A DNA stretch of 64,000 bases. Source: Loktanella atrilutea. GTDB taxonomy: Bacteria; Pseudomonadota; Alphaproteobacteria; Rhodobacterales; Rhodobacteraceae. The stretch covers positions 62,001 through 126,000 of the forward strand of contig NZ_FQUE01000002.1 in the NCBI RefSeq assembly GCF_900128995.1, given 5' to 3'. Position 1 is the first letter of the stretch. Every line of letters starts with the position of its first letter. Made by a program: the position numbers and the translations under genes. A model generated the notes under the pieces. It worked only from the letters and a program-made list of their open reading frames with translations, ran no database searches and had not been told where the DNA came from. Of the stretch, positions 1 through 64,000 are shown piece by piece.

Positions 1-157
1 GATCTACGCGGCATCGGCCGATGCGATCGCGCGATGGGAACCTCGGTTCACAATGAACGGCGCCGAGGTGGCAGGCGTGAATGCTCAGGGCCGCATCTGG
101 CTGATCATTCGTGGCACGTACGACGGTAATCCAGTCTCTGGAGAGGTGGCACTATGA
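1..157 (+). CDS. W: Phage baseplate assembly protein W (gp25-like), C-terminal part
   Basis: The frame is open from base 2 to the stop at 155-157 and gives the last 51 residues of a protein cut by the window edge. The segment AIARWEPRF followed by a short beta-rich tail (GRIWLIIRGTYDGNP) resembles the C-terminus of the GPW/gp25 family, the lysozyme-like baseplate wedge component of contractile tails. Its stop overlaps the start of the J gene (ATGA), as expected for the P2 order W-J-I. The identification rests on a short piece plus strong synteny; only the C-terminus can be judged. Confidence 0.8.
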   Translation, partial: IYAASADAIARWEPRFTMNGAEVAGVNAQGRIWLIIRGTYDGNPVSGEVAL

Positions 158-1029
158 CCGTTGCGATTGACCTGTCCCGGGTTCCATTGCCCGACCTGAT
201 CCAGACCCTGTCGTTCGAGGCAATCCTTGTGGACATCAAGGCCTACGCCAATCTGGTGTATCCCTTTATTGATCTGGAATCCGACCCGGTCGTAATGCTC
301 ATGGAGGCCTTCGCCTATCGGGAGCTCCTATTGCGGGCGCGAATCAACGATGCCGGTCGGGGTGCATTTATCGCGACCGCATCCGGTGCCGATCTCGACA
401 ACCTTGCCGCCTTGTTTGGCGTCGTGCGTCTTGTGCTGTCCCCTGCGGACCTGACCGTCACGCCTGTGGTCGATGCGGTTTATGAGAGCGACACCGCCCT
501 GCGGTATCGGGCCCAGCTTGCCCTGGAGGGGTTCAGCACCGCGGGCCCGCGCGATGCCTACCGCTTCCACGCTCTATCCGTAGATGCCCGGATCATCAGC
601 CTGACCGTCACAAGCCCGTCCCCCGGCAGCGTTCTGGTGACATACTACGCCGCCGACGCGAATGGCGATCAGGTGACTGATCTAACAGATAAGATTTTCG
701 ATGCGCTTTCAGGTGAGAATGTGCGACCGCTTTGCGACACGGTGATTGTCCAGCCCGCTGCGATCGTAGCCTACGACATCACGGCTACGCTTGAAACTGG
801 GACCGGCCCGGACGCGGAGATTGTCCGGCAGGCCTCACAGGACGCCGCCACAAAATATGCAGCATCACGCCGCGTCATCGGTGAGCCTGTGCCGTTGTCG
901 GGGATATACGCGGCCTTGCATCAGCCGGGAGTCGATAGCGTGGCGCTGATCGAACCCTCTGCGGAGGTTGCTGTGATGGACGGCGAGGTTGGCGTCGTCG
1001 GGGCCATCGTTGTGACGGTTGCACCATGA
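154..1029 (+). CDS. J: Phage baseplate protein J
   Basis: A 291-residue protein of the P2 gpJ family, a wedge component at the edge of the contractile-tail baseplate. The N-terminal third carries the family pattern (an alpha-helical stretch with YRELLLRARINDAGR, then the ATASGADLDNLAALFGV segment at about residues 75-91), and YRAQLALEGFSTAGP near residue 118 fits the usual YR.RI....E..S.AG motif. It overlaps W by four bases upstream and I by four bases downstream, so the three are translationally coupled. The length is normal for the family. In P2, gpJ binds gpI and the fibre connects there. Confidence 0.93.
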   Translation: MTVAIDLSRVPLPDLIQTLSFEAILVDIKAYANLVYPFIDLESDPVVMLMEAFAYRELLLRARINDAGRGAFIATASGADLDNLAALFGVVRLVLSPADLTVTPVVDAVYESDTALRYRAQLALEGFSTAGPRDAYRFHALSVDARIISLTVTSPSPGSVLVTYYAADANGDQVTDLTDKIFDALSGENVRPLCDTVIVQPAAIVAYDITATLETGTGPDAEIVRQASQDAATKYAASRRVIGEPVPLSGIYAALHQPGVDSVALIEPSAEVAVMDGEVGVVGAIVVTVAP

Positions 1030-1589
1030 CGAAGTTGACACCGCCAAATGCAACGGAACTTGAAGAAGCCTTTGATGCTCTTGCCGAGCGTCGTCTGGAA
1101 CTGGCCGCGCCGGTCAATACTTTGGTCGATCCGACCAGTGTCCCCGCCCGTTTTCTGCCGTGGCTGGCCTGGTCGTTTTCTGTCGATACGTGGGACGATC
1201 AGTGGACTGAAGAAGAAAAGCGATCGGTCATCGTCGCGTCGATTTTCGTGCATCGCCGAAAAGGGACAATCGGCGCGATCCGGAGAGCGATCATAGCCGC
1301 CGGCTATAATGCTCCGACGATCCGCGAGGGCAAAGGTGGCGTACTCTACAATGGCTTCTACAATTTCGATGGCACGCAAACCTACGGCGACCCGACAAAG
1401 TGGGCCGAATACTCGATCATTCTCGGGCGGCCAATATCAATCAGACAAGCGGAAAACATCAGAGACATTCTGGCCGAAGTTGCCCCTGTCAGGTGCAAGC
1501 TCGTGAACTTTTCCTACACCGAAGCCGCAAACCTATATAACAGTGCCATCTCGTATGACGGCGCGTTCACCTATGGAGCCGTCGCATGA
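1026..1589 (+). CDS. I: Phage tail protein I
   Basis: A 187-residue protein of the P2 gpI family, which joins the baseplate and connects to the tail fibre. The central part shows the family features: FLPWLAWSFSVDTWD at about residues 43-57 and the RRKGTIGAIRRAI segment near residue 77. The C-terminus has two copies of a short motif, LYNGFYNFDG(T)QTYGD near 108-121 and LYNSAISYDGAFTYG near the end, a small N-x-Y-DG repeat common in gpI proteins. The start overlaps the J stop (ATGA) and the end overlaps the next gene, so it is part of the baseplate operon. Confidence 0.92.
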   Translation: MTKLTPPNATELEEAFDALAERRLELAAPVNTLVDPTSVPARFLPWLAWSFSVDTWDDQWTEEEKRSVIVASIFVHRRKGTIGAIRRAIIAAGYNAPTIREGKGGVLYNGFYNFDGTQTYGDPTKWAEYSIILGRPISIRQAENIRDILAEVAPVRCKLVNFSYTEAANLYNSAISYDGAFTYGAVA

Positions 1590-2575
1590 CAAACCTGATC
1601 GAAACGCCGGATTGGGTTGATGGTGTCTACCAGTTGGAGACAACTGATCCAGTTGTCGGTGGTGTGCCGAACCTCGACCTTGGGCAGGGTTTCGCCAACA
1701 TCCAGGCGCAGCAGCTCGCAAGCCGCACCAATTGGCTGCGCGGTCGCGTCGACGATCTCTCGCGTGCCGACAAAATCAACGTGACGGTTGGCGCGACGGG
1801 TGATTTCCTGACCATCAACGCGGCTCTCGCAGAGTTGTCCCGCTATCGCCTGTCGTTCGGCGAAAATGCGGGCGTCCACACCATCACGTTGAAAAACGGC
1901 TATGTGATGGAGGAGCAAGTCGTCATGCGCGCTGTTGATCTTTCCAACATTAAGATCGTTTCAGAGGCATCCGTGGTTACGATTGCCCGCGATGCCTTGA
2001 ATACTGATAATGGTTTTGGCGAGTTTCCTGCATTTTCGTTAATCGACGGAGCTACTTGCCCTGTCATCGGCGTTCAATTCGAAATGAACACTGCTGGCCT
2101 TTCCGCCATGAGGCACGGCATCTCTGCCTTGCGGGCCGGGGGGCCAATCATCTTCGAGGATAACTCTGGCATTCGCAACTGTGGCGGCATGGGCGCATTT
2201 TTGCGCGTCTCGACACTTCGCGCACCGTATGGTGACTTCTCGAATTGTGACACCGGCATTTTAATTGCGAACCTTTCATCCGCTAACCTTGAATATGCGG
2301 ACGTGAGCGGGGCTGCGACTTACGGTGTCGATGCTGTCAGCTTGTCGCTCTGCCTCGGAAACAACATGGATGCGACCGGATGCGGCCTGGGCGGCGCTCG
2401 GCTGCAAAAAGGAAGCCGTGCCTCGTTTGTGACTGCCAACCTGCGAAAAGGTGCCGCCAACAGTTCAAGTGATCTTACGCTGCTTTCGGGCTCGATGGCG
2501 GCGTGTAGCGGTATGCTGGGCGGATGCAACCTGGCACCTAATACGCCAACGGTTTCGGGTCTCTTTTCCTTCTAA
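1586..2575 (+). CDS. Putative tail fibre / receptor-binding protein
   Basis: A 329-residue protein in the position of the P2 fibre gene H, overlapping I by four bases. The N-terminal 55 residues (DWVDGVYQLETTDPV..., then a SRTNWLRGRVDD stretch) match a leader often seen on alphaproteobacterial phage fibres, probably the baseplate attachment part. From about residue 70 the sequence reads as short beta strands with G/N/D turns (FLTINAALAELSRYRLSF, then repeated isoleucine/valine strands), which suggests a parallel beta-helix like pectate-lyase-fold spikes. No catalytic motif can be named. The attachment role is inferred from position and the leader. Confidence 0.7.
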   Translation: MTNLIETPDWVDGVYQLETTDPVVGGVPNLDLGQGFANIQAQQLASRTNWLRGRVDDLSRADKINVTVGATGDFLTINAALAELSRYRLSFGENAGVHTITLKNGYVMEEQVVMRAVDLSNIKIVSEASVVTIARDALNTDNGFGEFPAFSLIDGATCPVIGVQFEMNTAGLSAMRHGISALRAGGPIIFEDNSGIRNCGGMGAFLRVSTLRAPYGDFSNCDTGILIANLSSANLEYADVSGAATYGVDAVSLSLCLGNNMDATGCGLGGARLQKGSRASFVTANLRKGAANSSSDLTLLSGSMAACSGMLGGCNLAPNTPTVSGLFSF

Positions 2576-2593
2576 CAACACCGGATATCCCCA

Positions 2594-3163
2594 ATGAAAT
2601 ACGCGGTCAAATTATCGGATGGTGAATATTCAGGCGTCGTTTACGACAATTCCAGTCCCGAGATTATCGCCTACCATGCGCAGTACGGCGAAAGGCTCGA
2701 AGCTGTCGATGGCTTGGAAAACGTGGGCTCAGACGATGCCCCCGTATGGCAGCCGATCGCGACCCCTCTGTCCGCAATTCGTGCAAATGCAAAGGCAATG
2801 ATGATCGATTGGATCGACCGGCTGACCGAGCAACTGCGCGCCGGTATCCCTCGCGACGAGATCGCATCGTGGCCGACCAAGGCTGCCGAGGCTCGGGCGT
2901 TCCTCGCCACCGGAACTCCGGCTCCCATCCTCCAAGTCGAGGCTGATCTGGTCGGGCTGTCGCTGACGGAGGTAGCCGAGACTATTGCTGCGCGCGCTAC
3001 GCTTTACGAAACCGTCGTCGGCGCCGTAGCGGGAATCCGGCGCAACACCGCGGCGGCAATTGATGGGGCGACGGACGCGGCTGGCGTCGAGGCGGTGCTG
3101 GAGGGGGCAAAGACCACCGCAAAGGCCAAGGCGGTCGGGCTCGGCCTGGTCGTTGACGACTGA
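2594..3163 (+). CDS. Fibre-associated protein, possibly a tail fibre assembly/chaperone-like protein
   Basis: A 189-residue protein lying where P2 keeps the fibre assembly gene G. The first 60 residues (MKYAVKLSDGEYSGVVYDN...) look like the small beta-rich start of fibre-assembly proteins. The rest is mostly alpha-helical and Ala-rich, with a RANAKAMMIDWIDRLTEQL helix at about residues 63-83. It follows the fibre by 18 bases and is preceded by a poor ribosome site (ATATCCCC). Function is inferred from position; there is no diagnostic motif and it could equally be a minor structural protein. Confidence 0.55.
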   Translation: MKYAVKLSDGEYSGVVYDNSSPEIIAYHAQYGERLEAVDGLENVGSDDAPVWQPIATPLSAIRANAKAMMIDWIDRLTEQLRAGIPRDEIASWPTKAAEARAFLATGTPAPILQVEADLVGLSLTEVAETIAARATLYETVVGAVAGIRRNTAAAIDGATDAAGVEAVLEGAKTTAKAKAVGLGLVVDD

Positions 3164-3164
3164 C

Positions 3165-3518
3165 ATGAGCGCTTACACCGATGTCTCGGATTGGTGCGTC
3201 CGCATCGCTGGTAGCGATACCTACCGGATCACCAAGCCACTAGTCTGGGATGTGGGCATGAAGGGATCTGGCCTGTCGGTAACCGTCCGGGTCGGAGTCA
3301 TCTTCGACGTGTCTATCCCGACGCCTGTCCGCCCCTTATTCTCACCGCATGATCCGCGATATCTGAAGGCAGCTGCGCTGCACGACGACCTCCTTGTTCG
3401 CGGATGGGATCGGCTGACGGCGGCCGCGATTTTTCAAGACGCGATCAGGGCTGATGGTGTCGGCCCAATGCGGCGTCTGGCCATGTGGCTGGCCGTCAGC
3501 CTGTGGCGCTTCCGATAA
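3165..3518 (+). CDS. DUF1353 family protein
   Basis: The frame extends upstream inside the previous gene, but the ATG at 3165, one base after the previous stop, gives a 117-residue protein that fits the family. The segments GVIFDVSIPTPVRPLF and YLKAAALHDDLLVRGWDR followed by AAIFQDAIRADGV match the DUF1353 pattern (D-x-S-x-P, then AAxLHD, then F..A....GV). DUF1353 proteins are common in tail or lysis regions of proteobacterial phages and have no established biochemical role. The conserved His-Asp (HDD at about residues 72-74) hints at an active or metal site but that is inference. Confidence 0.75.
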   Translation: MSAYTDVSDWCVRIAGSDTYRITKPLVWDVGMKGSGLSVTVRVGVIFDVSIPTPVRPLFSPHDPRYLKAAALHDDLLVRGWDRLTAAAIFQDAIRADGVGPMRRLAMWLAVSLWRFR

Positions 3519-3607
3519 GCCATTCCGGCAAAGCCCGGACGCCAAACCGCCCTTAGGCAAGGCATCGGCAGGCCGAGCGCCTGCACTCAATCTCATGGAG
3601 AAATGAA

Positions 3608-5017
3608 ATGGTGGAGAAATTCCACGGCGCTCGGGTTTTTCAATCCGGGAATGATCCTGTGTCGGTTTCCTTGGTCAGCACGTCCACCGTTGGCCTGCTG
3701 ATCGCAGTCGATCCAACCGACCTGCCATCCGGCGTTGCCATCGACACGCCGATCCTTCTGAACGCTGCAACTGACGCGGCACAGCTTCCCGCGAATGTCC
3801 GCGAGCACGTCGACAGTGTCTACGATCAGAGCGGTTGTCAGATCGTTCTGATCTTGATCGATGCCGGGGCCGAAGACAGCGAGACGCAGGCCGCCGCTGT
3901 GGGCGACGCGACACAGCTCACCGGAATCCACGCCTTCAAGAAAGCCACCTCCCTGGGCCTGCCCTCGCCGAAGATCCTCGCGGCGCCGGGTCTGACCGTG
4001 GGCAGCGTGGCAGATGGCGTTCTGACGGCAACGGTGACCGCCGGCGGTACCGGCTACACGACCGCCGATGTGACGGTAGCCGGGGCGACCGGTGGGACGG
4101 GTGCCGAGCTCGAGGCAGTCATGGCGGGCGGTGTCATCACCGGGATCAACATCATCAAGCCGGGCACCGGCTACACCGGTGCCTTGACGGTGACGATCAC
4201 GGGTGATGGTTCCGATGCGACCGGTTCCGCCACGGCGGGCACAGTCCTGAATGCCGTGATTGCCGAAGCACAGGGCATCGCCGAGACGCTGCGTGGCTTC
4301 TTCTACGCAGACGGGCCGGATGGCACTGATGCGCAGGCCGTACAGGCCCGGCAACTGATCGGGAGCCGGTACGTCAAGTTCGTGGATCCCCGCGTTCTGA
4401 AGTCGGTCGATGGCACGCCCGTCGCTTATCCGTCTTCTGCGATCTGGGCAGGCTTGCGCTCCAAGATGGATCAGCTCTTCGGCCCGCACTACGAGGAGTC
4501 GAACCAGCTGATCAACGGCATTCAGGGTACGAACCGTCCGGTCACCTACGGGGTGCAGTCGAACTACCTGAACCAGAACGGCGTCAACACGATCATCAAC
4601 CGCGGTAACGGGTTCCGCACCTGGGGCGCGCGGACCTGTGCCGTCGGGACCATCTGGGAATTTGCCAGCGTGGTTCGCATGGCAAATTTGGTGAACGAAA
4701 GCATCGAGCGCGCCTTCATCCAGTTTGTTGATCGGCCGATCACAAAGGGCCTGCTGGATCAGATGACCATGTCCGGGCTGGCTGTCCTGGTGTCGTTGGA
4801 AAATCAGGGCATGCTCCTGCCCGGTTCTGAGTTCGGGTTGTCGAGCGAGCAGACCGGTGATGATGGCGTTCAGGGAATCCTGAAGTTCGCCATGCGCTAC
4901 GAACCGCCGGCGCCCGCGAACGACATCCGCATCGCCGCCTACCGCAACACGACCATTGCCTACGAACTGCTGTACGATCAGATCAGCGGGACCGTAGACA
5001 CTGGTAACCTGATTTAA
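3608..5017 (+). CDS. FI: Contractile tail sheath protein FI
   Basis: A 469-residue protein of the P2 FI sheath family, which forms the contracting outer tube. The start (FHGARVF...VSLVSTSTVGLL) matches the P2-type N-terminus, and the C-terminal half carries the family core (RTWGARTCA near residues 338-346, RMANLVNESIERAFIQFVD, then the beta-rich end). P2 FI is about 395 residues; the excess is an inserted Gly/Thr/Val-rich module at about residues 129-212, placed right after PKILAAPGL and before NAVIAEAQG. The module contains GGTGYTTADVTV and GTGYTGALTVTI, two related repeats. Start chosen at the first ATG after GGAGAA, the usual sheath N-terminus. Tube gene follows at 13 bases. Confidence 0.95.
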   Translation: MVEKFHGARVFQSGNDPVSVSLVSTSTVGLLIAVDPTDLPSGVAIDTPILLNAATDAAQLPANVREHVDSVYDQSGCQIVLILIDAGAEDSETQAAAVGDATQLTGIHAFKKATSLGLPSPKILAAPGLTVGSVADGVLTATVTAGGTGYTTADVTVAGATGGTGAELEAVMAGGVITGINIIKPGTGYTGALTVTITGDGSDATGSATAGTVLNAVIAEAQGIAETLRGFFYADGPDGTDAQAVQARQLIGSRYVKFVDPRVLKSVDGTPVAYPSSAIWAGLRSKMDQLFGPHYEESNQLINGIQGTNRPVTYGVQSNYLNQNGVNTIINRGNGFRTWGARTCAVGTIWEFASVVRMANLVNESIERAFIQFVDRPITKGLLDQMTMSGLAVLVSLENQGMLLPGSEFGLSSEQTGDDGVQGILKFAMRYEPPAPANDIRIAAYRNTTIAYELLYDQISGTVDTGNLI

Positions 5018-5030
5018 GGAGGCTCTGAAC

Positions 5031-5540
5031 ATGGCCAAGAAACTTCCCGCTTACGTCATCAAGGACGTTTCGCTCTTCGCCCCAGGCGCCCCCGGCTCCC
5101 GCATCGGGCAGTGCAGCGAGATCACGATTCCCGTGCTGGAAAAGACGATGGAGTCGTTCCGCAACGCCGGCATGATCAAGCCCATCGAGATCGCGATGGG
5201 TTACGAGACGACCGAGTGTTCCTTCACCGAGACAAGCTTCGATCCGGACATGCTCAAGCTGTTCGGCATTGGGGCCGCGTCCTCGATGGTCGCTTACGGC
5301 TACATGGCCGACGAGGACGGCACCGAGCACTCCTGCCGCTTCCAGATGGTCGGGGATGTGAAGAAGATTGACGCCGGGTCTTGGGCGTCGGGTACCAAGG
5401 GCGAGCACTCCTACGACATGACGGTGCACAGCGGCACCCTGTTCATCGACGATCAGGAAATCATCCGCTTCACGCCGCATCGGTTCTGGGTCGGCGGTGT
5501 CGAGCAGTTCCCTGGCCGGGCGAACGCGCTGCGGCTCTGA
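5031..5540 (+). CDS. FII: Major tail tube protein FII
   Basis: A 169-residue protein of the P2 FII family, which polymerises into the inner tail tube. The sequence MAKKLPAYVIKDVSLFAPG is a typical N-terminus, and IGQCSEITIPVLEKTMESFRNAGM and GDVKKIDAGSWASG fit the conserved positions. The length matches P2 FII (172). AGGAGG lies just upstream (5018-5023), a strong ribosome site as expected for an abundant structural protein. A hairpin directly behind the gene (5550-5567) may reduce read-through into E and T. Confidence 0.95.
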   Translation: MAKKLPAYVIKDVSLFAPGAPGSRIGQCSEITIPVLEKTMESFRNAGMIKPIEIAMGYETTECSFTETSFDPDMLKLFGIGAASSMVAYGYMADEDGTEHSCRFQMVGDVKKIDAGSWASGTKGEHSYDMTVHSGTLFIDDQEIIRFTPHRFWVGGVEQFPGRANALRL

Positions 5541-5549
5541 GTGATGATG

Positions 5550-5570
5550 GGGCCGCTATTGCGGCCCTTT
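5550..5570 (+). terminator. Hairpin behind the tube gene, possible attenuator
   Basis: GGGCCGC at 5550-5556, loop TATT, GCGGCCC at 5561-5567, then TTT. The 7 bp GC-only stem with a very short T run sits 10 bases after the FII stop. It could lower transcription from the abundant sheath/tube genes into E and T. The weak T run makes it at most a partial terminator. Confidence 0.5.
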
Positions 5571-5842
5571 CACATTGCGAGGTATTTGTACCTGACGTCG
5601 CACGACGTCATCGCGTCCAGGCGTTCCTTCGCATCCATCGCGCCAACCTTCGCGGTCGCGTCTGTCGTGGCTGTGAGAACCGCAAGCGGATCGCCACCAG
5701 CGGACACCATCATGGGGCCTGAATACTGGTCGTAAGCGACGTAAGGCTCGAATTCACGCCTTGTCGATTCCGGCAGGTAGCCAGCCTGCACCGTCTGCAT
5801 ATCTGCGACGACGGCGCACATCGCCAATGCGATCAATTCCAC
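5570..5842 (-). CDS. Antisense small exported protein inside the tail operon (hypothetical)
   Basis: A minus-strand frame filling the otherwise empty 328-base gap between FII and E. GGAGG (plus-strand 5853-5857) lies 10 bases before a GTG at 5842, giving 90 residues; a GTG at 5851 is too close to that site. The N-terminus (VELIALAMCAVVADMQTVQA) reads as a short signal peptide with a possible cleavage after QA, followed by a roughly 70-residue acidic, Ala/Thr/Asp-rich product with one late cysteine. It is not recognised. A plus-strand frame at 5541-5735 overlaps it but has no ribosome site or recognisable sequence. This could be a moron-type insertion; existence is plausible, function unknown. 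Confidence 0.5.
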   Translation of the reverse strand: MELIALAMCAVVADMQTVQAGYLPESTRREFEPYVAYDQYSGPMMVSAGGDPLAVLTATTDATAKVGAMDAKERLDAMTSCDVRYKYLAM

Positions 5843-5868
5843 AACCTTCACCCCTCCAAGGAATCATC

Positions 5869-6195
5869 ATGTCCACCGATGCACCCGCAACCGTAACGGT
5901 CAAGCTGGAATTCCCCGTCACCTTCGATGGCAAGACCATCTCCGAACTGACCTTCCGACGCCGTAAGGCGAAAGACCTGATCGCGACCGACCTGGTGAAG
6001 GGCGAGACCCGGAAGCACATGGCGATGATGGCCAGCATGGCCGACATCCCGCTGCCTGTGATTGAAGATCTGGACGCCGACGACTGGGAGGAGATTGCGG
6101 AGGCGACGATTCCCCTGCTGGGAAAGCGGACAACGAAGCTGGCTCAGCAAGAGATGGCAAGGCTGACGGCGGAGGCACAAGCTGGCGCCGCATGA
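5869..6195 (+). CDS. E: Tail assembly protein E (tape-measure chaperone)
   Basis: A 108-residue protein in the position of P2 gpE, beginning at the ATG behind CCAAGGAATC. The pattern VTVKLEFPVTFDGKTISEL followed by TFRRRKAKDLIATD is typical of the gpE/tail-chaperone family (DUF2765/phage_TAC_7 type), which binds the tape measure while the tube forms. Its last four bases overlap the start of the 42-residue E' frame (ATGA). In-frame upstream extension runs through the antisense gap and has no ribosome site, so the downstream ATG is preferred. Confidence 0.85.
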   Translation: MSTDAPATVTVKLEFPVTFDGKTISELTFRRRKAKDLIATDLVKGETRKHMAMMASMADIPLPVIEDLDADDWEEIAEATIPLLGKRTTKLAQQEMARLTAEAQAGAA

Positions 6196-6320
6196 TCGCA
6201 GAGATCGCCCGGTACTTGCACCAACCCATCGACCAGGTCGAAGAATGGGAAGACGTGAAGTTCTTCCGGTACCACGCGCAGATTGATCCGATCCTGCGCG
6301 CCGAACACCCCGAGAAGTAG
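6192..6320 (+). CDS. GpE-family small tail protein (P2 E' equivalent)
   Basis: A 42-residue frame starting at the ATG that overlaps the E stop (ATGA at 6192-6195) and ending at TAG 6318-6320, eight bases before T. The translation begins MIAEIARYLHQPIDQVEEW and contains EDVKFFRYHAQI, matching the short GpE family (Trp then F-x-R/Y-HA pattern). In P2 this segment is made only as an E+E' fusion by a -1 frameshift; here it has its own start codon. It should act with E on the tape measure. Confidence 0.82.
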   Translation: MIAEIARYLHQPIDQVEEWEDVKFFRYHAQIDPILRAEHPEK

Positions 6321-6328
6321 GACACGCC

Positions 6329-8698
6329 ATGGCCCGTCTTTCGAGCGAACTGATCCTGTCGCTGGTCGACCGGGTATCCGGACCGTCCCGCAACGTCCGG
6401 GAGGCCATGGACAGGACGGGCAAGGCGATCGAGCGCAATCAGCGTTCGATCCGCCAGACTCAGGGCGCAATGGTCGGCTCTCTTGCCGCGGCGGCCGCAG
6501 TCGCTGCCTCGATCCGTGGGCCGGTCGTGGCCGCCATGGAGTTCCAGAGCGCCATGGCCGACGTTCGCAAGGTCGTTGACTTCCCGACCCCCGAGGCGTT
6601 CGAGGAATTCCAGCAGTTTATCCTCGACCTGTCCAAGGAAATCCCTGTCGCAACTCAGGAACTGGCCGAGCTGGCCGCCAAGGGCGGCGAGAGCGGCCTT
6701 CGGGGGGAGGAGCTCAAGCAGTACGTCGAGATGGCGGCGAAACTGAAGACGGCATTTGGTGTGTCCGCGGACGCCGCCGGCACGTTCATGAACAGCATGC
6801 GCAACGCGCTTGGGCTGGGCATGGACGACACCCTGCTGCTGGCCGATGCCGTCAACCATCTGACGAACAACATGGCGGCGAACGCGCCGGACCTGTCCGC
6901 ATTCATGGTGAGCATCGCTGGCGACATTGCCAAGTTCGGCCTCGATCCGGACGAGGCTGCGGCCTTCGGCGCAGCGATGCTAGCCGCGGGACAGGCAGTG
7001 GACGTTTCCGCTACATCCTTCCGCAACATGGGCCGTGCCCTGACGAAGGGTACCAGTGCAACCAAGCGCCAACGCAGCGCGATGGACGATCTGGGTCTAT
7101 CGTCGGTCGACGTGGCGAAGCGTATGCAGGAAGATGCGACCGAGACCATCATCGATGTGATGGAACGCATCGCCGCCCTGCCGAAAGAGATGCAGGCGGC
7201 GGTGACGTCCGACATTTTCGGAGACGAGGCACGAGCACTGTCGGCCCTGATGAGCAACACCGACCTGCTGCGGGAAAGTCTCGGCTACGTGGCCGACTCG
7301 GCAGCTTATGCTGGATCCGCGTACAAGGAATATGAGTCTCGATCGAAGACCTTCGAGGCAGACCTTCAGCGATTCCGTAACGTGGGCCGCGAACTGGCAA
7401 TCACGCTCGGCGACGCGCTGATTCCGGTCCTGACCGAAACCATGCAAAGCGTCACGCCCTACATCACGGCGATCGCGGGATGGATCAAGCAGAACCGCGA
7501 ACTGGTCGGTACGATCTTTCGTGTGAGCTCTGCCCTGATCGGTCTCCGCATCGGCTTCCTCGGCCTGAAACTAGCTGGCCTATATGGGCGCGGCGGCGCG
7601 CTGTGGCTACTGGCGCAGGGCATGGGCATGATCGGGCGGACCTCTGGTGGCCTGATTGGCGCCGCACGGTCACAGATGGCCCTGTCGGCGGCGCTGGCGG
7701 CAATGGATGGCAGCAAGGTCACCACGGTCAGCAAGGTGGGTGCCGCTCTGCGCGGTCTCGCGGGCGTCACCCGGCTGTCTCTCGTTGCGTCCGGCCTTGC
7801 CAGCGTCGCAGGGGTCGTCGCCGGGATCAGCGCGCCCCTATGGGGCGGCATTGCCCTGGCCGCATTGGCCATCGGAACGGCCGGCACTGCGATTTACAAA
7901 AACTGGGATCGCGTTGCTGCGATCATGCGCGGTGTGGCGTCGGCACTGTGGGATGCACATCCTGCTGTCAACGCCGTCAAGGCGGCGCTCGATCGCTTCC
8001 CCGAGATCGGACGCGCCGCTGGCGATGCGCTGAACTGGATCAAGACAGCCGCCAGCGATCTGTGGTCATACATCACCGGTTTCTTCGGACCCGATTTCTT
8101 TAGCCGCAACATCCTTTCGGACGGCGAGAAGGCCAGCATCGAGCAGCGTGCCCGTGACATGACGGCAGGCATCATCGCTGCCATCCAAAGTCTACCGACC
8201 CGCCTGTTGGCGATCGGCTCTGACGCCGTCCAGAAGCTGTGGGACGGGATGAAGGCGAAGTTCGCCGACCTCATGAAGTGGGTGAGAGGCATTCCCGGAG
8301 AGATTGCGAGCGCGGTCGGCACAATCAGTCTTGGCGACGGTGAGCCGAGTGCCGGCAGCAATGGGCGACGGGATCGCAGGCGGGGCAACCGACCCGCGAT
8401 TTCCGGAGCCCGGGTCTATGGCGGTGCGGTGGCTGCGGGTAAGACCTACCTGACTGGCGAACGGGGCCCGGAGCTGATCACACCATCCCGCGCGGCTTAT
8501 GTGGCCACGGCGGGCCAGCTGCGCAGTCTTTCTGCGCAGCGTGTCACCGGGGGGCGCAGCACGCAGGGTCCGGCTAACATCACCTTTGGCGACATCATCC
8601 TGACCAACCCTCCCGGGGCCACGGCGGAGGAGCTGAGCCGCGAGTTCGGGCGGCAAACCGGCGCGCTGATGCGCTCCCACTATTCGGATGCAAACTGA
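6329..8698 (+). CDS. T: Tail tape measure protein T
   Basis: A 789-residue protein that sets tail length. Residues about 70-330 carry the phage-minor-tail/TP901 core (MEFQSAMADVRKVVDF, then ELAELAAKGGESG, then FGVSADAAGTFMNSM and NMGRALTKGTSATKRQ). An Ala/Gly-rich hydrophobic section follows at roughly residues 395-530 with at least two membrane-type segments, typical of tape measures that reach the inner membrane. The C-terminal GGAVAAGKTYLTGERGPEL near residues 693-711 is the common tape-measure ending motif. It overlaps U by one base (TGATG). Confidence 0.95.
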   Translation: MARLSSELILSLVDRVSGPSRNVREAMDRTGKAIERNQRSIRQTQGAMVGSLAAAAAVAASIRGPVVAAMEFQSAMADVRKVVDFPTPEAFEEFQQFILDLSKEIPVATQELAELAAKGGESGLRGEELKQYVEMAAKLKTAFGVSADAAGTFMNSMRNALGLGMDDTLLLADAVNHLTNNMAANAPDLSAFMVSIAGDIAKFGLDPDEAAAFGAAMLAAGQAVDVSATSFRNMGRALTKGTSATKRQRSAMDDLGLSSVDVAKRMQEDATETIIDVMERIAALPKEMQAAVTSDIFGDEARALSALMSNTDLLRESLGYVADSAAYAGSAYKEYESRSKTFEADLQRFRNVGRELAITLGDALIPVLTETMQSVTPYITAIAGWIKQNRELVGTIFRVSSALIGLRIGFLGLKLAGLYGRGGALWLLAQGMGMIGRTSGGLIGAARSQMALSAALAAMDGSKVTTVSKVGAALRGLAGVTRLSLVASGLASVAGVVAGISAPLWGGIALAALAIGTAGTAIYKNWDRVAAIMRGVASALWDAHPAVNAVKAALDRFPEIGRAAGDALNWIKTAASDLWSYITGFFGPDFFSRNILSDGEKASIEQRARDMTAGIIAAIQSLPTRLLAIGSDAVQKLWDGMKAKFADLMKWVRGIPGEIASAVGTISLGDGEPSAGSNGRRDRRRGNRPAISGARVYGGAVAAGKTYLTGERGPELITPSRAAYVATAGQLRSLSAQRVTGGRSTQGPANITFGDIILTNPPGATAEELSREFGRQTGALMRSHYSDAN

Positions 8699-9141
8699 TG
8701 GCAGGCATGTCGCTTATGGCCCTCGGACTCTTCCAGTTCGAGGCCCTCGGCTTCGGCTTCAACGACCGGTCGAAGTCCCAGAAAACGAGCTGGGCCAAGA
8801 TTCCCGTCGCCGGCGGCATGGACCGGATGCAATGGACGGGAGGTGACAGCCAGACCGAAACCATCGGCGGAGTGGTGTTCAGCCACTTCGGTGGGCAGCT
8901 GTCGCTGGAAGGGATCAAGGCAGCTGCGGCCAATGGGCTGCAGCTGCCACTGGTCGACGCCACGGGAAACCTGTTCAACGTCTTCGGCATGTACGTCGTC
9001 GAGGATATCTCCGAGCAACAGAACGTCTTCGACGGCCAAGGCGCACCGCTGAGGAACGCCTATTCGATCAGCCTCACAAAGTATCAGGGCGGGCTGTCGC
9101 CGGTCAGCGCACTATCTGCGGTCGTGGGGCTGTTCTCATGA
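8698..9141 (+). CDS. U: Tail protein U
   Basis: A 147-residue protein of the P2 gpU family, a tail-completion protein. The pattern LMALGLFQFEALGFGFNDRS is followed by SWAKIPVAGGMDRMQWTGG and ETIGGVVFSHFGGQ, all typical gpU signatures. Start overlaps the T stop, end overlaps X by four bases (ATGA), so T-U-X are coupled. Length is close to P2 gpU. Confidence 0.93.
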   Translation: MAGMSLMALGLFQFEALGFGFNDRSKSQKTSWAKIPVAGGMDRMQWTGGDSQTETIGGVVFSHFGGQLSLEGIKAAAANGLQLPLVDATGNLFNVFGMYVVEDISEQQNVFDGQGAPLRNAYSISLTKYQGGLSPVSALSAVVGLFS

Positions 9142-9344
9142 ATTACGTGACCCCGACCCCCCAAACCGTCGATCAGGTCTGTCGCACGGCCTACGGCGAC
9201 GAGAGCGGCTATGTGGAGTCTGTTCTGGATGCCAACCCAGGTCTTGCCGCCCTCGGCCTGATCCTCCCGGCCGGGACGCGCATTACGCTGCCGGACCTGC
9301 CTGACCAGGCCAAGCTGATCCCTGTCGTCACATTGTGGGACTGA
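9138..9344 (+). CDS. X: Tail protein X (LysM-like)
   Basis: A 68-residue protein of the P2 gpX family. It has the layout of a single LysM-like module: a Tyr-rich start with VDQVCRTAYGDESGYVESVL, a central NPGLAALGLILPAGTRITLPDL, and a short end. Such proteins are thought to act at the tail tip or tail-baseplate junction, possibly touching peptidoglycan. The ATG overlaps the U stop and the gene ends three bases before D. Confidence 0.92.
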   Translation: MNYVTPTPQTVDQVCRTAYGDESGYVESVLDANPGLAALGLILPAGTRITLPDLPDQAKLIPVVTLWD

Positions 9345-9347
9345 TCC

Positions 9348-10337
9348 ATGTCGAGACCGCAGATCATCATCACAGTCGACGGCAAGCCCGTCAGCGGGGT
9401 CTTCACCGAGCGCCTGATGTCAGTAACGGTGATGGACGAAGAAGGCCTGTCAGCCGACCGCGTTGAACTGGAACTGGCCGACGATCCACCGGCGGAGCTG
9501 CCGAAGCCGGGTGCTATCATTTCGGTCCAGATGGGCTATGCCGGTTCGGGAGCCGCCTTCATGGGCGAATTTATAGCCGAAGAGATCGAGATCAGGGTCC
9601 TGCCCTACGCCCTGAGGATCACCGGCAAAAGCGCGGACCTGGGCGGCGATACGAAAGACCAGAAGGAACGGCACTTCGACGACATCACCCTTGGCGATCT
9701 CGTCAAGAAAATTGCCAGCGAAGGCGGGCTGAAATCATCTGTGGCTCCAGAGATTGCCTCTTTCCGGTACGAATGGATTGGCCAGATCGGTGAGAGCAAT
9801 GTCGCTTTCCTCGAGCGGATCGCGAAACGCCACAATGCGCTGTTCTCGATCAAAAACCAGACCGTGATCTTCGCCGTCCGCGGCTCAGGCCTTACACCCA
9901 CTGGCCTGCCCCTGACACCCTACGTGATAACGCGTGCAACGCTTGCACCGGGGTCTGCCAGTTTTGTGCGCTCCGAGCGGACGAGGTACGAGGATGTCAT
10001 CGCCTGTTACATGGATCGTGCTACCGGCAAGCGCGTCGAGGTGAAGGTACCGGCGGAAAAATCGGGAACCGGATCGTTCACGATGGACCAGCCGTTCGCC
10101 AGCAAGGGCGAAGCGGAGGCCGCGGCGAAGTCCAAGGCAAAGCAGCTTCTTCGCCAAGGGTTCCAGTTCAGTGCCACGGTCGTCGGCGATCCGACGATCC
10201 GGGGTGGAAGCGTCGTCACATTCGCTAATGTCAGGTCAGGCATCGATGGGGTTGCCTTTACTGTCCGGTCCGCCGTGCACCGGTTCGATAAGCGCAGCGG
10301 TTACACGACGCAGATCAGCGGCGAATTGCAGGAGTAA
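9348..10337 (+). CDS. D: Tail protein D (gpD-like hub)
   Basis: A 329-residue protein of the P2 gpD / phage late-control-D family, the trimeric hub at the tail tip equivalent to T4 gp27. Visible markers are VMDEEGLSADRVELELADD near residue 28, the ITGKSADLGGDTKDQKERH stretch near residue 90, and FLERIAKRHNALFSI near residue 150. The C-terminal half is beta-rich with a lysine/alanine helix (EAEAAAKSKAKQLLRQGFQ). It follows X by three bases. Length is a little under P2 gpD (387). Confidence 0.93.
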   Translation: MSRPQIIITVDGKPVSGVFTERLMSVTVMDEEGLSADRVELELADDPPAELPKPGAIISVQMGYAGSGAAFMGEFIAEEIEIRVLPYALRITGKSADLGGDTKDQKERHFDDITLGDLVKKIASEGGLKSSVAPEIASFRYEWIGQIGESNVAFLERIAKRHNALFSIKNQTVIFAVRGSGLTPTGLPLTPYVITRATLAPGSASFVRSERTRYEDVIACYMDRATGKRVEVKVPAEKSGTGSFTMDQPFASKGEAEAAAKSKAKQLLRQGFQFSATVVGDPTIRGGSVVTFANVRSGIDGVAFTVRSAVHRFDKRSGYTTQISGELQE

Positions 10338-10340
10338 AGC

Positions 10341-10532
10341 ATGGCTGGCGAGTTTCACGGGGTTCGATTTTTCCCCGAAGGATCGGATACAGCAGCGCTC
10401 AATCAGTCTGAGATTTCGTCGATCGACGGCGGCAGGCCAGACACCAACTTCTCCGAGCTGAAATCCCTGAGCGGCGGCGATGTCGCGCCCCCGATCAATC
10501 CCATCAATACCATCATCGGAGGCCGGCCCTAA
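10341..10532 (+). CDS. Small protein with a sheath-like N-terminus (hypothetical)
   Basis: A 63-residue protein starting three bases after the D stop, with GGAG upstream at 10330-10333. Its beginning (EFHGVRFFPEGSDTAALN) resembles the start of the sheath in this window (KFHGARVFQSGNDPVSV) and that of P2 FI, including the HG-[AV]-R core. The remaining 40 residues are Pro/Gly/Ser-rich (INPINTIIGGRP end) and unlike the sheath. In contractile tails the sheath N-terminal arm links neighbouring subunits, so this could bind the sheath lattice or tail end. That role is inference; the family is not recognised. Confidence 0.62.
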   Translation: MAGEFHGVRFFPEGSDTAALNQSEISSIDGGRPDTNFSELKSLSGGDVAPPINPINTIIGGRP

Positions 10533-10963
10533 TGGCTACGGAAACCCGTCGTATCATCCCGCGCAACGGCACTCTGCTGGCATGGACCAATGTAAACCCG
10601 ACGCTGGCCGCCGGAGAATTTGGTGTCGAAAGCGACACTGGCAAGTTCAAGATCGGCAACGGTACGCTGCCGTGGAACCAGTTACCCTATGCCAACTCGG
10701 CGGTGGGCGGCGAAGGCCCGCCGGGTCAAGACGGTGCCAACGGTGCTCCTGGTGAAGGTGTCCCGATCGGAGGGCAGCCGGGCGACACCTTGGTAAAGAC
10801 AGCATCTGACGATTACGCCGCGACGTGGGTTCCCGGGGTCGTAACCGACACGGAAAAGGCGGGCGCAGGCACGGAGATTCGGAACATCGTTGCGCTGACT
10901 CAGGCTGAGTACGACGCACTGCCGGTGAAGGATCCACAGACGCTTTACCATACGTACGACTAA
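10532..10963 (+). CDS. Phage appendage protein with Mtd-N-like start and collagen-like repeat
   Basis: A 143-residue protein whose ATG overlaps the previous stop (TAATG). Residues 1-53 fit the small hyaluronidase-type/Mtd-N phage fibre leader (GTLLAWTNVNPTLAAGEF followed by GVESDTGKFKIGNG and W..LPY). Residues 60-76 form a short Gly-X-Y collagen-like stretch (GEGPPGQDGANGAPGEG). The last 25 residues (ALTQAEYDALPVKDPQTLY) match a tail-fibre end segment seen in many phages. Likely a short fibre or connector for the downstream spike; the role is inferred. Confidence 0.7.
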   Translation: MATETRRIIPRNGTLLAWTNVNPTLAAGEFGVESDTGKFKIGNGTLPWNQLPYANSAVGGEGPPGQDGANGAPGEGVPIGGQPGDTLVKTASDDYAATWVPGVVTDTEKAGAGTEIRNIVALTQAEYDALPVKDPQTLYHTYD

Positions 10964-11063
10964 TGAATTCTGTCGGCTGCGGAACCGGCCTTCGATGATA
11001 GCTCCCTGCCATCCGTACACGCGGCCCCAGTGCCAGTTTCAGCAAGCGCCGAGGTATCGATGC

Positions 11064-11390
11064 GTGAATGAGCCGACAATCCTGCAGGCGATCAAAACCC
11101 TCATGGGAAACTCACCTGAACATTTGAACGCCCTGATCATCAGCGGCGCCGGCGGAGCTTATGTCCGGGCTGTGTTTGCTCCTCAGAGCAGCTGGCGCAA
11201 ACGGGCGCTTGAAGGCACTGCGGGTGCCGTCAGTGCGATCTTTCTGGGCGGCGTTCTGGGCCACCTGATCGACGCCATTACCGGCGCCGAAACATACGCC
11301 TATCTCGCCGGCGGCTTCATCATGGGCGAAGGCGGAATTGTCGCCGTGCAGGCCGTGCGGCGCAAATTTCTGGGAGATGAGGCCAAATGA
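11064..11390 (+). CDS. Putative holin-like membrane protein
   Basis: A GTG start at 11064, nine bases after GAGG, gives 108 residues; the longer frame from 10995 has no ribosome site. The N-terminus is an amphipathic helix (NEPTILQAIKTLMGNSPEH), followed by two or three Gly/Ala-rich membrane segments (ALIISGAGGAYVRAVF, GAVSAIFLGGVLGHLIDAI, YAYLAGGFIMGEGGIVAV) and a basic tail (RRKFLGDEAK). This is a holin-like layout and it sits four bases before another membrane protein and shortly before the endolysin. The family is not certain. Confidence 0.62.
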   Translation: MNEPTILQAIKTLMGNSPEHLNALIISGAGGAYVRAVFAPQSSWRKRALEGTAGAVSAIFLGGVLGHLIDAITGAETYAYLAGGFIMGEGGIVAVQAVRRKFLGDEAK

Positions 11391-11683
11391 CGACGCTCTA
11401 TCTTGCCAACCAAACCACATCGCTCTGCGTCGTAATTCTCTGCTGGTGGCTGGCCCATCAGTACAGCCGGGATGAGCCGCCTGGGCGCATGATAGCCGTC
11501 GGCTTCTCGCTGGTCGGGTTCTCAATCCTGATCACCGCTCTCGGCCGTGGCGTGAATACCATTAACGGCGCCGATATCGTCCCCTGGATGATCGTCGTTA
11601 CCAAGCTCGCCACGATCTTCACATTCGTGGCCATCTCGATCCGGAGGCATCAGGTCAACGTCTCGAAGTACGGCGACCGGTAA
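11387..11683 (+). CDS. Small three-helix membrane protein, possible lysis partner
   Basis: A 98-residue protein overlapping the holin-like gene by four bases (ATGA). Three hydrophobic stretches are visible at about residues 8-26, 36-56 and 65-83, ending with a basic cytoplasmic-looking tail (IRRHQVNVSKYGDR). No domain is recognised. Position between a holin candidate and the endolysin suggests a holin partner or antiholin; it lacks the lipobox or coiled coil expected of a spanin. Confidence 0.55.
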   Translation: MTTLYLANQTTSLCVVILCWWLAHQYSRDEPPGRMIAVGFSLVGFSILITALGRGVNTINGADIVPWMIVVTKLATIFTFVAISIRRHQVNVSKYGDR

Positions 11684-11752
11684 CAGATCGTGATCGCGGG
11701 CCATTCGATAGAATTCGGCTGATCGACCTTCCCCCTTCCCAGCATGAAAGGC

Positions 11753-11766
11753 CCCCGCCCGCGGGG
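11753..11766 (+). terminator. GC hairpin just before the endolysin
   Basis: CCCCGC at 11753-11758, CC, GCGGGG at 11761-11766, followed by TGTTTT. It lies nine bases before the endolysin start. The two-base loop would open to a larger loop in RNA. It could be a weak terminator or a translation-control hairpin around the endolysin ribosome site. Confidence 0.4.
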
Positions 11767-11775
11767 TGTTTTGCC

Positions 11776-12444
11776 ATGAGCTACAGCATCAAGGCCATCC
11801 AGGCGCGGCTGAATGAGATCGGCTTCGGCCCGCTTTTGGTCGACGGCCTGCAGGGCCCGCGCACCGACGCGGCCGTCACGGCCTTCAAGGCATCTGTCGG
11901 TCTCTGGCCGCGCCCCTACGTCGGCCCCCTCACATGGGCAGCCCTGAACAAGGCGCCGGACAGCAACATCCCGTGGCTGGCCGAGGCAATCAAGGTCAAG
12001 GGCCTGCACGAGGCCCGCGACCTAACGCAGCTGCGTCGCTGGTTCGACAAGTCGGTCTCCTGGATCGACCCCCGCGAGATCCCGTGGTGCGGTGCCTTTG
12101 TCGCCACCTGCCATCGGCTGGCCTCGCCGGGTATTGCAATCCCCGACAACCCGCTGGGTGCCCGCAATTGGGGCACCTTCGGGGTGCCCTGCGCGCCGAC
12201 GCTGGGCGCTACGCTGACCTTCAGCCGGCCCGGGTCGAGCTGGTCCGGTCACGTCGGGTTCTACTGGGGCGAGGACAGCACCGCCTTTCACGTCCTCGGC
12301 GGCAACCAGTCCAACGCCGTCACGGTCACGCGCGTCGCCAAGACGCGCTTTCTGGAAAGCCGATGGCCCGCCGGTGCCCCCAACCCCAAGACCCGCGTGC
12401 TGCTGACGACCAGCGGCGCGCCCCTTTCCGCCAATGAAGCCTGA
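11776..12444 (+). CDS. Endolysin: PG-binding domain plus cysteine amidase/peptidase (TIGR02594-like)
   Basis: A 222-residue cell-wall hydrolase. Residues 1-58 are a PG_binding_1 domain (IKAIQARLNEIGFGPLLVDG, then GPRTDAAVTAFKA). The rest is a CHAP/NlpC-like domain of the TIGR02594 type: catalytic Cys105 in IPWCGAFVATC, conserved NWGTFG near 131-136, and His159 in SGHVGFYWG, then HVLGGNQSNAV. It has no signal peptide, so it needs the holin to reach the wall. The preceding hairpin and the following GAGGAGA-led gene frame it as its own unit within the lysis region. Confidence 0.88.
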   Translation: MSYSIKAIQARLNEIGFGPLLVDGLQGPRTDAAVTAFKASVGLWPRPYVGPLTWAALNKAPDSNIPWLAEAIKVKGLHEARDLTQLRRWFDKSVSWIDPREIPWCGAFVATCHRLASPGIAIPDNPLGARNWGTFGVPCAPTLGATLTFSRPGSSWSGHVGFYWGEDSTAFHVLGGNQSNAVTVTRVAKTRFLESRWPAGAPNPKTRVLLTTSGAPLSANEA

Positions 12445-12456
12445 GGAGAATTCCAG

Positions 12457-12804
12457 ATGGCTGCTTTAGGATCGAAACTGCGCACCGCAGAGGGCGGCTA
12501 CCTGCTGTTCTGGTGCCCTGGGTGCGACGGGGCCCACATGGTCGGCGTCGGTGAGGGCTCCGGACCGCGCTGGGGCTACAACGGCAACCCGGTCGCGCCG
12601 ACCTTCACGCCGTCGGTTCTTGTGCGAGGCAGCATGCCGATTACGGACGAGGAGCATGCGGTCATCATGGCGGGTGGCTCGGTCGTCACGGCGCCTCTGG
12701 TCTGCCATTCGTTCGTCGCCGGTGGCCGCATCCAATTCCTCGGCGACTGCACCCATGCACTTGCCGGGCAAACCGTCGACCTCCCTGATTTCGAAACGGC
12801 CTAA
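12457..12804 (+). CDS. DUF6527 family protein (often misnamed ammonia monooxygenase)
   Basis: A 115-residue protein behind GAGGAGA. The pattern is that of DUF6527: FWCPGCDGAHMV at residues 19-30, the APTFTPSVLV block near residue 47, CHSFV near 83, and FLGDCTHALAGQTVDLPDF at the end. The cysteines and histidines (CxxC, CHxF, DCTH) suggest a metal site, probably zinc. The family is found mainly in phages; no activity is known and the ammonia monooxygenase label seen in databases is not supported. Confidence 0.8.
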   Translation: MAALGSKLRTAEGGYLLFWCPGCDGAHMVGVGEGSGPRWGYNGNPVAPTFTPSVLVRGSMPITDEEHAVIMAGGSVVTAPLVCHSFVAGGRIQFLGDCTHALAGQTVDLPDFETA

Positions 12805-12819
12805 GGAGGGCCTGATACG

Positions 12820-13164
12820 ATGAACCCCGATACCTTCAACGACATCCTGACCATCGTCCTGACGCTATTCGGCCTGATCGGCAGCTATGCGGCCGCGCGG
12901 GTCGCCCAGCGGACCGGCCTCGACATCGAGCAGACCCACATCGACCGGATCAAAGCTGCGGTGCAGAACGTGGCAATTGCGGCCATGGCCGACGGCCGGA
13001 CCGACGCGGCCGAGATCACGCGACTCTCGCTCGCGTATCTCGCCAGGCATCTGCCCGATGCCGTTGGCAAAGTGAAGCCGTCCAGCGATGCAATCAGCAC
13101 CATCGTCAAGGCGCAGATCGAGGCGTGGCCCATTGATCTGACGCCGCTAGACGCCCGAATGTGA
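12820..13164 (+). CDS. Membrane-anchored holin-type protein (Holin_LLH-like)
   Basis: A 114-residue protein behind AAGGAGG. One membrane helix lies at about residues 8-27 (DILTIVLTLFGLIGSYAAA); the rest is soluble helix, with an IDRIKAAVQNVAIAAMADG segment followed by an Ala/Leu-rich helix. This one-helix-plus-amphipathic layout resembles the LLH holin superfamily. It may be the true holin or an accessory; two other membrane proteins at 11064-11683 compete for that role. Confidence 0.55.
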   Translation: MNPDTFNDILTIVLTLFGLIGSYAAARVAQRTGLDIEQTHIDRIKAAVQNVAIAAMADGRTDAAEITRLSLAYLARHLPDAVGKVKPSSDAISTIVKAQIEAWPIDLTPLDARM

Positions 13165-13201
13165 ACCTTGCCCCACGCCGGCCCGGTTCGCCGGTGACTT
13201 G

Positions 13202-13227
13202 ACGCCAGCCCTCTCCCGGGCTGGCGT
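13202..13227 (+). terminator. Perfect 10-bp hairpin before the micropeptide gene
   Basis: ACGCCAGCCC at 13202-13211, loop TCTCCC, GGGCTGGCGT at 13218-13227, then TTCC. It follows the holin-like gene by 37 bases and precedes the next start by 20. There is no proper T run, so termination may be partial. Confidence 0.55.
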
Positions 13228-13247
13228 TCCTACAACGGAGGCACCCC

Positions 13248-13316
13248 ATGATCCTCTTTTACGTACTCATTGGCGACATCCTGACGCTCGCCTGCATCGT
13301 CAAATTTTTCTTCTAG
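13248..13316 (+). CDS. 22-residue membrane micropeptide (hypothetical)
   Basis: An ATG six bases after GGAGG (13237-13241) opens a 22-residue frame ending at TAG 13314-13316. The product is almost entirely hydrophobic (starts MILFYVLIGDILT, ends CIVKFFF) with one Asp, one Lys and one Cys, so it would be a single membrane helix. Its stop lies inside the AGGAGA ribosome site of the next gene, which suggests translational coupling to the tail spike. Real expression is supported by the strong ribosome site and spacing; function unknown. Confidence 0.6.
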   Translation: MILFYVLIGDILTLACIVKFFF

Positions 13317-13326
13317 GAGATCGCGC

Positions 13327-16300
13327 ATGGCACTCTTTTATGGCGACCTCCAAGTCGGCGGCGCACGCATCCCCACAGCCTTAACGGCACTGGCGAACGG
13401 CAATAAGCGCACCACCGCGAACGTGGGCGACAGCATTGACCTGCTGATCCCGTCGCTGGAAGGCACCTCTCCTATCGCGGTGACTATCTCCGTGACGGTG
13501 GGTGGGGTCGAGGTATCCACCTCGCTGCCCTACATCGTGCAGTCCGACGATCAGGGCAAAGACATCCAGATCATCCGCACCATCGCGGGTGTGTCGCTGG
13601 CGACGGATGTGGTTGTGGTAGCTGGTGTATCGGAAGTGCCGGTTATCCTGACCCACCAAGGTATCACATGGACGGTGTCTGACGCCACGTTTGGCGGATA
13701 TGACATCGCTGGACGACCGTTCGTCGTGGTGCCTTCTGGTGTTGCGCAGGTGACGAGCGTATCGCCTGATATTGCTGTCGAGAACATCGCTGGCACAGAT
13801 CGCACGATCAACGGGCTGATGCTGAACCCCACGCGGACATCTGCATCTAATGCGCCGCATGGACTGGACAGCCGAGAGGCTGGCTACGACGCAGCATTGC
13901 TGGCAGGGACTTTTCCGCTTGATGTCGCATCTGGTGACACGCTTATGAAAGTGGTCTCTGACACAACCAGCACATCGACCCGCGTCGGGGCGTTCACATC
14001 GGTTTCGTGCCTGCACGTTCTGTCCGAGGTCCCAACGGGGTCTTTCGTCCTCGGCTCGACGGTGAAATGGGATGGGAAAAACACTCCTGCGTTTTATCCT
14101 GTCGTTGACCTCGATGCTTGGTATGCGGGAAAGGCGACCTATACTGCGCCTGCTTCAATGCCGCCTTACGCAGATATTTTCGATTGCGTAGGCAAGGCTG
14201 CGCCGACGCTTTCCTTACGGTCTGCAACGAGCAGCAGCGGTTACGAGCGGTTCCAGCCGTTCGGCCTGTCCGGTGACATCACCCCAGATGGCGGCTATGG
14301 CCTTTACCTTGGGCAGATGTTCGGTGCCGCAATGATGGGCACTGCGGTCACGGCTTACACCGAGGCGCAAACGAAAACTCTGGCCGCGCATATAATTGCT
14401 CATGGCATAGAAAATGGCGAGCCGCGTCGATACGGGCCGTTTAATGGGTTTCCTGACGGCGCACACGAGCAGTATGTGCAAGGACCGTACGCATTCGCTC
14501 TCGGGATGACTGGTCGTGCAGCCGAAATCCCGAACATCATGTCGGTTTGCCCCGGCAACTGGAGCCAAGCGTTCCTTATCACGCAAGACATGCTGACGAA
14601 TGACTTTGTGCGACACACCGATGTCAATAAGCCGTTCCTCTGGCGTGAGCGCACGCTCGGGGCGCAGCCGGGAGGCAATGTTGTCACGCTTCCGCTGGTT
14701 AACAATGGCAGCACGGCATCCGGCGATTACTATCAGACAAACATTCCGGCAGGCGCGCGGGTCATCCGTGTGTCTGACGGGACGGAGGCCATCGTCGCAG
14801 CCGTCACAGGCTTGGGATCACCCGGCACCACCAGCATTGACGTCACGCTTACGGCGGCGTCGCCTTTTGTGTCCGGTGATACTGTTTACATGGTCCCTGC
14901 CGATGCAGACTTTCCGGTGCTGGGTGAATATGACTGGACGATCCGTGGTTACACGGCAACCCGTAAGCAGATGTTCACGCCCGACGCAACAACCGAATAT
15001 CGTTCCTTGAACGGGTCGTGGCTCTCGCACATCCTCTCGCTGGGAATGCTGGGGTTTTACGATGAAAGCATGAATGTCCCGCGCGGATATGTTGAGCGTG
15101 TCATGACGCCAAATGACCCATCTGCGGCCAATGACTATTTCTACAACTTCACCGGCTTCACCTACCTTGGAACGCAATACCCCTTTGCCACCGAGGCATT
15201 TGACCTGCACTGGAATAACGTGTTTCCACCGCTTGAACCTCCCGTCGATATGGCAGCAGCGACGACCTCAATGCGGATGCCGCGCGCCAATAACGTGCTA
15301 GCGTCGGAGACAGACGAAAGGCAGTCGCTTCTGCAGCAGTCGTTCGCCAACAACATGTTTGTCAGCGGCACCGGCAACGAAAAAGCGTTCTTCGCGATTG
15401 TCCGCCTGCCGAAAGAACAGCGGGCATTTAGCCGGACTATTCAGCTTGTTGACGTGCTGACTGACTCATCGCGCTTTCTGAATATTCAGTATTACGGCGA
15501 AGCTGCGGGCAGCGGAACGACGCGCGGGAGGTTCGGTGCAAAATCAGGAGGTGGCTCGCCTGCCACAATATACTCCCAACCGTGGACCGAAGATTCAGCA
15601 TTGCTGGTGTATCGACGTGCGGCGTCAGGCAACATGGTTTTAGATTGGTATAGCCTGATCGATGGGACGAAGTATGCGGGGGCCGAGGGTGGGAATTACC
15701 AAGCCGTCAACTCCGCTTCGACCGCGCAGACGTGGGGCGTCGGCGGCGTCCGCGCCCCGGTTGCTGGCGACGGCTTAAATTGGCCCGGAGACATATCGGC
15801 CATCGGCTATGTGGACAGCACAACTGCGGCGGGCGATGCGCTAAACGATGCGGCATGGTCCGACATCGCCAAAGGCAAGCCTTTGTCCGCAGCCCTGCCT
15901 ATTGCAAGCACGCTTTGGGTCCGAGAGTTTACGGGAACCACTGCTGGACTGGCAAAGCCTGCATGGGCAACGGGCGACGTGTCCGTTCCAATGACCGTCT
16001 CCGGTGCGGCCCCCCTCAAGCCGGGTGGCGACTTCCGCAAGCAGGGTCTAACCGACTTCATGGTGTTGAACCCTTCCAGCCCTGTTGATGGGGATGTGTG
16101 GTCGATCCTGAATGGGGCAACCGTCACGCTGTCCGGCACTTGCTCCGGCCGCACTGGCAACGCAGAAGTGCGGATGCTGAACCCTGACGGCACCACCTCG
16201 CTTGATTGGACGGTTATCAGCCCAATTTCTGGCGGTGCCTTTAGTGGCACGGTAGCGGTTCCTGCCTCGACGGCAGGTTGGGTCGCACTGCAAATCAGGT

Positions 16301-17547
16301 CCAGCAATCAGCCCACCAAGATCACGAACTTCCGTGACAAGGTGGGTGCGGGCTTGAACGTGGTAGAGCTGGGGCAGTCGCAACGGCAGCGTATGCTCGC
16401 CAGCGTTGGCTTGGACCTTTCGTTCCCGCAGAAAAACACTGCGTCCTATGTGACAACGGACTTGGTGTCTGGCCCGAACACAACCCCGATGCAGCAAAAC
16501 CTTCTAACGCGTGCAACCGCGAGCGATGGAACGCGCGCGCTGGTAAATCAGATCCGAGCGTTCTGGCCTAGTCTGCCCATTCGCATCATTGATGGCGCGG
16601 TCAACGGCACTGGCCCGATCCAGCTTATGCAGGACAGTAACGCCGCCCGAAGCTGGGCCGAACTGCAAACGAAGATCGACAGAGTGGGCGGAAAGCTCGA
16701 TGCAATCGTGATGAACTGGGCCACGACAGAGTGGCGGGCGGTCAGCAATGGGATTGGTGAGGGCGATGTCGTATTCGAGGCGCTCATGCTTGGCTCTGGC
16801 CCAGCATGGGACGCCCTTGTTGCCGCTAACGGCGGGACGGCGGGACTTCACAGCTTCGGCTCTTATGTCGCTGCCGGCGCAAAGGTCATTCTTGAACCTG
16901 CAACACGCTATTCGTCACCCCTGATAAACGGTGACGTGCACAGCCCGACACGCCTTAATCAGATCAACATGGCAAATACGAAGGGGTGGACGGTCGGCCC
17001 GCCGATCTCGGACTTTGCGATTCAAGCATTCGGAACCGACCTCAACGGCCCCCATCAGGACGCGGCAAAGCAAGGCAACCGCCGCATGGGTGCTCGCTCG
17101 GCAATCGGCATCGCGCGTGCGTTTGGGAGGGACAGTTCGACCAACCCCTACTTCACCACCGTTGTCCGTAGCGGCGGAACACTGACGGTTTCAGTTGCCC
17201 TTCCAAACGGCGGCACACTCTCATCGCCCGCCCCAACTGCCCTCCGCAACTGGCAGGTTGACGATGGCGGCTCGGGTACGTTTGTTAGCACCGGATTCAC
17301 CGCCGCAATATCTGGAAACACGGTTATCCTAACAAAGACCTCAGGTAGCTGGGCTGCGGGAACAAAGGTCAAGTATCTGGCTAACGGTGAACCTCGCGCA
17401 GACAGTGATGGGGCTGCGGAGGATGCGATTGTCGCCGGGATGCTCTACGAGACATGGGGGCCAAGCACCCTTGAAGTTGGCCTCCCTGTCATGGGGTCTT
17501 TGTCCGGCGGAAAGTGGGTCAGCTTCTACGAGGCGACAGCAGGATAA
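13327..17547 (+). CDS. Giant tail-spike-like protein with SGNH-like C-terminal region
   Basis: A 1406-residue protein behind AGGAGA, the largest in the prophage. The first ~140 residues are beta-rich Ig-like repeats (VGGVEVSTSLPYIVQSDDQG...). The middle has no recognised domain. Around residue 1012 begins an SGNH/sialate-O-acetylesterase-like region: GQSQ with Ser1018, MNWATTEW at about 1129-1136 in the block III place, and DLNGPHQDAAKQGNRRMG with His1243 as the block V equivalent. The end is again beta-rich (GGTLTVSVALPNGGTL...). A role in deacetylating a surface polysaccharide is inferred; the Asn of canonical GQSN is Gln here. It is followed by a GC hairpin. Confidence 0.75.
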   Translation: MALFYGDLQVGGARIPTALTALANGNKRTTANVGDSIDLLIPSLEGTSPIAVTISVTVGGVEVSTSLPYIVQSDDQGKDIQIIRTIAGVSLATDVVVVAGVSEVPVILTHQGITWTVSDATFGGYDIAGRPFVVVPSGVAQVTSVSPDIAVENIAGTDRTINGLMLNPTRTSASNAPHGLDSREAGYDAALLAGTFPLDVASGDTLMKVVSDTTSTSTRVGAFTSVSCLHVLSEVPTGSFVLGSTVKWDGKNTPAFYPVVDLDAWYAGKATYTAPASMPPYADIFDCVGKAAPTLSLRSATSSSGYERFQPFGLSGDITPDGGYGLYLGQMFGAAMMGTAVTAYTEAQTKTLAAHIIAHGIENGEPRRYGPFNGFPDGAHEQYVQGPYAFALGMTGRAAEIPNIMSVCPGNWSQAFLITQDMLTNDFVRHTDVNKPFLWRERTLGAQPGGNVVTLPLVNNGSTASGDYYQTNIPAGARVIRVSDGTEAIVAAVTGLGSPGTTSIDVTLTAASPFVSGDTVYMVPADADFPVLGEYDWTIRGYTATRKQMFTPDATTEYRSLNGSWLSHILSLGMLGFYDESMNVPRGYVERVMTPNDPSAANDYFYNFTGFTYLGTQYPFATEAFDLHWNNVFPPLEPPVDMAAATTSMRMPRANNVLASETDERQSLLQQSFANNMFVSGTGNEKAFFAIVRLPKEQRAFSRTIQLVDVLTDSSRFLNIQYYGEAAGSGTTRGRFGAKSGGGSPATIYSQPWTEDSALLVYRRAASGNMVLDWYSLIDGTKYAGAEGGNYQAVNSASTAQTWGVGGVRAPVAGDGLNWPGDISAIGYVDSTTAAGDALNDAAWSDIAKGKPLSAALPIASTLWVREFTGTTAGLAKPAWATGDVSVPMTVSGAAPLKPGGDFRKQGLTDFMVLNPSSPVDGDVWSILNGATVTLSGTCSGRTGNAEVRMLNPDGTTSLDWTVISPISGGAFSGTVAVPASTAGWVALQIRSSNQPTKITNFRDKVGAGLNVVELGQSQRQRMLASVGLDLSFPQKNTASYVTTDLVSGPNTTPMQQNLLTRATASDGTRALVNQIRAFWPSLPIRIIDGAVNGTGPIQLMQDSNAARSWAELQTKIDRVGGKLDAIVMNWATTEWRAVSNGIGEGDVVFEALMLGSGPAWDALVAANGGTAGLHSFGSYVAAGAKVILEPATRYSSPLINGDVHSPTRLNQINMANTKGWTVGPPISDFAIQAFGTDLNGPHQDAAKQGNRRMGARSAIGIARAFGRDSSTNPYFTTVVRSGGTLTVSVALPNGGTLSSPAPTALRNWQVDDGGSGTFVSTGFTAAISGNTVILTKTSGSWAAGTKVKYLANGEPRADSDGAAEDAIVAGMLYETWGPSTLEVGLPVMGSLSGGKWVSFYEATAG

Positions 17548-17552
17548 GAATA

Positions 17553-17578
17553 GCCCGCCCGTTCACACTCGGGCGGGC
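17553..17578. terminator. GC hairpin at the end of the spike gene
   Basis: GCCCGCCCG at 17553-17561, loop TTCACACT, CGGGCGGGC at 17570-17578. It lies between the spike stop and the convergent minus-strand gene stop at 17593. No T run on either side, so it is at best a bidirectional pause/terminator hairpin. Confidence 0.5.
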
Positions 17579-17592
17579 AATGTAATCATGGT

Positions 17593-18189
17593 CTACTGTT
17601 TTTTCCGACTGCGGCGCATCATGGCGATAAAACCAAGACTCCCGAACAGCAGGGGGAGTGACGCGGGTAAAGGTACGGGTGATACATCAGGAAGCGTGCC
17701 GCTTACGGTCCACTTTCCAGGCAACGAAGTTCCCTCAATCATTAAAACACCATCAGGCAAATCAAAGTCTATCGAGTAATCATTTCCGTACGAACTGAAA
17801 CCCATATCTGGATTGTCATTAAACCATATGAAATTCCAGTCGGTTACGCTATAGTCGTCTGCTAAGTTAAAATACCCTTGAATACTTGATGTTGCATCCG
17901 TAATTGCGGTAATCCAAGGCCTCTTGCGATCCAATTCGTTGGCACCAGCATCAAACTGTACCCCTTTGTCTCGAAGGTCGAAGGGCAACTGGTCTGTGTC
18001 TATTTCTATAAAGAAGTCATACCTTTCTTTTTCCACGTAACTCTCTACGAATGTAGGGTTCTCGAAATTCGAGTCGTAGCGCGTTACGATTATATCAAAT
18101 AACGGGTTTGTCAGATCATACCGAAGTACCTCAGCATTCGCCGCCCCCGCCGCCAGCACCATCGCCGCAGCCATCGCAAACATCTTCAT
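17593..18189 (-). CDS. Exported VPLPA-CTERM protein (hypothetical)
   Basis: The ATG at 18189 follows GGGAGACGG and opens a 198-residue protein with a clear signal peptide (MKMFAMAAAMVLAAGAANA). The C-terminus has the VPLPA-CTERM sorting signal: VSPVPLPASLPLLFGSLGF, then a short hydrophobic end and the basic tail MMRRSRKKQ. The middle is Asp/Asn/Tyr-rich and unrecognised, as usual for PEP/VPLPA-CTERM cargo proteins, which are sorted by an exosortase-like enzyme. Base composition is visibly AT-richer than the host genes. It lies convergent to the spike gene, so it may be prophage cargo. Confidence 0.8.
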   Translation of the reverse strand: MKMFAMAAAMVLAAGAANAEVLRYDLTNPLFDIIVTRYDSNFENPTFVESYVEKERYDFFIEIDTDQLPFDLRDKGVQFDAGANELDRKRPWITAITDATSSIQGYFNLADDYSVTDWNFIWFNDNPDMGFSSYGNDYSIDFDLPDGVLMIEGTSLPGKWTVSGTLPDVSPVPLPASLPLLFGSLGFIAMMRRSRKKQ

Positions 18190-18349
18190 CGTTCCGTCTC
18201 CCGTTGGTTGACGTAACGCTAGGGCTACTCTGCCGATTCGGGAAAGTGGCAAAATCATGGCGGACGGATATTCCTGCGACAGATCAACATCCTGAACGAC
18301 CATCTAATCCGCGCCGGATCTTGAACCTTCTGCCGTACCGGCCCACCAT

Positions 18350-18385
18350 GCCCGTCGTCGCCTAACCGCGGCGACGGGCCTTTTT
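18350..18385 (+). terminator. Rho-independent terminator upstream of the nuclease gene
   Basis: Stem 18350-18361 / 18368-18379 (12 bp, one T-G wobble), loop CTAACC, followed by CTTTTT. The T run makes it a plus-strand terminator. No plus-strand gene lies just upstream, so it may end an unseen short transcript or shield the nuclease gene 20 bases downstream. Confidence 0.72.
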
Positions 18386-18404
18386 GTCGTTTCAGGAGCA
18401 TCGT

Positions 18405-18749
18405 TTGACCTGCCTTACCATCATCGCAATCACCGCGGCCATGATCATCGACGGCGACACCGTTCGCCTGCCGGGCGAGAATGCCCGGCTGACGCGGGCC
18501 GGCGATGCTCCGTTCGATGCTCCGGAGACCTGGCGGCCCGACTGCCGATCGGAGGCGCGTCTGGGCGCACAGGCGACTGGCGTCGTCCGCTCGATGATGC
18601 CGGGCGAGCTCTGCATCATCGGATACGGCGCTGGCGGCTACGGCCGCCATCTGGCCGTCCTCTACGGCGAGGACGGGCGCGACGTTGGACAGGCGCTGTT
18701 GGACATGGGGCTGGCACAGCCGGCAATGTCCTACGACTGGTGCCGGTAA
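18405..18749 (+). CDS. Secreted SNase-like thermonuclease family protein
   Basis: A TTG start at 18405, six bases after AGGAG (18394-18398), gives 114 residues. The first ~15 residues are hydrophobic (CLTIIAITAAMII), a likely short signal or anchor, immediately followed by DGDTVRLPGENARL and DAPETWRPDC, the SNase fold start. YGRHLAVLYGEDGRDVGQAL then LLDMGLAQP gives the usual second half. The glutamate and Arg of the nuclease active site are only partly conserved (R before HLAV fits Arg87), so activity is uncertain. Likely a phage-carried nuclease. Confidence 0.72.
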   Translation: MTCLTIIAITAAMIIDGDTVRLPGENARLTRAGDAPFDAPETWRPDCRSEARLGAQATGVVRSMMPGELCIIGYGAGGYGRHLAVLYGEDGRDVGQALLDMGLAQPAMSYDWCR

Positions 18750-18777
18750 CTGGCGCAGCTTGCCAATTCCTACCAGC

Positions 18778-19569
18778 TCAAGATGTCTTAACCGGCTCTT
18801 GGTAATTTTCGTCAAGCCAAGCAGAAAGTTTCAAGCCGGTGAGTTTTTCTGTTTTTACAATATCGCGCCGGAACCGCTTGTTCAGGCGCATAGTGGTATC
18901 GCGCCACTCTCCGGTGACATGCCTGGAATCCACCGGGACTATATATTTCTGCGCTTGATCGCTGGGACGATAGTTGCCAATGGCAACACCCAAGAAATCA
19001 AAAATCTTGTTTAAGGTCCCGACTTCATCGAGCCAAAGCTCATCTGAGGTGAGGAAAAGAACTTGCTTGCGTGGGAACAAGCTGAGCAATCGACTTATCT
19101 GGTAGGAATAGTAAGACCGTTCCACGTAGGAATAGACACGGTGCACTCCCCCACGAGCTAAGCGGACACGGCTTCTGCCAAGCAGGGATACCGCCTGAGA
19201 AAATGATTTTTGCTCCGCGTTACGGGCTGTCTCCATCTTCCACGCTGAGAGTGCGCGGTATGTTGGGTGTCGCAGAATTATAATGATCCGCGCCATCGGA
19301 TTGTATTCGCAAAGACGTTGCATCGCGTTTGGCCAATATAGGTAGATCGGTGTTGCTTCACCGAAAATCTTGGATTGGCTAAAGTCGAAGTGCGCGTGCA
19401 GCTGCTCGTAGGGCGGATTCGACCAGTCGTAATCTTCGCAATCAAAAAAATGGATCTCTTTTAGACCCGACAAGAACAATTGTGGATGGGAACTTAATTT
19501 GAACTGCAGCGCTGTCGTACCGCCCTTCTGAGTTCCGGCAATAAAGAAGTCTACTTTTTTCTCAATCAT
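18778..19569 (-). CDS. Sulfotransferase family protein (prophage cargo)
   Basis: A 263-residue PAPS-dependent sulfotransferase. The 5' phosphosulfate loop is AGTQKGGTT at about residues 11-19, KEIHFFDCEDYDW follows near 37-49, and the 3' phosphate-binding region is IIILRHPTYRALSAW near 95-109. No signal peptide or membrane segment, so it would work on a cytoplasmic acceptor, for example a lipid or sugar precursor of the cell surface. The sequence is clearly AT-richer than the neighbouring host genes, a sign of transfer. It is flanked by phage-type genes, so surface modification of the lysogen is a reasonable inference. Confidence 0.82.
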   Translation of the reverse strand: MIEKKVDFFIAGTQKGGTTALQFKLSSHPQLFLSGLKEIHFFDCEDYDWSNPPYEQLHAHFDFSQSKIFGEATPIYLYWPNAMQRLCEYNPMARIIIILRHPTYRALSAWKMETARNAEQKSFSQAVSLLGRSRVRLARGGVHRVYSYVERSYYSYQISRLLSLFPRKQVLFLTSDELWLDEVGTLNKIFDFLGVAIGNYRPSDQAQKYIVPVDSRHVTGEWRDTTMRLNKRFRRDIVKTEKLTGLKLSAWLDENYQEPVKTS

Positions 19570-19657
19570 TCATAGGTCCTATAAGCTCTCCGGAGCTTCG
19601 TGGTCGACGACGCGAAGGTAAGTGTTGCGCCCGCATCTCTGCGGCGTGGCATCCAAT

Positions 19658-19957
19658 TCACCGATACGAACCGTCAGTCAAGGACGGGGGTGGCACGAAC
19701 CCCGCGGCGAGTTCTAGCTTTGGAAAGGCCTTCAGGAACGTCTGCGCATCGTCGATCGACATGAAGTGGTAGGCCGTAGCATTCATGCCGGCCGCCGTTG
19801 CTGGTCCGTAGCCGTAGCAATCGACGCCGAGGTTGGCCCTTAGCCAGACGTCCATCTCAACTAACATCGTGCCAAGGCCGGTCGGCGGGATGCGCACCTT
19901 GACCCGTATCGGAAATTTATGGTCCGCGCCGTTGGCGTCTCTACTGCGTCGTGCCAT
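19658..19957 (-). CDS. Small hypothetical protein
   Basis: A 99-residue protein with GAGGA directly before its ATG. It starts with basic residues (MARRSRD), then IRVKVRIPPTGLGTMLVEMD, a WLRANLG helix and a FMSIDDAQTFLKAFP segment, ending with a Pro-rich tail. It reads as a small alpha/beta protein with no signal peptide. I recall similar small proteins near alphaproteobacterial mobile elements, but no family can be named. It is the last gene before the strong terminator at 20011. Confidence 0.55.
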   Translation of the reverse strand: MARRSRDANGADHKFPIRVKVRIPPTGLGTMLVEMDVWLRANLGVDCYGYGPATAAGMNATAYHFMSIDDAQTFLKAFPKLELAAGFVPPPSLTDGSYR

Positions 19958-20010
19958 CCATTCCTCTAAATTAGAAACCGGTTGCTAGTTCATCATGCTG
20001 TAGATGATGA

Positions 20011-20048
20011 CCGTCCCGCCTGGCCAATGCCAGGCGGGACGGTTTTTT
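20011..20048 (+). terminator. Strong rho-independent terminator at the prophage edge
   Basis: Perfect 14-bp stem (CCGTCCCGCCTGGC at 20011-20024, loop CAAT, mate at 20029-20042) followed by TTTTTT. It works on the plus strand. A small hairpin (CATCAT 19991-19996 / ATGATG 20004-20009) precedes it. No plus-strand gene ends nearby, so it may end a short RNA or insulate the host gene block from the prophage. From here to 20219 no gene was found. Confidence 0.85.
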
Positions 20049-20219
20049 CGTTTCTACACGGCGATCTTGATAAGGGGGAAATGATCGTGTCGCCCCCACG
20101 CCACCACCGTTTCCCATGCGATAGGCGACAGGACCGACGGCCCCGCATCGGCGCTGGCAGGCGGCCGGTCGTGACGTTGCGGGCCCCGCCATCCGACAGG
20201 GCCCTGCAGTCGCCCGCGA

Positions 20220-21389
20220 TCAGGGTGTCAGCACGACCTTCACGCAGTCGTCCTTCTTGTCGCGGAACTGCTTGTAAAGGTCAGGACCATCGGCGAGCGA
20301 CCCCCGGTGCGTGATCAGGAACGTCGGATCGATGCGGCCTTCCTGAATATGCTCCAGCAGCTTCGGCGCATGCTGCATGACATGCGTCTGTCCCATGCGA
20401 AACGTCAGGGCCTTGGCGAAGGCAGAGCCGATCGGAAACTTATCGACAATGGCGGCATAGACTCCGGGGATCGACACGATACCGCCCTTGCGGCAGCACA
20501 TGATCGCCTCGCGCAGGACGTGGGGCCGTCCGGTTTCCTGAAACGTCGCCGTCTTGACCTTGTCATAGACCGTGTCGATGACGCCCGTGCCATGCGCTTC
20601 CAGACCGACGGCATCGATCACCTTGTCGGGCAGCATGCCGTTCGTCAGTTCCATCAGTGCGTCGTAAGGCTTCACCTGCGACCGGTCGATGACCTCCGCC
20701 CCATTCTCTGCCGCAAGCTTCAGCCGCTCCGGCACGTCGTCGATGACGAAGACACGTTCCGCCCCCAGCAATTTGCAGGACTTGAGCGTGAACAGACCCA
20801 CCGGGCCGGCGCCCCAGATCGCCACGACGCTGCCGGGACCGACCTCGGCGTTCACCGCGGCCTGATAGCCGGTCGGAAAGATGTCGGACAGGAACAGCAC
20901 CTGTTCGTCGGTCAGCCCGTCGGGCACCTTCAGGTGTGTCGCATCCGCAAAGGGGATGCGCACGTATTCCGCCTGTCCCCCGGCATAGCCGCCGTAAAGG
21001 TGGGAAAAGCCGAACAGGCCGGCGCCGGCCTGACCGGTGATCAGCGCCAGCTTTTCGGCGTCCGGATTGGATTCGTCGCACAAGGAAAACTGCTTGGTCT
21101 TGCACCAGTGGCAATGGCCGCAGTTGATGGTGAAGGGGACCACGACGCGGTCGCCCTTCTTGAGGTTGCCGACGCCGGAGCCGACGTCCTCTACGATCCC
21201 CATGAACTCGTGACCCATGATGTCGCCGGATTTCATTTCAGGCATGAACCCGTCGAACATATGAAGGTCAGAGCCGCAGATCGCGGTGGATGTCACCCGG
21301 AGGATGGCATCGCCGGGATCGCCGATGACCGGGTCCGGATGGGTGTCGACGCGAAAATCGCCGGTCCCGTGGTATGTGACTGCACGCAT
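20220..21389 (-). CDS. Zinc-dependent alcohol dehydrogenase (formaldehyde-dehydrogenase-like)
   Basis: A 389-residue member of the zinc alcohol dehydrogenase family. Start chosen at 21389, seven bases after AGGA; an ATG at 21404 is also possible. Catalytic-zinc elements are ICGSDLHMF and GHEFMGIVEDVGSG; the structural zinc site is CGHCHWCKTKQFSLC near residues 98-112; AIWGAGPVGLFTLK near residue 180 is the NAD(P) Rossmann loop. Resembles glutathione-independent formaldehyde or aldehyde-disproportionating dehydrogenases. Transcribed away from katE, from an EcfG-type promoter at 21430-21454, so a stress role is likely. Exact substrate unknown. Confidence 0.88.
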   Translation of the reverse strand: MRAVTYHGTGDFRVDTHPDPVIGDPGDAILRVTSTAICGSDLHMFDGFMPEMKSGDIMGHEFMGIVEDVGSGVGNLKKGDRVVVPFTINCGHCHWCKTKQFSLCDESNPDAEKLALITGQAGAGLFGFSHLYGGYAGGQAEYVRIPFADATHLKVPDGLTDEQVLFLSDIFPTGYQAAVNAEVGPGSVVAIWGAGPVGLFTLKSCKLLGAERVFVIDDVPERLKLAAENGAEVIDRSQVKPYDALMELTNGMLPDKVIDAVGLEAHGTGVIDTVYDKVKTATFQETGRPHVLREAIMCCRKGGIVSIPGVYAAIVDKFPIGSAFAKALTFRMGQTHVMQHAPKLLEHIQEGRIDPTFLITHRGSLADGPDLYKQFRDKKDDCVKVVLTP

Positions 21390-21429
21390 GGCCGATCCTG
21401 ACATTTTATGAATTTCGGTGTGAGGAGGT

Positions 21430-21454
21430 AACGCCCCGCGCAACCCGGGGTTCC
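21430..21454 (-). promoter_or_regulatory. EcfG-type general-stress promoter of the alcohol dehydrogenase
   Basis: Plus-strand AACG (21430-21433), 16 bases, GTTCC (21450-21454), which reads GGAAC-N16-CGTT on the minus strand, a full match to the alphaproteobacterial EcfG consensus. The -10 lies about 40 bases before the ATG. It is one half of the 322-base gap 21390-21711 between the dehydrogenase and katE, which holds no gene. Confidence 0.8.
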
Positions 21455-21619
21455 TGACCACACGGGCACCGCGACCGCATAGAGCGGCCTTTGGTCCAAT
21501 GAATTGCCATAGAACAAGATTGTCGCGGCGCGGGCTGGTGCACTCTGCAACCACGACCCAAACTGCGTTTACTTCGCTTCGATTTGATCGGAATTCGGGC
21601 GAACCTGACGCCCCCCGGT

Positions 21620-21644
21620 GGAACGATCATTTGTCTGCGGTGTT
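21620..21644 (+). promoter_or_regulatory. Probable EcfG-type promoter of katE
   Basis: GGAAC (21620-21624), 16 bases, TGTT (21641-21644). The -35 is perfect, the -10 differs from CGTT by one base. It lies about 68 bases before the katE start. Weaker than the promoter facing the other way, but the context (catalase) fits. Confidence 0.6.
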
Positions 21645-21711
21645 GATGATTTACGAAAACGTGATCGCTGCGGCCGTCCGTTTCATATCACCCGTAGAAA
21701 GAGCCTCCGTC

Positions 21712-23826
21712 ATGGATCAAGCCATACCGTCAAACACGCCGTCGGCCGACACCCAGTCCACCGATGAAACCGTCGAACGGGACCGCCACCCCGGCACCGG
21801 CGGAGAGACACAGCAGCGGCCCGAAAAAGGCGCCGAGCGCCTGACGACTGCGCAGGGCATCCCGGTGTCCGATAACCAGAACACCCTGAAGGCCGGGCCG
21901 CGCGGCCCGTCGCTTCTCGAAGACTTCCATTTCCGCGAAAAGATTTTCCACTTCGACCACGAGCGGATTCCAGAACGTGTGGTCCACGCCCGCGGCTACG
22001 GCGCCCACGGCTATTTCGAGACGACGGACGCCATTCCCGACCTGACGGCGGCTCACCTCTTTCAGGAGAAGGGGCGGCGGGTGCCCGTCTTTGCCCGCTT
22101 CTCGACCGTGGCCGGCAACATGGGCTCGCCCGACCTCGCCCGCGACGTGCGCGGCTTTGCGGTGAAGTTCTACACCGAGGACGGTAACTGGGACCTCGTC
22201 GGCAACAACATCCCCGTCTTCTTCATTCAGGACGCGATGAAGTTTCCCGACCTGATCCACGCGGCAAAGCAGGAACCCGATCGCGGCTTCCCGCAGGCGC
22301 AGACGGCGCACGACAACTTCTGGGATTTCATCTCTCTCATGCCGGAAGCGATGCACATGGTCATGTGGACCATGTCCGACCGCGCAATTCCCCGGTCCCT
22401 GCGGACCATGGAAGGCTTCGGCGTCCACACGTTCCGGTTCGTGAACGCGGACGGCAAGGGGCACTTCGTCAAGTTCCACTGGAAGCCGAAGGCCGGCCTG
22501 CAGTCGGTCCTGTGGGACGAGGCCGTCAAGATCAACGGCGCCGATCCCGACTTTCACCGCCGCGACATCTGGAACGCGATCGAGATGGGCGACTTTCCCG
22601 AATGGGAACTGGGCGTGCAGGTCTTCGATGACGACTTCGCCGACAGCTTCGAGTTCGACATCCTCGATGCAACCAAGCTGATCCCGGAAGAGCAGGTTCC
22701 CGTGCGGATCATCGGCCGGATGGTGCTGGACCGCCGCGTCGACAACTTCTTTGCGGAAACCGAACAGGTCGCCTTCTGCACGCAAAACATCGTGCCGGGC
22801 ATCGACTTTACCAACGATCCGCTGCTGCAGGGGCGCAACTTTTCCTACCTCGACACGCAGACGAAGCGACTGGGCGGGCCAAACTTCACCCATATCCCGA
22901 TCAACGCGCCGCGCTGCCCGATGCACCATTTCCAGCAGGACGGCCACATGGCCATGCACAATCCCAAGGGGCGTGCCAACTATGAACCGAACGGCTGGGC
23001 GCAGGGCGGCCCCCGCGCCGATCCGAAGGCCGGTTTCCGGTCCTTCCCGGAGGAGGTCGAGGGCGAGAAGCGGAAGGTCCGCAGCGAGACCTTTGCCGAT
23101 CACTACAGCCAGGCGCGGCAGTTCTACATCAGCCAGACCGCGGTCGAGCAGGATCACATGGCCGACGCCCTCGTCTTCGAACTGTCGAAGGTCGTGGTGC
23201 CTGAGATCCGCGAGCGGATGGTGGCCCACCTGCCGCATATCGACGCCGATCTGGCACGCAAGGTGGCCGATGGTCTGGGGCTGGACGGTGTGCCGAAGGC
23301 GCATGAACCGGCGCGCCAGCCGATCACCGACCTGCCCGCGTCGGACGCGCTGTCCATCCTCAAGAACGGGCCTGACAACTTTGCCGGGCGCAAGATGGGC
23401 ATTCTGGTGACCGACGGCATCGACGACGCCGCCCTCGACGGTCTGAAGGACGCCGTGACGGAGGCCGGAGGCATCGTCGAGATCGTCGCCCAGAAGGTCG
23501 GCGGCGTCGTGACGGCCGGCGGCAAGCGGGTGCCCGCGGACCAGAAGATCGACGGCGCGCCGTCCGTTCTTTATGACGCCGTGGCCATTCTGGCCACCGC
23601 CGACGGGGCAAAGGCGCTGGCGGAACTGCATCCGGCCCGCACCTTCCTCGCGGACGCCTTCGCGCACGCCAAGTTCATCGGCCACACGCAGGAGGCGGAG
23701 CCGTTGATAAAGGCGGCGGGCGTCAAGCCCGACGACGGCATGATGGCGCTTGGTGCGGCCAAGGACGCGAAGGCCTTCGTGAAGGCCTGCGGCGCCCTGC
23801 GGTTCTGGACGCGCATGGAAAAGTAA
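21712..23826 (+). CDS. katE: Large-subunit catalase (HPII type)
   Basis: A 704-residue monofunctional heme catalase that splits hydrogen peroxide. Start at the ATG behind GAAAGAG; the longer upstream frame crosses the promoter. Catalytic His is in [16 protein letters not shown] near residue 90, the catalytic Asn in [10 protein letters not shown] near 164, and the heme Tyr in [15 protein letters not shown] near 380. From about residue 560 a DJ-1/PfpI-like flavodoxin-fold domain follows ([19 protein letters not shown]...), as in E. coli KatE. The N-terminal 50 residues are polar, disordered-looking. Divergent from the dehydrogenase and controlled by an EcfG-type promoter; ends in a strong terminator. 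Confidence 0.96.
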
Positions 23827-23833
23827 GGCCACC

Positions 23834-23868
23834 GGCTGCCGCGCCCCACCGGGCGCGGCAGCCCCTTT
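23834..23868 (+). terminator. Terminator behind katE
   Basis: Perfect 13-bp stem GGCTGCCGCGCCC / GGGCGCGGCAGCC (23834-23846 / 23851-23863), loop CACC, then CCTTT. It lies seven bases after the catalase stop and just before the next promoter. Confidence 0.78.
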
Positions 23869-23876
23869 GCGACACC

Positions 23877-23902
23877 GGAACCGGCGGCGGTTCACCGTCG
23901 TT
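23877..23902 (+). promoter_or_regulatory. EcfG-type promoter of the fdhF-like/fdhD operon
   Basis: GGAAC (23877-23881), 17 bases, CGTT (23899-23902). Both boxes match the alphaproteobacterial general-stress sigma consensus. It lies between the katE terminator and the molybdoenzyme gene, about 45 bases before its ATG. Confidence 0.75.
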
Positions 23903-23947
23903 CATCCCGAACATCACGACGGCACAGACCTGAAGGATAGCGCGCTC

Positions 23948-26269
23948 ATGGCCACGTCTCCGGACCGATCCGACACCGACCGTCCCGCCCATGACGCGAC
24001 CGATCAGGATCCGGACACGCCCTTCGATCACTATGCCGCCGGGGGATGGGGATCGCTGCGGGGCGTGTCCGAGGCCTTTGGCGAATCCAGCAGTTCCACC
24101 CGCGCGCTGAAGATCCTGTCGAAGCTGAACAAGCCCGGCGGCGTGATGTGTTCGTCCTGCGCCTGGGCCAAGCCTGCCAAGCCCCAGACCTTCGAGTTCT
24201 GCGAGAACGGCGCAAAAGCGACGCTGTGGGAACTCGACACCCGCCGTGCGGATGCGGCGTTCTTTGCCGCGCATCCGCTTGCCGATCTGCGCGAAATGCA
24301 CGACCACGACCTTGAAAAGACGGGACGTCTGACCGACCCGCTGCGCTACGATCCCGACAGCGACACCTATCAGCCCGTCAGCTGGGATGACGCCTATGCC
24401 GACATCGGCGCAGAATTGCGGGCGATGACCCCGCGCGAGGCGGTGTTCTATGCTTCCGGCCACGCAGGGCTGGAGGCGTCCTACCTCTACGCGCTGTTCG
24501 CCCGGGCGATGGGGCACCAGAACCTGCCGCAGTCGTCCAACATGTGCCACGAGACGACGAGCGTGAACCTGCAGACCTTCATCGGGACGCCGGTCGGCAC
24601 CTGCACACTGGAAGACTTCGACCAGTGCGATGCGATCTTCTTCTTCGGGCAGAACACCGGCACCAACAGCCCGCGTTTCCTGCACGTGCTGAAGGACGCG
24701 GTGAAGCGCGGCTGCCGGATCGTCACCTTCAACCCCGTGCGCGAACGGGGGCTGATCGAATTCGTCGATCCGCAGAACCCGATCCAGATGACCGTGGGAT
24801 CGGCCACGCAGATCTCCGAGAAATACTATCAGGTGCGGCCCGGCGGCGATATCGCGGCGATCGCCGGCCTGATGAAATGCGTTCTGGATGCAGAAGATGC
24901 CGCGCCGGGCACGGTGATCGACCACGCCTTCATCGCCAGCGACACCACCGGGTTCGAGGAGACCGCGGCGGCGGTCCGTGCGATGGATTGGGCCGACATC
25001 GAACGGAATGCCGGCCTGTCGCGCGACATGATCGCAGAGGCCGCCGAGATCTACCTTGGCGCGAAGAACGCCATCGGCATCTACGGTATGGGGCTGACGC
25101 AACACGTGAACGGCTGGCTGAACCTCGGCATGCTGTGCAACCTGCTGCTGATGCGCGGCAACATCGGCCGACCGGGGACCGGCATCTCTCCGGTGCGGGG
25201 ACATTCCAACGTGCAGGGCCAGCGCACGGTCGGTATCGGCGAAAAGTCGTCGCACATGCCTGCGGACAAGCTGCGGGAGCTGTTCGACATCGACCCGCCC
25301 GCGGGAGAGGGTCTGAACGCGGTGCACGCCTGCGAGGGCATCCTCGACGGCCGCGTGAAGGCGATGGTCCTGCTGGGGGGCAATCTGGTCCGCGCCCTGC
25401 CCGACCGCGACCGGATGGAACGGGCCTGGCCCCGCCTGCGGCTGACCGTCAACATCGCGACCAAGCTGAACCGCACGCATCTGACGCCCGGGCAGGTGTC
25501 CTATCTGCTGCCCTGTCTGGGGCGGACGGACGAGGACGTGCAGGCCAGCGGCCCGCAGGCGGTGTCGATGGAGGATTCGCTGTCGCACATCTATGGCTCG
25601 ATCGGCACCGCATCGCCACCCGGGCCGAAGGTGCAGTCGGAAACCGCCATTGTCGCGCGGATCGCCAAGGCGACGCTGGACCCCAATCCAAAGCTGACGT
25701 GGGACGACTGGATCGGCAACTACGACCTGATCCGCGACCTGATCGCGCAGACCTTTCCCGACAAGTTCGCCGACTTCAACGACAGGCTGTTCGAGCCCGG
25801 CGGGTTCTACAGGGGCAACCCGGCGCGAGAGCGTGTCTGGAAGACCGAAAGCGGCAAGGCGCAGTTCACGCCGCCGACGACTTTGTCGGCACTGGGCGAG
25901 GAAACCACCGCCGATGGCAAGATCATGACGCTGGTCACCCTGCGGTCGAACGACCAGTTCAACACGACGATCTACGGCTTTTCCGACCGGCTGCGCGGGC
26001 TGGAGGGTAGCCGCGAGATCGTCCTCATCAACCGTGACGAGATGGCGAGGCTTGGATTGGCGGAGGGCCAGAAGGTCAGTCTTGTCTGCGCCATCGACGA
26101 CGGACATGCGCGCCGGGTCGATGACCTGACGGTGACGCCCTACGACCTGCCGGCGGGCTGCATCGCGGGCTATTACCCCGAGCTCAATCCGCTGGTGCCG
26201 CTGAGCTATCACGAAAAGAATTCCCAGACGCCGGCCTACAAGGGCACCCCGGTGGAGATCGTGGCATGA
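23948..26269 (+). CDS. FdhF/YdeP-family molybdopterin oxidoreductase
   Basis: A 773-residue molybdenum enzyme of the formate-dehydrogenase-like alpha-subunit family (YdeP type). Start at ATG 23948 behind AAGGAT. The N-terminus lacks the usual CxxC-x-C iron-sulfur motif but has GVMCSSCAWAKP near residues 64-75; SSNMCHETTSVNL near 197-209 is in the Mo-ligand place. GYGMGLTQHVNGW-like (IYGMGLTQHVNGW), RGNIGRPGTGISPVRGHSN and a C-terminal molydopterin dinucleotide domain (LVTLRSNDQFNTTIYGFSD) are typical. Four-base overlap with fdhD shows co-expression. Substrate unknown; YdeP is linked to acid resistance. Controlled by an EcfG-type promoter here. Confidence 0.88.
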   Translation: MATSPDRSDTDRPAHDATDQDPDTPFDHYAAGGWGSLRGVSEAFGESSSSTRALKILSKLNKPGGVMCSSCAWAKPAKPQTFEFCENGAKATLWELDTRRADAAFFAAHPLADLREMHDHDLEKTGRLTDPLRYDPDSDTYQPVSWDDAYADIGAELRAMTPREAVFYASGHAGLEASYLYALFARAMGHQNLPQSSNMCHETTSVNLQTFIGTPVGTCTLEDFDQCDAIFFFGQNTGTNSPRFLHVLKDAVKRGCRIVTFNPVRERGLIEFVDPQNPIQMTVGSATQISEKYYQVRPGGDIAAIAGLMKCVLDAEDAAPGTVIDHAFIASDTTGFEETAAAVRAMDWADIERNAGLSRDMIAEAAEIYLGAKNAIGIYGMGLTQHVNGWLNLGMLCNLLLMRGNIGRPGTGISPVRGHSNVQGQRTVGIGEKSSHMPADKLRELFDIDPPAGEGLNAVHACEGILDGRVKAMVLLGGNLVRALPDRDRMERAWPRLRLTVNIATKLNRTHLTPGQVSYLLPCLGRTDEDVQASGPQAVSMEDSLSHIYGSIGTASPPGPKVQSETAIVARIAKATLDPNPKLTWDDWIGNYDLIRDLIAQTFPDKFADFNDRLFEPGGFYRGNPARERVWKTESGKAQFTPPTTLSALGEETTADGKIMTLVTLRSNDQFNTTIYGFSDRLRGLEGSREIVLINRDEMARLGLAEGQKVSLVCAIDDGHARRVDDLTVTPYDLPAGCIAGYYPELNPLVPLSYHEKNSQTPAYKGTPVEIVA

Positions 26270-27051
26270 CCGTTCAGGGCGCGCGCTTTCCCGTCGGGCA
26301 CCCGATGACCGCCCAGCCCCCGCTGGTCAGCGAGCGGCCCGTGGCCATCGTCTGCAACGCGGTGACGCTTGGCGTGATGATGGCCAGCCCCACCGATCTG
26401 GAGGATTTCGCGCTGGGCTTCGCCGTGACCGAAGGCGTGATCCACGACCCGTCGGAGCTGCGCGAGATCGAGATCGTCGACCACGCGAACGGCACCGAGG
26501 CGCGGCTGTGGCTGTCCCCCGCGGCGGCGGTGCGGGCCGCGGCCCGGCACCGGGCGATGACAGGACCGGTGGGTTGCGGTCTGTGCGGGATCGACAGTCT
26601 GGACAAGGTGGACCGCCCCTTGCCGCCGCTGTCCGCGCATGCCGTGACCCTGACCCGGGCAGAGGCCTGTGCCGCGCCGGACCTGCTGCGGCTGCGGCAA
26701 CCGGAACACGATCGAACCCGCGGCTGCCACGCCGCGGGCTTTCTGATCCCCGGGCGCGGCATCGTGCTCGCCCGCGAGGACGTCGGACGCCACAACGCGC
26801 TCGACAAGCTGGCCGGCGCCTTGGTCAAATCCGGCCTGACGCCGGCATCCGGTGCTGTGGTCCTCACCTCCCGCGTCTCGACGGAAATGGTGCAGAAGGC
26901 AGTGATGATGGGCGCGGCCACGGTGATCGCCGTATCGACCGCGACGGACTATGCCGTGCGTCTAGCCGACCGCGCCGATCTCACCCTGATCACCCGCGTC
27001 CGCGACGGGCATTGCGAGGTCCTGTCGGCCCCCCACCGTCTGCTGTCCTGA
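26266..27051 (+). CDS. fdhD: Formate dehydrogenase accessory sulfurtransferase FdhD
   Basis: A 261-residue FdhD, which passes sulfur from IscS to the molybdenum cofactor of formate-dehydrogenase-like enzymes. Catalytic Cys pair is in VGCGLCGIDSL near residues 102-112; EDFALGFAVTEGVI near 44-57, CHAAGF near 151 and REDVGRHNALDKLAGAL near 168-184 are family hallmarks, with SRVSTEMVQKAVMMG near 203. Overlaps the molybdoenzyme gene by four bases (ATGA), so it most likely serves that enzyme. No signal peptide; cytoplasmic. Confidence 0.95.
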   Translation: MTVQGARFPVGHPMTAQPPLVSERPVAIVCNAVTLGVMMASPTDLEDFALGFAVTEGVIHDPSELREIEIVDHANGTEARLWLSPAAAVRAAARHRAMTGPVGCGLCGIDSLDKVDRPLPPLSAHAVTLTRAEACAAPDLLRLRQPEHDRTRGCHAAGFLIPGRGIVLAREDVGRHNALDKLAGALVKSGLTPASGAVVLTSRVSTEMVQKAVMMGAATVIAVSTATDYAVRLADRADLTLITRVRDGHCEVLSAPHRLLS

Positions 27052-27146
27052 CGGACCCGCGCCCCCGGCCGCATGGCAAAGACCCGCCGGGGAAGTTAAC
27101 CCAATTCGGTAGAACACGATTATTGCGCAGCGCCGCGGAAACTGCC

Positions 27147-27171
27147 GGAACTTCGCCTGCCATCTTACGTT
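27147..27171 (+). promoter_or_regulatory. EcfG-type promoter of the DUF2383 gene
   Basis: GGAAC (27147-27151), 16 bases, CGTT (27168-27171): full consensus. It lies 38 bases before the DUF2383 ATG. No other promoter-like sequence is needed for this gene. Confidence 0.8.
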
Positions 27172-27209
27172 AGCCAGCAATCCACTGACATCTCATCGAG
27201 GGTAGACCG

Positions 27210-27638
27210 ATGCCTACAGATACACGTCACGTGCTGCATACCATCCACACCGCCACCAACGATATCCTGTCGGGCTACGACACGATGGTCGAACGGGCAG
27301 AACCCGAGATCCTTCCGACCGTCCGGGATCTGCAGCGCATGCACCGCGAGCATGCGGCCGCGCAGGCGAACTGGCTGTCGCGGTTCGCCGAGTCCGGCGA
27401 GGATGACGAGTCCTTTCAAGGCTCCGTCAATCAGGCTGTCGTGACGATCAGGGACTGGATCACCGGGCTGGATGAAAACGCGCTTTCCGCGGTGCGCGAT
27501 GGCGAACAGAAGCTGCTGGACGTCTACGATTCCACGATGACCGACTGGACCGTCGACGGCGATGCCGACATCTCTGACGGCCTGACCAGGCAGTTCGCCG
27601 AGATCGAGGACAAGGTCGCCGCGTTGCCGGAGCGCTGA
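27210..27638 (+). CDS. DUF2383 / PA2169-type four-helix protein
   Basis: A 142-residue helical protein behind CGAGGG. The layout (LHTIHTATNDILSGYDTMVE, then LQRMHREHAAAQANWLSRFAE, then an acidic C-terminus) fits the PA2169/DUF2383 ferritin-like family. These proteins are stress-induced and of unknown activity; the usual metal Glu/His set is only partly visible. It has its own EcfG-type promoter, and the small membrane protein behind it is probably cotranscribed. Confidence 0.7.
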   Translation: MPTDTRHVLHTIHTATNDILSGYDTMVERAEPEILPTVRDLQRMHREHAAAQANWLSRFAESGEDDESFQGSVNQAVVTIRDWITGLDENALSAVRDGEQKLLDVYDSTMTDWTVDGDADISDGLTRQFAEIEDKVAALPER

Positions 27639-27724
27639 CGGAAAGACCCGGATCCGGTCAAGACGTGGCGGGGAACGGAAACGAAGCCGACGATTTCATG
27701 AACTCAGACACAAGGAACTCTGGA

Positions 27725-27889
27725 ATGGACTTCAATTTCCTGCTGCCGCTTCTCGCGATGTTCACCTTGCTCGGGGCGCTGATTTTCTCTCTGGTCAACA
27801 AGAAGCAGACCGAGGATCGCAAGAAGGACCGCACCGCGCCCGCAAGCAGTCTGGCCGTCGACGGCAACCCGCATACCAAGGTGGACTGA
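27725..27889 (+). CDS. Small membrane protein (hypothetical)
   Basis: A 54-residue protein starting at ATG 27725, eight bases after AAGGA; the upstream ATG at 27698 has no good ribosome site. One membrane helix (FLLPLLAMFTLLGALIFSL, about residues 5-23) is followed by a very basic/acidic charged stretch (NKKQTEDRKKDR) and a soluble end. It lies 86 bases behind the DUF2383 gene, probably in the same stress transcript. No family recognised. Confidence 0.6.
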   Translation: MDFNFLLPLLAMFTLLGALIFSLVNKKQTEDRKKDRTAPASSLAVDGNPHTKVD

Positions 27890-27925
27890 CAGCGATACGG
27901 CCCGCGTCGCACCTGTGAAGGCAGG

Positions 27926-27951
27926 AACGCCACCCCTTCGGGCGGCGTTTT
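27926..27951 (+). terminator. Terminator after the small membrane protein
   Basis: AACGCC (27926-27931), CCC/GGG inner pairs with one A-C mismatch, mate GGCGTT (27944-27949), then TTTCG-type end. It lies 36 bases after the stop of the small membrane gene. The same bases also read GGAAC-N17-CGTT, see rejected items. Confidence 0.55.
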
Positions 27952-28117
27952 CGTGTCCGGGCGGTGGGCGACAGGACGCGGGCGATTGCCCCGATGGTCG
28001 CGCGCGACCGCCGCGCGGTTGTTGAAACCGCCAAAGAGGGTGCTATCACTGATGGACGCGCCGTCAGTCCTGACGCCGCAGCGAAACGCGGGCCAGAAGG
28101 CCTCGGAAGGGGACCGG

Positions 28118-28657
28118 ATGACGGAAGATGTGCCCATGATACTGGTCATGGGAGCATGCGGTGTCGGCAAGTCGACCATCGCGCGGGGTCTGGCGGACCG
28201 CATGTCCGCGCGCTTCATCGAGGCCGACGACTTTCATCCCGCCGACAACAAGGCACTGATGGCGCAGGGCATTCCGCTGACCGACGACAACCGTTGGCCA
28301 TGGCTCGACGCCATCGCCGCCGATGCGCAATCCCGACCCGGCCTGTCGGTGCTGGCCTGCTCTGCCCTGCGCCGGGTCTATCGCGACCGGCTGCGCCTGA
28401 CCTGCAGACCGATGCCGATCATACATCTGCATGCGGACGCCGACCTGCTGAAGGCGCGCGTCGCCGCACGGCGGGATCACTACATGCCCCCGTCGCTGGT
28501 CCAAAGCCAGCTGGACACGCTGGAACCGCCGACAGAGGACGAGATGGCCTGCATCCTGCCGGCCTTCGACACGCCCGCGGACATCGTGGCGCGGGCCAGC
28601 GGCTTCGTCATCCGACACCTCGATCGTGCATCGATCCCGGCGGCGGTCAGGGACTGA
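28118..28657 (+). CDS. gntK: Gluconokinase
   Basis: A 179-residue kinase that phosphorylates gluconate to 6-phosphogluconate. The P-loop is MGACGVGKSTIARGLA near residues 11-26; FIEADDFHPADNKALMAQGIPL near 33-55 and DDNRWPWLDAI are gluconokinase signatures; CSALRRVYRDRLR near 81-93 and a lid with RRDHYMPPSLVQSQL complete it. Start at ATG 28118 behind GGAAGGGG. It follows the stress block and precedes rpe, both pentose-phosphate functions, by a 252-base gap (28658-28909) in which no gene was found. Confidence 0.92.
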   Translation: MTEDVPMILVMGACGVGKSTIARGLADRMSARFIEADDFHPADNKALMAQGIPLTDDNRWPWLDAIAADAQSRPGLSVLACSALRRVYRDRLRLTCRPMPIIHLHADADLLKARVAARRDHYMPPSLVQSQLDTLEPPTEDEMACILPAFDTPADIVARASGFVIRHLDRASIPAAVRD

Positions 28658-28909
28658 ACACCCCGCGGGTCAAGGGTCGCATTGCCGGCCTGCCGCGTCT
28701 GCGAACTTGCCGGACTTCTTGCTGCGCCGACGCTTTCCCCGTCCGCCGATCATCGGCCTGCCTGCCTTTGGCGCCGAGGCTGCCGGATCGGCCTGCGACG
28801 CCGGCCGACTGCGCCCCTTCGATACGAAGACGTTGGAATCCCCGTGCTGCCCGCGCTATGACGCCGGCGGCACCGCGCCTTCGGCGGGCCGCAGCAAGGA
28901 GAGTGCCCG

Positions 28910-29590
28910 ATGACCTTCGACCGCAGCCTCAAGATCGCGCCGTCGATCCTGTCCGCCGACTTCGCCGATTTCGGGCGAGAGATCCGCGCGATCGAGGATC
29001 AGGGCGCAGACTGGGTCCATGTCGACGTGATGGACGGGCATTTCGTGCCGAACCTGACCTTTGGCCCGCCCGCGGTGAAGGCGTTCCGCAAGCACGTGAC
29101 GACGGTCATGGACGTGCATCTGATGATCTCTCCCGTCGATGCCTATATCGATGCCTATGCCGAGGCGGGCGCAGACATGCTGACCGCCCATGTCGAGGCG
29201 GGGCCCCATATCCACCGCACCCTGCAGGCGATCCGGGCGGTGGGGATGAAGGCAGGCGTCGCCCTCAACCCCGGCACCCCGGCCGAGGCCGTGACCGACC
29301 TGCTGGATGTGGCCGACATGGTGCTGGTGATGACGGTGAACCCCGGCTTCGGCGGCCAGAAATTCCTTGACATGACGGCCAAGATCGCCCGCGTTCGCGA
29401 CATGATCGGCGACCGCGAGGTGCATATCCAGGTGGACGGCGGCGTCGATCCGACGACCGCCCCGCTGGTCGTGGCGGCGGGCGCCGATGTGCTGGTCGCG
29501 GGGTCGGCGGTGTTCCGGGGCGGGTCGGTGGACGCGGCCCACGTCTATGGCGAGAACATGCGCGCGATCCGCGCCGCCGTGCAGGGCTGA
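28910..29590 (+). CDS. rpe: Ribulose-phosphate 3-epimerase
   Basis: A 226-residue TIM-barrel enzyme interconverting ribulose-5-phosphate and xylulose-5-phosphate. [14 protein letters not shown] near residues 9-22, [18 protein letters not shown] near 36-53, DVHLMI near 67, [10 protein letters not shown] near 144-153 and [11 protein letters not shown] near 177-187 are the family motifs, including the metal His/Asp. AAGGAG precedes the ATG. It overlaps gph by one base. Confidence 0.96.
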
Positions 29591-30258
29591 TGGCACGCAT
29601 CGTCTTCGACCTCGACGGCACGCTGATCGACAGCGCCCCCGATATCCGGGCCGTCGCCAACGCGGTGCTGGCGGACGAAAATCTGCCCCCCCTGACCATA
29701 GCCGAAACGCGGGACTTCATCGGCGACGGCACGCCCGTCTTCGTGCAACGGATGCGGGCGGCGCGGGGCCTGCCGGAGGCCGATCAGGACAGGCTGCTGT
29801 CAGCCTTCATGGCGCGCTACGACGGGGCGGTGGCGCTCAGCCGGGTCTATCCGGGCGCGACCGAGGCGCTGACCTCGCTGCGGGCGGCGGGGCATAGTCT
29901 TGGTCTGTGCACCAACAAGCCGCTGGCGCCCACCCGCCGGGTGCTGGATCACTTCGGGCTTGCTACCTTCTTCGCCACGGTCTGGGGCGGCGACAGCTTA
30001 ACCGTGCGCAAGCCCGACCCCGCGCCGCTGCACGCCGCCTTCGCGGCCCTGCCAGATGGCCCGCGGCTTTATGTCGGGGACAGCGACGTCGATGCGGAAT
30101 CGGCAGAGCGGGCGCAGGTGCCGTTCCTGCTGCACACCGAAGGCTACCGCAAGGGCGACATCGCCACCCTGCGCCACCGGGCCGCGTTCGGACATTTCGC
30201 AGACCTGCCAGCGCTGGTGACGCGCTGCGTCGCAGAGGACGCACCGCCGGGCCCTTAG
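29590..30258 (+). CDS. gph: Phosphoglycolate phosphatase
   Basis: A 222-residue HAD phosphatase that removes phosphate from 2-phosphoglycolate. Motif I is VFDLDGTLIDSAPD near residues 4-17; motif II Thr lies in GLCTNKPLAPTRRV near 99-112; the Lys is in TVRKPDPAPL near 137 and motif IV in YVGDSDVDAESA near 157-168. The one-base overlap with rpe shows coupling. Next gene, a 2-hydroxyacid type oxidase, could use the glycolate formed (inference). Confidence 0.93.
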   Translation: MARIVFDLDGTLIDSAPDIRAVANAVLADENLPPLTIAETRDFIGDGTPVFVQRMRAARGLPEADQDRLLSAFMARYDGAVALSRVYPGATEALTSLRAAGHSLGLCTNKPLAPTRRVLDHFGLATFFATVWGGDSLTVRKPDPAPLHAAFAALPDGPRLYVGDSDVDAESAERAQVPFLLHTEGYRKGDIATLRHRAAFGHFADLPALVTRCVAEDAPPGP

Positions 30259-30345
30259 TCCGGGCTGCCTGCGAAAATCTGCGAGGGACGCTTGCAACCG
30301 GCCCCGGCCCCGGTCAGGGTCCGCGGGACAACGACAGGCCGGGCC

Positions 30346-31758
30346 ATGACAATTCTTTCCACATTGCAAGACGTGCTGGGGCCGCAGGGCCTGCTGACAA
30401 CCGAGGCCGACATGGCCCCCTGGGCCCGCGACTGGACCGGCGCCTATGCCAGCACCCCGCTGGCCGTCGCCCGGCCCGCAACGACGGCAGAGGTCAGCGC
30501 CGTGATGGCGGCCTGTCACGCCAGCGGGCAGCCCGTCGTCCCCGTCTCGGGCAACACCGGGCTGAACGGCGGCGCGGCGGCGCAGGGTGCGCTGGTGCTG
30601 TCGCTTGACCGGATGACCGCGATCCGCGGGATCGACACCGCCGCCCGCACGGCAGAGGTGGAGGCGGGCGTGATCCTGTCCCGCCTGCACGACGCCGCTG
30701 CGGATCACGACCTGATCTTTCCCCTGACCTTCGGCGCGCGCGGGTCCGCGATGATCGGCGGCGTGCTGTCCACCAACGCGGGCGGGTCGAACGTCCTGCG
30801 CTACGGCAATACGCGCGATCTGGTGCTGGGGCTGACCGCCGTGATGGCGGACGGGCGGGTGATGGACCTGATGGGCCGGCTGCACAAGGACAACAGCGGT
30901 CTGAACCTCAAGCACCTTCTGATCGGGGCAGAGGGGCAGCTGGGCATCATCACCGCCGCCACGGTAAAGCTCTTTCCGAAGCCCCGCGCCTACGCGACGG
31001 CAATGGTCGCCGCCGCGTCCCTCGATGCCGCCCTGACCCTGCTGCACCGGGTGCAGGCGGCGACGGGCGGCGCGGTGGAGGCGTTCGAATTCATGCCCGC
31101 CGCCTTTATCGCGGGGCATCTGGCGTTGGTCGCCGGGGCGAAGCCGCCCTTCGCCGAGGCCCATGACGTCAACATCCTGATCGAGGTCGGCGCCACCGCC
31201 CCCCGTGACGCGACCCCGCTCGACGACGGCACCGTGCCCATCGTGACCCTGCTGGAAGACACGCTGGTGCAGATGATGGAGGAGGGACTGATCCTCGACG
31301 CCGTCACCGCCCGGTCCGAAGGCCATCGGCGCGAGATGTGGGCGCGGCGCGAGGCGGCGGCGGAGATCACCTTTGCCCGCCGCCCCTTCGTCGATACGGA
31401 TATCGCCGTGGCCCTGCCCGACGTCGCGACCTTTCTGGCAGAGGCGCGGCGGCGTCTTCTGGTGCTCGACCCCGCCGCATCGGACCTGTCGGTCGCGCAT
31501 CTGGGCGACGGCAACGTGCATTACACAGCCTATCCCAGCCGCGACGACGCGGACCTGAAGGCCGCGATCCGCGAGATGGTCGAGGACGTGGTGCAGGACC
31601 TGCGCGGATCCTTCAGCGCAGAGCATGGCGTCGGCCTGTCCAAGCTGGGCAGCATGGCGCGGCGCAAGGACCCGGTGGCGCTGGACGCGATGCGGGCGAT
31701 CAAGGCGGCGCTGGACCCCAAGGGCATCCTCAACCCCGGCAAGACCATCCCGCGATGA
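30346..31758 (+). CDS. FAD-binding 2-hydroxyacid dehydrogenase (GlcD/D-lactate dehydrogenase-like)
   Basis: A 470-residue flavoprotein. The N-terminal FAD_binding_4 domain has PVVPVSGNTGLNGGAA near residues 60-75 and an RGSAMIGGVLSTNAGGSNVLR block near 131-151; the C-terminal FAD-oxidase domain has VAHLGDGNVHYTAYP near 382-396, GVGLSKL near 427 and a DPKGILNPGKTIP end. Likely oxidises glycolate, D-lactate or D-2-hydroxyglutarate. Start at ATG 30346. It sits behind gph and overlaps the MFS gene by four bases. Confidence 0.88.
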   Translation: MTILSTLQDVLGPQGLLTTEADMAPWARDWTGAYASTPLAVARPATTAEVSAVMAACHASGQPVVPVSGNTGLNGGAAAQGALVLSLDRMTAIRGIDTAARTAEVEAGVILSRLHDAAADHDLIFPLTFGARGSAMIGGVLSTNAGGSNVLRYGNTRDLVLGLTAVMADGRVMDLMGRLHKDNSGLNLKHLLIGAEGQLGIITAATVKLFPKPRAYATAMVAAASLDAALTLLHRVQAATGGAVEAFEFMPAAFIAGHLALVAGAKPPFAEAHDVNILIEVGATAPRDATPLDDGTVPIVTLLEDTLVQMMEEGLILDAVTARSEGHRREMWARREAAAEITFARRPFVDTDIAVALPDVATFLAEARRRLLVLDPAASDLSVAHLGDGNVHYTAYPSRDDADLKAAIREMVEDVVQDLRGSFSAEHGVGLSKLGSMARRKDPVALDAMRAIKAALDPKGILNPGKTIPR

Positions 31759-32963
31759 TCCACGCCTTTCGTCTGATCGGGCGTGACCCGACTCTGCGGC
31801 TGATGATGCTTGCCATGCTGCTGCAGGGCGGCTTCGCGGCCTCTGTCGGGACCTACCAGTCGCTGATCGCGGTGACGGTCTTCGGCCTGTCCGACAACGG
31901 CTATGCGCTGGTGCTGGTGGCCTCGTTGCTGGTGTCGGTCACCGCCTCAATCGGGGTCGGCATCCTGACCGACCAACGGCCCAGCCGTCGGGCGCTGGCG
32001 CTTTGCGCCGCGGGTGCCATGGCGGCGGGCGCGCTGCTGGTGCTGGCGGGGCGGTCCGCCCCGGCCTTCGTGCTGGCGCATGTGCTGCTGCTGCCGGTGA
32101 CGGGGACGCTGTTCGGGCAGCTCTTTGCCGTCGCGCGGCTGGTGACGGCGCCCCTGCCCCGCGCGGACCGCGACGGGATCATGGCGATCATCCGGGCGAC
32201 CTTTGCCCTGCCCTTCGTCGTGCTGCTGGCGATCTGGGGGCTGCTGTTTGACGCAGGCGCGCCGCTGATCGCGGTCTACGGCTGGACCGCGATCACCGGT
32301 GCCGTCCTGATGGCGCTGATCCTGACCCGCTGGCCGCACGACGCGCAGGCGCCCTGGACAGAGGTGAAATCCGGCCTCGGCTTTCGTGCCGCCCTGTCGG
32401 AACTGACGCACGGCCCCGTCCTGCTGCGCGTCGGGCTTGTCGGCGCGATCCACAGCGGATCGGCGCTGTCCGGCGTCATCGTGGGACTGCTGCTGAACGC
32501 GGTGCCGGGGCGCGGCGCGGGGGACGTCGGTGCCTTCTTCGCGATCTTCGTCGCGCTGGAGATCGCGGTGACGCTGTCCATCGGCGCCCTGCGGCGGCAT
32601 TTCCGCCGGCTGCACATCATCGCGGTCGGGGTCTTCATCTATGCCGCCGGCATGGCGCTGCTGCCGGTGCTGGCGGGCGGTCCCGCGCTTTGGCTACTGT
32701 GCCTGCCCTACGGGATCGGGGGCGCCATGCTCTATGCGCTGGCGATCGGCTACCTGCAGGACCTACTGGGCAGCCGCGCGGGGGCCGGGGCGTCCTTGCT
32801 GGCGCTGCAGCAGATCGCGGCGCAGGGATTGGGGGCACTGGCGTTCGCCCTGGGCGCGGCACTCGGCGGCTACGGGCTGGCCGCGGTCATCGGGTCGGTC
32901 GTGATGACCCTCGCGATGCTGGCGATCCTCTGGCTCGACCGGAACGCCCCGCTCGACGCCTAG
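31755..32963 (+). CDS. MFS transporter
   Basis: A 402-residue membrane protein with about 12 hydrophobic segments, starting at the ATG that overlaps the previous stop. Between helices 2 and 3 it has GILTDQRPSRRAL, the MFS motif A in weak form. It resembles sugar-efflux-type (SetA/SotB) permeases in the pattern of its loops, but substrate cannot be read. Because it is coupled to the 2-hydroxyacid oxidase it may move a related compound. Ends in a CTAG shared with the hemC stop. Confidence 0.82.
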   Translation: MIHAFRLIGRDPTLRLMMLAMLLQGGFAASVGTYQSLIAVTVFGLSDNGYALVLVASLLVSVTASIGVGILTDQRPSRRALALCAAGAMAAGALLVLAGRSAPAFVLAHVLLLPVTGTLFGQLFAVARLVTAPLPRADRDGIMAIIRATFALPFVVLLAIWGLLFDAGAPLIAVYGWTAITGAVLMALILTRWPHDAQAPWTEVKSGLGFRAALSELTHGPVLLRVGLVGAIHSGSALSGVIVGLLLNAVPGRGAGDVGAFFAIFVALEIAVTLSIGALRRHFRRLHIIAVGVFIYAAGMALLPVLAGGPALWLLCLPYGIGGAMLYALAIGYLQDLLGSRAGAGASLLALQQIAAQGLGALAFALGAALGGYGLAAVIGSVVMTLAMLAILWLDRNAPLDA

Positions 32964-33916
32964 TCGAAGAAGTGCGGCCCGGCCCGGTCGAGCAGCTTGG
33001 CCGCCATCTCTCGCCCCATCCGGGGACCGTCGTCGATCGACCCGGTCATGTCGTCCGACAGCACCCGGCTGCCGTCCTCGCGCAGGATCTCGCCGCGCAG
33101 GCGCAGGGTGCCGCCGTCAAGGTCGGCCAGGCCCGCGATCGGCGTCTCGCACGATCCATCGAGGGCCAGCAGCAAGGCACGCTCTGCGGCGAGGCGGTGG
33201 CCGGTGGGGATGTGGTGGATCGCCTCCAGCATCTGCGCCGCGCGGTGATCGTCGGCGCGCCGTTCGATCCCGATGGCCCCCTGTGCGATGGCGGGCAGCA
33301 TGTCGTCGGTGCCGATCGGGTGGTGCGGCACGTCGGCCATCCCCAGACGGTTCAGCCCGGCCTGCGCGAGGAACGTCGCCAGCGCCACGCCATCGTCGAG
33401 CTTTTGCAGGCGGGTCTGCACGTTGCCGCGGAATTCCACCACGTTGAGGTCGGGCCTGCGGGCGCGCAGCTGCGCCCGGCGGCGCAACGACGACGATCCG
33501 ACCGTCGCCCCCTGCGGCAGTTCCGCGATCGCGCGGGCGTGGCGCGAGACGAAGGCGTCGCGCACGTCCTCGCGTTCGAGGTAGGTGCCCAGCAGCAGCC
33601 CGTCCGGCTGCAGCGTCGGCATGTCCTTCATCGAATGGACGGCGATGTCGATCTCTCCGGCCAGCAGCGCCTCCTCGATCTCTCGGGTGAAGAGGCCCTT
33701 GCCGCCGATCTCCTTCAGCGGGCGGTCGATGATCCGGTCGCCGGTCACCTTGATGACGACGATGGTGAAGGCCTCGAACGGCAGGTCGAAGGCGGTTGCA
33801 AGCTTGGCGCGCGTCTCGTTCGCCTGCGCCATGGCCAGGGGCGAACCGCGGGTGCCGATCTTGAAGGCGGCGTCGGGTGTGGGCAATGTCAGCGTCATGG
33901 CGTCAGTCGTAGCCAT
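32960..33916 (-). CDS. hemC: Porphobilinogen deaminase
   Basis: A 318-residue hydroxymethylbilane synthase joining four porphobilinogens. FKIGTRGSPLAMAQA near residues 17-31, the KEIGGKGLFTREIEEALL block near 68-85, VHSMKDMPT near 93-101, VGSSSLRRRAQL near 139-150 and the dipyrromethane cofactor Cys in DGSCETPIAGL near 255 identify it. Start at ATG 33916; an ATG at 33898 is also possible. Divergent from hemE with only 63 bases between, a compact heme control region. Confidence 0.95.
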   Translation of the reverse strand: MATTDAMTLTLPTPDAAFKIGTRGSPLAMAQANETRAKLATAFDLPFEAFTIVVIKVTGDRIIDRPLKEIGGKGLFTREIEEALLAGEIDIAVHSMKDMPTLQPDGLLLGTYLEREDVRDAFVSRHARAIAELPQGATVGSSSLRRRAQLRARRPDLNVVEFRGNVQTRLQKLDDGVALATFLAQAGLNRLGMADVPHHPIGTDDMLPAIAQGAIGIERRADDHRAAQMLEAIHHIPTGHRLAAERALLLALDGSCETPIAGLADLDGGTLRLRGEILREDGSRVLSDDMTGSIDDGPRMGREMAAKLLDRAGPHFFD

Positions 33917-33979
33917 GTCAATCCGGGTTGACAACAGCCCGTCGCGTTGCGACGAAATCGCAATCACAAAGGACGCCCG

Positions 33980-35014
33980 ATGCCCCAGACCAAGACGATC
34001 CTCCGCGCCCTGGCCGGAGAGACCCTGCCGACACCGCCGATCTGGATGATGCGTCAGGCCGGGCGCTACCTGCCGGAATACAAGGCGACGCGGGCGCAGG
34101 CGGGCGACTTCCTGTCGCTGTGCTACAACCCCGAACTCGCGGCAGAGGTCACGCTGCAGCCGATCCGCCGCTACGGCTTTGACGCGGCCATCCTCTTTGC
34201 CGACATCCTGCTGCTGCCGCAGGCGCTGGGGGCCGATTTGTGGTTCGTCACCGGCGAAGGCCCGCGCCTGTCCACGATCACCGATCAGGCGGGACTGGAC
34301 CGGCTGGGCCCGGTGGAGGACATCGACGCCACCCTGTCGCCGGTCTACGAAACGGTCAAGATCCTGTCCCGCGAACTGCCGGCCGAGACGGCGCTGATCG
34401 GCTTCGCTGGCGCGCCGTGGACCGTCGCCACCTACATGATCGCCGGCCGCGGCACACCGGATCAGGGGCCTGCGCACAGGCTGAAGGACGAGAACCGTCC
34501 GGTGTTCGAGGCGCTGCTGGACCGGATCACCGAAGGCACGATCCATTACCTGTCCCGCCAGATCGAGGCGGGGGCCGAGGTCGTGAAGATCTTCGACAGC
34601 TGGGCCGGATCGCTGCAGGGCGATGATTTCGCGAAATACGCGGTGGAGCCCGCCCGCCGGATCACGGCGGCGCTGAAGGACCGGCATCCGGGCATTCCTG
34701 TCATCGCCTTCCCCCGCGGCGCGGGCGACAAATACGAGGGCCTGCACGCCGCCATCGGCGCCGACTGCATCGCGCTCGACGACGGCGTGACGCCTGGCTG
34801 GGCGGCGGCGCATGTGCAGACCGGCGGCTGCGTGCAGGGCAACCTCGCCTCGCGTCACATGGTGACGGGCGGCGACGATCTGGTGCGCGAAACGCGGGCC
34901 GTGGTCGATGCCTTTCGGGGCGGGCCGCATATCTTCAACCTCGGCCACGGCATCACGCCCGACGCGGACCCCGCCAACGTGCAGTTGATGATCGACACGG
35001 TGCGCGGCGCCTGA
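33980..35014 (+). CDS. hemE: Uroporphyrinogen decarboxylase
   Basis: A 344-residue enzyme making coproporphyrinogen III. The signature [16 protein letters not shown] lies near residues 18-33, with [14 protein letters not shown] near 72-85, [13 protein letters not shown] near 143-155 and FDSWAGSL near 206-213. Start at ATG 33980 behind AAAGGA. Overlaps the next gene by one base. Divergent partner is hemC. Confidence 0.96.
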
Positions 35015-35631
35015 TGTACGCCCCGCCCGCCTTTCGAGAGGCGCGGGTGGAAGTGCTGCGCGACGCGGCGCGTCAGATCATGTTCGGCGTGCTGGTCACG
35101 CAGACCGACGACGGCCCCGCCGTGACCCATGTGCCGATGCTGCTGACCGGCCCGGACGACACCATGGTGCTGGAAACCCACGTCGCACGCGGCAACCCGC
35201 AGTGGCGCACTTCCGGCGCATCCGTCGCGATCTTTCAGGGGCCGCAAGCCTATGTCTCGCCGTCGTTCTATCCATCCAAGGCCGAGACCGGAAAGGTCGT
35301 GCCGACCTGGACCTACATCACCGTCCATGCCCACGGCAAGACCGAGGCGGTGCACGACGGGGACTGGCTGCACGCCCATGTCACCCGGATGACCGACGCG
35401 ATGGAGGCGGACCGCCCCGCGCCATGGGCCGTGACCGACGCGCCATCCGACTACATTGCGAGCCTGCAGCGCGGCATCGTCGGCCTGCGGATGTCTGTCA
35501 CCCGGCTGGAAGGCGCATGGAAGGTGAACCAGCATAAATCCGACGCTGACCGTGCCGGCACCGCAGCAGGTCTTGCGGCGAGCGGCGGGATGGGCACGGC
35601 CCTCGCCCGCGTGCTGCGCCCCGGCGGCTGA
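35014..35631 (+). CDS. PaiB-like FMN-binding protein
   Basis: A 205-residue FMN-binding split-barrel protein of the PaiB family. [15 protein letters not shown] at the start, GVLVTQTDDGPAVTHVPMLL near residues 25-44, QAYVSPSFYPSKAETGKVVPTW near 83-104 in two parts and MSVTRLEGAWKVNQHKSDAD near 163 in pieces are family features. PaiB was named as a transcription regulator, but the fold suggests a flavin-dependent enzyme or sensor. Starts on the last base of hemE. Confidence 0.85.
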   Translation: MYAPPAFREARVEVLRDAARQIMFGVLVTQTDDGPAVTHVPMLLTGPDDTMVLETHVARGNPQWRTSGASVAIFQGPQAYVSPSFYPSKAETGKVVPTWTYITVHAHGKTEAVHDGDWLHAHVTRMTDAMEADRPAPWAVTDAPSDYIASLQRGIVGLRMSVTRLEGAWKVNQHKSDADRAGTAAGLAASGGMGTALARVLRPGG

Positions 35632-35660
35632 CGGGTCGCCCTCCCCGGTCAGCCCCCCGG

Positions 35661-36197
35661 TTAGCCGCCCGTCAGCCCCTCGATCGCGCGGGGCGGCGTG
35701 CTTTGCGTCACCAGCGCGGCCTTGCGCTTTTCATAAAAGGCGTTGCCGCCGGCGGTGACAGTATAGTGCATGTTGTCGTAGGAAAACCGCGCCCGCTCCT
35801 GATGAAAGAACATGGCGTTGCCGATCAGGGGATGCCGCTCGCCCGCCAGCACGGCGCGGGCGGCTTCCTGCACCTGCGGCAGGCCGCTGGCCTTCATGGG
35901 CTTGGTCATGATGCCCGGCGCGAACTGCCCCTTCTGGGACACCACGCCGCAGACCGTGTCGGGATACTGGTCCGAGGCCACCCGGTTCATCACCACGCTG
36001 CCGACAGCCACCAGACCGTCCCGGCTGGAGCGGTTGGATTCGAAGAACATGGCCCGTTCCATGCAATTGACGGCGCTGGGGGCAAAGGCCATCGACCGGA
36101 TCTTGCCGACACTCCGCGCGCCGATGCCGCAGCCCGACAGCCCGACGATCAGGCCAAGGACGAGGCAGCGGCGCCACAACGGGATCGGACGTGTCAT
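35661..36197 (-). CDS. Cell-wall hydrolase lipoprotein (SleB/CwlJ type)
   Basis: A 178-residue protein starting at ATG 36197 behind AGGAG. The signal has a lipobox (VGLSGC, Cys at about residue 23), so it is outer-membrane or periplasmic lipoprotein. The domain is Hydrolase_2: CMERAMFFESNRSSRDGLVAV near residues 45-65 with the catalytic Glu, then NRVASDQYPDTVCGVV and KGQFAPG. It probably cuts peptidoglycan as a lytic enzyme. A GC hairpin lies at 36311-36335 between it and phoX. Confidence 0.82.
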   Translation of the reverse strand: MTRPIPLWRRCLVLGLIVGLSGCGIGARSVGKIRSMAFAPSAVNCMERAMFFESNRSSRDGLVAVGSVVMNRVASDQYPDTVCGVVSQKGQFAPGIMTKPMKASGLPQVQEAARAVLAGERHPLIGNAMFFHQERARFSYDNMHYTVTAGGNAFYEKRKAALVTQSTPPRAIEGLTGG

Positions 36198-36361
36198 GCG
36201 GGACTCCTGCAATGGTCGGCTGACCGGACCTTAACTGCGGGGCCACCGCCCCTCAACCACGCGCGCCACGGCGACAGCGGCTGCGGCGGACCGCCGCCAA
36301 GACGCAAGACGCCACGCCCCCTGGGGGGACGTGGCGCCAGACAGGCCAGCAGGCCGGTCCG

Positions 36362-38098
36362 TTACTTCATCGCGACCGGAAACGGCCCCATGTAGCCGAC
36401 GTAGGCGCGGGTGTCGGCCTCGTCCGCCGCCTTGTCCTCGTCGCTTTCGCCGTAGGGGTGCTGGATCACGGCGGTCAGATAGGCATGACCGTTCAGGTCC
36501 GCATACCAGTCGACAGAGGTCATCTCTGACCCGTAGGGCGAGGACATGATCCGCGTCAGGTCGCCGGTGTCGGTGTTCATCGTCCAGACCACGTCGTTCT
36601 GGTGGCCGCCGCCGGTATCCTCGCCGATCACCAGCAGCTTCTGGCCGGGGATGTAGGTCACGTTGTCGGGGTTCGCGATCCCGTCGACGTCGCACTCGTT
36701 CCCGGCGTATTCGCTGCCTTCGGCATAGTCCGAGGGCTTGCCTTCCACGACCGCCTTCATGTCGGTGGCGACGAAATCGTCATCCAGCGACAGTTCGTAG
36801 ACCGCGCCGCAGGGGTTCTTGGCCACGCGCACGTCGTTGCTGCTGCCCATGTCCAGATCGTCACCGTCGGTCATGCCCTTGGCGACCTCCGAAATCGCCA
36901 GATAAAGGCTGTTGTTGTCGGGGTTATAGACGTTGCCCTCCATCTTGCGGAACTCCACCGTGGCGCCCAGCATGGAGGCATAGCGACGGGTCTCCAGACG
37001 CGAGGCCACCGCCTCCATCCCGTCCTTGACCTGCAGGCACTCGGCCCGGCCTTCGGCGGCGGAGGGCATGAAGCCCTCGGCGCAGGTGCCGTCATCGGCC
37101 ATCTCGCCCACGGCGAAGATGTCCATGAAGCCTGTCTTGTCGTCGATGGCCTTCTGGATCGTCGCATCGTCCGCATGGCCCAGATCGACCCAGGTGATAT
37201 CGGCGGCACCGGCACCTTCGTCGCTGGTCTGGGTCCACTTGGCGGCATAAAGCTGCCCGGCGGACAGATCGCCCGCGGTGTCGGCGACATAGCGGAACAG
37301 GCCGACGTTGGTGCCGTCATCGCTGATGTAGGCTGTCTTTTCGTCGGGCATGACGTTCGCCAGTTCCACGGCGATCCGGCCCATGGAATAGTGCTTGGCG
37401 ACCGAGGCTTCGCCACCTTCCGTCACCGTCACCTCGACCGGGAAGCCGTATTGATAGGGGTTGTAGACGCGGCGGTAGTCATCCAGCGACATGGTCGCCG
37501 GATCGACCCCGAAGTAGGCGACCATCGCATAGTTGTAGTCGTCGATCTGGTCGAGCGAGGTGGCCTCCGCATGGGCGCGGGCGTCGGCGGGATATTCCTC
37601 TGACCCCAGGTGCGTGTTCCACGGCGTCACCGACCCGGCGCAGGGCACCCAGAGCCCGCCGACGGAGGCGAAGTCGATCGGCTTGGTGTCGGTATAGGTC
37701 AGGTTGCCTTCGGCATCCTGATCCACGGTCGACAGATACATCGCCGCGGGCCGCGATTCGAAATGGGTGATCGAATAGATCTTGTCGCCGATCGGCAGGA
37801 AGGACGTGAAATCCGCATCGGGCGATCCGTATTCGCTGTCGCCGTCGATCGGGTTGCCGTCCTGATCGACCAGCCGGGCAAAGGTGCCGCCGCCGATGGT
37901 GTCGCCGGACCGGGCCAGCACGTGATAGCCGATGGTGGTGTCGGCGCCGTCCACGGTGACGGTCTCGCTCGACAGGATCGACCGCTTCATCTCGTCCGTG
38001 GTGGGCACCGGAATGGCAGAGAAGTTCATCTCGGCGGCGGCCAGAACGGGGACCGACACGATGGCGGTGGCGGCAAGCAGCGTTGTGCGCAGGGTCAT
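36362..38098 (-). CDS. phoX: PhoX-family alkaline phosphatase
   Basis: A 578-residue exported protein with an apparent signal peptide (LRTTLLAATAIVSVPVLAAA). It belongs to the DUF839/PhoX family: GSVTPWNTHLGSEEYPADAR near residues 163-182, GRIAVELANVMPDEKTAYISDD in the middle, and the PGQKLLVIGEDTGGGHQNDV block near 478-497 that carries metal-binding Glu. PhoX is a calcium/iron phosphatase that frees phosphate from organic phosphorus. A three-repeat Pho box lies 61 bases upstream, which supports phosphate-starvation control. Confidence 0.88.
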   Translation of the reverse strand: MTLRTTLLAATAIVSVPVLAAAEMNFSAIPVPTTDEMKRSILSSETVTVDGADTTIGYHVLARSGDTIGGGTFARLVDQDGNPIDGDSEYGSPDADFTSFLPIGDKIYSITHFESRPAAMYLSTVDQDAEGNLTYTDTKPIDFASVGGLWVPCAGSVTPWNTHLGSEEYPADARAHAEATSLDQIDDYNYAMVAYFGVDPATMSLDDYRRVYNPYQYGFPVEVTVTEGGEASVAKHYSMGRIAVELANVMPDEKTAYISDDGTNVGLFRYVADTAGDLSAGQLYAAKWTQTSDEGAGAADITWVDLGHADDATIQKAIDDKTGFMDIFAVGEMADDGTCAEGFMPSAAEGRAECLQVKDGMEAVASRLETRRYASMLGATVEFRKMEGNVYNPDNNSLYLAISEVAKGMTDGDDLDMGSSNDVRVAKNPCGAVYELSLDDDFVATDMKAVVEGKPSDYAEGSEYAGNECDVDGIANPDNVTYIPGQKLLVIGEDTGGGHQNDVVWTMNTDTGDLTRIMSSPYGSEMTSVDWYADLNGHAYLTAVIQHPYGESDEDKAADEADTRAYVGYMGPFPVAMK

Positions 38099-38158
38099 GG
38101 ATCAGCCTTTGGCAGGTTAAGGATGCGGCAGGCTTTAGGCGCGCAGCGTGACCGGCCC

Positions 38159-38187
38159 ATGACAGTTGCGTAACAGTTCGGTAACGC
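38159..38187 (-). promoter_or_regulatory. Three-repeat Pho box upstream of phoX
   Basis: On the minus strand: GCGTTAC-CGAA-CTGTTAC-GCAA-CTGTCAT, three 7-base units with 4-base spacers (11-base period). The last two are close to the PhoB box CTGTCAT-N4-CTGTCAT. The site ends 61 bases before the phoX ATG. Confidence 0.82.
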
Positions 38188-38240
38188 CCCCGCGCGCCCC
38201 GCCGAAACCCGCCGCCGCCCGGCGCCCCCCGCCCCCTCGT

Positions 38241-38284
38241 CCTCGCTTTTTCCGAAATACTCCCGCCGGAGGCTGCCGCCCCCT
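38241..38284. repeat. Rhodobacteraceae-type intergenic repeat, copy 1
   Basis: CCTCGCTTTTTCCGAAATACTCC followed by a GC-rich inverted part (GCCGGAGGC...GCCCCC). A closely related sequence lies at 62026-62084. Such tails behind genes are common in this family and probably act as processing/terminator-like signals. Confidence 0.65.
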
Positions 38285-38306
38285 CAAGACGCGCGCCTGC
38301 CCCGCT

Positions 38307-39197
38307 TCACACCCACTTCGCCAGGGGCGGCAGGCTCATCAGCACCGCATTGGCGTCGTGCCCGGTGGTCAGGCCGAACTTCGTCCCCCGGTCGTAGACG
38401 AGGTTGTATTCCGCGTAGAGCCCGCGGTGGATCAGCTGGGTGTCCTTGTCGGCCTCGGTCCACGCCGTATCGCGGCGGCGTTCGACCAGCGGCTGATAGG
38501 CCGGCAGAAAGGCGCGACCGATGTCCTGCGTCAGGCTGAAATCGGCCTCCCAGTTGCCGGTGCAGTGGTCGTCCATGAAGATGCCGCCGACGCCCCGCGC
38601 GCGGTTCCGGTGGGGGATGTAGAAGTATTCGTCCGCCCAGGCCTTCAGCCGGGGATAGAGATCGGCACCATGGGGGTCGAGATGCGCCCGCTGCTGATCG
38701 TGGAAATGCGCCGTATCCTCGGCGTATTCGATGCAGGGGTTCAGGTCGGACCCGCCGCCGAACCACCAGGCGTGGGGGGTCCAGAACATCCGGGTATTCA
38801 TGTGAACCGCCGGCGCATGGGGGTTCTGCATGTGCGCGACAAGCGAAATGCCAGAGGCCCAGAACCGCGGATCGCTGTCCATGCCCGGCACGCCGCGGGC
38901 GGCCATGGCGCGCTGCGCCGCCTCGCCCAGCACGCCGTGAACGGTCGAGGTATTGACGCCCACCTTTTCGAACACGCGCCCGCCCCGCATGACGGACATG
39001 ACGCCGCCACCGGCCTCTGACCCGTCGTCGCTGCTGCGCCGCGTCACGGTGCGTTCGAACCGGCCGGCGGGCAGCCCTGCGGTCGGGCCGGTGCTCTGCG
39101 TGGCCTCCAGCCCCTCGAAGGCGGCGACGATCGTGTCACGCAGACCTTCGAACCAGGCGCTGGCCCGCGCCTTCTCAGAATCCATGGTTTCGGTCAT
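38307..39197 (-). CDS. hemF: Oxygen-dependent coproporphyrinogen III oxidase
   Basis: A 296-residue aerobic HemF, converting coproporphyrinogen III to protoporphyrinogen IX. The signature is in MFWTPHAWWFGGGSDLNP near residues 137-154, with the KVGVNTSTVHGVLG-like segment near 77, VGGIFMDDHCTGNW near 202-215 and TGHDANAVLMSLPPLAKW at the end. Transcribed alone; hemC and hemE are about 5 kb away. Confidence 0.95.
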   Translation of the reverse strand: MTETMDSEKARASAWFEGLRDTIVAAFEGLEATQSTGPTAGLPAGRFERTVTRRSSDDGSEAGGGVMSVMRGGRVFEKVGVNTSTVHGVLGEAAQRAMAARGVPGMDSDPRFWASGISLVAHMQNPHAPAVHMNTRMFWTPHAWWFGGGSDLNPCIEYAEDTAHFHDQQRAHLDPHGADLYPRLKAWADEYFYIPHRNRARGVGGIFMDDHCTGNWEADFSLTQDIGRAFLPAYQPLVERRRDTAWTEADKDTQLIHRGLYAEYNLVYDRGTKFGLTTGHDANAVLMSLPPLAKWV

Positions 39198-39290
39198 CCG
39201 GCCCTTGCCCCGCTGTTATTGCATATCATCTTAAAGGGGGCGCATGGGGAAAGCCAAGTCCGTGCCACCGCCCCACCCGACCGGAGATCC

Positions 39291-39680
39291 ATGATGCGAC
39301 CGCTTATCGTCCTTGCCCCGCTGGCCCTTCTTGCCGCCTGTGCGACCCCGCAGGAACAGTGCCTGTCGAACGTCACCCAGGCGCTGCGGATCAATGCCTC
39401 GCTGATCGCCCAGACCCAGGGCAACCTCGACCGCGGTTACGGGCTGGAGACAGAGCAGCGGATCGCCTCCTCTGCGCGGGTCTGCTACGAGCGCCAGATC
39501 GACGGCGATATCTCTCCGAATTTCTGCGATGTGCCGGAATACCGCACGGTGACCAAGCCCGTCCCCGTCAACCTGCGGGTCGAGCGCGAGACACTGGACC
39601 AGCTGCTGGCGAAACGCGCGGTGCTGGAACGGCAGGCGGCGGCGGGCACGGCCCAGTGCCGCGCGCTTTATCCCGAATAG
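39291..39680 (+). CDS. Small lipoprotein (hypothetical)
   Basis: A 129-residue protein with two adjacent ATGs (39291, 39294); GGAG at 39283-39286 suits the second better. The signal (LIVLAPLALLAACA) ends in a lipobox LAAC. The mature part has five further cysteines and a C-terminal ETLDQLLAKRAVLERQAAAG helix. No family recognised; likely an envelope lipoprotein. Confidence 0.75.
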   Translation: MMRPLIVLAPLALLAACATPQEQCLSNVTQALRINASLIAQTQGNLDRGYGLETEQRIASSARVCYERQIDGDISPNFCDVPEYRTVTKPVPVNLRVERETLDQLLAKRAVLERQAAAGTAQCRALYPE

Positions 39681-39707
39681 GCGCGCGCCCTATCCTGCTT
39701 AAGGTCG

Positions 39708-40511
39708 TCAGTGTACCGCGACGGCGGCCGGGTCCAGCAGGGTCCGTCCGCCGTCGACGGTGACGATCTGCCCGGTGACGAAGCCCGCGGCGTCCGACGC
39801 AAGGTATTGCACCGTATCGCAGATTTCCGCGGCATTGGCGATGCGACCCAGTGGCGTGGCGTCAAGGATCGACTGCCGCGCGCTGTCATGATCGCGCAGC
39901 CAGCCCATCAGGCTGGCCGACAGCACCGACCCCACCTGCACGCCGTTCATCCGGATCCGGTGCGGCGCCAGCGCCACCGCCATCGACCGGGTCATCTGAT
40001 CCAGCGCCGCATTGGCTACGGAAAAGCCCAGCAGTTCCGGATTGGCCCGCCGGCCGGCGATCGAGGACAGGTTCACGATCGACCCGATCGACCCCTCGCT
40101 GCCCGCCTCGGCCTGTTTGATGAAGCGCCGCGCGATCGCCTGGCTCAGCCGCAGGGGCGTCGACAGGTTCTGCATCAGCATGTCCTCGACCGAGGTGTCC
40201 TCGGGGTCGAGGGGCGCCGTCCCCGCCACCTGCCGCGCCGCATTCACGAGGATGTCGACCGTGTCGAAGGCATCGACGGTGGTCGACACGAGGTTGGCGA
40301 TCGACAGCTTCTGCCGCAGGTCGCCGGTGAACATCCGCACGTGATCCGCATCGGCGGTCATCTCGGTCATCTCACGCTCCAGCGCGGCCTCGTCCATGTC
40401 GGCGAGGACGACGTTCGCCCCTGCCCGAACGAAATGCCGCGCCACGGCCAGACCCAGACCATTGGCGGCACCGGTCACGATGGCCGTGCGGCCCTTGATG
40501 GAAAACGACAT
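39708..40511 (-). CDS. SDR-family oxidoreductase
   Basis: A 267-residue short-chain dehydrogenase. Cofactor loop TGAANGLGLAVARHFV near residues 14-29, a VDILVNAAR stretch near 83 in the NNAG place, and catalytic Ser-x(n)-Tyr region where NLSSIAGRRANPELLGFSVANAAL shows Ser but the usual YxxxK is LGFSVANA, so the catalytic Tyr is replaced. C-terminus VTGQIVTVDGG is normal. Either a divergent SDR with altered chemistry or a non-catalytic member. It follows the methyltransferase by 12 bases. Confidence 0.82.
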   Translation of the reverse strand: MSFSIKGRTAIVTGAANGLGLAVARHFVRAGANVVLADMDEAALEREMTEMTADADHVRMFTGDLRQKLSIANLVSTTVDAFDTVDILVNAARQVAGTAPLDPEDTSVEDMLMQNLSTPLRLSQAIARRFIKQAEAGSEGSIGSIVNLSSIAGRRANPELLGFSVANAALDQMTRSMAVALAPHRIRMNGVQVGSVLSASLMGWLRDHDSARQSILDATPLGRIANAAEICDTVQYLASDAAGFVTGQIVTVDGGRTLLDPAAVAVH

Positions 40512-40523
40512 GGCAGACCTCTC

Positions 40524-41501
40524 TCAGGCTTTCAGCGGGCGGGTCGCGTGGAACAGCTTGTAGGCGCCGTCGCCGGGCATCTCGTCGACGTTGCGGAAAT
40601 GCTGGCGCAGCGCCGCCTCGTAGGGCAGGTGCCGGTTGGCCACCATCCAGAGCTTGCCATGCGGGGCAAGCATCCGTGCGCTGGCGGCGATGAAGCCCTG
40701 CCCCAGCGACGGCGTGCCTTTCGATCCGGTGTGGAACGGCGGATTCATCACGATGCCATCGTAGGCGGTCCGGGGCGTCCACGCCAGCGCATCGGCCCAG
40801 TGAAACGCCGCCCGGTCGTCGGTGACATTCAGGCGGGCGCAGGCCAGCGACAGGGCCTCCGCCTCGATCAGGTCAAGCGTTGCGACACCGTCGCGCGCCA
40901 GCACCGCCCGCGACAGGTATCCCCAACCCGCGCCAAGGTCCGCCATGCGCGCCGGCAGTTTCGCCGGCAGCGCCGCGGCAAGCAGGGCCGATCCCTTGTC
41001 GACCGCACCGTCGGAAAAGACGCCGGCGGTGGTATGGTATCCGTGATCGCCCTGCGCGGGGGGCGGCGCGGCCCAGTCTGCCAGCGCGTCGGTGGCCGGG
41101 AACCAGAACAGCCGCCCCTTGGCCTTTGGCAACGAGGGGAATTCGCCCAGCCGGGCGCGGCAGTCCTTGTAAATGCTGTCGATGCCGTCGGTGCGCTGCC
41201 CGTCGACCACGACAAGCTGACCCAGCGCACAGGCCTGCGCGATCATCGACCGGGCCAGCGCCTTGGCCCGCGGCACCACGACGATCATCGTGGGCGCGGC
41301 CACGGCGTCCTGCGTCACGTCATGCCCCGCCTGCGCAAAGGCCTGTGCATCGGGGGCAAAACCCTGCGCGATGCGGATCTGTCGGTCCGCCAGCGGCGAC
41401 AGGTCGTAGTCGGCAGCCGGGCGCATCACGGTCACGGGACCGTCGGGCAAGGACAGAAGCCCGTCTTCAAGGACGGTGTGCAGGCGGGATGTTGCGGCCA
41501 T
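40524..41501 (-). CDS. rsmC: RsmC-like 16S rRNA guanine methyltransferase
   Basis: A 325-residue protein with the two-domain layout of RsmC. The C-terminal SAM domain shows MADLGAGWGYLSRAVLA near residues 188-204, and the MTase small-domain hallmark IVMNPPFHTG near 243-252. The N-terminal half looks like a degenerate copy. RsmC methylates G1207 of 16S rRNA; the family assignment is good, the exact base is inferred. The SDR gene behind it is probably cotranscribed. Confidence 0.82.
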   Translation of the reverse strand: MAATSRLHTVLEDGLLSLPDGPVTVMRPAADYDLSPLADRQIRIAQGFAPDAQAFAQAGHDVTQDAVAAPTMIVVVPRAKALARSMIAQACALGQLVVVDGQRTDGIDSIYKDCRARLGEFPSLPKAKGRLFWFPATDALADWAAPPPAQGDHGYHTTAGVFSDGAVDKGSALLAAALPAKLPARMADLGAGWGYLSRAVLARDGVATLDLIEAEALSLACARLNVTDDRAAFHWADALAWTPRTAYDGIVMNPPFHTGSKGTPSLGQGFIAASARMLAPHGKLWMVANRHLPYEAALRQHFRNVDEMPGDGAYKLFHATRPLKA

Positions 41502-41525
41502 CGGGCGGGAACAGCGCGGGCGGCG

Positions 41526-41849
41526 CTATTCCTTCTCCATCGTGCATTGAAGGGGGTGCTGGTGCCGCTGGGCATAATCCATGACCTGCGCCACCTTGGT
41601 TTCCGCGATCTCGTGGCTGTAGACGCCGACGACGGCGATCCCCTTCTTGTGGACCGTCAGCATGATGTCGAAGGCCTGCGCGTGGGTCATGCTGAAGAAG
41701 CGTTCCAGCACCATCACCACGAACTCCATCGGGGTGAAGTCGTCGTTCAGGATCAGTACCTTGTAAAGCGGCGGGCGCTTCGTCTTCGGCTTTGTCTTCA
41801 GCACGACACCGCTGTCGTTCTGACCGTCCTCGTCATTGCCGCTCGCCAT
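41526..41849 (-). CDS. clpS: ClpS adaptor
   Basis: A 107-residue adaptor that delivers N-end-rule substrates to ClpAP. The core [20 protein letters not shown] near residues 29-48 and the [20 protein letters not shown] region near 66-85 are diagnostic. Start chosen at ATG 41849; the frame continues to 41891 and an ATG at 41870 is possible. clpA is not adjacent. Confidence 0.92.
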
Positions 41850-42011
41850 GAGCTCGTATCGCGTCCGCATCAAGACTTTGATCCTGCACACATGTCCGTT
41901 GGAAGTGTCTATATAGTCGCTTTGGACGTCATGAAAACCCCCTAACCCGATGGGCCGAAAGCGACGCGGACCCGTGGCCGCGTCGCGGAACGTCGCGCGG
42001 TGCCGGGCCTT

Positions 42012-42614
42012 TCAGCCGGCGAACATGCGCCGGATCTTGGCCAGCGCGCGGTCATAGTCTTCCTTGAACCCGATCGGTTCGAAGAAGCGGCCCTGCGCGT
42101 CGAACAGCAGGACAGAGGCGGAGTGGTCCATCGTGTAGCCGCCATCGTCGAGCGGCACCCGGCGGGCGTAGATGCGAAAGGCGTCCTCGGCCTTGTCGAT
42201 CTGGTCGCGCGGGCCGGACACCCCCACCACGCCCGGCACGACGGAGACATAGTCGCGCATGGTGTCCACCGTGTCCCGTTCGGGATCGACCGTGACGAAG
42301 AAGACGCGCAGCGCCAGCCCGTCCTTGGCCAGATGATCCTGCCATGTCGCCACGTCGCCAAGGGTGGTCGGACAGACTTCCGGGCAGTGGGTGAAGCCGA
42401 AGAACACGGCAGAGGGCGCGCCCTTCAGCGTCTCGGCGGTGAAGGGTTCCCCGGTCGTCGTGGTCAGGGCATAGTCCCCCTGCCCCAGCGTTCCGGTCAG
42501 ATCGAGGGGGTCGGCGCTGTCGGCCCGTGCCAGTTGCATCCAGACGACGACAACCAGCGCCAGTCCGACCAGCGCCCAAAGCCCGGCGCCGGCGACTTTC
42601 ATTCCTCTGGTCAT
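42012..42614 (-). CDS. SCO1/SenC family copper protein
   Basis: A 200-residue protein anchored by one N-terminal helix (LWALVGLALVVVVWMQL). The thioredoxin-like domain has the copper CxxxC in THCPEVCPTT near residues 75-84 and the third ligand His in TMDHSASVLLF near 161-171. SCO proteins deliver copper to the CuA site of cytochrome oxidase. It follows the PCuAC gene by 10 bases and ends a three-gene copper cassette. Confidence 0.92.
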   Translation of the reverse strand: MTRGMKVAGAGLWALVGLALVVVVWMQLARADSADPLDLTGTLGQGDYALTTTTGEPFTAETLKGAPSAVFFGFTHCPEVCPTTLGDVATWQDHLAKDGLALRVFFVTVDPERDTVDTMRDYVSVVPGVVGVSGPRDQIDKAEDAFRIYARRVPLDDGGYTMDHSASVLLFDAQGRFFEPIGFKEDYDRALAKIRRMFAG

Positions 42615-42624
42615 GGCCCCCTCC

Positions 42625-43152
42625 CTATTGCGACATCTTGGCGATGGCGGGCCCGACGGGCAGCATCACCTCGACCGTACCGGCCTGTGCAAAGGTCAGC
42701 GTGACGGGGACCGTCTCGCCCTCTGTCAGAGGGCCGGTCAGGTCCATGAACATCAGGTGATAGCCGCCCGGTTCCAGCGTCACGGTCTCGCCCGCGGGGA
42801 TCGGCAGGCCGTCGGGCAGTTCGCGCATCCGCATGACGTCGCCGTCCATCGCCATCTCGTGCACCTGCGCCGTGCCGGCGATCGGAGTGCTGGCAGAGAC
42901 GAGGGTGTCGTCGGCGGTGCCGTCGTTGGTGACAGTCAGGAATCCGCCGGCCACGGGGGCGTTCGGCAGCGTGGCGCGGGCGAAAGCGCCCGCGATGGTC
43001 AGATCGCCCAGCGTCACCGCCTCCGCGGTCGTAGGGGCGGCACCCTCCGCCATCGGCATGGCGTCGTGGGTCATCGGCATGGCGTCGGACTGCGCCAACG
43101 CGGCTGTGGTGGTGGCGGCGGTCAGCGCGGCCATAATCAGCAGGGTTTTCAT
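42625..43152 (-). CDS. Periplasmic copper chaperone PCu(A)C
   Basis: A 175-residue exported protein starting at ATG 43152 behind GGAG. Signal peptide is KTLLIMAALTAATTTAALAQ; a Met/His-rich stretch follows (SDAMPMTHDAMPMAEG). The copper motif H-M...M...H-M is visible as VHEMAMDGDVMRMREL near residues 97-112 and GGYHLMFMDL near 129-138. PCuAC works with Sco to build the CuA centre. The long upstream frame is a shadow. Confidence 0.9.
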   Translation of the reverse strand: MKTLLIMAALTAATTTAALAQSDAMPMTHDAMPMAEGAAPTTAEAVTLGDLTIAGAFARATLPNAPVAGGFLTVTNDGTADDTLVSASTPIAGTAQVHEMAMDGDVMRMRELPDGLPIPAGETVTLEPGGYHLMFMDLTGPLTEGETVPVTLTFAQAGTVEVMLPVGPAIAKMSQ

Positions 43153-43241
43153 GGAAATCTCCGTTTTGCCCCGGATGCGCGCGGACGCGCCGCGGCCCGC
43201 CCCGGGGAGGGTCTGGACATGCGCCCGACGGGCGCGCGGGA

Positions 43242-43592
43242 TCAGACCGGAAACGGCGGCGCCCTTGGCCGGGCGCGGGAACTGCCGCCCCACGGTGTGC
43301 GAACGAGGGCCGACAGGGCGGACAGGTCCGTGTCCACGGCAAGGCGGAACATCCGCGGCGCGGGCTGCACCGGCGCCGTGTCCGGCAACAGGCGACAGAA
43401 GGGACAATGATCGTGCCCCTCTGCCCCGCTGCCCCCGCAAAGATCGTCGAGTGACCCGCCCGCGGCCAGAAACGCCTCTGTCGTGGCGGGATGCGCGGCG
43501 GGCGCCTTCTGCGCGGCAAAGACGACACTGGTCAGCGCGATCAACAGGATCGCGGCGCAGGTCGTGACGGCGTGATGCAGACGGCGGGTCAT
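43242..43592 (-). CDS. DUF2946-like Cys/His exported protein
   Basis: A 116-residue protein starting at ATG 43592. Hydrophobic N-terminal signal (AVTTCAAILLIALTSVVFA), then a Cys/His cluster GHDHCPFCRLLPD near residues 59-71 typical of DUF2946, a family found next to copper genes. It is the first gene of the PCuAC/Sco cassette, about 90 bases before PCuAC. Role as a metal-binding protein is inferred. Confidence 0.72.
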   Translation of the reverse strand: MTRRLHHAVTTCAAILLIALTSVVFAAQKAPAAHPATTEAFLAAGGSLDDLCGGSGAEGHDHCPFCRLLPDTAPVQPAPRMFRLAVDTDLSALSALVRTPWGGSSRARPRAPPFPV

Positions 43593-43846
43593 GGCGCGAG
43601 AATAGCACCGTTTTCGACATCCGGGAATTGCCGTCTTGTGCCGCGGACGGTTCCGATAAACACCACCCGTTGCGATACACCGGCCAACCCCCACCACATC
43701 TTGACGCATTGCACAAAGACCACAGTCGAAGTCCATGAAAATCAGGGGTTTTCCAAGCGATCCCGACTGTGCTAGCGTCATTCCAACAAGGCGGTCACCG
43801 GGAAAATCCGGGGCTTCGAGGCAGTACCTACAAAGAGGCAAGAGAC

Positions 43847-45238
43847 GTGCAAAATCGTCCCCACACGCGCCACCTGCGCGCCGTTACCCTGTTCCTTCTG
43901 CTTGCCCTGACGCCGGTGGTGGCCTTTGCGGCGCCCTATGCCGCCTTCGTCATGGATGCCCGCACCGGAGAGGTGATCTACGCGCAGAACGCCGACACCC
44001 GGCTGCACCCGGCCTCGCTGACCAAGATGATGACCCTCTACATCGCATTTCAGGCGATCCAGCGGGGCGAGATCACGCTGGACACCGACGTCACCGTCAC
44101 CCGCAACGCCGCCAGCGAGCCGCCGTCGAAACTGGGCCTGAAGGCCGGCCAGAAGATCAAGCTGCGCTACCTGCTGCGCGCCGCCGCCGTCAAATCGGCC
44201 AACGATGCCGCCACCGCCATCGGCGAGGCCATCGGCGGGTCCGAAGAAGCCTTTGCCACGCGGATGAACCGCACCGCCGCCGCGATGGGCATGACCAACA
44301 CGACCTTCAAGAACGCCAACGGGCTGACGCAGGACGGCCACCTGTCCACCGCCCGCGACATGAGCGTGCTGGGCCGTCACGTCATCTATGATTTTCCGCA
44401 GTATTATAACCTCTTCTCGCGCCGCACCGCCGATGCCGGGATCGCAGAGGTGCGCCACACCAACCGCCGCTTCCTCGACAGCTATCCGGGTGCCGACGGG
44501 ATCAAGACCGGCTTCACCAATGCCGCGGGCTTCAACCTCGTGGCCTCTGCCCAACGCGGGCAGGAGCGGATCATCGCGACCGTCTTCGGCGGCACCTCGA
44601 CCGCGCAGCGCAACGGCAAGATCAAGGAACTGATGGACATGGGCTTTGCCAAGGCCCCCGCCAGCGCCACCCTGAACCGGCCGGAGCCGCCCGCCGCCGC
44701 ACCGGCGCCCGCCCCCGCCGCGGCCGCCGCCTTGATGGCGTCGAACACCGGACCCGCCACGAACGGCGGGGCGGGCAAGACCGTGCGCGTCAGCGGCCGC
44801 GTCACCCGCAGCCTGCGCCCCGAGGCGCGGCCCATGCAGGCCGCACCGGCGGTCGATCTGGCGGTCGATACGGACATGATCAACTCGGTTCTGGCAGAGG
44901 CCGTGCAGGTCGCCGCCGTGGCGCCCGGTGCCATTGCCGCCCCCGGTTCCATCCAGCCGCAGGCGCCCGAAGTCGTCACCCGCATCTCGACCTCCGGTGG
45001 GCGGCACTGGGGTGTGAACGTCGGCCGCTACAATTCGCGCTACGACGCGGAAAAGGTGCTGCTGCGCGTCGCCCTGAACGAGATGAGCACGCTGGACGGG
45101 GCCGTGCGCCGCGTCACGCAGAACGCCCGCGGCTTCGACGCGAACTTCATGGGCCTCACGCGGGAAGGTGCCGATCTGGCCTGCCGCCGGTTGCAGGCCC
45201 GGAATCAATCGTGTTTCATGATCGGGTCAGAGGGTTAA
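43847..45238 (+). CDS. D-alanyl-D-alanine carboxypeptidase with SPOR domain
   Basis: A 463-residue penicillin-binding protein. GTG start at 43847 behind GAGG fits the signal peptide (LFLLLALTPVVAFA). Catalytic motifs: SxxK in HPASLTKMM near residue 55, SxN in KSANDAATA near 115, KTG in GIKTGFTNAAGF near 220. An Ala/Pro-rich linker leads to a C-terminal SPOR-like domain (GGRHWGVNVGRYNSRYDAE...), which binds denuded peptidoglycan at the septum. It trims the pentapeptide terminal D-Ala in the periplasm. Confidence 0.93.
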   Translation: MQNRPHTRHLRAVTLFLLLALTPVVAFAAPYAAFVMDARTGEVIYAQNADTRLHPASLTKMMTLYIAFQAIQRGEITLDTDVTVTRNAASEPPSKLGLKAGQKIKLRYLLRAAAVKSANDAATAIGEAIGGSEEAFATRMNRTAAAMGMTNTTFKNANGLTQDGHLSTARDMSVLGRHVIYDFPQYYNLFSRRTADAGIAEVRHTNRRFLDSYPGADGIKTGFTNAAGFNLVASAQRGQERIIATVFGGTSTAQRNGKIKELMDMGFAKAPASATLNRPEPPAAAPAPAPAAAAALMASNTGPATNGGAGKTVRVSGRVTRSLRPEARPMQAAPAVDLAVDTDMINSVLAEAVQVAAVAPGAIAAPGSIQPQAPEVVTRISTSGGRHWGVNVGRYNSRYDAEKVLLRVALNEMSTLDGAVRRVTQNARGFDANFMGLTREGADLACRRLQARNQSCFMIGSEG

Positions 45239-45365
45239 CATCCTCACCCGCGACAATCGGATGGTCGATTTGGACGATCGTTTGCCATCTGCGATTCCGA
45301 CGCTGCCGGGCAACCGGTGGCGTCGATTTCGTTTCGGCGCCCGGTGCGGGCGGGAATAGGGTACG

Positions 45366-46274
45366 ATGCTGCTTCTGACGATCTGGCCGATCTTTGCGCT
45401 GATCTGCGTGGGTTACGTTCTTGCGCGACGCGGTTTTCCCGATGCGGGTTTCTGGCCCGCGGCAGAGCGGATGAACTACTTCGTCCTGTTCCCCGCCCTG
45501 CTGGTATCCAGCCTGCAGGACGCGCCGGTGCGCGATCCCGCCCTGCTGCGGCTGGGCGGTGCGGCGGCGGCGACGGTCTGCATCGCGGCGCTGGTGCTGA
45601 ACCTCGCACGGTGGCGCTGGCCCGTCCCCCCTGCCCGCTTCGGCCCCGCGCTGCAGGGCGTCGTGCGGTTTAACACCTACCTCGGCCTCGCCATCACGGC
45701 CAGCCTTGCGGGACCCGAGGGTCTGGCGCGGGCGGCGGTGTTCCTTGCCGTCGCGGTGCCGGTGGTGAACGTCCTGTCGATCCTCGCCCTGACCGAAGGC
45801 GGCAGCGCCCGGACGCCGCGAGTCCTGCTGGGGACCATGCTGCGCAACCCGTTGATCCTCGCCTGCCTCGCGGGGCTGGCGGTGGCGTTGGCGGGGCATG
45901 GCCTGCCGTTCGGCATCGACAGGTTCCTCGCCCTGCTGGCGCAGGGTAGCCTGCCGCTGGGCCTGCTGTGCGTCGGTGCAGCCCTGCGCCCCGCGGCAAT
46001 GCGGCTGGACCTTGCGGCAATGACCGGCAACGCGGTCCTGCGGCTGCTGTTGATGCCGCTGCTGGCGGCGGGGGTGGCACTGGCCTTCGGCCTGTCAGGG
46101 GTCGAGGCACAGGTGCTGGTCATCTTCTCGGCCATTCCGACGGCGACGACGGCCTATGTCCTGACGCGGCAGATGAACGGCGACGGCCTGCTGATGGCGG
46201 GGATCATCACGACGCAGACTTTGGCCGCCGCCGCCACCCTGCCGCTGGTCCTGCTGCTGCTGGGCCGCAGCTAG
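45366..46274 (+). CDS. AEC-family transporter
   Basis: A 302-residue membrane protein with about ten helices in two halves, of the auxin-efflux-carrier (Mem_trans) family. ALICVGYVLARRGF near residue 11 and NYFVLFPALLVSSLQ near 38 are typical, and the C-terminal half has AIPTATTAYVLTRQMNGD near 253-270, the family end pattern. Substrates of bacterial members are often small organic acids. Substrate not readable here. Convergent with yejF, separated by one base. Confidence 0.85.
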   Translation: MLLLTIWPIFALICVGYVLARRGFPDAGFWPAAERMNYFVLFPALLVSSLQDAPVRDPALLRLGGAAAATVCIAALVLNLARWRWPVPPARFGPALQGVVRFNTYLGLAITASLAGPEGLARAAVFLAVAVPVVNVLSILALTEGGSARTPRVLLGTMLRNPLILACLAGLAVALAGHGLPFGIDRFLALLAQGSLPLGLLCVGAALRPAAMRLDLAAMTGNAVLRLLLMPLLAAGVALAFGLSGVEAQVLVIFSAIPTATTAYVLTRQMNGDGLLMAGIITTQTLAAAATLPLVLLLLGRS

Positions 46275-46275
46275 G

Positions 46276-47871
46276 TCAGACGGCCCGCCCCTCGAAGGCG
46301 GCGGCCATCAGGGCGCGGGTGTAGTCGGTCCGCGGCGCGTCGAAGATCTCCTGCGCCGTCCCTGCCTCCATCACGTCGCCCTGCTTCATCACGATGACCT
46401 TGTGCGACATCGCGCGCACGACCTTCAGGTCGTGGCTGATGAAGACATAGGCCAGACCGTGCCGCTGCTGCAGGTCGCGCAAAAGGTCCACGATCTGCAC
46501 CTGCACGGTCATGTCGAGCGCCGACGTCGGCTCGTCCAGCACCACCAGCTTTGGCCGCAGGATCATGGCCCGCGCGATGGCGATGCGCTGGCGCTGACCG
46601 CCCGAGAATTCGTGCGGGTAACGGTCCATCAGGGCGGGGGTCAGCCCGACCTCCTGCATGATCTCTGCCACCATGTCCCGGTTCTTGCGACCGGGGTCGA
46701 TGTTGTGGATCGTCAGGCCCTCGGCGATGATCTGTTCCACCGTCATCCGGGGGCTCAGGCTGCCGTAGGGGTCCTGAAAGACGATCTGCATGTCGGACCG
46801 CAGGGGCCGCATCTGGCGCTGGTTGAAACCCGCGATATCCTGCCCCTGAAAGATGATCCGCCCTTCGGACCCGATCAGCCGCATGATCGCCAGCGCCAGC
46901 GTTGTCTTGCCCGATCCCGATTCGCCCACGATGCCGACGGTTTCACCGGCGCGGACCGAGAGGCTCGCGTCGTTCACCGCCTTGATGTGGCCCACAGTGC
47001 GCTTCAGCAGGCCGCGCTTGATCGGGAACCAGATCTTCAGGTGCTCGGTCTTAGCGATGACCGACGCATCCTGCGACACAGGCTCCGGGCTGCCGACCGA
47101 TTCGGCGGCCAGCAGCATCTGCGTATAGGGATGCTGCGGGTTGGCAAATATCTCGGCCGTCGGCCCGGTCTCGACGATCAGCCCGTCCTTCATCACGCAG
47201 ACGCGGTCGGCGATCTTGCGCACGATGGTCAGGTCGTGGGTGATGAACAGCATCGACAGGCCGGAGGATTGCTTGAGGTCCGCCAGCAGGTCGAGGATCT
47301 GCGCCTGTATCGTGACGTCGAGCGCCGTGGTCGGCTCGTCCGCGATCAAGAGGTCGGGTCCGTTCGCCAGCGCCATGGCGATCATCACCCGCTGCCGCTG
47401 CCCGCCGGACAGCTGGTGGGGATAGGCCTCCAGCCGCTCCTCCGGGTCGCGGATGCCCACCTGGCGCAGCAGTTCGAGGACGCGGGTGCGGACGGCGTCG
47501 CCGCGCAGGCCCTGATGAAGTTCAATGGATTCCCCAAGCTGCCGCTGGATCGTGTGCAGGGGATTCAACGAGGTCATCGGCTCCTGAAAGATGAAGCTGA
47601 TGTCGTTGCCGCGCACCCGCATCAACTCGCGCTCCGCCGCGCCGACCATCTGGGCGCCGGCATAGGTGATCGACCCCGAGACCTGCGCCGAATCGCCCAG
47701 CAGCTGCACCGTAGACAGGGCGGTGACGGACTTGCCCGACCCGCTCTCGCCCACCAGCGCCACGGTTTCGCCCTTGTGCACCTGAAACGACACCCCGCGC
47801 ACGGCGTGGGTGGTGTCGCCGTCCTGCCGGAAGGAGACGTTCAGGTCGTGGACATCGAGGAGGACGGTCAA
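46276..47871 (-). CDS. yejF: YejF, double ABC ATPase of a peptide/microcin C transporter
   Basis: A 531-residue protein with two ABC ATPase domains, each with Walker A (VGESGSGKSVTAL near residues 39-51 and VGESGSGKTTLAL near 329-341), signature (LSGGQRQRV and FSGGQRQRI) and Walker B (LLIADEPTTALD and LVVLDEPTSALD). A TTG start at 47871 overlaps the yejE stop (TTGA). The frame upstream of this point is a shadow of yejE. It drives import of peptides by YejABE, known for microcin C uptake. Confidence 0.93.
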   Translation of the reverse strand: MTVLLDVHDLNVSFRQDGDTTHAVRGVSFQVHKGETVALVGESGSGKSVTALSTVQLLGDSAQVSGSITYAGAQMVGAAERELMRVRGNDISFIFQEPMTSLNPLHTIQRQLGESIELHQGLRGDAVRTRVLELLRQVGIRDPEERLEAYPHQLSGGQRQRVMIAMALANGPDLLIADEPTTALDVTIQAQILDLLADLKQSSGLSMLFITHDLTIVRKIADRVCVMKDGLIVETGPTAEIFANPQHPYTQMLLAAESVGSPEPVSQDASVIAKTEHLKIWFPIKRGLLKRTVGHIKAVNDASLSVRAGETVGIVGESGSGKTTLALAIMRLIGSEGRIIFQGQDIAGFNQRQMRPLRSDMQIVFQDPYGSLSPRMTVEQIIAEGLTIHNIDPGRKNRDMVAEIMQEVGLTPALMDRYPHEFSGGQRQRIAIARAMILRPKLVVLDEPTSALDMTVQVQIVDLLRDLQQRHGLAYVFISHDLKVVRAMSHKVIVMKQGDVMEAGTAQEIFDAPRTDYTRALMAAAFEGRAV

Positions 47872-49034
47872 GAGAAGGTCTTTCTGGGATCGAACGCGTC
47901 GCGGACCCCTTCGAAGATGAACACCAGCAGCGACAGCATGATCGCGAAGGTGAAGAAGGCGGTGAAGCCGAGCCACGGCGCCTGCAGGTTTTGCTTGGCC
48001 TGCAGCGTAAGCTCGCCCAGCGAGGGGGCCGAGGACGGCAGGCCGAAGCCGAGGAAGTCGAGCGTGGCGAGGGTGGAGATGCCGCCGGTGATCAGGAAGG
48101 GCAGCATGGTCACTGTCGCCACCATGGCATTCGGCAGGATGTGGCGGAACATGATCGTCCGGTCGCGCACGCCCAGTGCCCGCGCCGCGCGGACGTATTC
48201 GAAGTTGCGCGCGCGCAGGAATTCGGCCCGAACGAGGCCCACCAGCGCGGTCCAGCCGAAGAGGACGATCAGGAAGACCAGCAGCCAGAAACTTCGCCCG
48301 AGGATCGCGAACATGATGATGATGACATAAAGCGACGGGATGCCCGACCAGACCTCGATCACGCGCTGGAAGGTCAGGTCGACCCAGCCGCCGAAATAGC
48401 CCTGCACCGCCCCCGCCACGATACCGATCAGGCTGCTGGCGACGGTCACGATCAGGGTGAAGACGATGGACAGGCGGAAACCGTAGATCACGCGGGCGAC
48501 GACGTCGCGCTTGGTGTCGTCGGTGCCCAGCCAGTTGTTGCCGTCTGGCGCCGAGGGCGCCACGCCGGGCACGTCCACGATGGTATTGTAGCTGTAGGGA
48601 ATCAGCGGCCAGACCGTCCAGCCCTTGCTGAAGTTCGGGTCGTCGATGGTGCCCGCGTCGGCGGCCTGAATCGTCCCCTCCGGGTCGTCGAAGCACTTGT
48701 CGGCCAGACCGCCGGTGCGGATCAGGCACTGCACCTCGATGTCGGTGTAACCCGCCTCGGTCTGGAAATCGCCGCCGTAGTCGGCCTCTGAATAGAAGCT
48801 GAAGATCGGCATCCGCAATTCACCGCGGTAATCCACCAGCAGGGGCCGGTCGTTGGCAATGAACTCGGCGAACAGCGACAAGACGAACAGCACGCCGAAG
48901 ATCCACAGCGACCAGACCGCCCGACGGTTGCGCTTGAAGTTGCGCCAGCGGCGCTGGTTCAGGGGCGAGAGATAGGGCGCGCGGGCGGTGGCGGCGCCCA
49001 TCAGGGCCTCTTCATGTGGGTCGATGTTGGTCAC
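47868..49034 (-). CDS. yejE: YejE, permease of peptide/microcin C transporter
   Basis: A 388-residue permease with the binding-protein-dependent transport domain in its C-terminal half (EFVRAARALGV-type EAA loop: YVRAARALGVRDRTIMFRH near residues 286-304). One helix lies near residues 40-65, followed by a long periplasmic loop including FSFYSEADYGG and two cysteines. E. coli YejE is 341 residues, so the loop is somewhat enlarged. Four bases separate it from yejB. Confidence 0.93.
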   Translation of the reverse strand: MTNIDPHEEALMGAATARAPYLSPLNQRRWRNFKRNRRAVWSLWIFGVLFVLSLFAEFIANDRPLLVDYRGELRMPIFSFYSEADYGGDFQTEAGYTDIEVQCLIRTGGLADKCFDDPEGTIQAADAGTIDDPNFSKGWTVWPLIPYSYNTIVDVPGVAPSAPDGNNWLGTDDTKRDVVARVIYGFRLSIVFTLIVTVASSLIGIVAGAVQGYFGGWVDLTFQRVIEVWSGIPSLYVIIIMFAILGRSFWLLVFLIVLFGWTALVGLVRAEFLRARNFEYVRAARALGVRDRTIMFRHILPNAMVATVTMLPFLITGGISTLATLDFLGFGLPSSAPSLGELTLQAKQNLQAPWLGFTAFFTFAIMLSLLVFIFEGVRDAFDPRKTFS

Positions 49035-49038
49035 TGGC

Positions 49039-50112
49039 CTATCCCCTCGCCTCGAAGTCGATGCGCGGATCGATGAACATGTAGGTCAGGTCGGTCAGGA
49101 TGCCGACCACCAGCCCCATCAGGGAAAACGCGAAGAGCGTGCCGAAGACCACCGGATAATCCCGCGCCACCGCCGCCTCGTAACCCAGCCGCCCCAGACC
49201 GTCGAGGCTGAACAGCGTCTCGATGATCAGCGAGCCGCCGAAGAAGACCGAGATGAAGAGCGCCGGAAAGCCCGAGATCACGATCAGCATCGCGTTGCGA
49301 AAGACGTGGCGGTAGAGGATCGTGGATTCCCCCAGCCCCTTGGCCTTGGCTGTCAGCACGTATTGCTTCTTGATCTCGTCGAGGAAGCTGTTCTTGGTCA
49401 GCAGCGTCAGCGTCGCAAAGCTGGCGATGGTCATCGACAGCACCGGCAGGGCGATGTGCCAGAAATAGTCGCCGATCTTGCCCAGCAGGCTGAGGTCGTC
49501 GAAGTTGGTCGAGGTCAGGCCCCGCAGCGGAAAGATGCGCCAGTAGCTGCCACCGGCAAACAGCACGATCAGCAGGATCGCGAACAGGAATCCCGGGATG
49601 GCATAGCCCACGATGATCGCGCCAGAGGTCCAGGTGTCGAACTTCGACCCGTCGCGCACCGCCTTGCGGATGCCCAGCGGGATCGAGATGGCGTAGGCGA
49701 TCAGCGTGGTCCAGAGGCCGAGGGTGATGCTGACCGGCATCTTCTCCATCACCAGATCGAAGACGCTGATCGACCGGAAATAGCTTTGCCCGAAATCGAA
49801 GCGGACGTAGTTCCACATCATGTTGAGGAACCGCTCCAAGGGGGGCTTGTCGAAGCCGAATTCCTTCTCCAGCTCCGCGATGAAGCCCGGCGGCAGCCCG
49901 CGCGATCCGATGTAGTCGCTATTGGCGCCCGCCACCAGTTCGCCGCCGCCGCCCGAGATCCCCTCGAACACGTCGCCGCCGCCTTCCATCTGGGCGATGA
50001 TCTGCTCGATCGGGCCGCCGGGGACGAATTGCGTCAGGGTGAAGTTGACCACCATGATGCCGACCAGTGTCGGGATCACCAGCAGCAGGCGGCGTAGGAT
50101 ATAGGCGCCCAT
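49039..50112 (-). CDS. yejB: YejB, permease of peptide/microcin C transporter
   Basis: A 357-residue permease. [20 protein letters not shown] is the classical start; the periplasmic loop contains [19 protein letters not shown], and the EAA loop [21 protein letters not shown] lies near residues 246-266. Six or so membrane helices. Starts four bases after yejA ends. Part of yejABEF. Confidence 0.94.
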
Positions 50113-50116
50113 CAGG

Positions 50117-52009
50117 TCAGCGCAGCGCGCCGGACGCCTTCAGCGCCGCGGCCTTGTCGGCGTTGAACCACCAGAAATCCGTCTCTCCCAGCGCGTAGGG
50201 CGGCAGCGGGTCGGGGTGTTCGAACTGGTCGTAGTAGGCGACGGTGAAGGTCGGCTTGAACCACTCCGGTACCCAGAAGCCATAGGACCGCAGCACCCGG
50301 TCCAGCGCCCGCGTGGCGACGTGCATCTCCTCTGCGGTGTCGGCGGCGACGACCGTGTCGATCAGGCTGTCGACCGCCGGATCGGCCAGCCCCATCAGGT
50401 TGCGCGAACTGTCCTCTGCCGTTTCGGACCCGAACCACTGCTTCAGCTCGGTCCCCGGCTCCAGCGACATGCTGAAGCTGTGGGTGACGATGTCCCAATC
50501 GCCGGACCTAGTCCGTTCCTGTTCCTGAGCCGGATCGACGCGGTCCAGACGGGCGTTGACGCCCAGCCGCTTGAGGTTCTCGACATAAGGATTGATGACC
50601 CGGTCGAAGGCGGCACTGCTTTCGAGGAAGGCCACGTCCAGTGTCTGCCCGTCCTTGCGGCGCAAGCCGTCCTGCCCCGGCACCCAGCCCGCCGCGTCCA
50701 GCAGCTTGCCGGCGGCGCGCAGGTTGCCCCGGTCCAACTGGCTGTTGGAGGATGTTGGCGGGGTCACGACCGCGTCCGTCAGGATCGACGCATCCAGCAG
50801 GCCCTGATCGACGAGGGGCTGCAGGATCGCCACCTCCTCCGGCGTGGGGGTGCCCTTGGCCTCCATCTCGGTATTCGCCCAGAAGGACTGGACCCGGTCG
50901 TAGATGCCGTAGAACAGCGTCTCGTTCGACCACTCGAAGTTGAACATCAGGCGGATCGCCTCGCGCACCTGTGGGTCCTGGAACTTCGGGTCCTTCAGGT
51001 TGAAGATGAAGGCCTGCGCCCGCGGCAGCGATCCGTCCGGCAGCTCCGTCTTGATGACGCTGCCGTTCTGCACACCCGGAAAGTCGTAGCCCGTGGCCCA
51101 TGTCAGCGAGGAATTCTCGTTGCGGAAGGTGTATTCGCCGGCCTTGAACGCCTCGAACGCCGTGTCGCCGTCGGCGAAGTATTCGATGCGGATGGAATCG
51201 AAGTTGTTGCGGCCCACGTTGATCGGCAGGTCGGCGCCCCAGAAGTTCGGGTTGCGGACATAGGTCAGCGTGCGGCCGTAATCGAACGGCCCCAGCATGT
51301 AGGCGCCGGTGCCCATCGGCGGCGTCTGCCAGGTCTCGTCCAGACGGCGGCCGGATTCCTCCCACTCTGCCTTTGAAAACGGCGGGAATGTCGCCGCAAG
51401 GCCGATGCGGTCGCGCTTGGGGGCATCCGCGCCGAAAGTGAACTTGATGCGGTGCGGGTCCAGCACCTCGACCCCGGTGATCTGGCCCTTGAAGGCGGCC
51501 AGAAACTCCGGCAGGCCCTGTTCCATGAAGGTGTCGTAGCTGAACTTGATGTCCTCCGCCGTCATCGGGCTGCCGTCGCTGAAGGTCACGTCGTCGCGCA
51601 GGTTGAAGATGACGTAGGACAGGTCCTCCGGATACTCCATCGTCGTGCAAAGGTAGCAGTAAAGCGCGGTCGGATCGTCGGCGGTGGTGGTCACGATCGC
51701 CTCGAACGGGGTCTGCGACATCACGGCCGCGTTGCCGCCGCGGGTATAGGGATTGAAGCCGTCGAAGGTGCCCGGAAACCACTCCGCGATCTCGCCCCCC
51801 TTGGGCGCATCCGGATTGACGTAGTCCAGATGCGCAAAGTCCGCGGGATACTTCAGATCGCCGAAGTAGGAATAGCCGTGAGTCTTGATCAGGTCCTGCG
51901 CGCCGGCCTGCAGCGGCACCAGCCCGAGCGCCACCAGCAACGCGGAACCCGTCAGGCGTGACAGGCGGGTCGGGAACGGGGCGCGGGGGCGGCGATCGGA
52001 CAGGGTCAT
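50117..52009 (-). CDS. yejA: YejA, periplasmic peptide-binding protein
   Basis: A 630-residue extracellular solute-binding protein, family 5. Signal peptide: [17 protein letters not shown] near residues 22-38. It has the YejA-type pattern ([29 protein letters not shown] across residues 43-71, read in pieces) and [11 protein letters not shown] near 86-96, and ends near [12 protein letters not shown]. It is the first gene of yejABEF and supplies the substrate to the permease. E. coli YejA is 604 residues. Confidence 0.93.
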
Positions 52010-52114
52010 CGGGGTCTCCGGGCTGGGGCTGGCTGCGCGTCAGGCTAGTGCGCCGGGGCGGGGCGGTTCAAGTTGTGAAAATGTAATCTCTGCGTGATAC
52101 TTGGCCCGCGCAAC

Positions 52115-52143
52115 GAAAAACCGCGCCCGATGCGGGGCGCGGT
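52115..52143 (-). terminator. Rho-independent terminator of the cytochrome gene
   Basis: Perfect 9-bp stem ACCGCGCCC (52120-52128) / GGGCGCGGT (52135-52143), loop GATGCG, preceded on the plus strand by AAAAA, so it reads as hairpin plus TTTTT on the minus strand, behind the cytochrome stop. Confidence 0.78.
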
Positions 52144-52169
52144 CCAGATCCTGCGCAAAACGGGGCGGC

Positions 52170-52697
52170 TCAGCCCGATGTCGTGGCGAGGTAGGCGATC
52201 AGATTGGCGCGGTCTTCCGGCTTGGCCAGACCCTTGAACGACATCTTGGTGCCGGGGGCATAATCCTGCGGACCGGCCAGGAAGTTGTACAGATGCTCCT
52301 CGCTCCAGACGTCGACGACCTTTTCCAGCGCGCCGGAATAGGCGTAGTCGCTGACCGCGTCGACCGGGCGGCCGACGACACCATTCAGGTGCGGGCCGAC
52401 GCCGTTGGCGCCGTCGAGCGCGTGGCAGGACTTGCAGTTGCGGAACACGGCTTCGCCGGCAGAGGCGTCGGCGGTCTCGAACGCCACGTCAAAGGGCACG
52501 GCCTCTTCCTCGGGGGCCGCTTCGCCGCCGCCGGTTTCCGGCACTTCGATCACATAGGCGGCGTGCTCGCCCTCGCCTTCGGCATGACCTTCACCACCGA
52601 CATAGATCGCCTCGGCCGCCCAGCCCCCCAGCAGGAACACCAGGAAGGTGCCGCAGACGCCGCCGACTACTTTGGTTAATGTCATTGTGTCGAACAT
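52170..52697 (-). CDS. cycM: Membrane-anchored cytochrome c (CycM type)
   Basis: A 175-residue class I cytochrome c. Start chosen at ATG 52697, matching the MFDTMTLTK start of Paracoccus CycM. One anchor helix (GVCGTFLVFLLGGWAAEAI) is followed by an acidic, Glu/Gly-rich linker and the heme domain: heme site NCKSCHALDG near residues 88-97 and axial Met in PGTKMSFKGL near 149-158. CycM carries electrons from bc1 to cytochrome oxidase at the membrane. Ends in its own terminator. Confidence 0.9.
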   Translation of the reverse strand: MFDTMTLTKVVGGVCGTFLVFLLGGWAAEAIYVGGEGHAEGEGEHAAYVIEVPETGGGEAAPEEEAVPFDVAFETADASAGEAVFRNCKSCHALDGANGVGPHLNGVVGRPVDAVSDYAYSGALEKVVDVWSEEHLYNFLAGPQDYAPGTKMSFKGLAKPEDRANLIAYLATTSG

Positions 52698-52828
52698 GTC
52701 GCGTTCCACCCCGCTTTGATAAGTTGCGCCCTAGTAGCCGTTTCCCCCCCGGCTGCGCAAGCTATAGTGGCGCGACGAAACGACCTGTTTGTCGCAAATG
52801 CTGCCATTGTGTCTGGGGGGACATCACC

Positions 52829-53674
52829 ATGCCCGCGAAAATCGCCTTTCAGGGCGAACTGGGGGCCTACGGCCACCAGGCCTGTGTCGAGGCGCGACCC
52901 GACCACGATCCCCTGCCCCGCCCGACCTTCGAGGACACCATCGAGGCGGTGCGCAAGGGCGACGCCGAACTGGGCATGATCGCGATCGAGAATTCGACCT
53001 ACGGCCGCGTGGCGGACGTCCATTCGCTGATCCCCGAAAGCGGCCTGCACATCGTCGACGAGGCCTTCGTGCGGGTCCACGTCAACCTGCTGGGCGTGCC
53101 CGGCAGCAAGCTGCGCGACGTCACGGACGCGCACGGCCACGTCGTGATCCTGCCCCAGTGCGCGGGCTTTCTGCGTGAACACGGCATTTCCGGCGTCATC
53201 AGCACCGACAACGCCCGCGCCGCGCGCGAGGTGGCGGCGGCGGGCGACCCGACACAGGCGGCGCTGGCGTCTGAACTGGCCGCCGACATCTACGGCCTGC
53301 ACGTGCTGGCCCGGCATATCGAGGATCACGCCCGCAACACCACGCGCTTCGTCATCATGTCGAGGGAGGCCGATCTGCGCCGCCGCGGCCGCGGGCCGAT
53401 GGTCACCGCCTTCGTGTTCCGCGTGCGCAACATTCCCGCCGCACTCTACAAGGCGATGGGCGGCTTCGCCACGAACGGCGTGAACATGACGAAGCTGGAA
53501 AGCTACATGGTCGGCGGCAACTTCACCGCAACCCAGTTCTACGCCGAGGTCGAGGGGCACCCGGACGACCGCAACGTGCAGCTGGCGCTGGACGAGCTGG
53601 ATTACTTCACCGACCACCTGAAGCTGATGGGCGTCTTCCCCGCCGCCCCCCGCCGTCACGAACGCAGCGCCTAG
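52829..53674 (+). CDS. pheA: Prephenate dehydratase
   Basis: A 281-residue single-function enzyme of phenylalanine synthesis. Start at ATG 52829. Substrate-binding AFQGELGAYGHQA near residues 6-18, IENSTYGRVADVHSLI near 53-68, and catalytic NTTRFVIMS near 172-180; then an ACT regulatory domain (VTAFVFRVRNIPAALYKAMGG..., ESYMVGGNFTATQFY) where phenylalanine would bind. No chorismate mutase domain. Convergent with the SRPBCC gene, sharing CTAG. Confidence 0.94.
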   Translation: MPAKIAFQGELGAYGHQACVEARPDHDPLPRPTFEDTIEAVRKGDAELGMIAIENSTYGRVADVHSLIPESGLHIVDEAFVRVHVNLLGVPGSKLRDVTDAHGHVVILPQCAGFLREHGISGVISTDNARAAREVAAAGDPTQAALASELAADIYGLHVLARHIEDHARNTTRFVIMSREADLRRRGRGPMVTAFVFRVRNIPAALYKAMGGFATNGVNMTKLESYMVGGNFTATQFYAEVEGHPDDRNVQLALDELDYFTDHLKLMGVFPAAPRRHERSA

Positions 53675-54138
53675 GTCCGGCGGACCTGACCCTTCGTGAT
53701 GTCCTTTGCAAGGTCCGCGACGCGGGCCTTGAACCGGCTCGTCAGGTTGGACTTGGCCAGCTTCAGCGACTGCAGCAGCAACCGCGCCGACAGGGTGCGG
53801 GCCGACAGTTCGATGCTGACGCTCAGCCGCGTGCGCTGCGGCGACAGCGCCACGAGGTCGATCAGCGTCACACCGTCCAGCCCGCTCGCCGCCATGTCGA
53901 TGGCGATGGTCGTGGGCGGATCGAGCCGCGCCACAGTCGCCAGCAACCGCCGTTCCCGTCCGCGGTAGCTGAAGGCCACGTCCCAGGACGACCCCGCCTG
54001 CACCGGCTGTCCCGCATCGATGCGGCGCACGTCGGCCCCGCGGCGCATGATCTGCCGCTCGAACCCGGCAAAGTCAGTGACCCGCGCAAAAACGTGGTCG
54101 ATCGGGGCTTCGATGTCCTCGCGGGCGCTGAATTTCAT
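53671..54138 (-). CDS. SRPBCC-family protein
   Basis: A 155-residue START/SRPBCC-like protein. Start MKFSAREDIEAPIDHVFARV, a beta-rich middle (RRLLATVARLDPPTTIAIDM) and a C-terminal amphipathic helix (RLLLQSLKLAKSNLTSRFKARV) fit this hydrophobic-pocket fold. Ligand unknown. Convergent with pheA. Confidence 0.78.
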   Translation of the reverse strand: MKFSAREDIEAPIDHVFARVTDFAGFERQIMRRGADVRRIDAGQPVQAGSSWDVAFSYRGRERRLLATVARLDPPTTIAIDMAASGLDGVTLIDLVALSPQRTRLSVSIELSARTLSARLLLQSLKLAKSNLTSRFKARVADLAKDITKGQVRRT

Positions 54139-54189
54139 CTGTCCTGCCTCATGGGGTCCGGGGGGACCGGCTGTGGTGCACGTCTTGCC

Positions 54190-55140
54190 TTAACCGAGCC
54201 TGTCCGCAAGCCAGTTTTCCAGCAGAAAATGGGCGATGGCGCCGGGGCGTGCGGGGTTGATCGCGGGGTGTTGCCCGGCGAATACATCCGCCATTTCCTC
54301 GCGCGTGACCCAGCGGGCGTCCTCGATCTCGACAGGATCGATGGTGATCTCGCGCGTGGTGGCCTCGCCCGCCATGCCGCACATCAGCGATGCCGGAAAC
54401 GGCCAGGGCTGGCTGGACAGATAGCGGACCGGCCCGACCCGCACGCCCGCCTCCTCGAAGACCTCGCGGCGGACCGCGGCTTCCAGCGATTCGCCAGGTT
54501 CGACGAAGCCCGCCAGCAGGGAATACATCCGCTCCGGCCAGCCGGGCGACCGCCCGACGAGGACGCTGTTGCCGTGGGTGATCAGCATGATGACGACCGG
54601 ATCGGTGCGTGGAAAGTGGTGCCGCCCGCAGGCCGGGCAATCGCGCTGCCAACCGCCCTGCGCCGCGTCGGTCGCGGCACCGCAGTTGGCGCAGAACCGG
54701 TGCCCGGCGTGCCACATGAACAGCGCCCGCGCGGTCGCCGCCAGTTCCGCGTCAAGCGGCGACAGCCGCGTCATCGCGTTGCGCAACTCGGTGAAGGCAG
54801 GCCCGTCCGGCAAAGCCGGATGCACCTGCAGGCTTGCATCGCGGAACCCGTCGAGGGCGGCGTCCGCCCCCTCCTCCGGCGTCCAGTCCGACAGGTCGGC
54901 GGCAAAGACCCCGGCGCCGTCGATCCGCCCGAGGAACAGGTGATCGGCGCCCGCATCCGCCACCACCGGGTGATTGTGCGGCACCGTCACGAGGGTGTCG
55001 CCGTCCAGCAGCGGCTTGCCCCGCCACATCGCGATCGTGCGCGACCCGGCCTCCATACGGCGCTCTGCGGAAGTGGCACGCCAGTGCGCCGCCCGGTCGA
55101 GGCCGCCGCCCGCGAATGTCACCGTCTCTGCGATCTTCAT
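54190..55140 (-). CDS. nudC: NAD+ diphosphatase / NAD-cap removal hydrolase
   Basis: A 316-residue Nudix enzyme. The zinc ribbon is HRFCANCGAAT near residues 141-151 plus CPACGRHHFPR near 163-173. Nudix box: GFVEPGESLEAAVRREVFEE near 207-226. The NudC motif SQPWPFPASLM lies near 239-249. It splits NADH/NAD+ and removes NAD caps from RNA. Start at ATG 55140; the longer frame has no ribosome site. Confidence 0.94.
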   Translation of the reverse strand: MKIAETVTFAGGGLDRAAHWRATSAERRMEAGSRTIAMWRGKPLLDGDTLVTVPHNHPVVADAGADHLFLGRIDGAGVFAADLSDWTPEEGADAALDGFRDASLQVHPALPDGPAFTELRNAMTRLSPLDAELAATARALFMWHAGHRFCANCGAATDAAQGGWQRDCPACGRHHFPRTDPVVIMLITHGNSVLVGRSPGWPERMYSLLAGFVEPGESLEAAVRREVFEEAGVRVGPVRYLSSQPWPFPASLMCGMAGEATTREITIDPVEIEDARWVTREEMADVFAGQHPAINPARPGAIAHFLLENWLADRLG

Positions 55141-55259
55141 GGCGACGGCTTCGCACGCGGCGTGGAAAAGCGCAATCACCGTGACGTCACTGCCGCAACT
55201 GCCGGACCTTGCACAACTTTAGGTTGCAAATCATTCGGGAATGACCTTTCCTGAATGTC

Positions 55260-57116
55260 GTGAAGGATGCGTTGATACCCCTGCGACCCACCGGTCGGCT
55301 TCGTCTGGTCCAGACAACGGACCTGCACATGCGCCTGACATCCTTCGATTACCTTTCCGACCGGACAGAGGCGCATCAGGGCCTTCTCGCCCTCGCCCCG
55401 CTGATCTCCGCAGCGCGGTCCGGGGGCGGCGCCTCGCTGCTCTGCGACACCGGCGATTTCCTGCAGGGCACGCCGCTGGCAGACGAGATCGCGAAACGCC
55501 GGACGCTGCCGCACCCGATGATAGAGGCCTTCAACGCGCTGAATTACGACGCGGTGACGCTGGGCAACCACGACTTCGACTACGGCCTGCCCTACCTCCG
55601 CGCGGTACTGGGCGATCTGCGCGCGCACGTCGTCTCTGCAAATCTGCAGGCCGACGCGCCATCGCCCTTCGCGCGGCCCTTCACGCTGGTCACGCGCCAC
55701 ATCGCCTGTTCCGACGGCCTGATACGCCCCCTGCGTATCGGGATCATCGGCTTCGGCCCGCCGCAGATCGCCGAATGGGGCGCCGGGTGGCTGCACGGCA
55801 TGGTCACCACCGGCGACATCGTGACCGCCGCGCGTCACTGGCTGCCGCGGATCCGGGCGGCGGGGGCCGACCTGATCGTGGCCCTGTGCCACGGCGGGCC
55901 CGCGACCGGGGCGGACCGCATGGAAAACGCCGCCCTGCAACTGGCGGCCCTGCCAGAGGTCGATGCCGTCCTCATGGGCCACATGCACGAGGTCTTTCCC
56001 GGCAGCGGGTTTGCCGCCATGACCGATGTCGACAGCCGCCGCGGCACGCTGGCGGGCAAGCCCGCCATGATGGCCGGCGCCCATGGCAAGGACGTGGGCA
56101 TCCTCGACCTGACGCTTTCGGTCCCCGCCGCGCGGGCGGATGACGGCGCAGACCGGAACTGGCAGATCAGCGACTACCATTGCAGGGTCGTCAGGCCGAT
56201 GCAGGCGCCGGCGCGGCCGAGCGTGCTCTCAAGCCTTCTGGCGAACCGGCTGGCCGCGCCCCACAGGGCGACGCGTGACCGGCTGGGTCAGCCGATCGGG
56301 CATACGCCGGTTGCCCTGAACAGCCATTTTGCCGCGATCGGGGGCGACAGTACCGGCCCGCTGCTGGCGCGGGTGCAGATCGACGCCATCGGCGCCGCCC
56401 TTGCCGGCACCCCTTACGCGAGCCTGCCGGTGCTGGCAGCCACCGCATCCTTTCGGGCGGGCGGCCACGGTGGGCCGGACAACTACATCGCGATCCCGCC
56501 GGGTCCGCTGCACCGGCGCGACTGCACCGCCATCGTGCCATTCGACAACCCGGTCTGCGCGGTGCTGCGCCGCGGTCGGCAGATCCGCGACTGGCTCGAA
56601 CGCTGCAGCGCCGCCTTTGCCACGCTGCCCCCCGGCAAGACCGATCGGGCGCTGCTGAACCCGCACCTTGCGTCCTACCAGTGCGACACGCTGCACGGCC
56701 TGCACTACCGGATCGACGTCACAGTGCCACCGGCAACGGCAGGGACGACGCAGCCGCGCCGGGTCACGGACGTGACCCTGCAGGGGCAACCGCTCGACGA
56801 CGACGCCATCTGCGTCGTGGCCACCGGCAGCTATCGCGCCCACGGCGGCGGCGGCATCCTTTCCATCCCGCCAGAGGACCTGATCCACACCACCCGCGAC
56901 GGGCTGCGCACCCTGCTGATCCGGGCCCTGCAGGACGGGTCGCATGCTGTGGACACCGCGCCGCCCCCGTGGTCCTTCACACCGCGGCCGGACACCATCG
57001 CCCATTTCCCGTCCAGCCCCGCGGCCCGTGACGGCCTCGCCAACCTCTCTCATGTCAGCTTCGCGGGGCTGTTGGACGACGGATTCGCCCGCTACCGCAT
57101 CGCCTTTTCACCGTGA
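55260..57116 (+). CDS. CpdB-like 2',3'-cyclic-nucleotide phosphodiesterase/5'-nucleotidase
   Basis: A 618-residue two-domain phosphoesterase. GTG start at 55260; an in-frame stop at 55242 limits any extension. N-terminal metallophosphatase: QTTDLHMRL near residue 19, LCDTGDFLQGTP near 62-73, TLGNHDFDYG near 101-110, MGHMHEVFPG near 239-248. C-terminal 5'-nucleotidase domain from about residue 350 ends with LSIPPEDLIHTTRDG and similar. Known relatives are periplasmic, but no signal peptide is visible here. Confidence 0.86.
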   Translation: MKDALIPLRPTGRLRLVQTTDLHMRLTSFDYLSDRTEAHQGLLALAPLISAARSGGGASLLCDTGDFLQGTPLADEIAKRRTLPHPMIEAFNALNYDAVTLGNHDFDYGLPYLRAVLGDLRAHVVSANLQADAPSPFARPFTLVTRHIACSDGLIRPLRIGIIGFGPPQIAEWGAGWLHGMVTTGDIVTAARHWLPRIRAAGADLIVALCHGGPATGADRMENAALQLAALPEVDAVLMGHMHEVFPGSGFAAMTDVDSRRGTLAGKPAMMAGAHGKDVGILDLTLSVPAARADDGADRNWQISDYHCRVVRPMQAPARPSVLSSLLANRLAAPHRATRDRLGQPIGHTPVALNSHFAAIGGDSTGPLLARVQIDAIGAALAGTPYASLPVLAATASFRAGGHGGPDNYIAIPPGPLHRRDCTAIVPFDNPVCAVLRRGRQIRDWLERCSAAFATLPPGKTDRALLNPHLASYQCDTLHGLHYRIDVTVPPATAGTTQPRRVTDVTLQGQPLDDDAICVVATGSYRAHGGGGILSIPPEDLIHTTRDGLRTLLIRALQDGSHAVDTAPPPWSFTPRPDTIAHFPSSPAARDGLANLSHVSFAGLLDDGFARYRIAFSP

Positions 57117-57158
57117 CCCGGGTTGCGGGCCCAGCCTCGCATCGCTATATGAAGGGTC

Positions 57159-57251
57159 GAGAGGTTGGCGCGGGCGAGCGCCTCGCCAACCTGGTCAGGT
57201 CCGGAAGGAAGCAGCCATAACGAGCCCCGCTTGGGTCGTTGTCAGCCTCTC
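57159..57251 (+). ncRNA. ffs: Bacterial small SRP RNA (4.5S)
   Basis: Contains the highly conserved GGTCAGGTCCGGAAGGAAGC segment at 57193-57212 followed by AGCC. The end helix closes by GAGAGG (57159-57164) with CCTCTC (57246-57251). The loop and inner helix pair normally. It binds Ffh for cotranslational membrane targeting. Ends are set by base pairing and could extend a few bases. Confidence 0.93.
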
Positions 57252-57308
57252 ACCCCATTCCCCGCATCAGGGTCGCGTCCGCTTGCACAGCATTTGCCAG
57301 ATCAGGAC

Positions 57309-58325
57309 ATGACCGACGCGCTCGCCGCCCTCGGCTGGTCCGCATTCGAAGCGGATCAGCTCGGTGACGCGGACCTCGGTCTGACCCCCGCCCGCATCAG
57401 CAGCGTGAACCGGCGCAACGTGAATGCCCTTGGCACCGATGCCCCCCTGCGGCTGGTGGCCGATCCCGGCATCAGCACCGCCAGCTTCGCCGTGGGCGAC
57501 TGGGTGCTGTGCGACCGCGCGGCCGCTCACCTCGTCCGCCGTCTCGACCGGCGCAGCCTGTTGCAGCGCGGGGCGGAACACAGGACCGGCCAGCGGCAAC
57601 TGATCGCCGCGAACCTCGATACGCTCTTCATCGTCACCTCCTGCAATGCCGACTTCAACGTGGCGCGGCTGGAACGCTACCTTGCCCTCGCCCACGATGC
57701 CGACATCGCGCCCGCCATCCTCCTGACGAAAGCCGATCAGACCGAAGAGGCGGACGGCTACATCGTGCAGGCGCGGGCCCTTGGCGACCTGCCGGTGCTG
57801 GCGATCAACGCCAAGGGCGCCGACGTGACGGATACCCTGGCCTCCTGGTGCGGACCGGGGCAGACCGTGGCGCTGGTCGGCTCCTCCGGCGTCGGCAAGA
57901 CCACCCTCGCCAACGCCCTGACCGGCCGCACCGACGCGACGCAGGACATCCGAGAGGACGACGCCCGCGGCCGCCACACAACGACGAAACGCAGCCTGCA
58001 CGCCCTGCCGACGGGGGGCTGGCTGATCGACACGCCGGGCATGCGCGGCCTTGCGGTCGCCGACGTGACCGCCGGCATCGACGCCACCTTCCCCGAGATC
58101 AGCGCCCTGACCGGCGCCTGCCGCTTTCGCGACTGCCTGCACGACGGCGAACCCGGCTGTGCGGTCCAGGCGGCGGTCGAGGCGGGTCTGATCGACGCCG
58201 ACCGCGTGCGGCGCTACCGCAAGCTGCGGGCCGAGGATGCACAGGCGACCGAAAGCGTGGCGGCCAGCCACGCCCGCAAGCGGCGGACCGGCAAGTCCGG
58301 CAAGCCCCCCGCCCGCCGCCGCTAG
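57309..58325 (+). CDS. rsgA: Ribosome small subunit GTPase RsgA
   Basis: A 338-residue circularly permuted GTPase that helps mature the 30S subunit. N-terminal OB-like part, then LLTKADQTEE near residues 139-148 (G4), VGSSGVGKTTLANAL near 191-205 (P-loop), DTPGMRGLAV near 241-250 (G3), and the C-terminal zinc part CRFRDCLHDGEPGCAV near 270-285. Start at ATG 57309, 58 bases behind the SRP RNA. Basic tail (KRRTGKSGKPPARRR). Shares CTAG stops with the phosphatase. Confidence 0.94.
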   Translation: MTDALAALGWSAFEADQLGDADLGLTPARISSVNRRNVNALGTDAPLRLVADPGISTASFAVGDWVLCDRAAAHLVRRLDRRSLLQRGAEHRTGQRQLIAANLDTLFIVTSCNADFNVARLERYLALAHDADIAPAILLTKADQTEEADGYIVQARALGDLPVLAINAKGADVTDTLASWCGPGQTVALVGSSGVGKTTLANALTGRTDATQDIREDDARGRHTTTKRSLHALPTGGWLIDTPGMRGLAVADVTAGIDATFPEISALTGACRFRDCLHDGEPGCAVQAAVEAGLIDADRVRRYRKLRAEDAQATESVAASHARKRRTGKSGKPPARRR

Positions 58326-58798
58326 CGCGTCGCCCAGATCAGCTGGGCCCGCGTTTCGACCGCGCAGGGCCTGACCACGCGCAGCCGCGCGAGCGCCGGA
58401 TCCGGCGCCTCGCCGTGCAGCAGCATCAGGCGCAGCACGATCATGCCGGACCGCCCGCAACCGCCCCTGCAGTGGAACAGCACGCGCTTGCCCGCCGCCA
58501 GCTGCGCGCAGACCCGCGCTTCGAGGCCGGCCCACCGCGCCGTCACCGCCGCCGTCGGCACGCCGAAATCCGGGATCGGCAACGCGGCCCAGTCGGGCGG
58601 CGCATGGACGAGATCGGCGCCAAGGTCGATGCCCAGCGTCGCCATCTCTGCCGGTTCGGTCAGGCTGACGACCAGAGCCGGCGACCAGCGCAGCAGCCTG
58701 CGGAAATCGCCGTGGTAATCGCCGGCGATCCCCGGCATCGGACACAAGCCGAGGATGCCGCGCCCGACCGGCAGTTCGGCGATCGCGAACTCAGCCAT
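58322..58798 (-). CDS. CX5R tyrosine/dual-specificity phosphatase-like protein
   Basis: A 158-residue protein with the phosphatase loop HCRGGCGRSGM near residues 109-119 (Cys then five residues then Arg). LVVSLTEPAEM near residue 43 and the acid-loop region DWAALPIPDFGVP near 69-81 fit the bacterial DSP fold. Substrate unknown. It lies behind ychF on the same strand, after tandem hairpins. Confidence 0.83.
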   Translation of the reverse strand: MAEFAIAELPVGRGILGLCPMPGIAGDYHGDFRRLLRWSPALVVSLTEPAEMATLGIDLGADLVHAPPDWAALPIPDFGVPTAAVTARWAGLEARVCAQLAAGKRVLFHCRGGCGRSGMIVLRLMLLHGEAPDPALARLRVVRPCAVETRAQLIWATR

Positions 58799-58815
58799 GC
58801 GCCGCCCGCGCGCCG

Positions 58816-58864
58816 CCGATTTTTCCAGAAAAATCGGAGTCTCCAGATTTTCTAGAAAATCTGG
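58816..58864 (-). terminator. Two tandem hairpins behind ychF
   Basis: Hairpin 1: CCGATTTTT (58816-58824), loop CCAG, AAAAATCGG (58829-58837). Hairpin 2: CCAGATTTT (58843-58851), loop CTAG, AAAATCTGG (58856-58864). They lie between the ychF stop and the next minus-strand gene. Hairpin 1 is the exact inverse of the hairpin at 62087-62108. Confidence 0.7.
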
Positions 58865-58878
58865 CAGGCGCTGTCATG

Positions 58879-59976
58879 TCAGGTGTTGAACAGGAAATGC
58901 AGGACGTCGCCGTCCTTGACCGTATAAGTTTTGCCCTCGGCCCGCATCTTGCCGGCCTCCTTCGCCGCCTGCTCGCCCCCGAGGGTGACGAAATCATCGT
59001 AACCGATGGTCTCAGCCCGGATGAATCCGCGCTCGAAATCGCCGTGGATGACGCCCGCCGCCTTGGGTGCAGAAGTGCCCGCGTTGATCGTCCAGGCGCG
59101 CGCTTCCTTGGGGCCGACGGTGAAGTAGGTCTGCAGGTGCAGCAGCGCGTAGCCCGCGCGGATCAGCCGGTCGAGACCCGCCTCCGCCAGCCCCATTTCG
59201 CTCAGGAACATCTCCGCCTCCTCGGCGTCGAGCTGGCTGATCTCCTCCTCGATCCGGGCAGAGATCACGACGGTGGAATTGCCTTCCGCCTCCGCCATGG
59301 CACGCACCCGCTCGGACTGGGCGTTGCCGGTGGCAGAGGCCTCCTCCTCGACGTTGCAGACGTAAAGCACGGGCTTGGTCGTCAGCAGCTGCAGCATCCG
59401 CCAGGCCTTGGCGTCCTCGGGGTCGACCGCGACCGTGCGGGCGGGCTTGCCGTCCTCCAGCACCGCCTGTGCCGCCTCCAGCAGACGCACCTGCTGGCCC
59501 GCCTCCTTGTCGCCGCCACGCACCTTGCGCTGCAGGTTGGCCAGCCGCTTCTCGATGCTTTCGAGGTCCGCCAGCATCAGTTCCGTCTCGATCACGGCAG
59601 CGTCCGACACCGGATCGACACGACCCTCGACATGGGTGATGTCGTCGTCCTCGAAACAGCGCAGCACATGGGCGATGGCGTCGCATTCGCGGATGTTGGC
59701 GAGGAACTGGTTACCCAGACCTTCGCCCTTCGAAGCGCCCTTCACCAGACCCGCGATGTCGACGAAGGTCATCCGCGTCGGAATGATCTGCTTGGACCCG
59801 GCGATCTGCGCCAGCCTGTCGAGGCGCGCATCCGGCACCGCCACGTCGCCCACATTGGGTTCGATCGTGCAGAACGGAAAGTTCGCGGCCTGTGCCGCGG
59901 CAGTGCGCGTCAGCGCGTTGAACAGCGTCGACTTGCCGACGTTCGGCAGCCCGACGATCCCCATCTTGAAGCCCAT
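58879..59976 (-). CDS. ychF: Ribosome-binding ATPase YchF
   Basis: A 365-residue Obg-family ATPase. P-loop GLPNVGKSTLFNAL near residues 9-22, DIAGLVKGASKGEGLGN near 69-85, the NVEEE stretch near 206-211 in the NKxD place (YVCNVEEEA), giving ATP over GTP preference, and the TGS-type C-terminus (TYTVKDGDVLHFLFNT). Involved in stress and ribosome function. Alone in its unit; behind it are tandem hairpins. Confidence 0.95.
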   Translation of the reverse strand: MGFKMGIVGLPNVGKSTLFNALTRTAAAQAANFPFCTIEPNVGDVAVPDARLDRLAQIAGSKQIIPTRMTFVDIAGLVKGASKGEGLGNQFLANIRECDAIAHVLRCFEDDDITHVEGRVDPVSDAAVIETELMLADLESIEKRLANLQRKVRGGDKEAGQQVRLLEAAQAVLEDGKPARTVAVDPEDAKAWRMLQLLTTKPVLYVCNVEEEASATGNAQSERVRAMAEAEGNSTVVISARIEEEISQLDAEEAEMFLSEMGLAEAGLDRLIRAGYALLHLQTYFTVGPKEARAWTINAGTSAPKAAGVIHGDFERGFIRAETIGYDDFVTLGGEQAAKEAGKMRAEGKTYTVKDGDVLHFLFNT

Positions 59977-60103
59977 GACGCATCTTCCCCATCTGAATTC
60001 CGCCGGGGCATACCCGCGACACCGGGTCCGCGCAAGCCAAAGGCTTTGGCGCGGCCCGTCCCCATGCTAACATGCCGCGACACTTCGGCACAGGAGGATC
60101 CCC

Positions 60104-60514
60104 ATGCAACCCGTCCCCTACCTCTTCTTCCATGGCACCTGCGAAGAGGCCTTCCTCTTCTACGCCTCCGTCTTCGGCACCGCACCGCAGTTCATGCGCG
60201 TGAAAGGCTCGCCGATGGAGACGCATCTACCGCCCGAGGCCGCGAACGGCATCATGCACGCGCACCTCGACATCGGCAGCGGCGCGATCAACGGGTCCGA
60301 CGACCTGTCGCCCACCCCCGGCCCCGCGATGGCCGGCTGCAACGTGATGATCAGCCTGCCCGACGTCGACACCGCCCGCGCGCATTTCGACAGGCTTTCC
60401 GACGGGGGCGAGGTGCGCATGCCGTTCGAGCCGCAGTTCTGGACTCCCGGCTTCGGCGCCTTCACCGACCGCTTCGGCATCCGCTGGATGGTCTCCACCG
60501 ACGCGGAGGGCTGA
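60104..60514 (+). CDS. VOC-family protein (PhnB-like), first copy
   Basis: A 136-residue glyoxalase-fold protein behind AGGAGG. PYLFFHGTCEEAFLFYASVFG near residues 5-25 (read in parts) and a C-terminal FGAFTDRFGIRWMVST match the PhnB/3-demethylubiquinone-like VOC group. The second copy starts two bases later, so they may pair as a heterodimer. Function unknown. Confidence 0.85.
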   Translation: MQPVPYLFFHGTCEEAFLFYASVFGTAPQFMRVKGSPMETHLPPEAANGIMHAHLDIGSGAINGSDDLSPTPGPAMAGCNVMISLPDVDTARAHFDRLSDGGEVRMPFEPQFWTPGFGAFTDRFGIRWMVSTDAEG

Positions 60515-60516
60515 CC

Positions 60517-60936
60517 GTGGGGACGATGCCCTACCTGCATTTCCGTGGCGATTGCGCCGCGGCGCTGCGCTTCTACGCCGATCTGATGGGCGGCACCGAT
60601 CTGCAGATGATGCCCTACAGCGCATCGCCCGACGCACCGGCCGACTGGCAGGCAAGCGACCGGATCATGCACGGCCAGGTCACGCTGGGCGACGGGGTGC
60701 TGATGGCCTCCGACTTTCCGCCGGGACAGGCCGGCGACGCGCAGGCCGCGGTCAGCATCATGCAGACCTTCGACACCGAAGCGCAGGGTCGCGCCGTCTT
60801 CGACGGACTGGCGGCAGAGGGTGACGTCATCACGCCCTTCGGGCCGACGTTCTTCAGCCCCGGCTTCGGCATGCTGCGCGACCGGTTCGGCACGCACTGG
60901 ATCGTCACCGGCGGACGCGCGCCGCAGCGGCAATAA
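60517..60936 (+). CDS. VOC-family protein (PhnB-like), second copy
   Basis: A 139-residue relative of the preceding gene. GTG at 60517 lies six bases after GGAGGG (60505-60510); the ATG at 60526 is too far. [21 protein letters not shown] near residues 5-25 (in parts), [16 protein letters not shown] near 50-65, and [16 protein letters not shown] at the end. The tandem pair probably arose by duplication. The much longer open frame upstream of it is a shadow of ychF. Confidence 0.85.
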
Positions 60937-60941
60937 GGCGA

Positions 60942-61127
60942 TCAGGCGGTGCGGTTCCGCCCTTCGTAGATCAGGATCCAGGCCAGGATCACGAACATCG
61001 GGTGGGTCAGACCGCCGCTCAGCAGGATGGCCGGGATCCAGACCAGAAAGGTGATGATGGCCGAGATCGGACGACCTGCGAACAGGATCGAAAGAGGCGG
61101 GAGCAACAGGGCGAGGATGTAATTCAT
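60942..61127 (-). CDS. Pmp3/YqaE-family small membrane protein
   Basis: A 61-residue two-helix membrane protein of the UPF0057 (Pmp3) family: [14 protein letters not shown] near residues 5-18 and a [21 protein letters not shown] hairpin. Family members are stress-induced and affect membrane potential or salt tolerance in eukaryotes. No EcfG-type promoter was seen before it. It converges with the VOC gene. Confidence 0.85.
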
Positions 61128-61226
61128 GCCCCTGATATGGGCGCGGCCCGGCGGATTTCAATTCCGCCCCATTGCATTTGCGCGGCCCATCGCCCAGAAA
61201 CGCCGCGACCGCTGAAGGATCGCGCC

Positions 61227-62018
61227 ATGTCCCGTATCGACGCCAAATTCGCCGACCTGACCGCCCGTGGCCGCAAGGCCTTCGTGGCCTATGTCATGGC
61301 GGGCGATCCGAACTACGACACCAGCCTTGCCATCGTGAAGGGTCTGCCGGCGGCGGGCGTGGACATCATCGAACTCGGCCTGCCCTTTACCGATCCGATG
61401 GCCGACGGCACCACGATCCAATTGGCGGGCCAGCGGGCGCTGGCGGGCCACATGACGCTCGACCGGACCCTGTCCATCGCCCGCGCCCTGCGCGAAACCG
61501 ACGACACCACCCCGATCGTGCTGATGGGCTACTACAACCCGATCTATTCCCGCGGCGTCGACCTGTTCCTGCAGCAGGCGCAGGAGGCCGGGATCGACGG
61601 CCTCATCGTCGTCGACCTCCCGCCGGAGGAGGACGACGAGCTGTGCCTGCCCGCGCAGGCGGCGGGCCTGAACTTCATCCGCCTCGCCACGCCCACGACC
61701 GACGACAGGCGCCTGCCCAAGGTGCTGACCAATACCTCGGGCTTCCTCTACTACGTCTCGGTCACCGGCATCACCGGCACGGCCGCCGCCCAGACCGCCG
61801 ACGTCGCCCCCGAGGTCGCCCGCATCAAGAGTCATACCAACCTGCCCGTCATCGTGGGCTTCGGCATCAAGACGCCAGAGGCCGCCCGCGCTATCGCGCA
61901 GGTCGCGGACGGCGCCGTCGTCGGATCGGCCATCGTGGAAAAGATCGGCGCGGGCGAATCCGTCGCCGACGTCCTCGCCTTCGTCAAGACTCTCGCCGAC
62001 GGCTGCCACGGCGCCTGA
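61227..62018 (+). CDS. trpA: Tryptophan synthase alpha chain
   Basis: A 263-residue TIM-barrel enzyme cutting indole-3-glycerol phosphate. The signature region is [20 protein letters not shown] near residues 49-68 with catalytic Glu and Asp. [26 protein letters not shown] and [12 protein letters not shown] follow. Start at ATG 61227 behind AAGGA. trpB is not in the window. Confidence 0.96.
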
Positions 62019-62025
62019 CCGCCAT

Positions 62026-62084
62026 CCTCGCTTTTTCCGGAAATACTCCTGGGGAGGTGCGCAGCACCGGGGGCAGCGCCCCCT
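62026..62084. repeat. Rhodobacteraceae-type intergenic repeat, copy 2
   Basis: CCTCGCTTTTTCCGGAAATACTCC followed by GGGGAGGTGC, GCAGCACCGG and GGGCAGCGCCCCC. The first 23 bases are near-identical to copy 1 at 38241. It directly follows trpA and precedes a terminator hairpin. Confidence 0.68.
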
Positions 62085-62086
62085 CT

Positions 62087-62108
62087 CCGATTTTTCTGGA
62101 AAAATCGG
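62087..62108. terminator. Terminator hairpin between trpA and the def cluster
   Basis: CCGATTTTT (62087-62095), loop CTGG, AAAAATCGG (62100-62108). T and A runs on both sides allow use in both directions. Identical in inverted orientation to 58816-58837. Confidence 0.7.
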
Positions 62109-62603
62109 CTAGCGCCCCAGCTTCGCCGCCCGCCGCAGCAGCATGTCGCGCTTCAGCTTCGTCAGCCGGTCGAAATACATCCGACCCGCAAGGTGATCGA
62201 TCTGGTGCTGCACGCTGACCGCCCAGAGGCCGACGAAATCCCGCTCGACCCATGCGCCGTCCGCATCCATGAACCGCACCGTCACGGCGCGCGGCCGCTT
62301 CACGACGGCGCCGACACCGGGCAGGCAGGGACTCGCTTCCTCGTGGTCGCGGAATTCGACGCTGGCGTGCAGGATCTCCGGGTTCGCCATCCGCACCGCC
62401 TGCCCCCGCGCGGTGCTGGCATCGATTACCGCCAGCCGCAGCGGCACGCCCAGTTGCACGGCGGCCAGACCGACGCCCGGCATCGCCTCCATCACCGCGA
62501 TCATCTCGGCCCAGATGGCGCGGACCTCGTCGGTGATCGCCTCTACATCACGGGCCGTGGTGCGCAACGCCGGATGGGGCCAGCGCAGGACCGCGCGCGT
62601 CAC
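62109..62603 (-). CDS. Peptide deformylase-like protein with degenerate active site
   Basis: A 164-residue deformylase relative, third of three overlapping genes (GTGA overlap at 62600-62603). GVGLAAVQLGVPL near residues 43-55 is motif 1. In motif 2 the sequence HEEASPCLPGVGAVV aligned with the other copies puts Ser where the metal Cys should be, and motif 3 is QHQIDHLAG, with Gln for the catalytic Glu. It is therefore probably not a deformylase; it may bind formyl peptides or ribosomes or do something else. Start is the GTG in the overlap. Confidence 0.8.
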   Translation of the reverse strand: MTRAVLRWPHPALRTTARDVEAITDEVRAIWAEMIAVMEAMPGVGLAAVQLGVPLRLAVIDASTARGQAVRMANPEILHASVEFRDHEEASPCLPGVGAVVKRPRAVTVRFMDADGAWVERDFVGLWAVSVQHQIDHLAGRMYFDRLTKLKRDMLLRRAAKLGR

Positions 62604-63058
62604 GGCAGGGTCGCGTAATCGGTGCAAAGGATGCCGTCCAGATGATCGCGCTCGTGCTGCACGATCACGGCCTCGGTGCCAGAGAAGGTCTCCTCCTGCA
62701 CGGTCCCCGCCAGATCCTGCCAGCGCAGCGTCACCCACTCCGGCCGATCCACCGTCACGGCGATGCGCGGGATCGACAGGCAGGCCTCCTCGTGCGTCGC
62801 CAGCCCCTCGGACTGCGCCACGATCTCGGGGTTCACGCAGATCCGCGGACTTCGGTCGCCGGTCTTCCATGTCGCGTCCATGACGAACAGCCGCCGCGCC
62901 ACGCCGATCTGCGGCGCGGCCAGTCCCCGCCCGGGGGCGGCATACATCGCGGCGAACATCTCCTCCGTCAGCGCGGCAAGGTCCGCGTCGAACGCCGTCA
63001 CCGGCGCACAGACCGCGCGCAGCACGTCGTGCGGCACGGTCAGGATCGGCCGCGTCAC
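62600..63058 (-). CDS. def: Peptide deformylase, second copy
   Basis: A 152-residue deformylase with an intact active site: GRGLAAPQIGVARRL near residues 43-57, THEEACLSIPRIAV near 88-101 with the metal Cys, QHERDHLDG near 134-142 with two metal His and the catalytic Glu. GTG start at 63058 overlaps the first def stop. Removes the formyl group from new proteins. Shorter than the first copy at the C-terminus. Confidence 0.9.
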   Translation of the reverse strand: MTRPILTVPHDVLRAVCAPVTAFDADLAALTEEMFAAMYAAPGRGLAAPQIGVARRLFVMDATWKTGDRSPRICVNPEIVAQSEGLATHEEACLSIPRIAVTVDRPEWVTLRWQDLAGTVQEETFSGTEAVIVQHERDHLDGILCTDYATLP

Positions 63059-63576
63059 GCCCGCGCCCTCTCGCGCTTCAGCTTCTGCATCTTGCGGGTG
63101 ATCATCTGCCGCCGCAGCGGCTTCAGGTAATCGATGAAGAGCTTGCCATCCAGATGGTCGATCTCGTGCTGCACGCAGGTCGCCCAAAGGCCGTCGAACC
63201 GCTCCGACTGCGTCTCTCCTTCCAGATCCATCCAGCGCACCTCGACCTCGGCCGGGCGCTCGACGTCCGCGTATTGCTCCGGGATCGACAGGCAGCCCTC
63301 CTCGTAGGTGTTCAGCGCCTCGCTGGCCCAGGTCACTTCGGGGTTCAGCAGCACCATCGGCCGCGCCGCCTGCGTCTCGTCCTTCACGCAGTCCATCACC
63401 AGCAGCCGGGTCATCACGCCGACCTGCGGGGCGGCCAGCCCGATGCCCGGGGCGTGGTACATCGTTTCCAGCATGTCGCTGGCCAGTGTCCGCACCTCCT
63501 CCGTCACGGCGGTCACGGGGTCGGCGACCTTCTTCAGGCGGGGGTCGGGATGGATCAGGATGGGGCGCAGTGTCAT
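63055..63576 (-). CDS. def: Peptide deformylase, first copy
   Basis: A 173-residue canonical deformylase: GIGLAAPQVGVMTRL near residues 44-58, YEEGCLSIPEQYADV near 91-105, QHEIDHLDG near 136-144, and a basic C-terminal helix (RRQMITRKMQKLKRERARA) typical of full-length enzymes. First gene of the three-gene unit and likely the main housekeeping deformylase. Confidence 0.95.
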   Translation of the reverse strand: MTLRPILIHPDPRLKKVADPVTAVTEEVRTLASDMLETMYHAPGIGLAAPQVGVMTRLLVMDCVKDETQAARPMVLLNPEVTWASEALNTYEEGCLSIPEQYADVERPAEVEVRWMDLEGETQSERFDGLWATCVQHEIDHLDGKLFIDYLKPLRRQMITRKMQKLKRERARA

Positions 63577-63691
63577 GCCCCCGATCTAGCCGCTGTCCCG
63601 CCCCTTGCCAAGACGTGCCGCGATTTTCGCCTTGGCACCCGGACCCGTCCTGCTAGGGTCGCCCCCGATCCCAGTCAGCAGGTACCCCAAG

Positions 63692-64000
63692 ATGAGTTTC
63701 GATGCCCCCGTGAACCGCCGCGACACCCACTGCGTCAAGTGGGACGGCATGCAGTCCGCCTATGGCGTCAGCCCCGAGGACGGCATCCCGATGTGGGTCG
63801 CGGACATGGAATTCCGCGCCCCCGACGTCATCCAGGACGCGGTGCAGGCGATGCGCGACCACGGCGTCTACGGCTACTTCGGCAACCCCGTGCCCTATAC
63901 CGACGCGATCCGCTGGTGGATGCAGACCCGCCACGGGTGGGAGGTCGCGGCCGACGCGATCTTCACCACCCACGGCCTCGTCAACGGCACCGGCCTCTGC
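63692..64000 (+). CDS. PLP-dependent aminotransferase / cystathionine beta-lyase (PatB/MalY type), N-terminal part
   Basis: ATG at 63692 opens a frame running to the window end (103 codons). FDAPVNRRDTHCVKWDGM followed by GIPMWVADMEFRAPDVI and the GVYGYFGNPVPYTDAI segment are typical of the MalY/PatB class, which breaks down cystathionine. The catalytic Lys lies outside the window, so only the N-terminal domain can be judged. It is divergent from the def cluster. Confidence 0.85.
   Translation, partial: MSFDAPVNRRDTHCVKWDGMQSAYGVSPEDGIPMWVADMEFRAPDVIQDAVQAMRDHGVYGYFGNPVPYTDAIRWWMQTRHGWEVAADAIFTTHGLVNGTGLC

Follow-up and report, generated by a model that had tools for sequence, protein, structure and literature searches.

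In other alphaproteobacteria, phosphorylated PhyR draws NepR off the sigma factor EcfG. The closest described systems to the present locus are the EcfG (ECF15) regulons of Sphingopyxis granuli TFA, Sphingomonas melonis Fr1 and Rhizobium etli, which share with it the PhyR-NepR-EcfG set and the GGAAC-N16-CGTT box; catalase, OsmC, CsbD and Ku are also among the targets of EcfG regulons elsewhere, and S. granuli is reported to use, in addition, the TGTT -10 element that is found in the katE box here (PMC7083833). In R. sphaeroides, which belongs to the same order, PhyR is reported to be specialised rather than general (PMC5830050), and for this reason the large, canonical-looking EcfG regulon of the genome considered here is informative by itself.

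As for the molybdoenzyme of the locus, the Pseudomonas putida pair PP_0256-0257 combines an enzyme of the same FdhF/YdeP family with fdhD on one transcript; its deletion is reported to lower formate tolerance, which the pair restores (PMC10308882). In that non-alphaproteobacterium the pair is reported to be formate-induced (PMC10308882), whereas ydeP here lies behind an EcfG-type box. Fdh4, a molybdopterin oxidoreductase-like formate dehydrogenase, is found in Methylobacterium extorquens, an alphaproteobacterium with PhyR, and Fdh4A is stated to share 59% identity with the YdeP-family enzymes of P. putida (PMC10308882). Fdh4 is not connected with PhyR in the accessible part of PMC6520949. The terms ‘formate dehydrogenase’ and ‘molybdopterin’ are absent from the main texts of the EcfG-regulon papers examined, as distinct from their supplementary tables, in which YdeP may be listed. 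A search by title for a link between YdeP or formate dehydrogenase and EcfG or PhyR returned none, a result confined to titles, as distinct from supplements, and not a claim of absence from print. In the accessible portions of the Bradyrhizobium ECF literature, one paper contains none of the enzyme terms and another mentions catalase only in its reference list.

Boxes and gene units of the window

Within the window, i.e. the whole 64-kb stretch of DNA that was analysed, a pattern scan places GGAAC-N16/17-CGTT boxes at 21430-21454 (minus strand), 23877-23902 (plus) and 27147-27171 (plus), and a TGTT variant at 21620-21644 (plus), each correctly oriented towards an ATG 38-67 bases downstream. 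These three full-consensus sites and the near match had been listed in the initial annotation on the same strands, together with a zinc alcohol dehydrogenase (ADH), katE, an FdhF/YdeP-like enzyme with fdhD and a DUF2383 gene, identities that are correct at the family level. The boxes probably form one local part of an EcfG (ECF15) regulon that is large and ordinary, and that would drive redox and C1 clean-up in times of stress. The initial assignment of all four units to EcfG control fares unevenly: it is well supported for ydeP-fdhD and the DUF2383 gene, moderately for katE and weakly for ADH, and the scan of relatives for the same boxes, proposed at that stage, recovered them before ydeP and DUF2383 genes, before a minority of katE genes and before none of the ADH genes. 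Among genomes of one family, the genome itself being left out, NepR accompanies ydeP in 11/11, ADH in 11/11, katE in 19/20 and the DUF2383 gene in 17/18, against a base rate of 88/197. Part of this co-occurrence is background, since small catalases, taken as a control, also favour NepR-positive genomes (25/34, p=2e-4).

The pairing of a YdeP-type molybdoenzyme with the general stress response, at first singled out as the least expected part, has become the best-tested and best-conserved one. The ydeP gene (23948..26269, plus strand; 773 aa) lies 45 bases behind the GGAAC-N17-CGTT box (23877..23902) and is overlapped by four bases by fdhD (26266..27051, plus), encoding the formate dehydrogenase accessory sulfurtransferase, an arrangement which indicates that the two genes are probably co-transcribed. 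Among 80 ydeP loci of relatives, 33 carry the exact box upstream, as opposed to 1 of 80 for the reversed control, and the other 47 lack it; with up to one mismatch it is found in 56 of 76 alphaproteobacterial loci (control, 6/76). Oceanicola granulosus and Pseudooceanicola batsensis, both of the Rhodobacterales, are among the genomes in which ydeP has a box. Of 50 source genomes examined for NepR, 46 have it. In the gammaproteobacterium Methylophaga, the ydeP of which nests within the alphaproteobacterial clade, neither the box before ydeP nor NepR is found (0/4 each). In one other genome (L023), katE and ydeP stand 65 bases apart behind a single GGAACN16TGTT. The predicted EcfG control of ydeP-fdhD is well supported by the presence of the machinery, by the conserved box and by the preference of the gene for NepR-positive genomes.

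The same three features make EcfG control of the DUF2383 gene (27210..27638, plus; 142 aa) a well-supported prediction: its GGAAC-N16-CGTT box (27147..27171) lies 38 bases upstream, and the exact box precedes 10 of 17 other copies. The protein scores above the cut-off of PF09537 (58.9 bits vs 30.8) and below that of the related TIGR02284 (27.3 vs 44.8). For katE (21712..23826, plus; 704 aa), which encodes a large-subunit (HPII-type) catalase with the Pfam Catalase and Catalase_C domains but scores below the cut-off of the catalase HPII equivalog NF008422 (932.3 bits vs 1102), the box (21620..21644, 67 bases upstream) is of the GGAAC-N16-TGTT type with a non-consensus -10. The exact box is found before katE in 5 of 20 relatives and, with at most one mismatch, in 6/20, compared with 3/20 for the control. 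With this -10 element and 19 of 20 katE genomes being NepR-positive, control by EcfG is moderately supported.

The ADH gene (20220..21389, minus; 389 aa), 40 bases behind a GGAAC-N16-CGTT box (21430..21454, minus), is the weakest case, as no box, either exact or with one mismatch, precedes any of its 11 orthologues, though all 11 genomes are NepR-positive. It is a real, if tentative, possibility that EcfG targets only ydeP-fdhD, the DUF2383 gene and perhaps katE; the ADH box would then have arisen by chance in GC-rich sequence or been gained in this lineage, and the gene would be under other control. Besides the missing boxes, such an arrangement would find a parallel in S. melonis, in which a zinc ADH is reported to be EcfG-dependent without a good box and is termed a ‘putative indirect target’ (PMC6599016). 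It is opposed by the exact consensus at a distance from the start at which few reversed-pattern sites are placed (9/68 within 200 bp), by the tracking of NepR and by the presence of ADH alongside ydeP in 7 of the 11 genomes. The near-full-length solved relatives of the protein are glutathione-independent formaldehyde dehydrogenases, residues 2-375 matching PDB 4jlw (E 2.5e-54) and 1kol (E 7.3e-49), but its score is below the cut-off of the corresponding equivalog TIGR02819 (203.5 bits vs 636.95), and 4cpd, a different alcohol dehydrogenase, scores best among the solved chains.

The substrate of YdeP may also be questioned. The protein scores above the cut-off of the broad FdhF/YdeP family TIGR01701 (879.7 bits vs 582.15), to which Escherichia coli YdeP of acid resistance also belongs, but below that of the E. 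coli YdeP equivalog NF007406 (700.8 vs 1473). Its Cys200 and His201 correspond in the alignment to the Sec-His pair of the formate dehydrogenase FDH-H, and its Arg417 to the Arg of that enzyme; the Cys-His pair is kept in 80 of 81 alignment rows, the remaining one being truncated, and the Arg in all 81. Its partner FdhD carries a CxxC at residue 104 and scores above the cut-off of TIGR00129 (167.8 bits vs 140.9) and below that of NF001943 (155.4 vs 269). That YdeP is instead an acid- or redox-stress enzyme acting on another substrate would accord with the distance of its solved relatives (the best match has E 1e-34 and spans roughly half of the protein), with the reported acid-stress tie of E. 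coli YdeP and with the report that P. putida hardly needs fdhD to release CO2 from formate, the mutant cited releasing almost as much as its parent (PMC10308882). It is nonetheless unlikely in view of the conserved active-site residues, of fdhD in the same operon and of the reported requirement of the PP_0256-0257 pair for formate tolerance (PMC10308882).

Sigma factor and genome-wide placement of the boxes

The genome encodes PhyR (above the NCBIfam cut-off), NepR (above the Pfam cut-off) and an adjoining ECF sigma factor, which is named EcfG from its place rather than from an ECF15 model, its NCBIfam match being to a generic sigma family. This generic match, along with the fact that GGAAC-type -35 elements are common to several ECF groups, leaves some room for another ECF sigma factor to serve the boxes. 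Such a solution is quite improbable, as the same box is found on both strands in the promoter gap common to nepR-ecfG and phyR, all four genes favour NepR-positive genomes, and the CsbD, OsmC, Ku and catalase targets match what is reported of published EcfG regulons (PMC7083833, PMC6599016).

The four boxes are regarded as a patch of a large EcfG regulon because, out of 80 exact GGAACN16-17CGTT sites in the whole genome, 51 are followed by a predicted gene within 200 bp, compared with 9 of 68 sites of the reversed pattern (p=1.7e-10); the 51 include the site at 27924, within a hairpin. Eight proteins downstream of boxes, chosen by eye, were confirmed by Pfam, namely CsbD, OsmC, Ku, DJ-1, Cu/Zn SOD, PRC-barrel, DUF892 and an alpha-amylase type. 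It is scarcely credible that the boxes are ordinary GC-rich matches without function, as the small raw excess (80 vs 68) and the frequency of three chance sites in 6 kb might suggest, given their upstream position and their recurrence before ydeP in relatives (33/80 vs 1/80).

The argument that four sites in about 6 kb are unlikely by chance stands on their placement 38-67 bases before an ATG and on conservation, and falls as far as clustering is concerned. When 80 sites are placed at random, 34% of placements contain some three within 5.8 kb and 2.5% some four within 6.6 kb; with 51 sites, 11% contain three within 5.8 kb. Clustering was consequently rejected as evidence: it is weak, while placement and conservation are strong. 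The box count of the window alone is only modestly unusual, GGAACN15-18YGTT matching six times (the four named sites, 27924 on the plus strand and 42749 on the minus strand), against a mean of 2.65 in dinucleotide shuffles, 5 of 100 of which reach six. The description of the region as a compact regulon had to be abandoned, since three of its boxes belong to the 51 upstream exact boxes of the genome, with the katE variant in addition, and the neighbourhood is not conserved. Around the 80 ydeP loci, some of which have short flanks, fdhD is found in 14, ADH in 4 (identity <=38% in 3 of these), katE in 2 and DUF2383 in none; the sole same-genus genome sampled has rpe at 88%, with other DNA beside it and none of the cassette genes in the 20 kb compared. 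On these grounds, the idea of a conserved cassette was given up.

Proposed stress-time reactions and the region downstream

By analogy with other alphaproteobacteria, stress would lead to phosphorylation of PhyR, which would remove NepR from EcfG, and EcfG-RNA polymerase would then initiate at the GGAAC-N16/17-CGTT sites. The large-subunit catalase would clear H2O2, and the YdeP/Fdh4A-type molybdoenzyme, served by its own FdhD sulfurtransferase, would convert formate to CO2, as its conserved active site and the P. putida homologue suggest; the DUF2383 protein would also be produced, and the formaldehyde-dehydrogenase-like ADH may provide formate. The sequence itself establishes the machinery, the boxes, the operon overlap, the active-site residues, the conservation and the co-occurrence; EcfG-dependent transcription, the enzyme activities and the physiological purpose are inferred. 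The recurrence of the box before ydeP in relatives suggests that formate disposal is part of the stress response. More speculatively, YdeP/Fdh4A-type formate dehydrogenases might be recurrent effectors of the alphaproteobacterial general stress response and, with ADH, might form a stress-time C1 line from aldehyde via formate to CO2, feeding reductant while catalase removes peroxide, the EcfG box having been lost on transfer of the gene to a host, Methylophaga, that has no such sigma factor; this broader proposal is possible but doubtful. If true, the EcfG-YdeP link would provide the stress response with a metabolic arm and the poorly understood YdeP family with a testable stress role. Methylophaga provides a natural setting in which the gene can be compared between hosts that possess the stress sigma factor and one that lacks it.

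Downstream of the DUF2383 gene, the site at 27924 was rejected as a fifth promoter by judgement: it lies in a hairpin followed by four T (27924..27955, plus), taken as a terminator, and its internal GGAACN17CGTT is taken as chance. The hairpin is not among the calls of a terminator scan, and its fold has a z of -1.56, 14 of 200 shuffles folding equally well. Between the gene and the hairpin lies a 54-aa ORF (27725..27889, plus) with a hydrophobic N-terminus and no family match, which possibly belongs to the same transcript as the DUF2383 gene.

Predicted promoters of the cassette and the stress-sigma machinery

The four predicted promoters of EcfG (the general stress sigma factor) that the initial annotation had claimed are all found at the positions and on the strands it gave, in each case a short distance, counted from the end of the -10 element, before an ATG. 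GGAAC-N16-CGTT (21430-21454, minus strand) lies 40 bases before the zinc alcohol dehydrogenase (ADH) gene (20220-21389, minus), GGAAC-N16-TGTT (21620-21644, plus) 67 bases before katE (21712-23826, plus), GGAAC-N17-CGTT (23877-23902, plus) 45 bases before ydeP (23948-26269, plus), and GGAAC-N16-CGTT (27147-27171, plus) 38 bases before the DUF2383 gene (27210-27638, plus). ydeP overlaps fdhD (26266-27051, plus) by 4 bases. On the 3' side of the DUF2383 gene, a 54-aa ORF without a family match (27725-27889, plus) is followed by a hairpin and a few T residues; the hairpin sequence also matches the box pattern (27924). To the left of the cassette, at 154-12444, are contractile-tail phage genes (baseplate, tail fibre, tail sheath, tape measure, tail protein and tail lysozyme; the phage assignment refers to six of nine ORFs tested), so that its description as next to a prophage is fair. 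Between these and ADH lie a 1406-aa ORF (13327-17547) and, on the opposite strand, a 236-aa ORF (17593-18303), both without a Pfam or PHROG match, and a sulfotransferase-like ORF (18778-19569).

The Loktanella genome encodes NepR, above the Pfam cut-off; an ECF sigma gene adjoins nepR, and phyR, the product of which is above the NCBIfam cut-off, is divergent. The NCBIfam match of the sigma factor is to a generic sigma family, and we call it EcfG by its gene position beside nepR and phyR. The gap between nepR-ecfG and phyR contains overlapping exact boxes (C41:31425-31450, plus, and C41:31433-31457, minus), a both-strand arrangement that would be expected for an autoregulated EcfG.

Chance matches and the placement of boxes

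That such boxes are unlikely to arise by chance, as had been proposed, holds for their placement and not for bare counting. Six pattern matches are present in the window, where shuffled sequence gives 2.65 on average and 5 of 100 shuffles reached six; genome-wide, 80 exact boxes compare with 68 matches to the pattern read backwards. In simulations, 34% of runs with 80 sites and 11% of those with 51 sites placed some set of three within 5.8 kb, and 2.5% of runs with 80 sites placed four within 6.6 kb. The box count alone is, thus, weak evidence against chance.

Placement was compared by calling genes around the 80 exact sites and the 68 reversed-pattern control sites with a codon-usage script for which seven genes of the window were the training set; this gene caller is crude, but identical for both sets. 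Fifty-one of the 80 exact boxes lie at most 200 bp upstream of a gene start in the correct orientation and 20 within genes, whereas 9 of the 68 control sites are upstream and 50 within genes (Fisher p=1.7e-10 for the upstream excess), which is strong evidence against chance. Three boxes of the cassette (before ADH, ydeP and DUF2383) and the hairpin site at 27924 are counted in the 51; the katE TGTT variant is outside the set of 80. Eight proteins behind other boxes, chosen by eye out of the 51, were confirmed by Pfam (CsbD, OsmC, Ku, DJ-1, Cu/Zn SOD, DUF892, an alpha-amylase type, and a PRC-barrel match barely above the cut-off). The regulon predicted from these sites looks large and typical, with the cassette as one patch of it, and the ‘compact regulon’ of the initial annotation is, therefore, wrong. 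A divergent box pair is also found before a Ku protein (Pfam) and a glycosyltransferase-like protein (by eye) at locus L206 (G000:C21:244000-247800).

Recurrence of the boxes and co-occurrence with NepR

The lasting point is a recurrent tie of the general stress sigma factor to a formate-dehydrogenase-like enzyme. In the best 80 of the ydeP matches listed from named genomes, scanned from -300 to +40 (N15-18, YGTT), the box is conserved: 33 of 80 carry an exact one against 1 of 80 for the reversed pattern, with an expected background of about 0.011 for a stretch of this size at these loci. The alphaproteobacterial loci among them contribute 18 of 27 at >=65% identity and 15 of 49 below it, Methylophaga none of four; the 47 loci at which no exact box was found include all seven from Azospirillum. 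With at most one mismatch and N16-17, the box precedes 56 of the 76 alphaproteobacterial loci (control 6/76) and, again, none of the four from Methylophaga.

For the other genes, the scan of relatives was favourable for DUF2383 and negative for ADH, with katE in between. An exact box precedes 10 of 17 other DUF2383 copies, one at -346 (reversed pattern 0), and 12 of 17 with one mismatch (control 2/17); the 17 include second copies in the Loktanella genome and in G101, three further loci without a usable match being left out. The second Loktanella copy (G000:C11:1763-2182; 45% identity) is without an EcfG box. Exact boxes precede 5 of 20 long-clade katE genes, one at -290, and 1 of 9 small catalases (reversed pattern 1/30 at katE loci); one mismatch gives 6 of 20 in the long clade (control 3/20). 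No exact box was found at 11 ADH orthologues or 18 paralogues (reversed pattern 1), nor, with one mismatch, at the 11 orthologues (control 1/11).

katE, ADH and DUF2383 are seldom near ydeP in other genomes. A Hyphomicrobiales plasmid (L023) is an instructive exception: katE (2806-4914) and ydeP (4980-7298) are separated there by 65 bases behind a single upstream GGAACN16TGTT (2593-2617), which shares the TGTT -10 variant with the Loktanella katE box. In the only sampled genome of the same genus, rpe is retained (88% identity), and the 20 kb compared have nothing else in common with the window.

Among 198 genomes of the family, just 89 have NepR, so that the general stress system seems patchy there. 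Against a base rate of 88/197 (own genome excluded) and with identity cut-offs chosen post hoc at gaps in the match lists, NepR-positive genomes account for 11/11 with ydeP (>=55%), 11/11 with ADH (>=53%), 19/20 with long katE (three of the 20 resting on partial matches) and 17/18 with DUF2383 (p from 1e-4 to 9e-7); two remoter ydeP-like matches (44 and 46%) occur in NepR-negative genomes. Since small catalases, taken as a control, are likewise enriched (25/34, p=2e-4), part of this signal is background, e.g. shared ancestry. Within the 88 NepR-positive genomes, ydeP and ADH are co-resident in 7 of the 11 genomes of each (1.38 expected, p=1.4e-5); katE-DUF2383 gives p=0.008, ydeP-katE p=0.055 and the remaining pairs p>0.1.

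EcfG control is likely for ydeP-fdhD and DUF2383, fairly likely for katE and uncertain for ADH. The motif GGAAC-N16-CGTT is reported for Sphingopyxis granuli, with TGTT as a weaker yet functional -10 (PMC7083833), and for R. etli (PMC3892343); in Sphingomonas melonis, catalases are EcfG-dependent, as is a Zn-ADH lacking a convincing box (PMC6599016), and PhyR of R. sphaeroides is reported as specialized for membrane stress (PMC5830050). For M. extorquens, 246 PhyR targets are stated and Fdh4 is a molybdopterin oxidoreductase-like formate dehydrogenase, the two not being connected in the passages covered (PMC6520949). In the part of the literature covered, no publication linking YdeP or formate dehydrogenase to EcfG was found.

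The YdeP enzyme and its probable history

The ydeP product is a member of TIGR01701 (879.7 versus 582 bits) and scores under the E. coli YdeP equivalog cut-off. In the alignment with formate dehydrogenase H (PDB 1aa6), Cys200-His201 fall on a Sec-His pair and Arg417 on an Arg, which we take to be the catalytic Sec140, His141 and Arg333; of 81 aligned rows, all retain the Arg and 80 the Cys and His, the remaining one being truncated. ADH matches glutathione-independent formaldehyde dehydrogenases (4jlw, 1kol) over nearly its full length and scores far under their equivalog cut-off. The P. putida YdeP-FdhD pair (PP_0256-0257) is reported as a single, formate-induced transcript required for formate tolerance, and an fdhD mutant is cited there as giving off nearly parental CO2 from formate (PMC10308882). 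Given these matches and the P. putida pair, a putative route that takes aldehyde via formate to CO2 through ADH and YdeP is plausible.

NepR was searched for in 50 of the source genomes of the best 80 ydeP relatives: 46 were positive at E<=0.001, 45 of them above the cut-off, the only genomes without it being the four Methylophaga. A ydeP tree was built from the window and 79 loci (80 rows in all, the truncated L052 left out). In it, the Methylophaga genes and four Rhodobacterales rows that carry the box make up a group of eight (support 96), the branching order within this group not being settled. The gene has probably moved horizontally to Methylophaga, losing the box and the predicted stress control, in what counts as one event for four related species. 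Over the whole tree, the presence of the box requires 17 changes against a shuffled mean of 25.9 (none of 500 shuffles as low), which implies many gains or losses. Methylophaga are gammaproteobacteria, yet their ydeP is nested inside an alphaproteobacterial clade.
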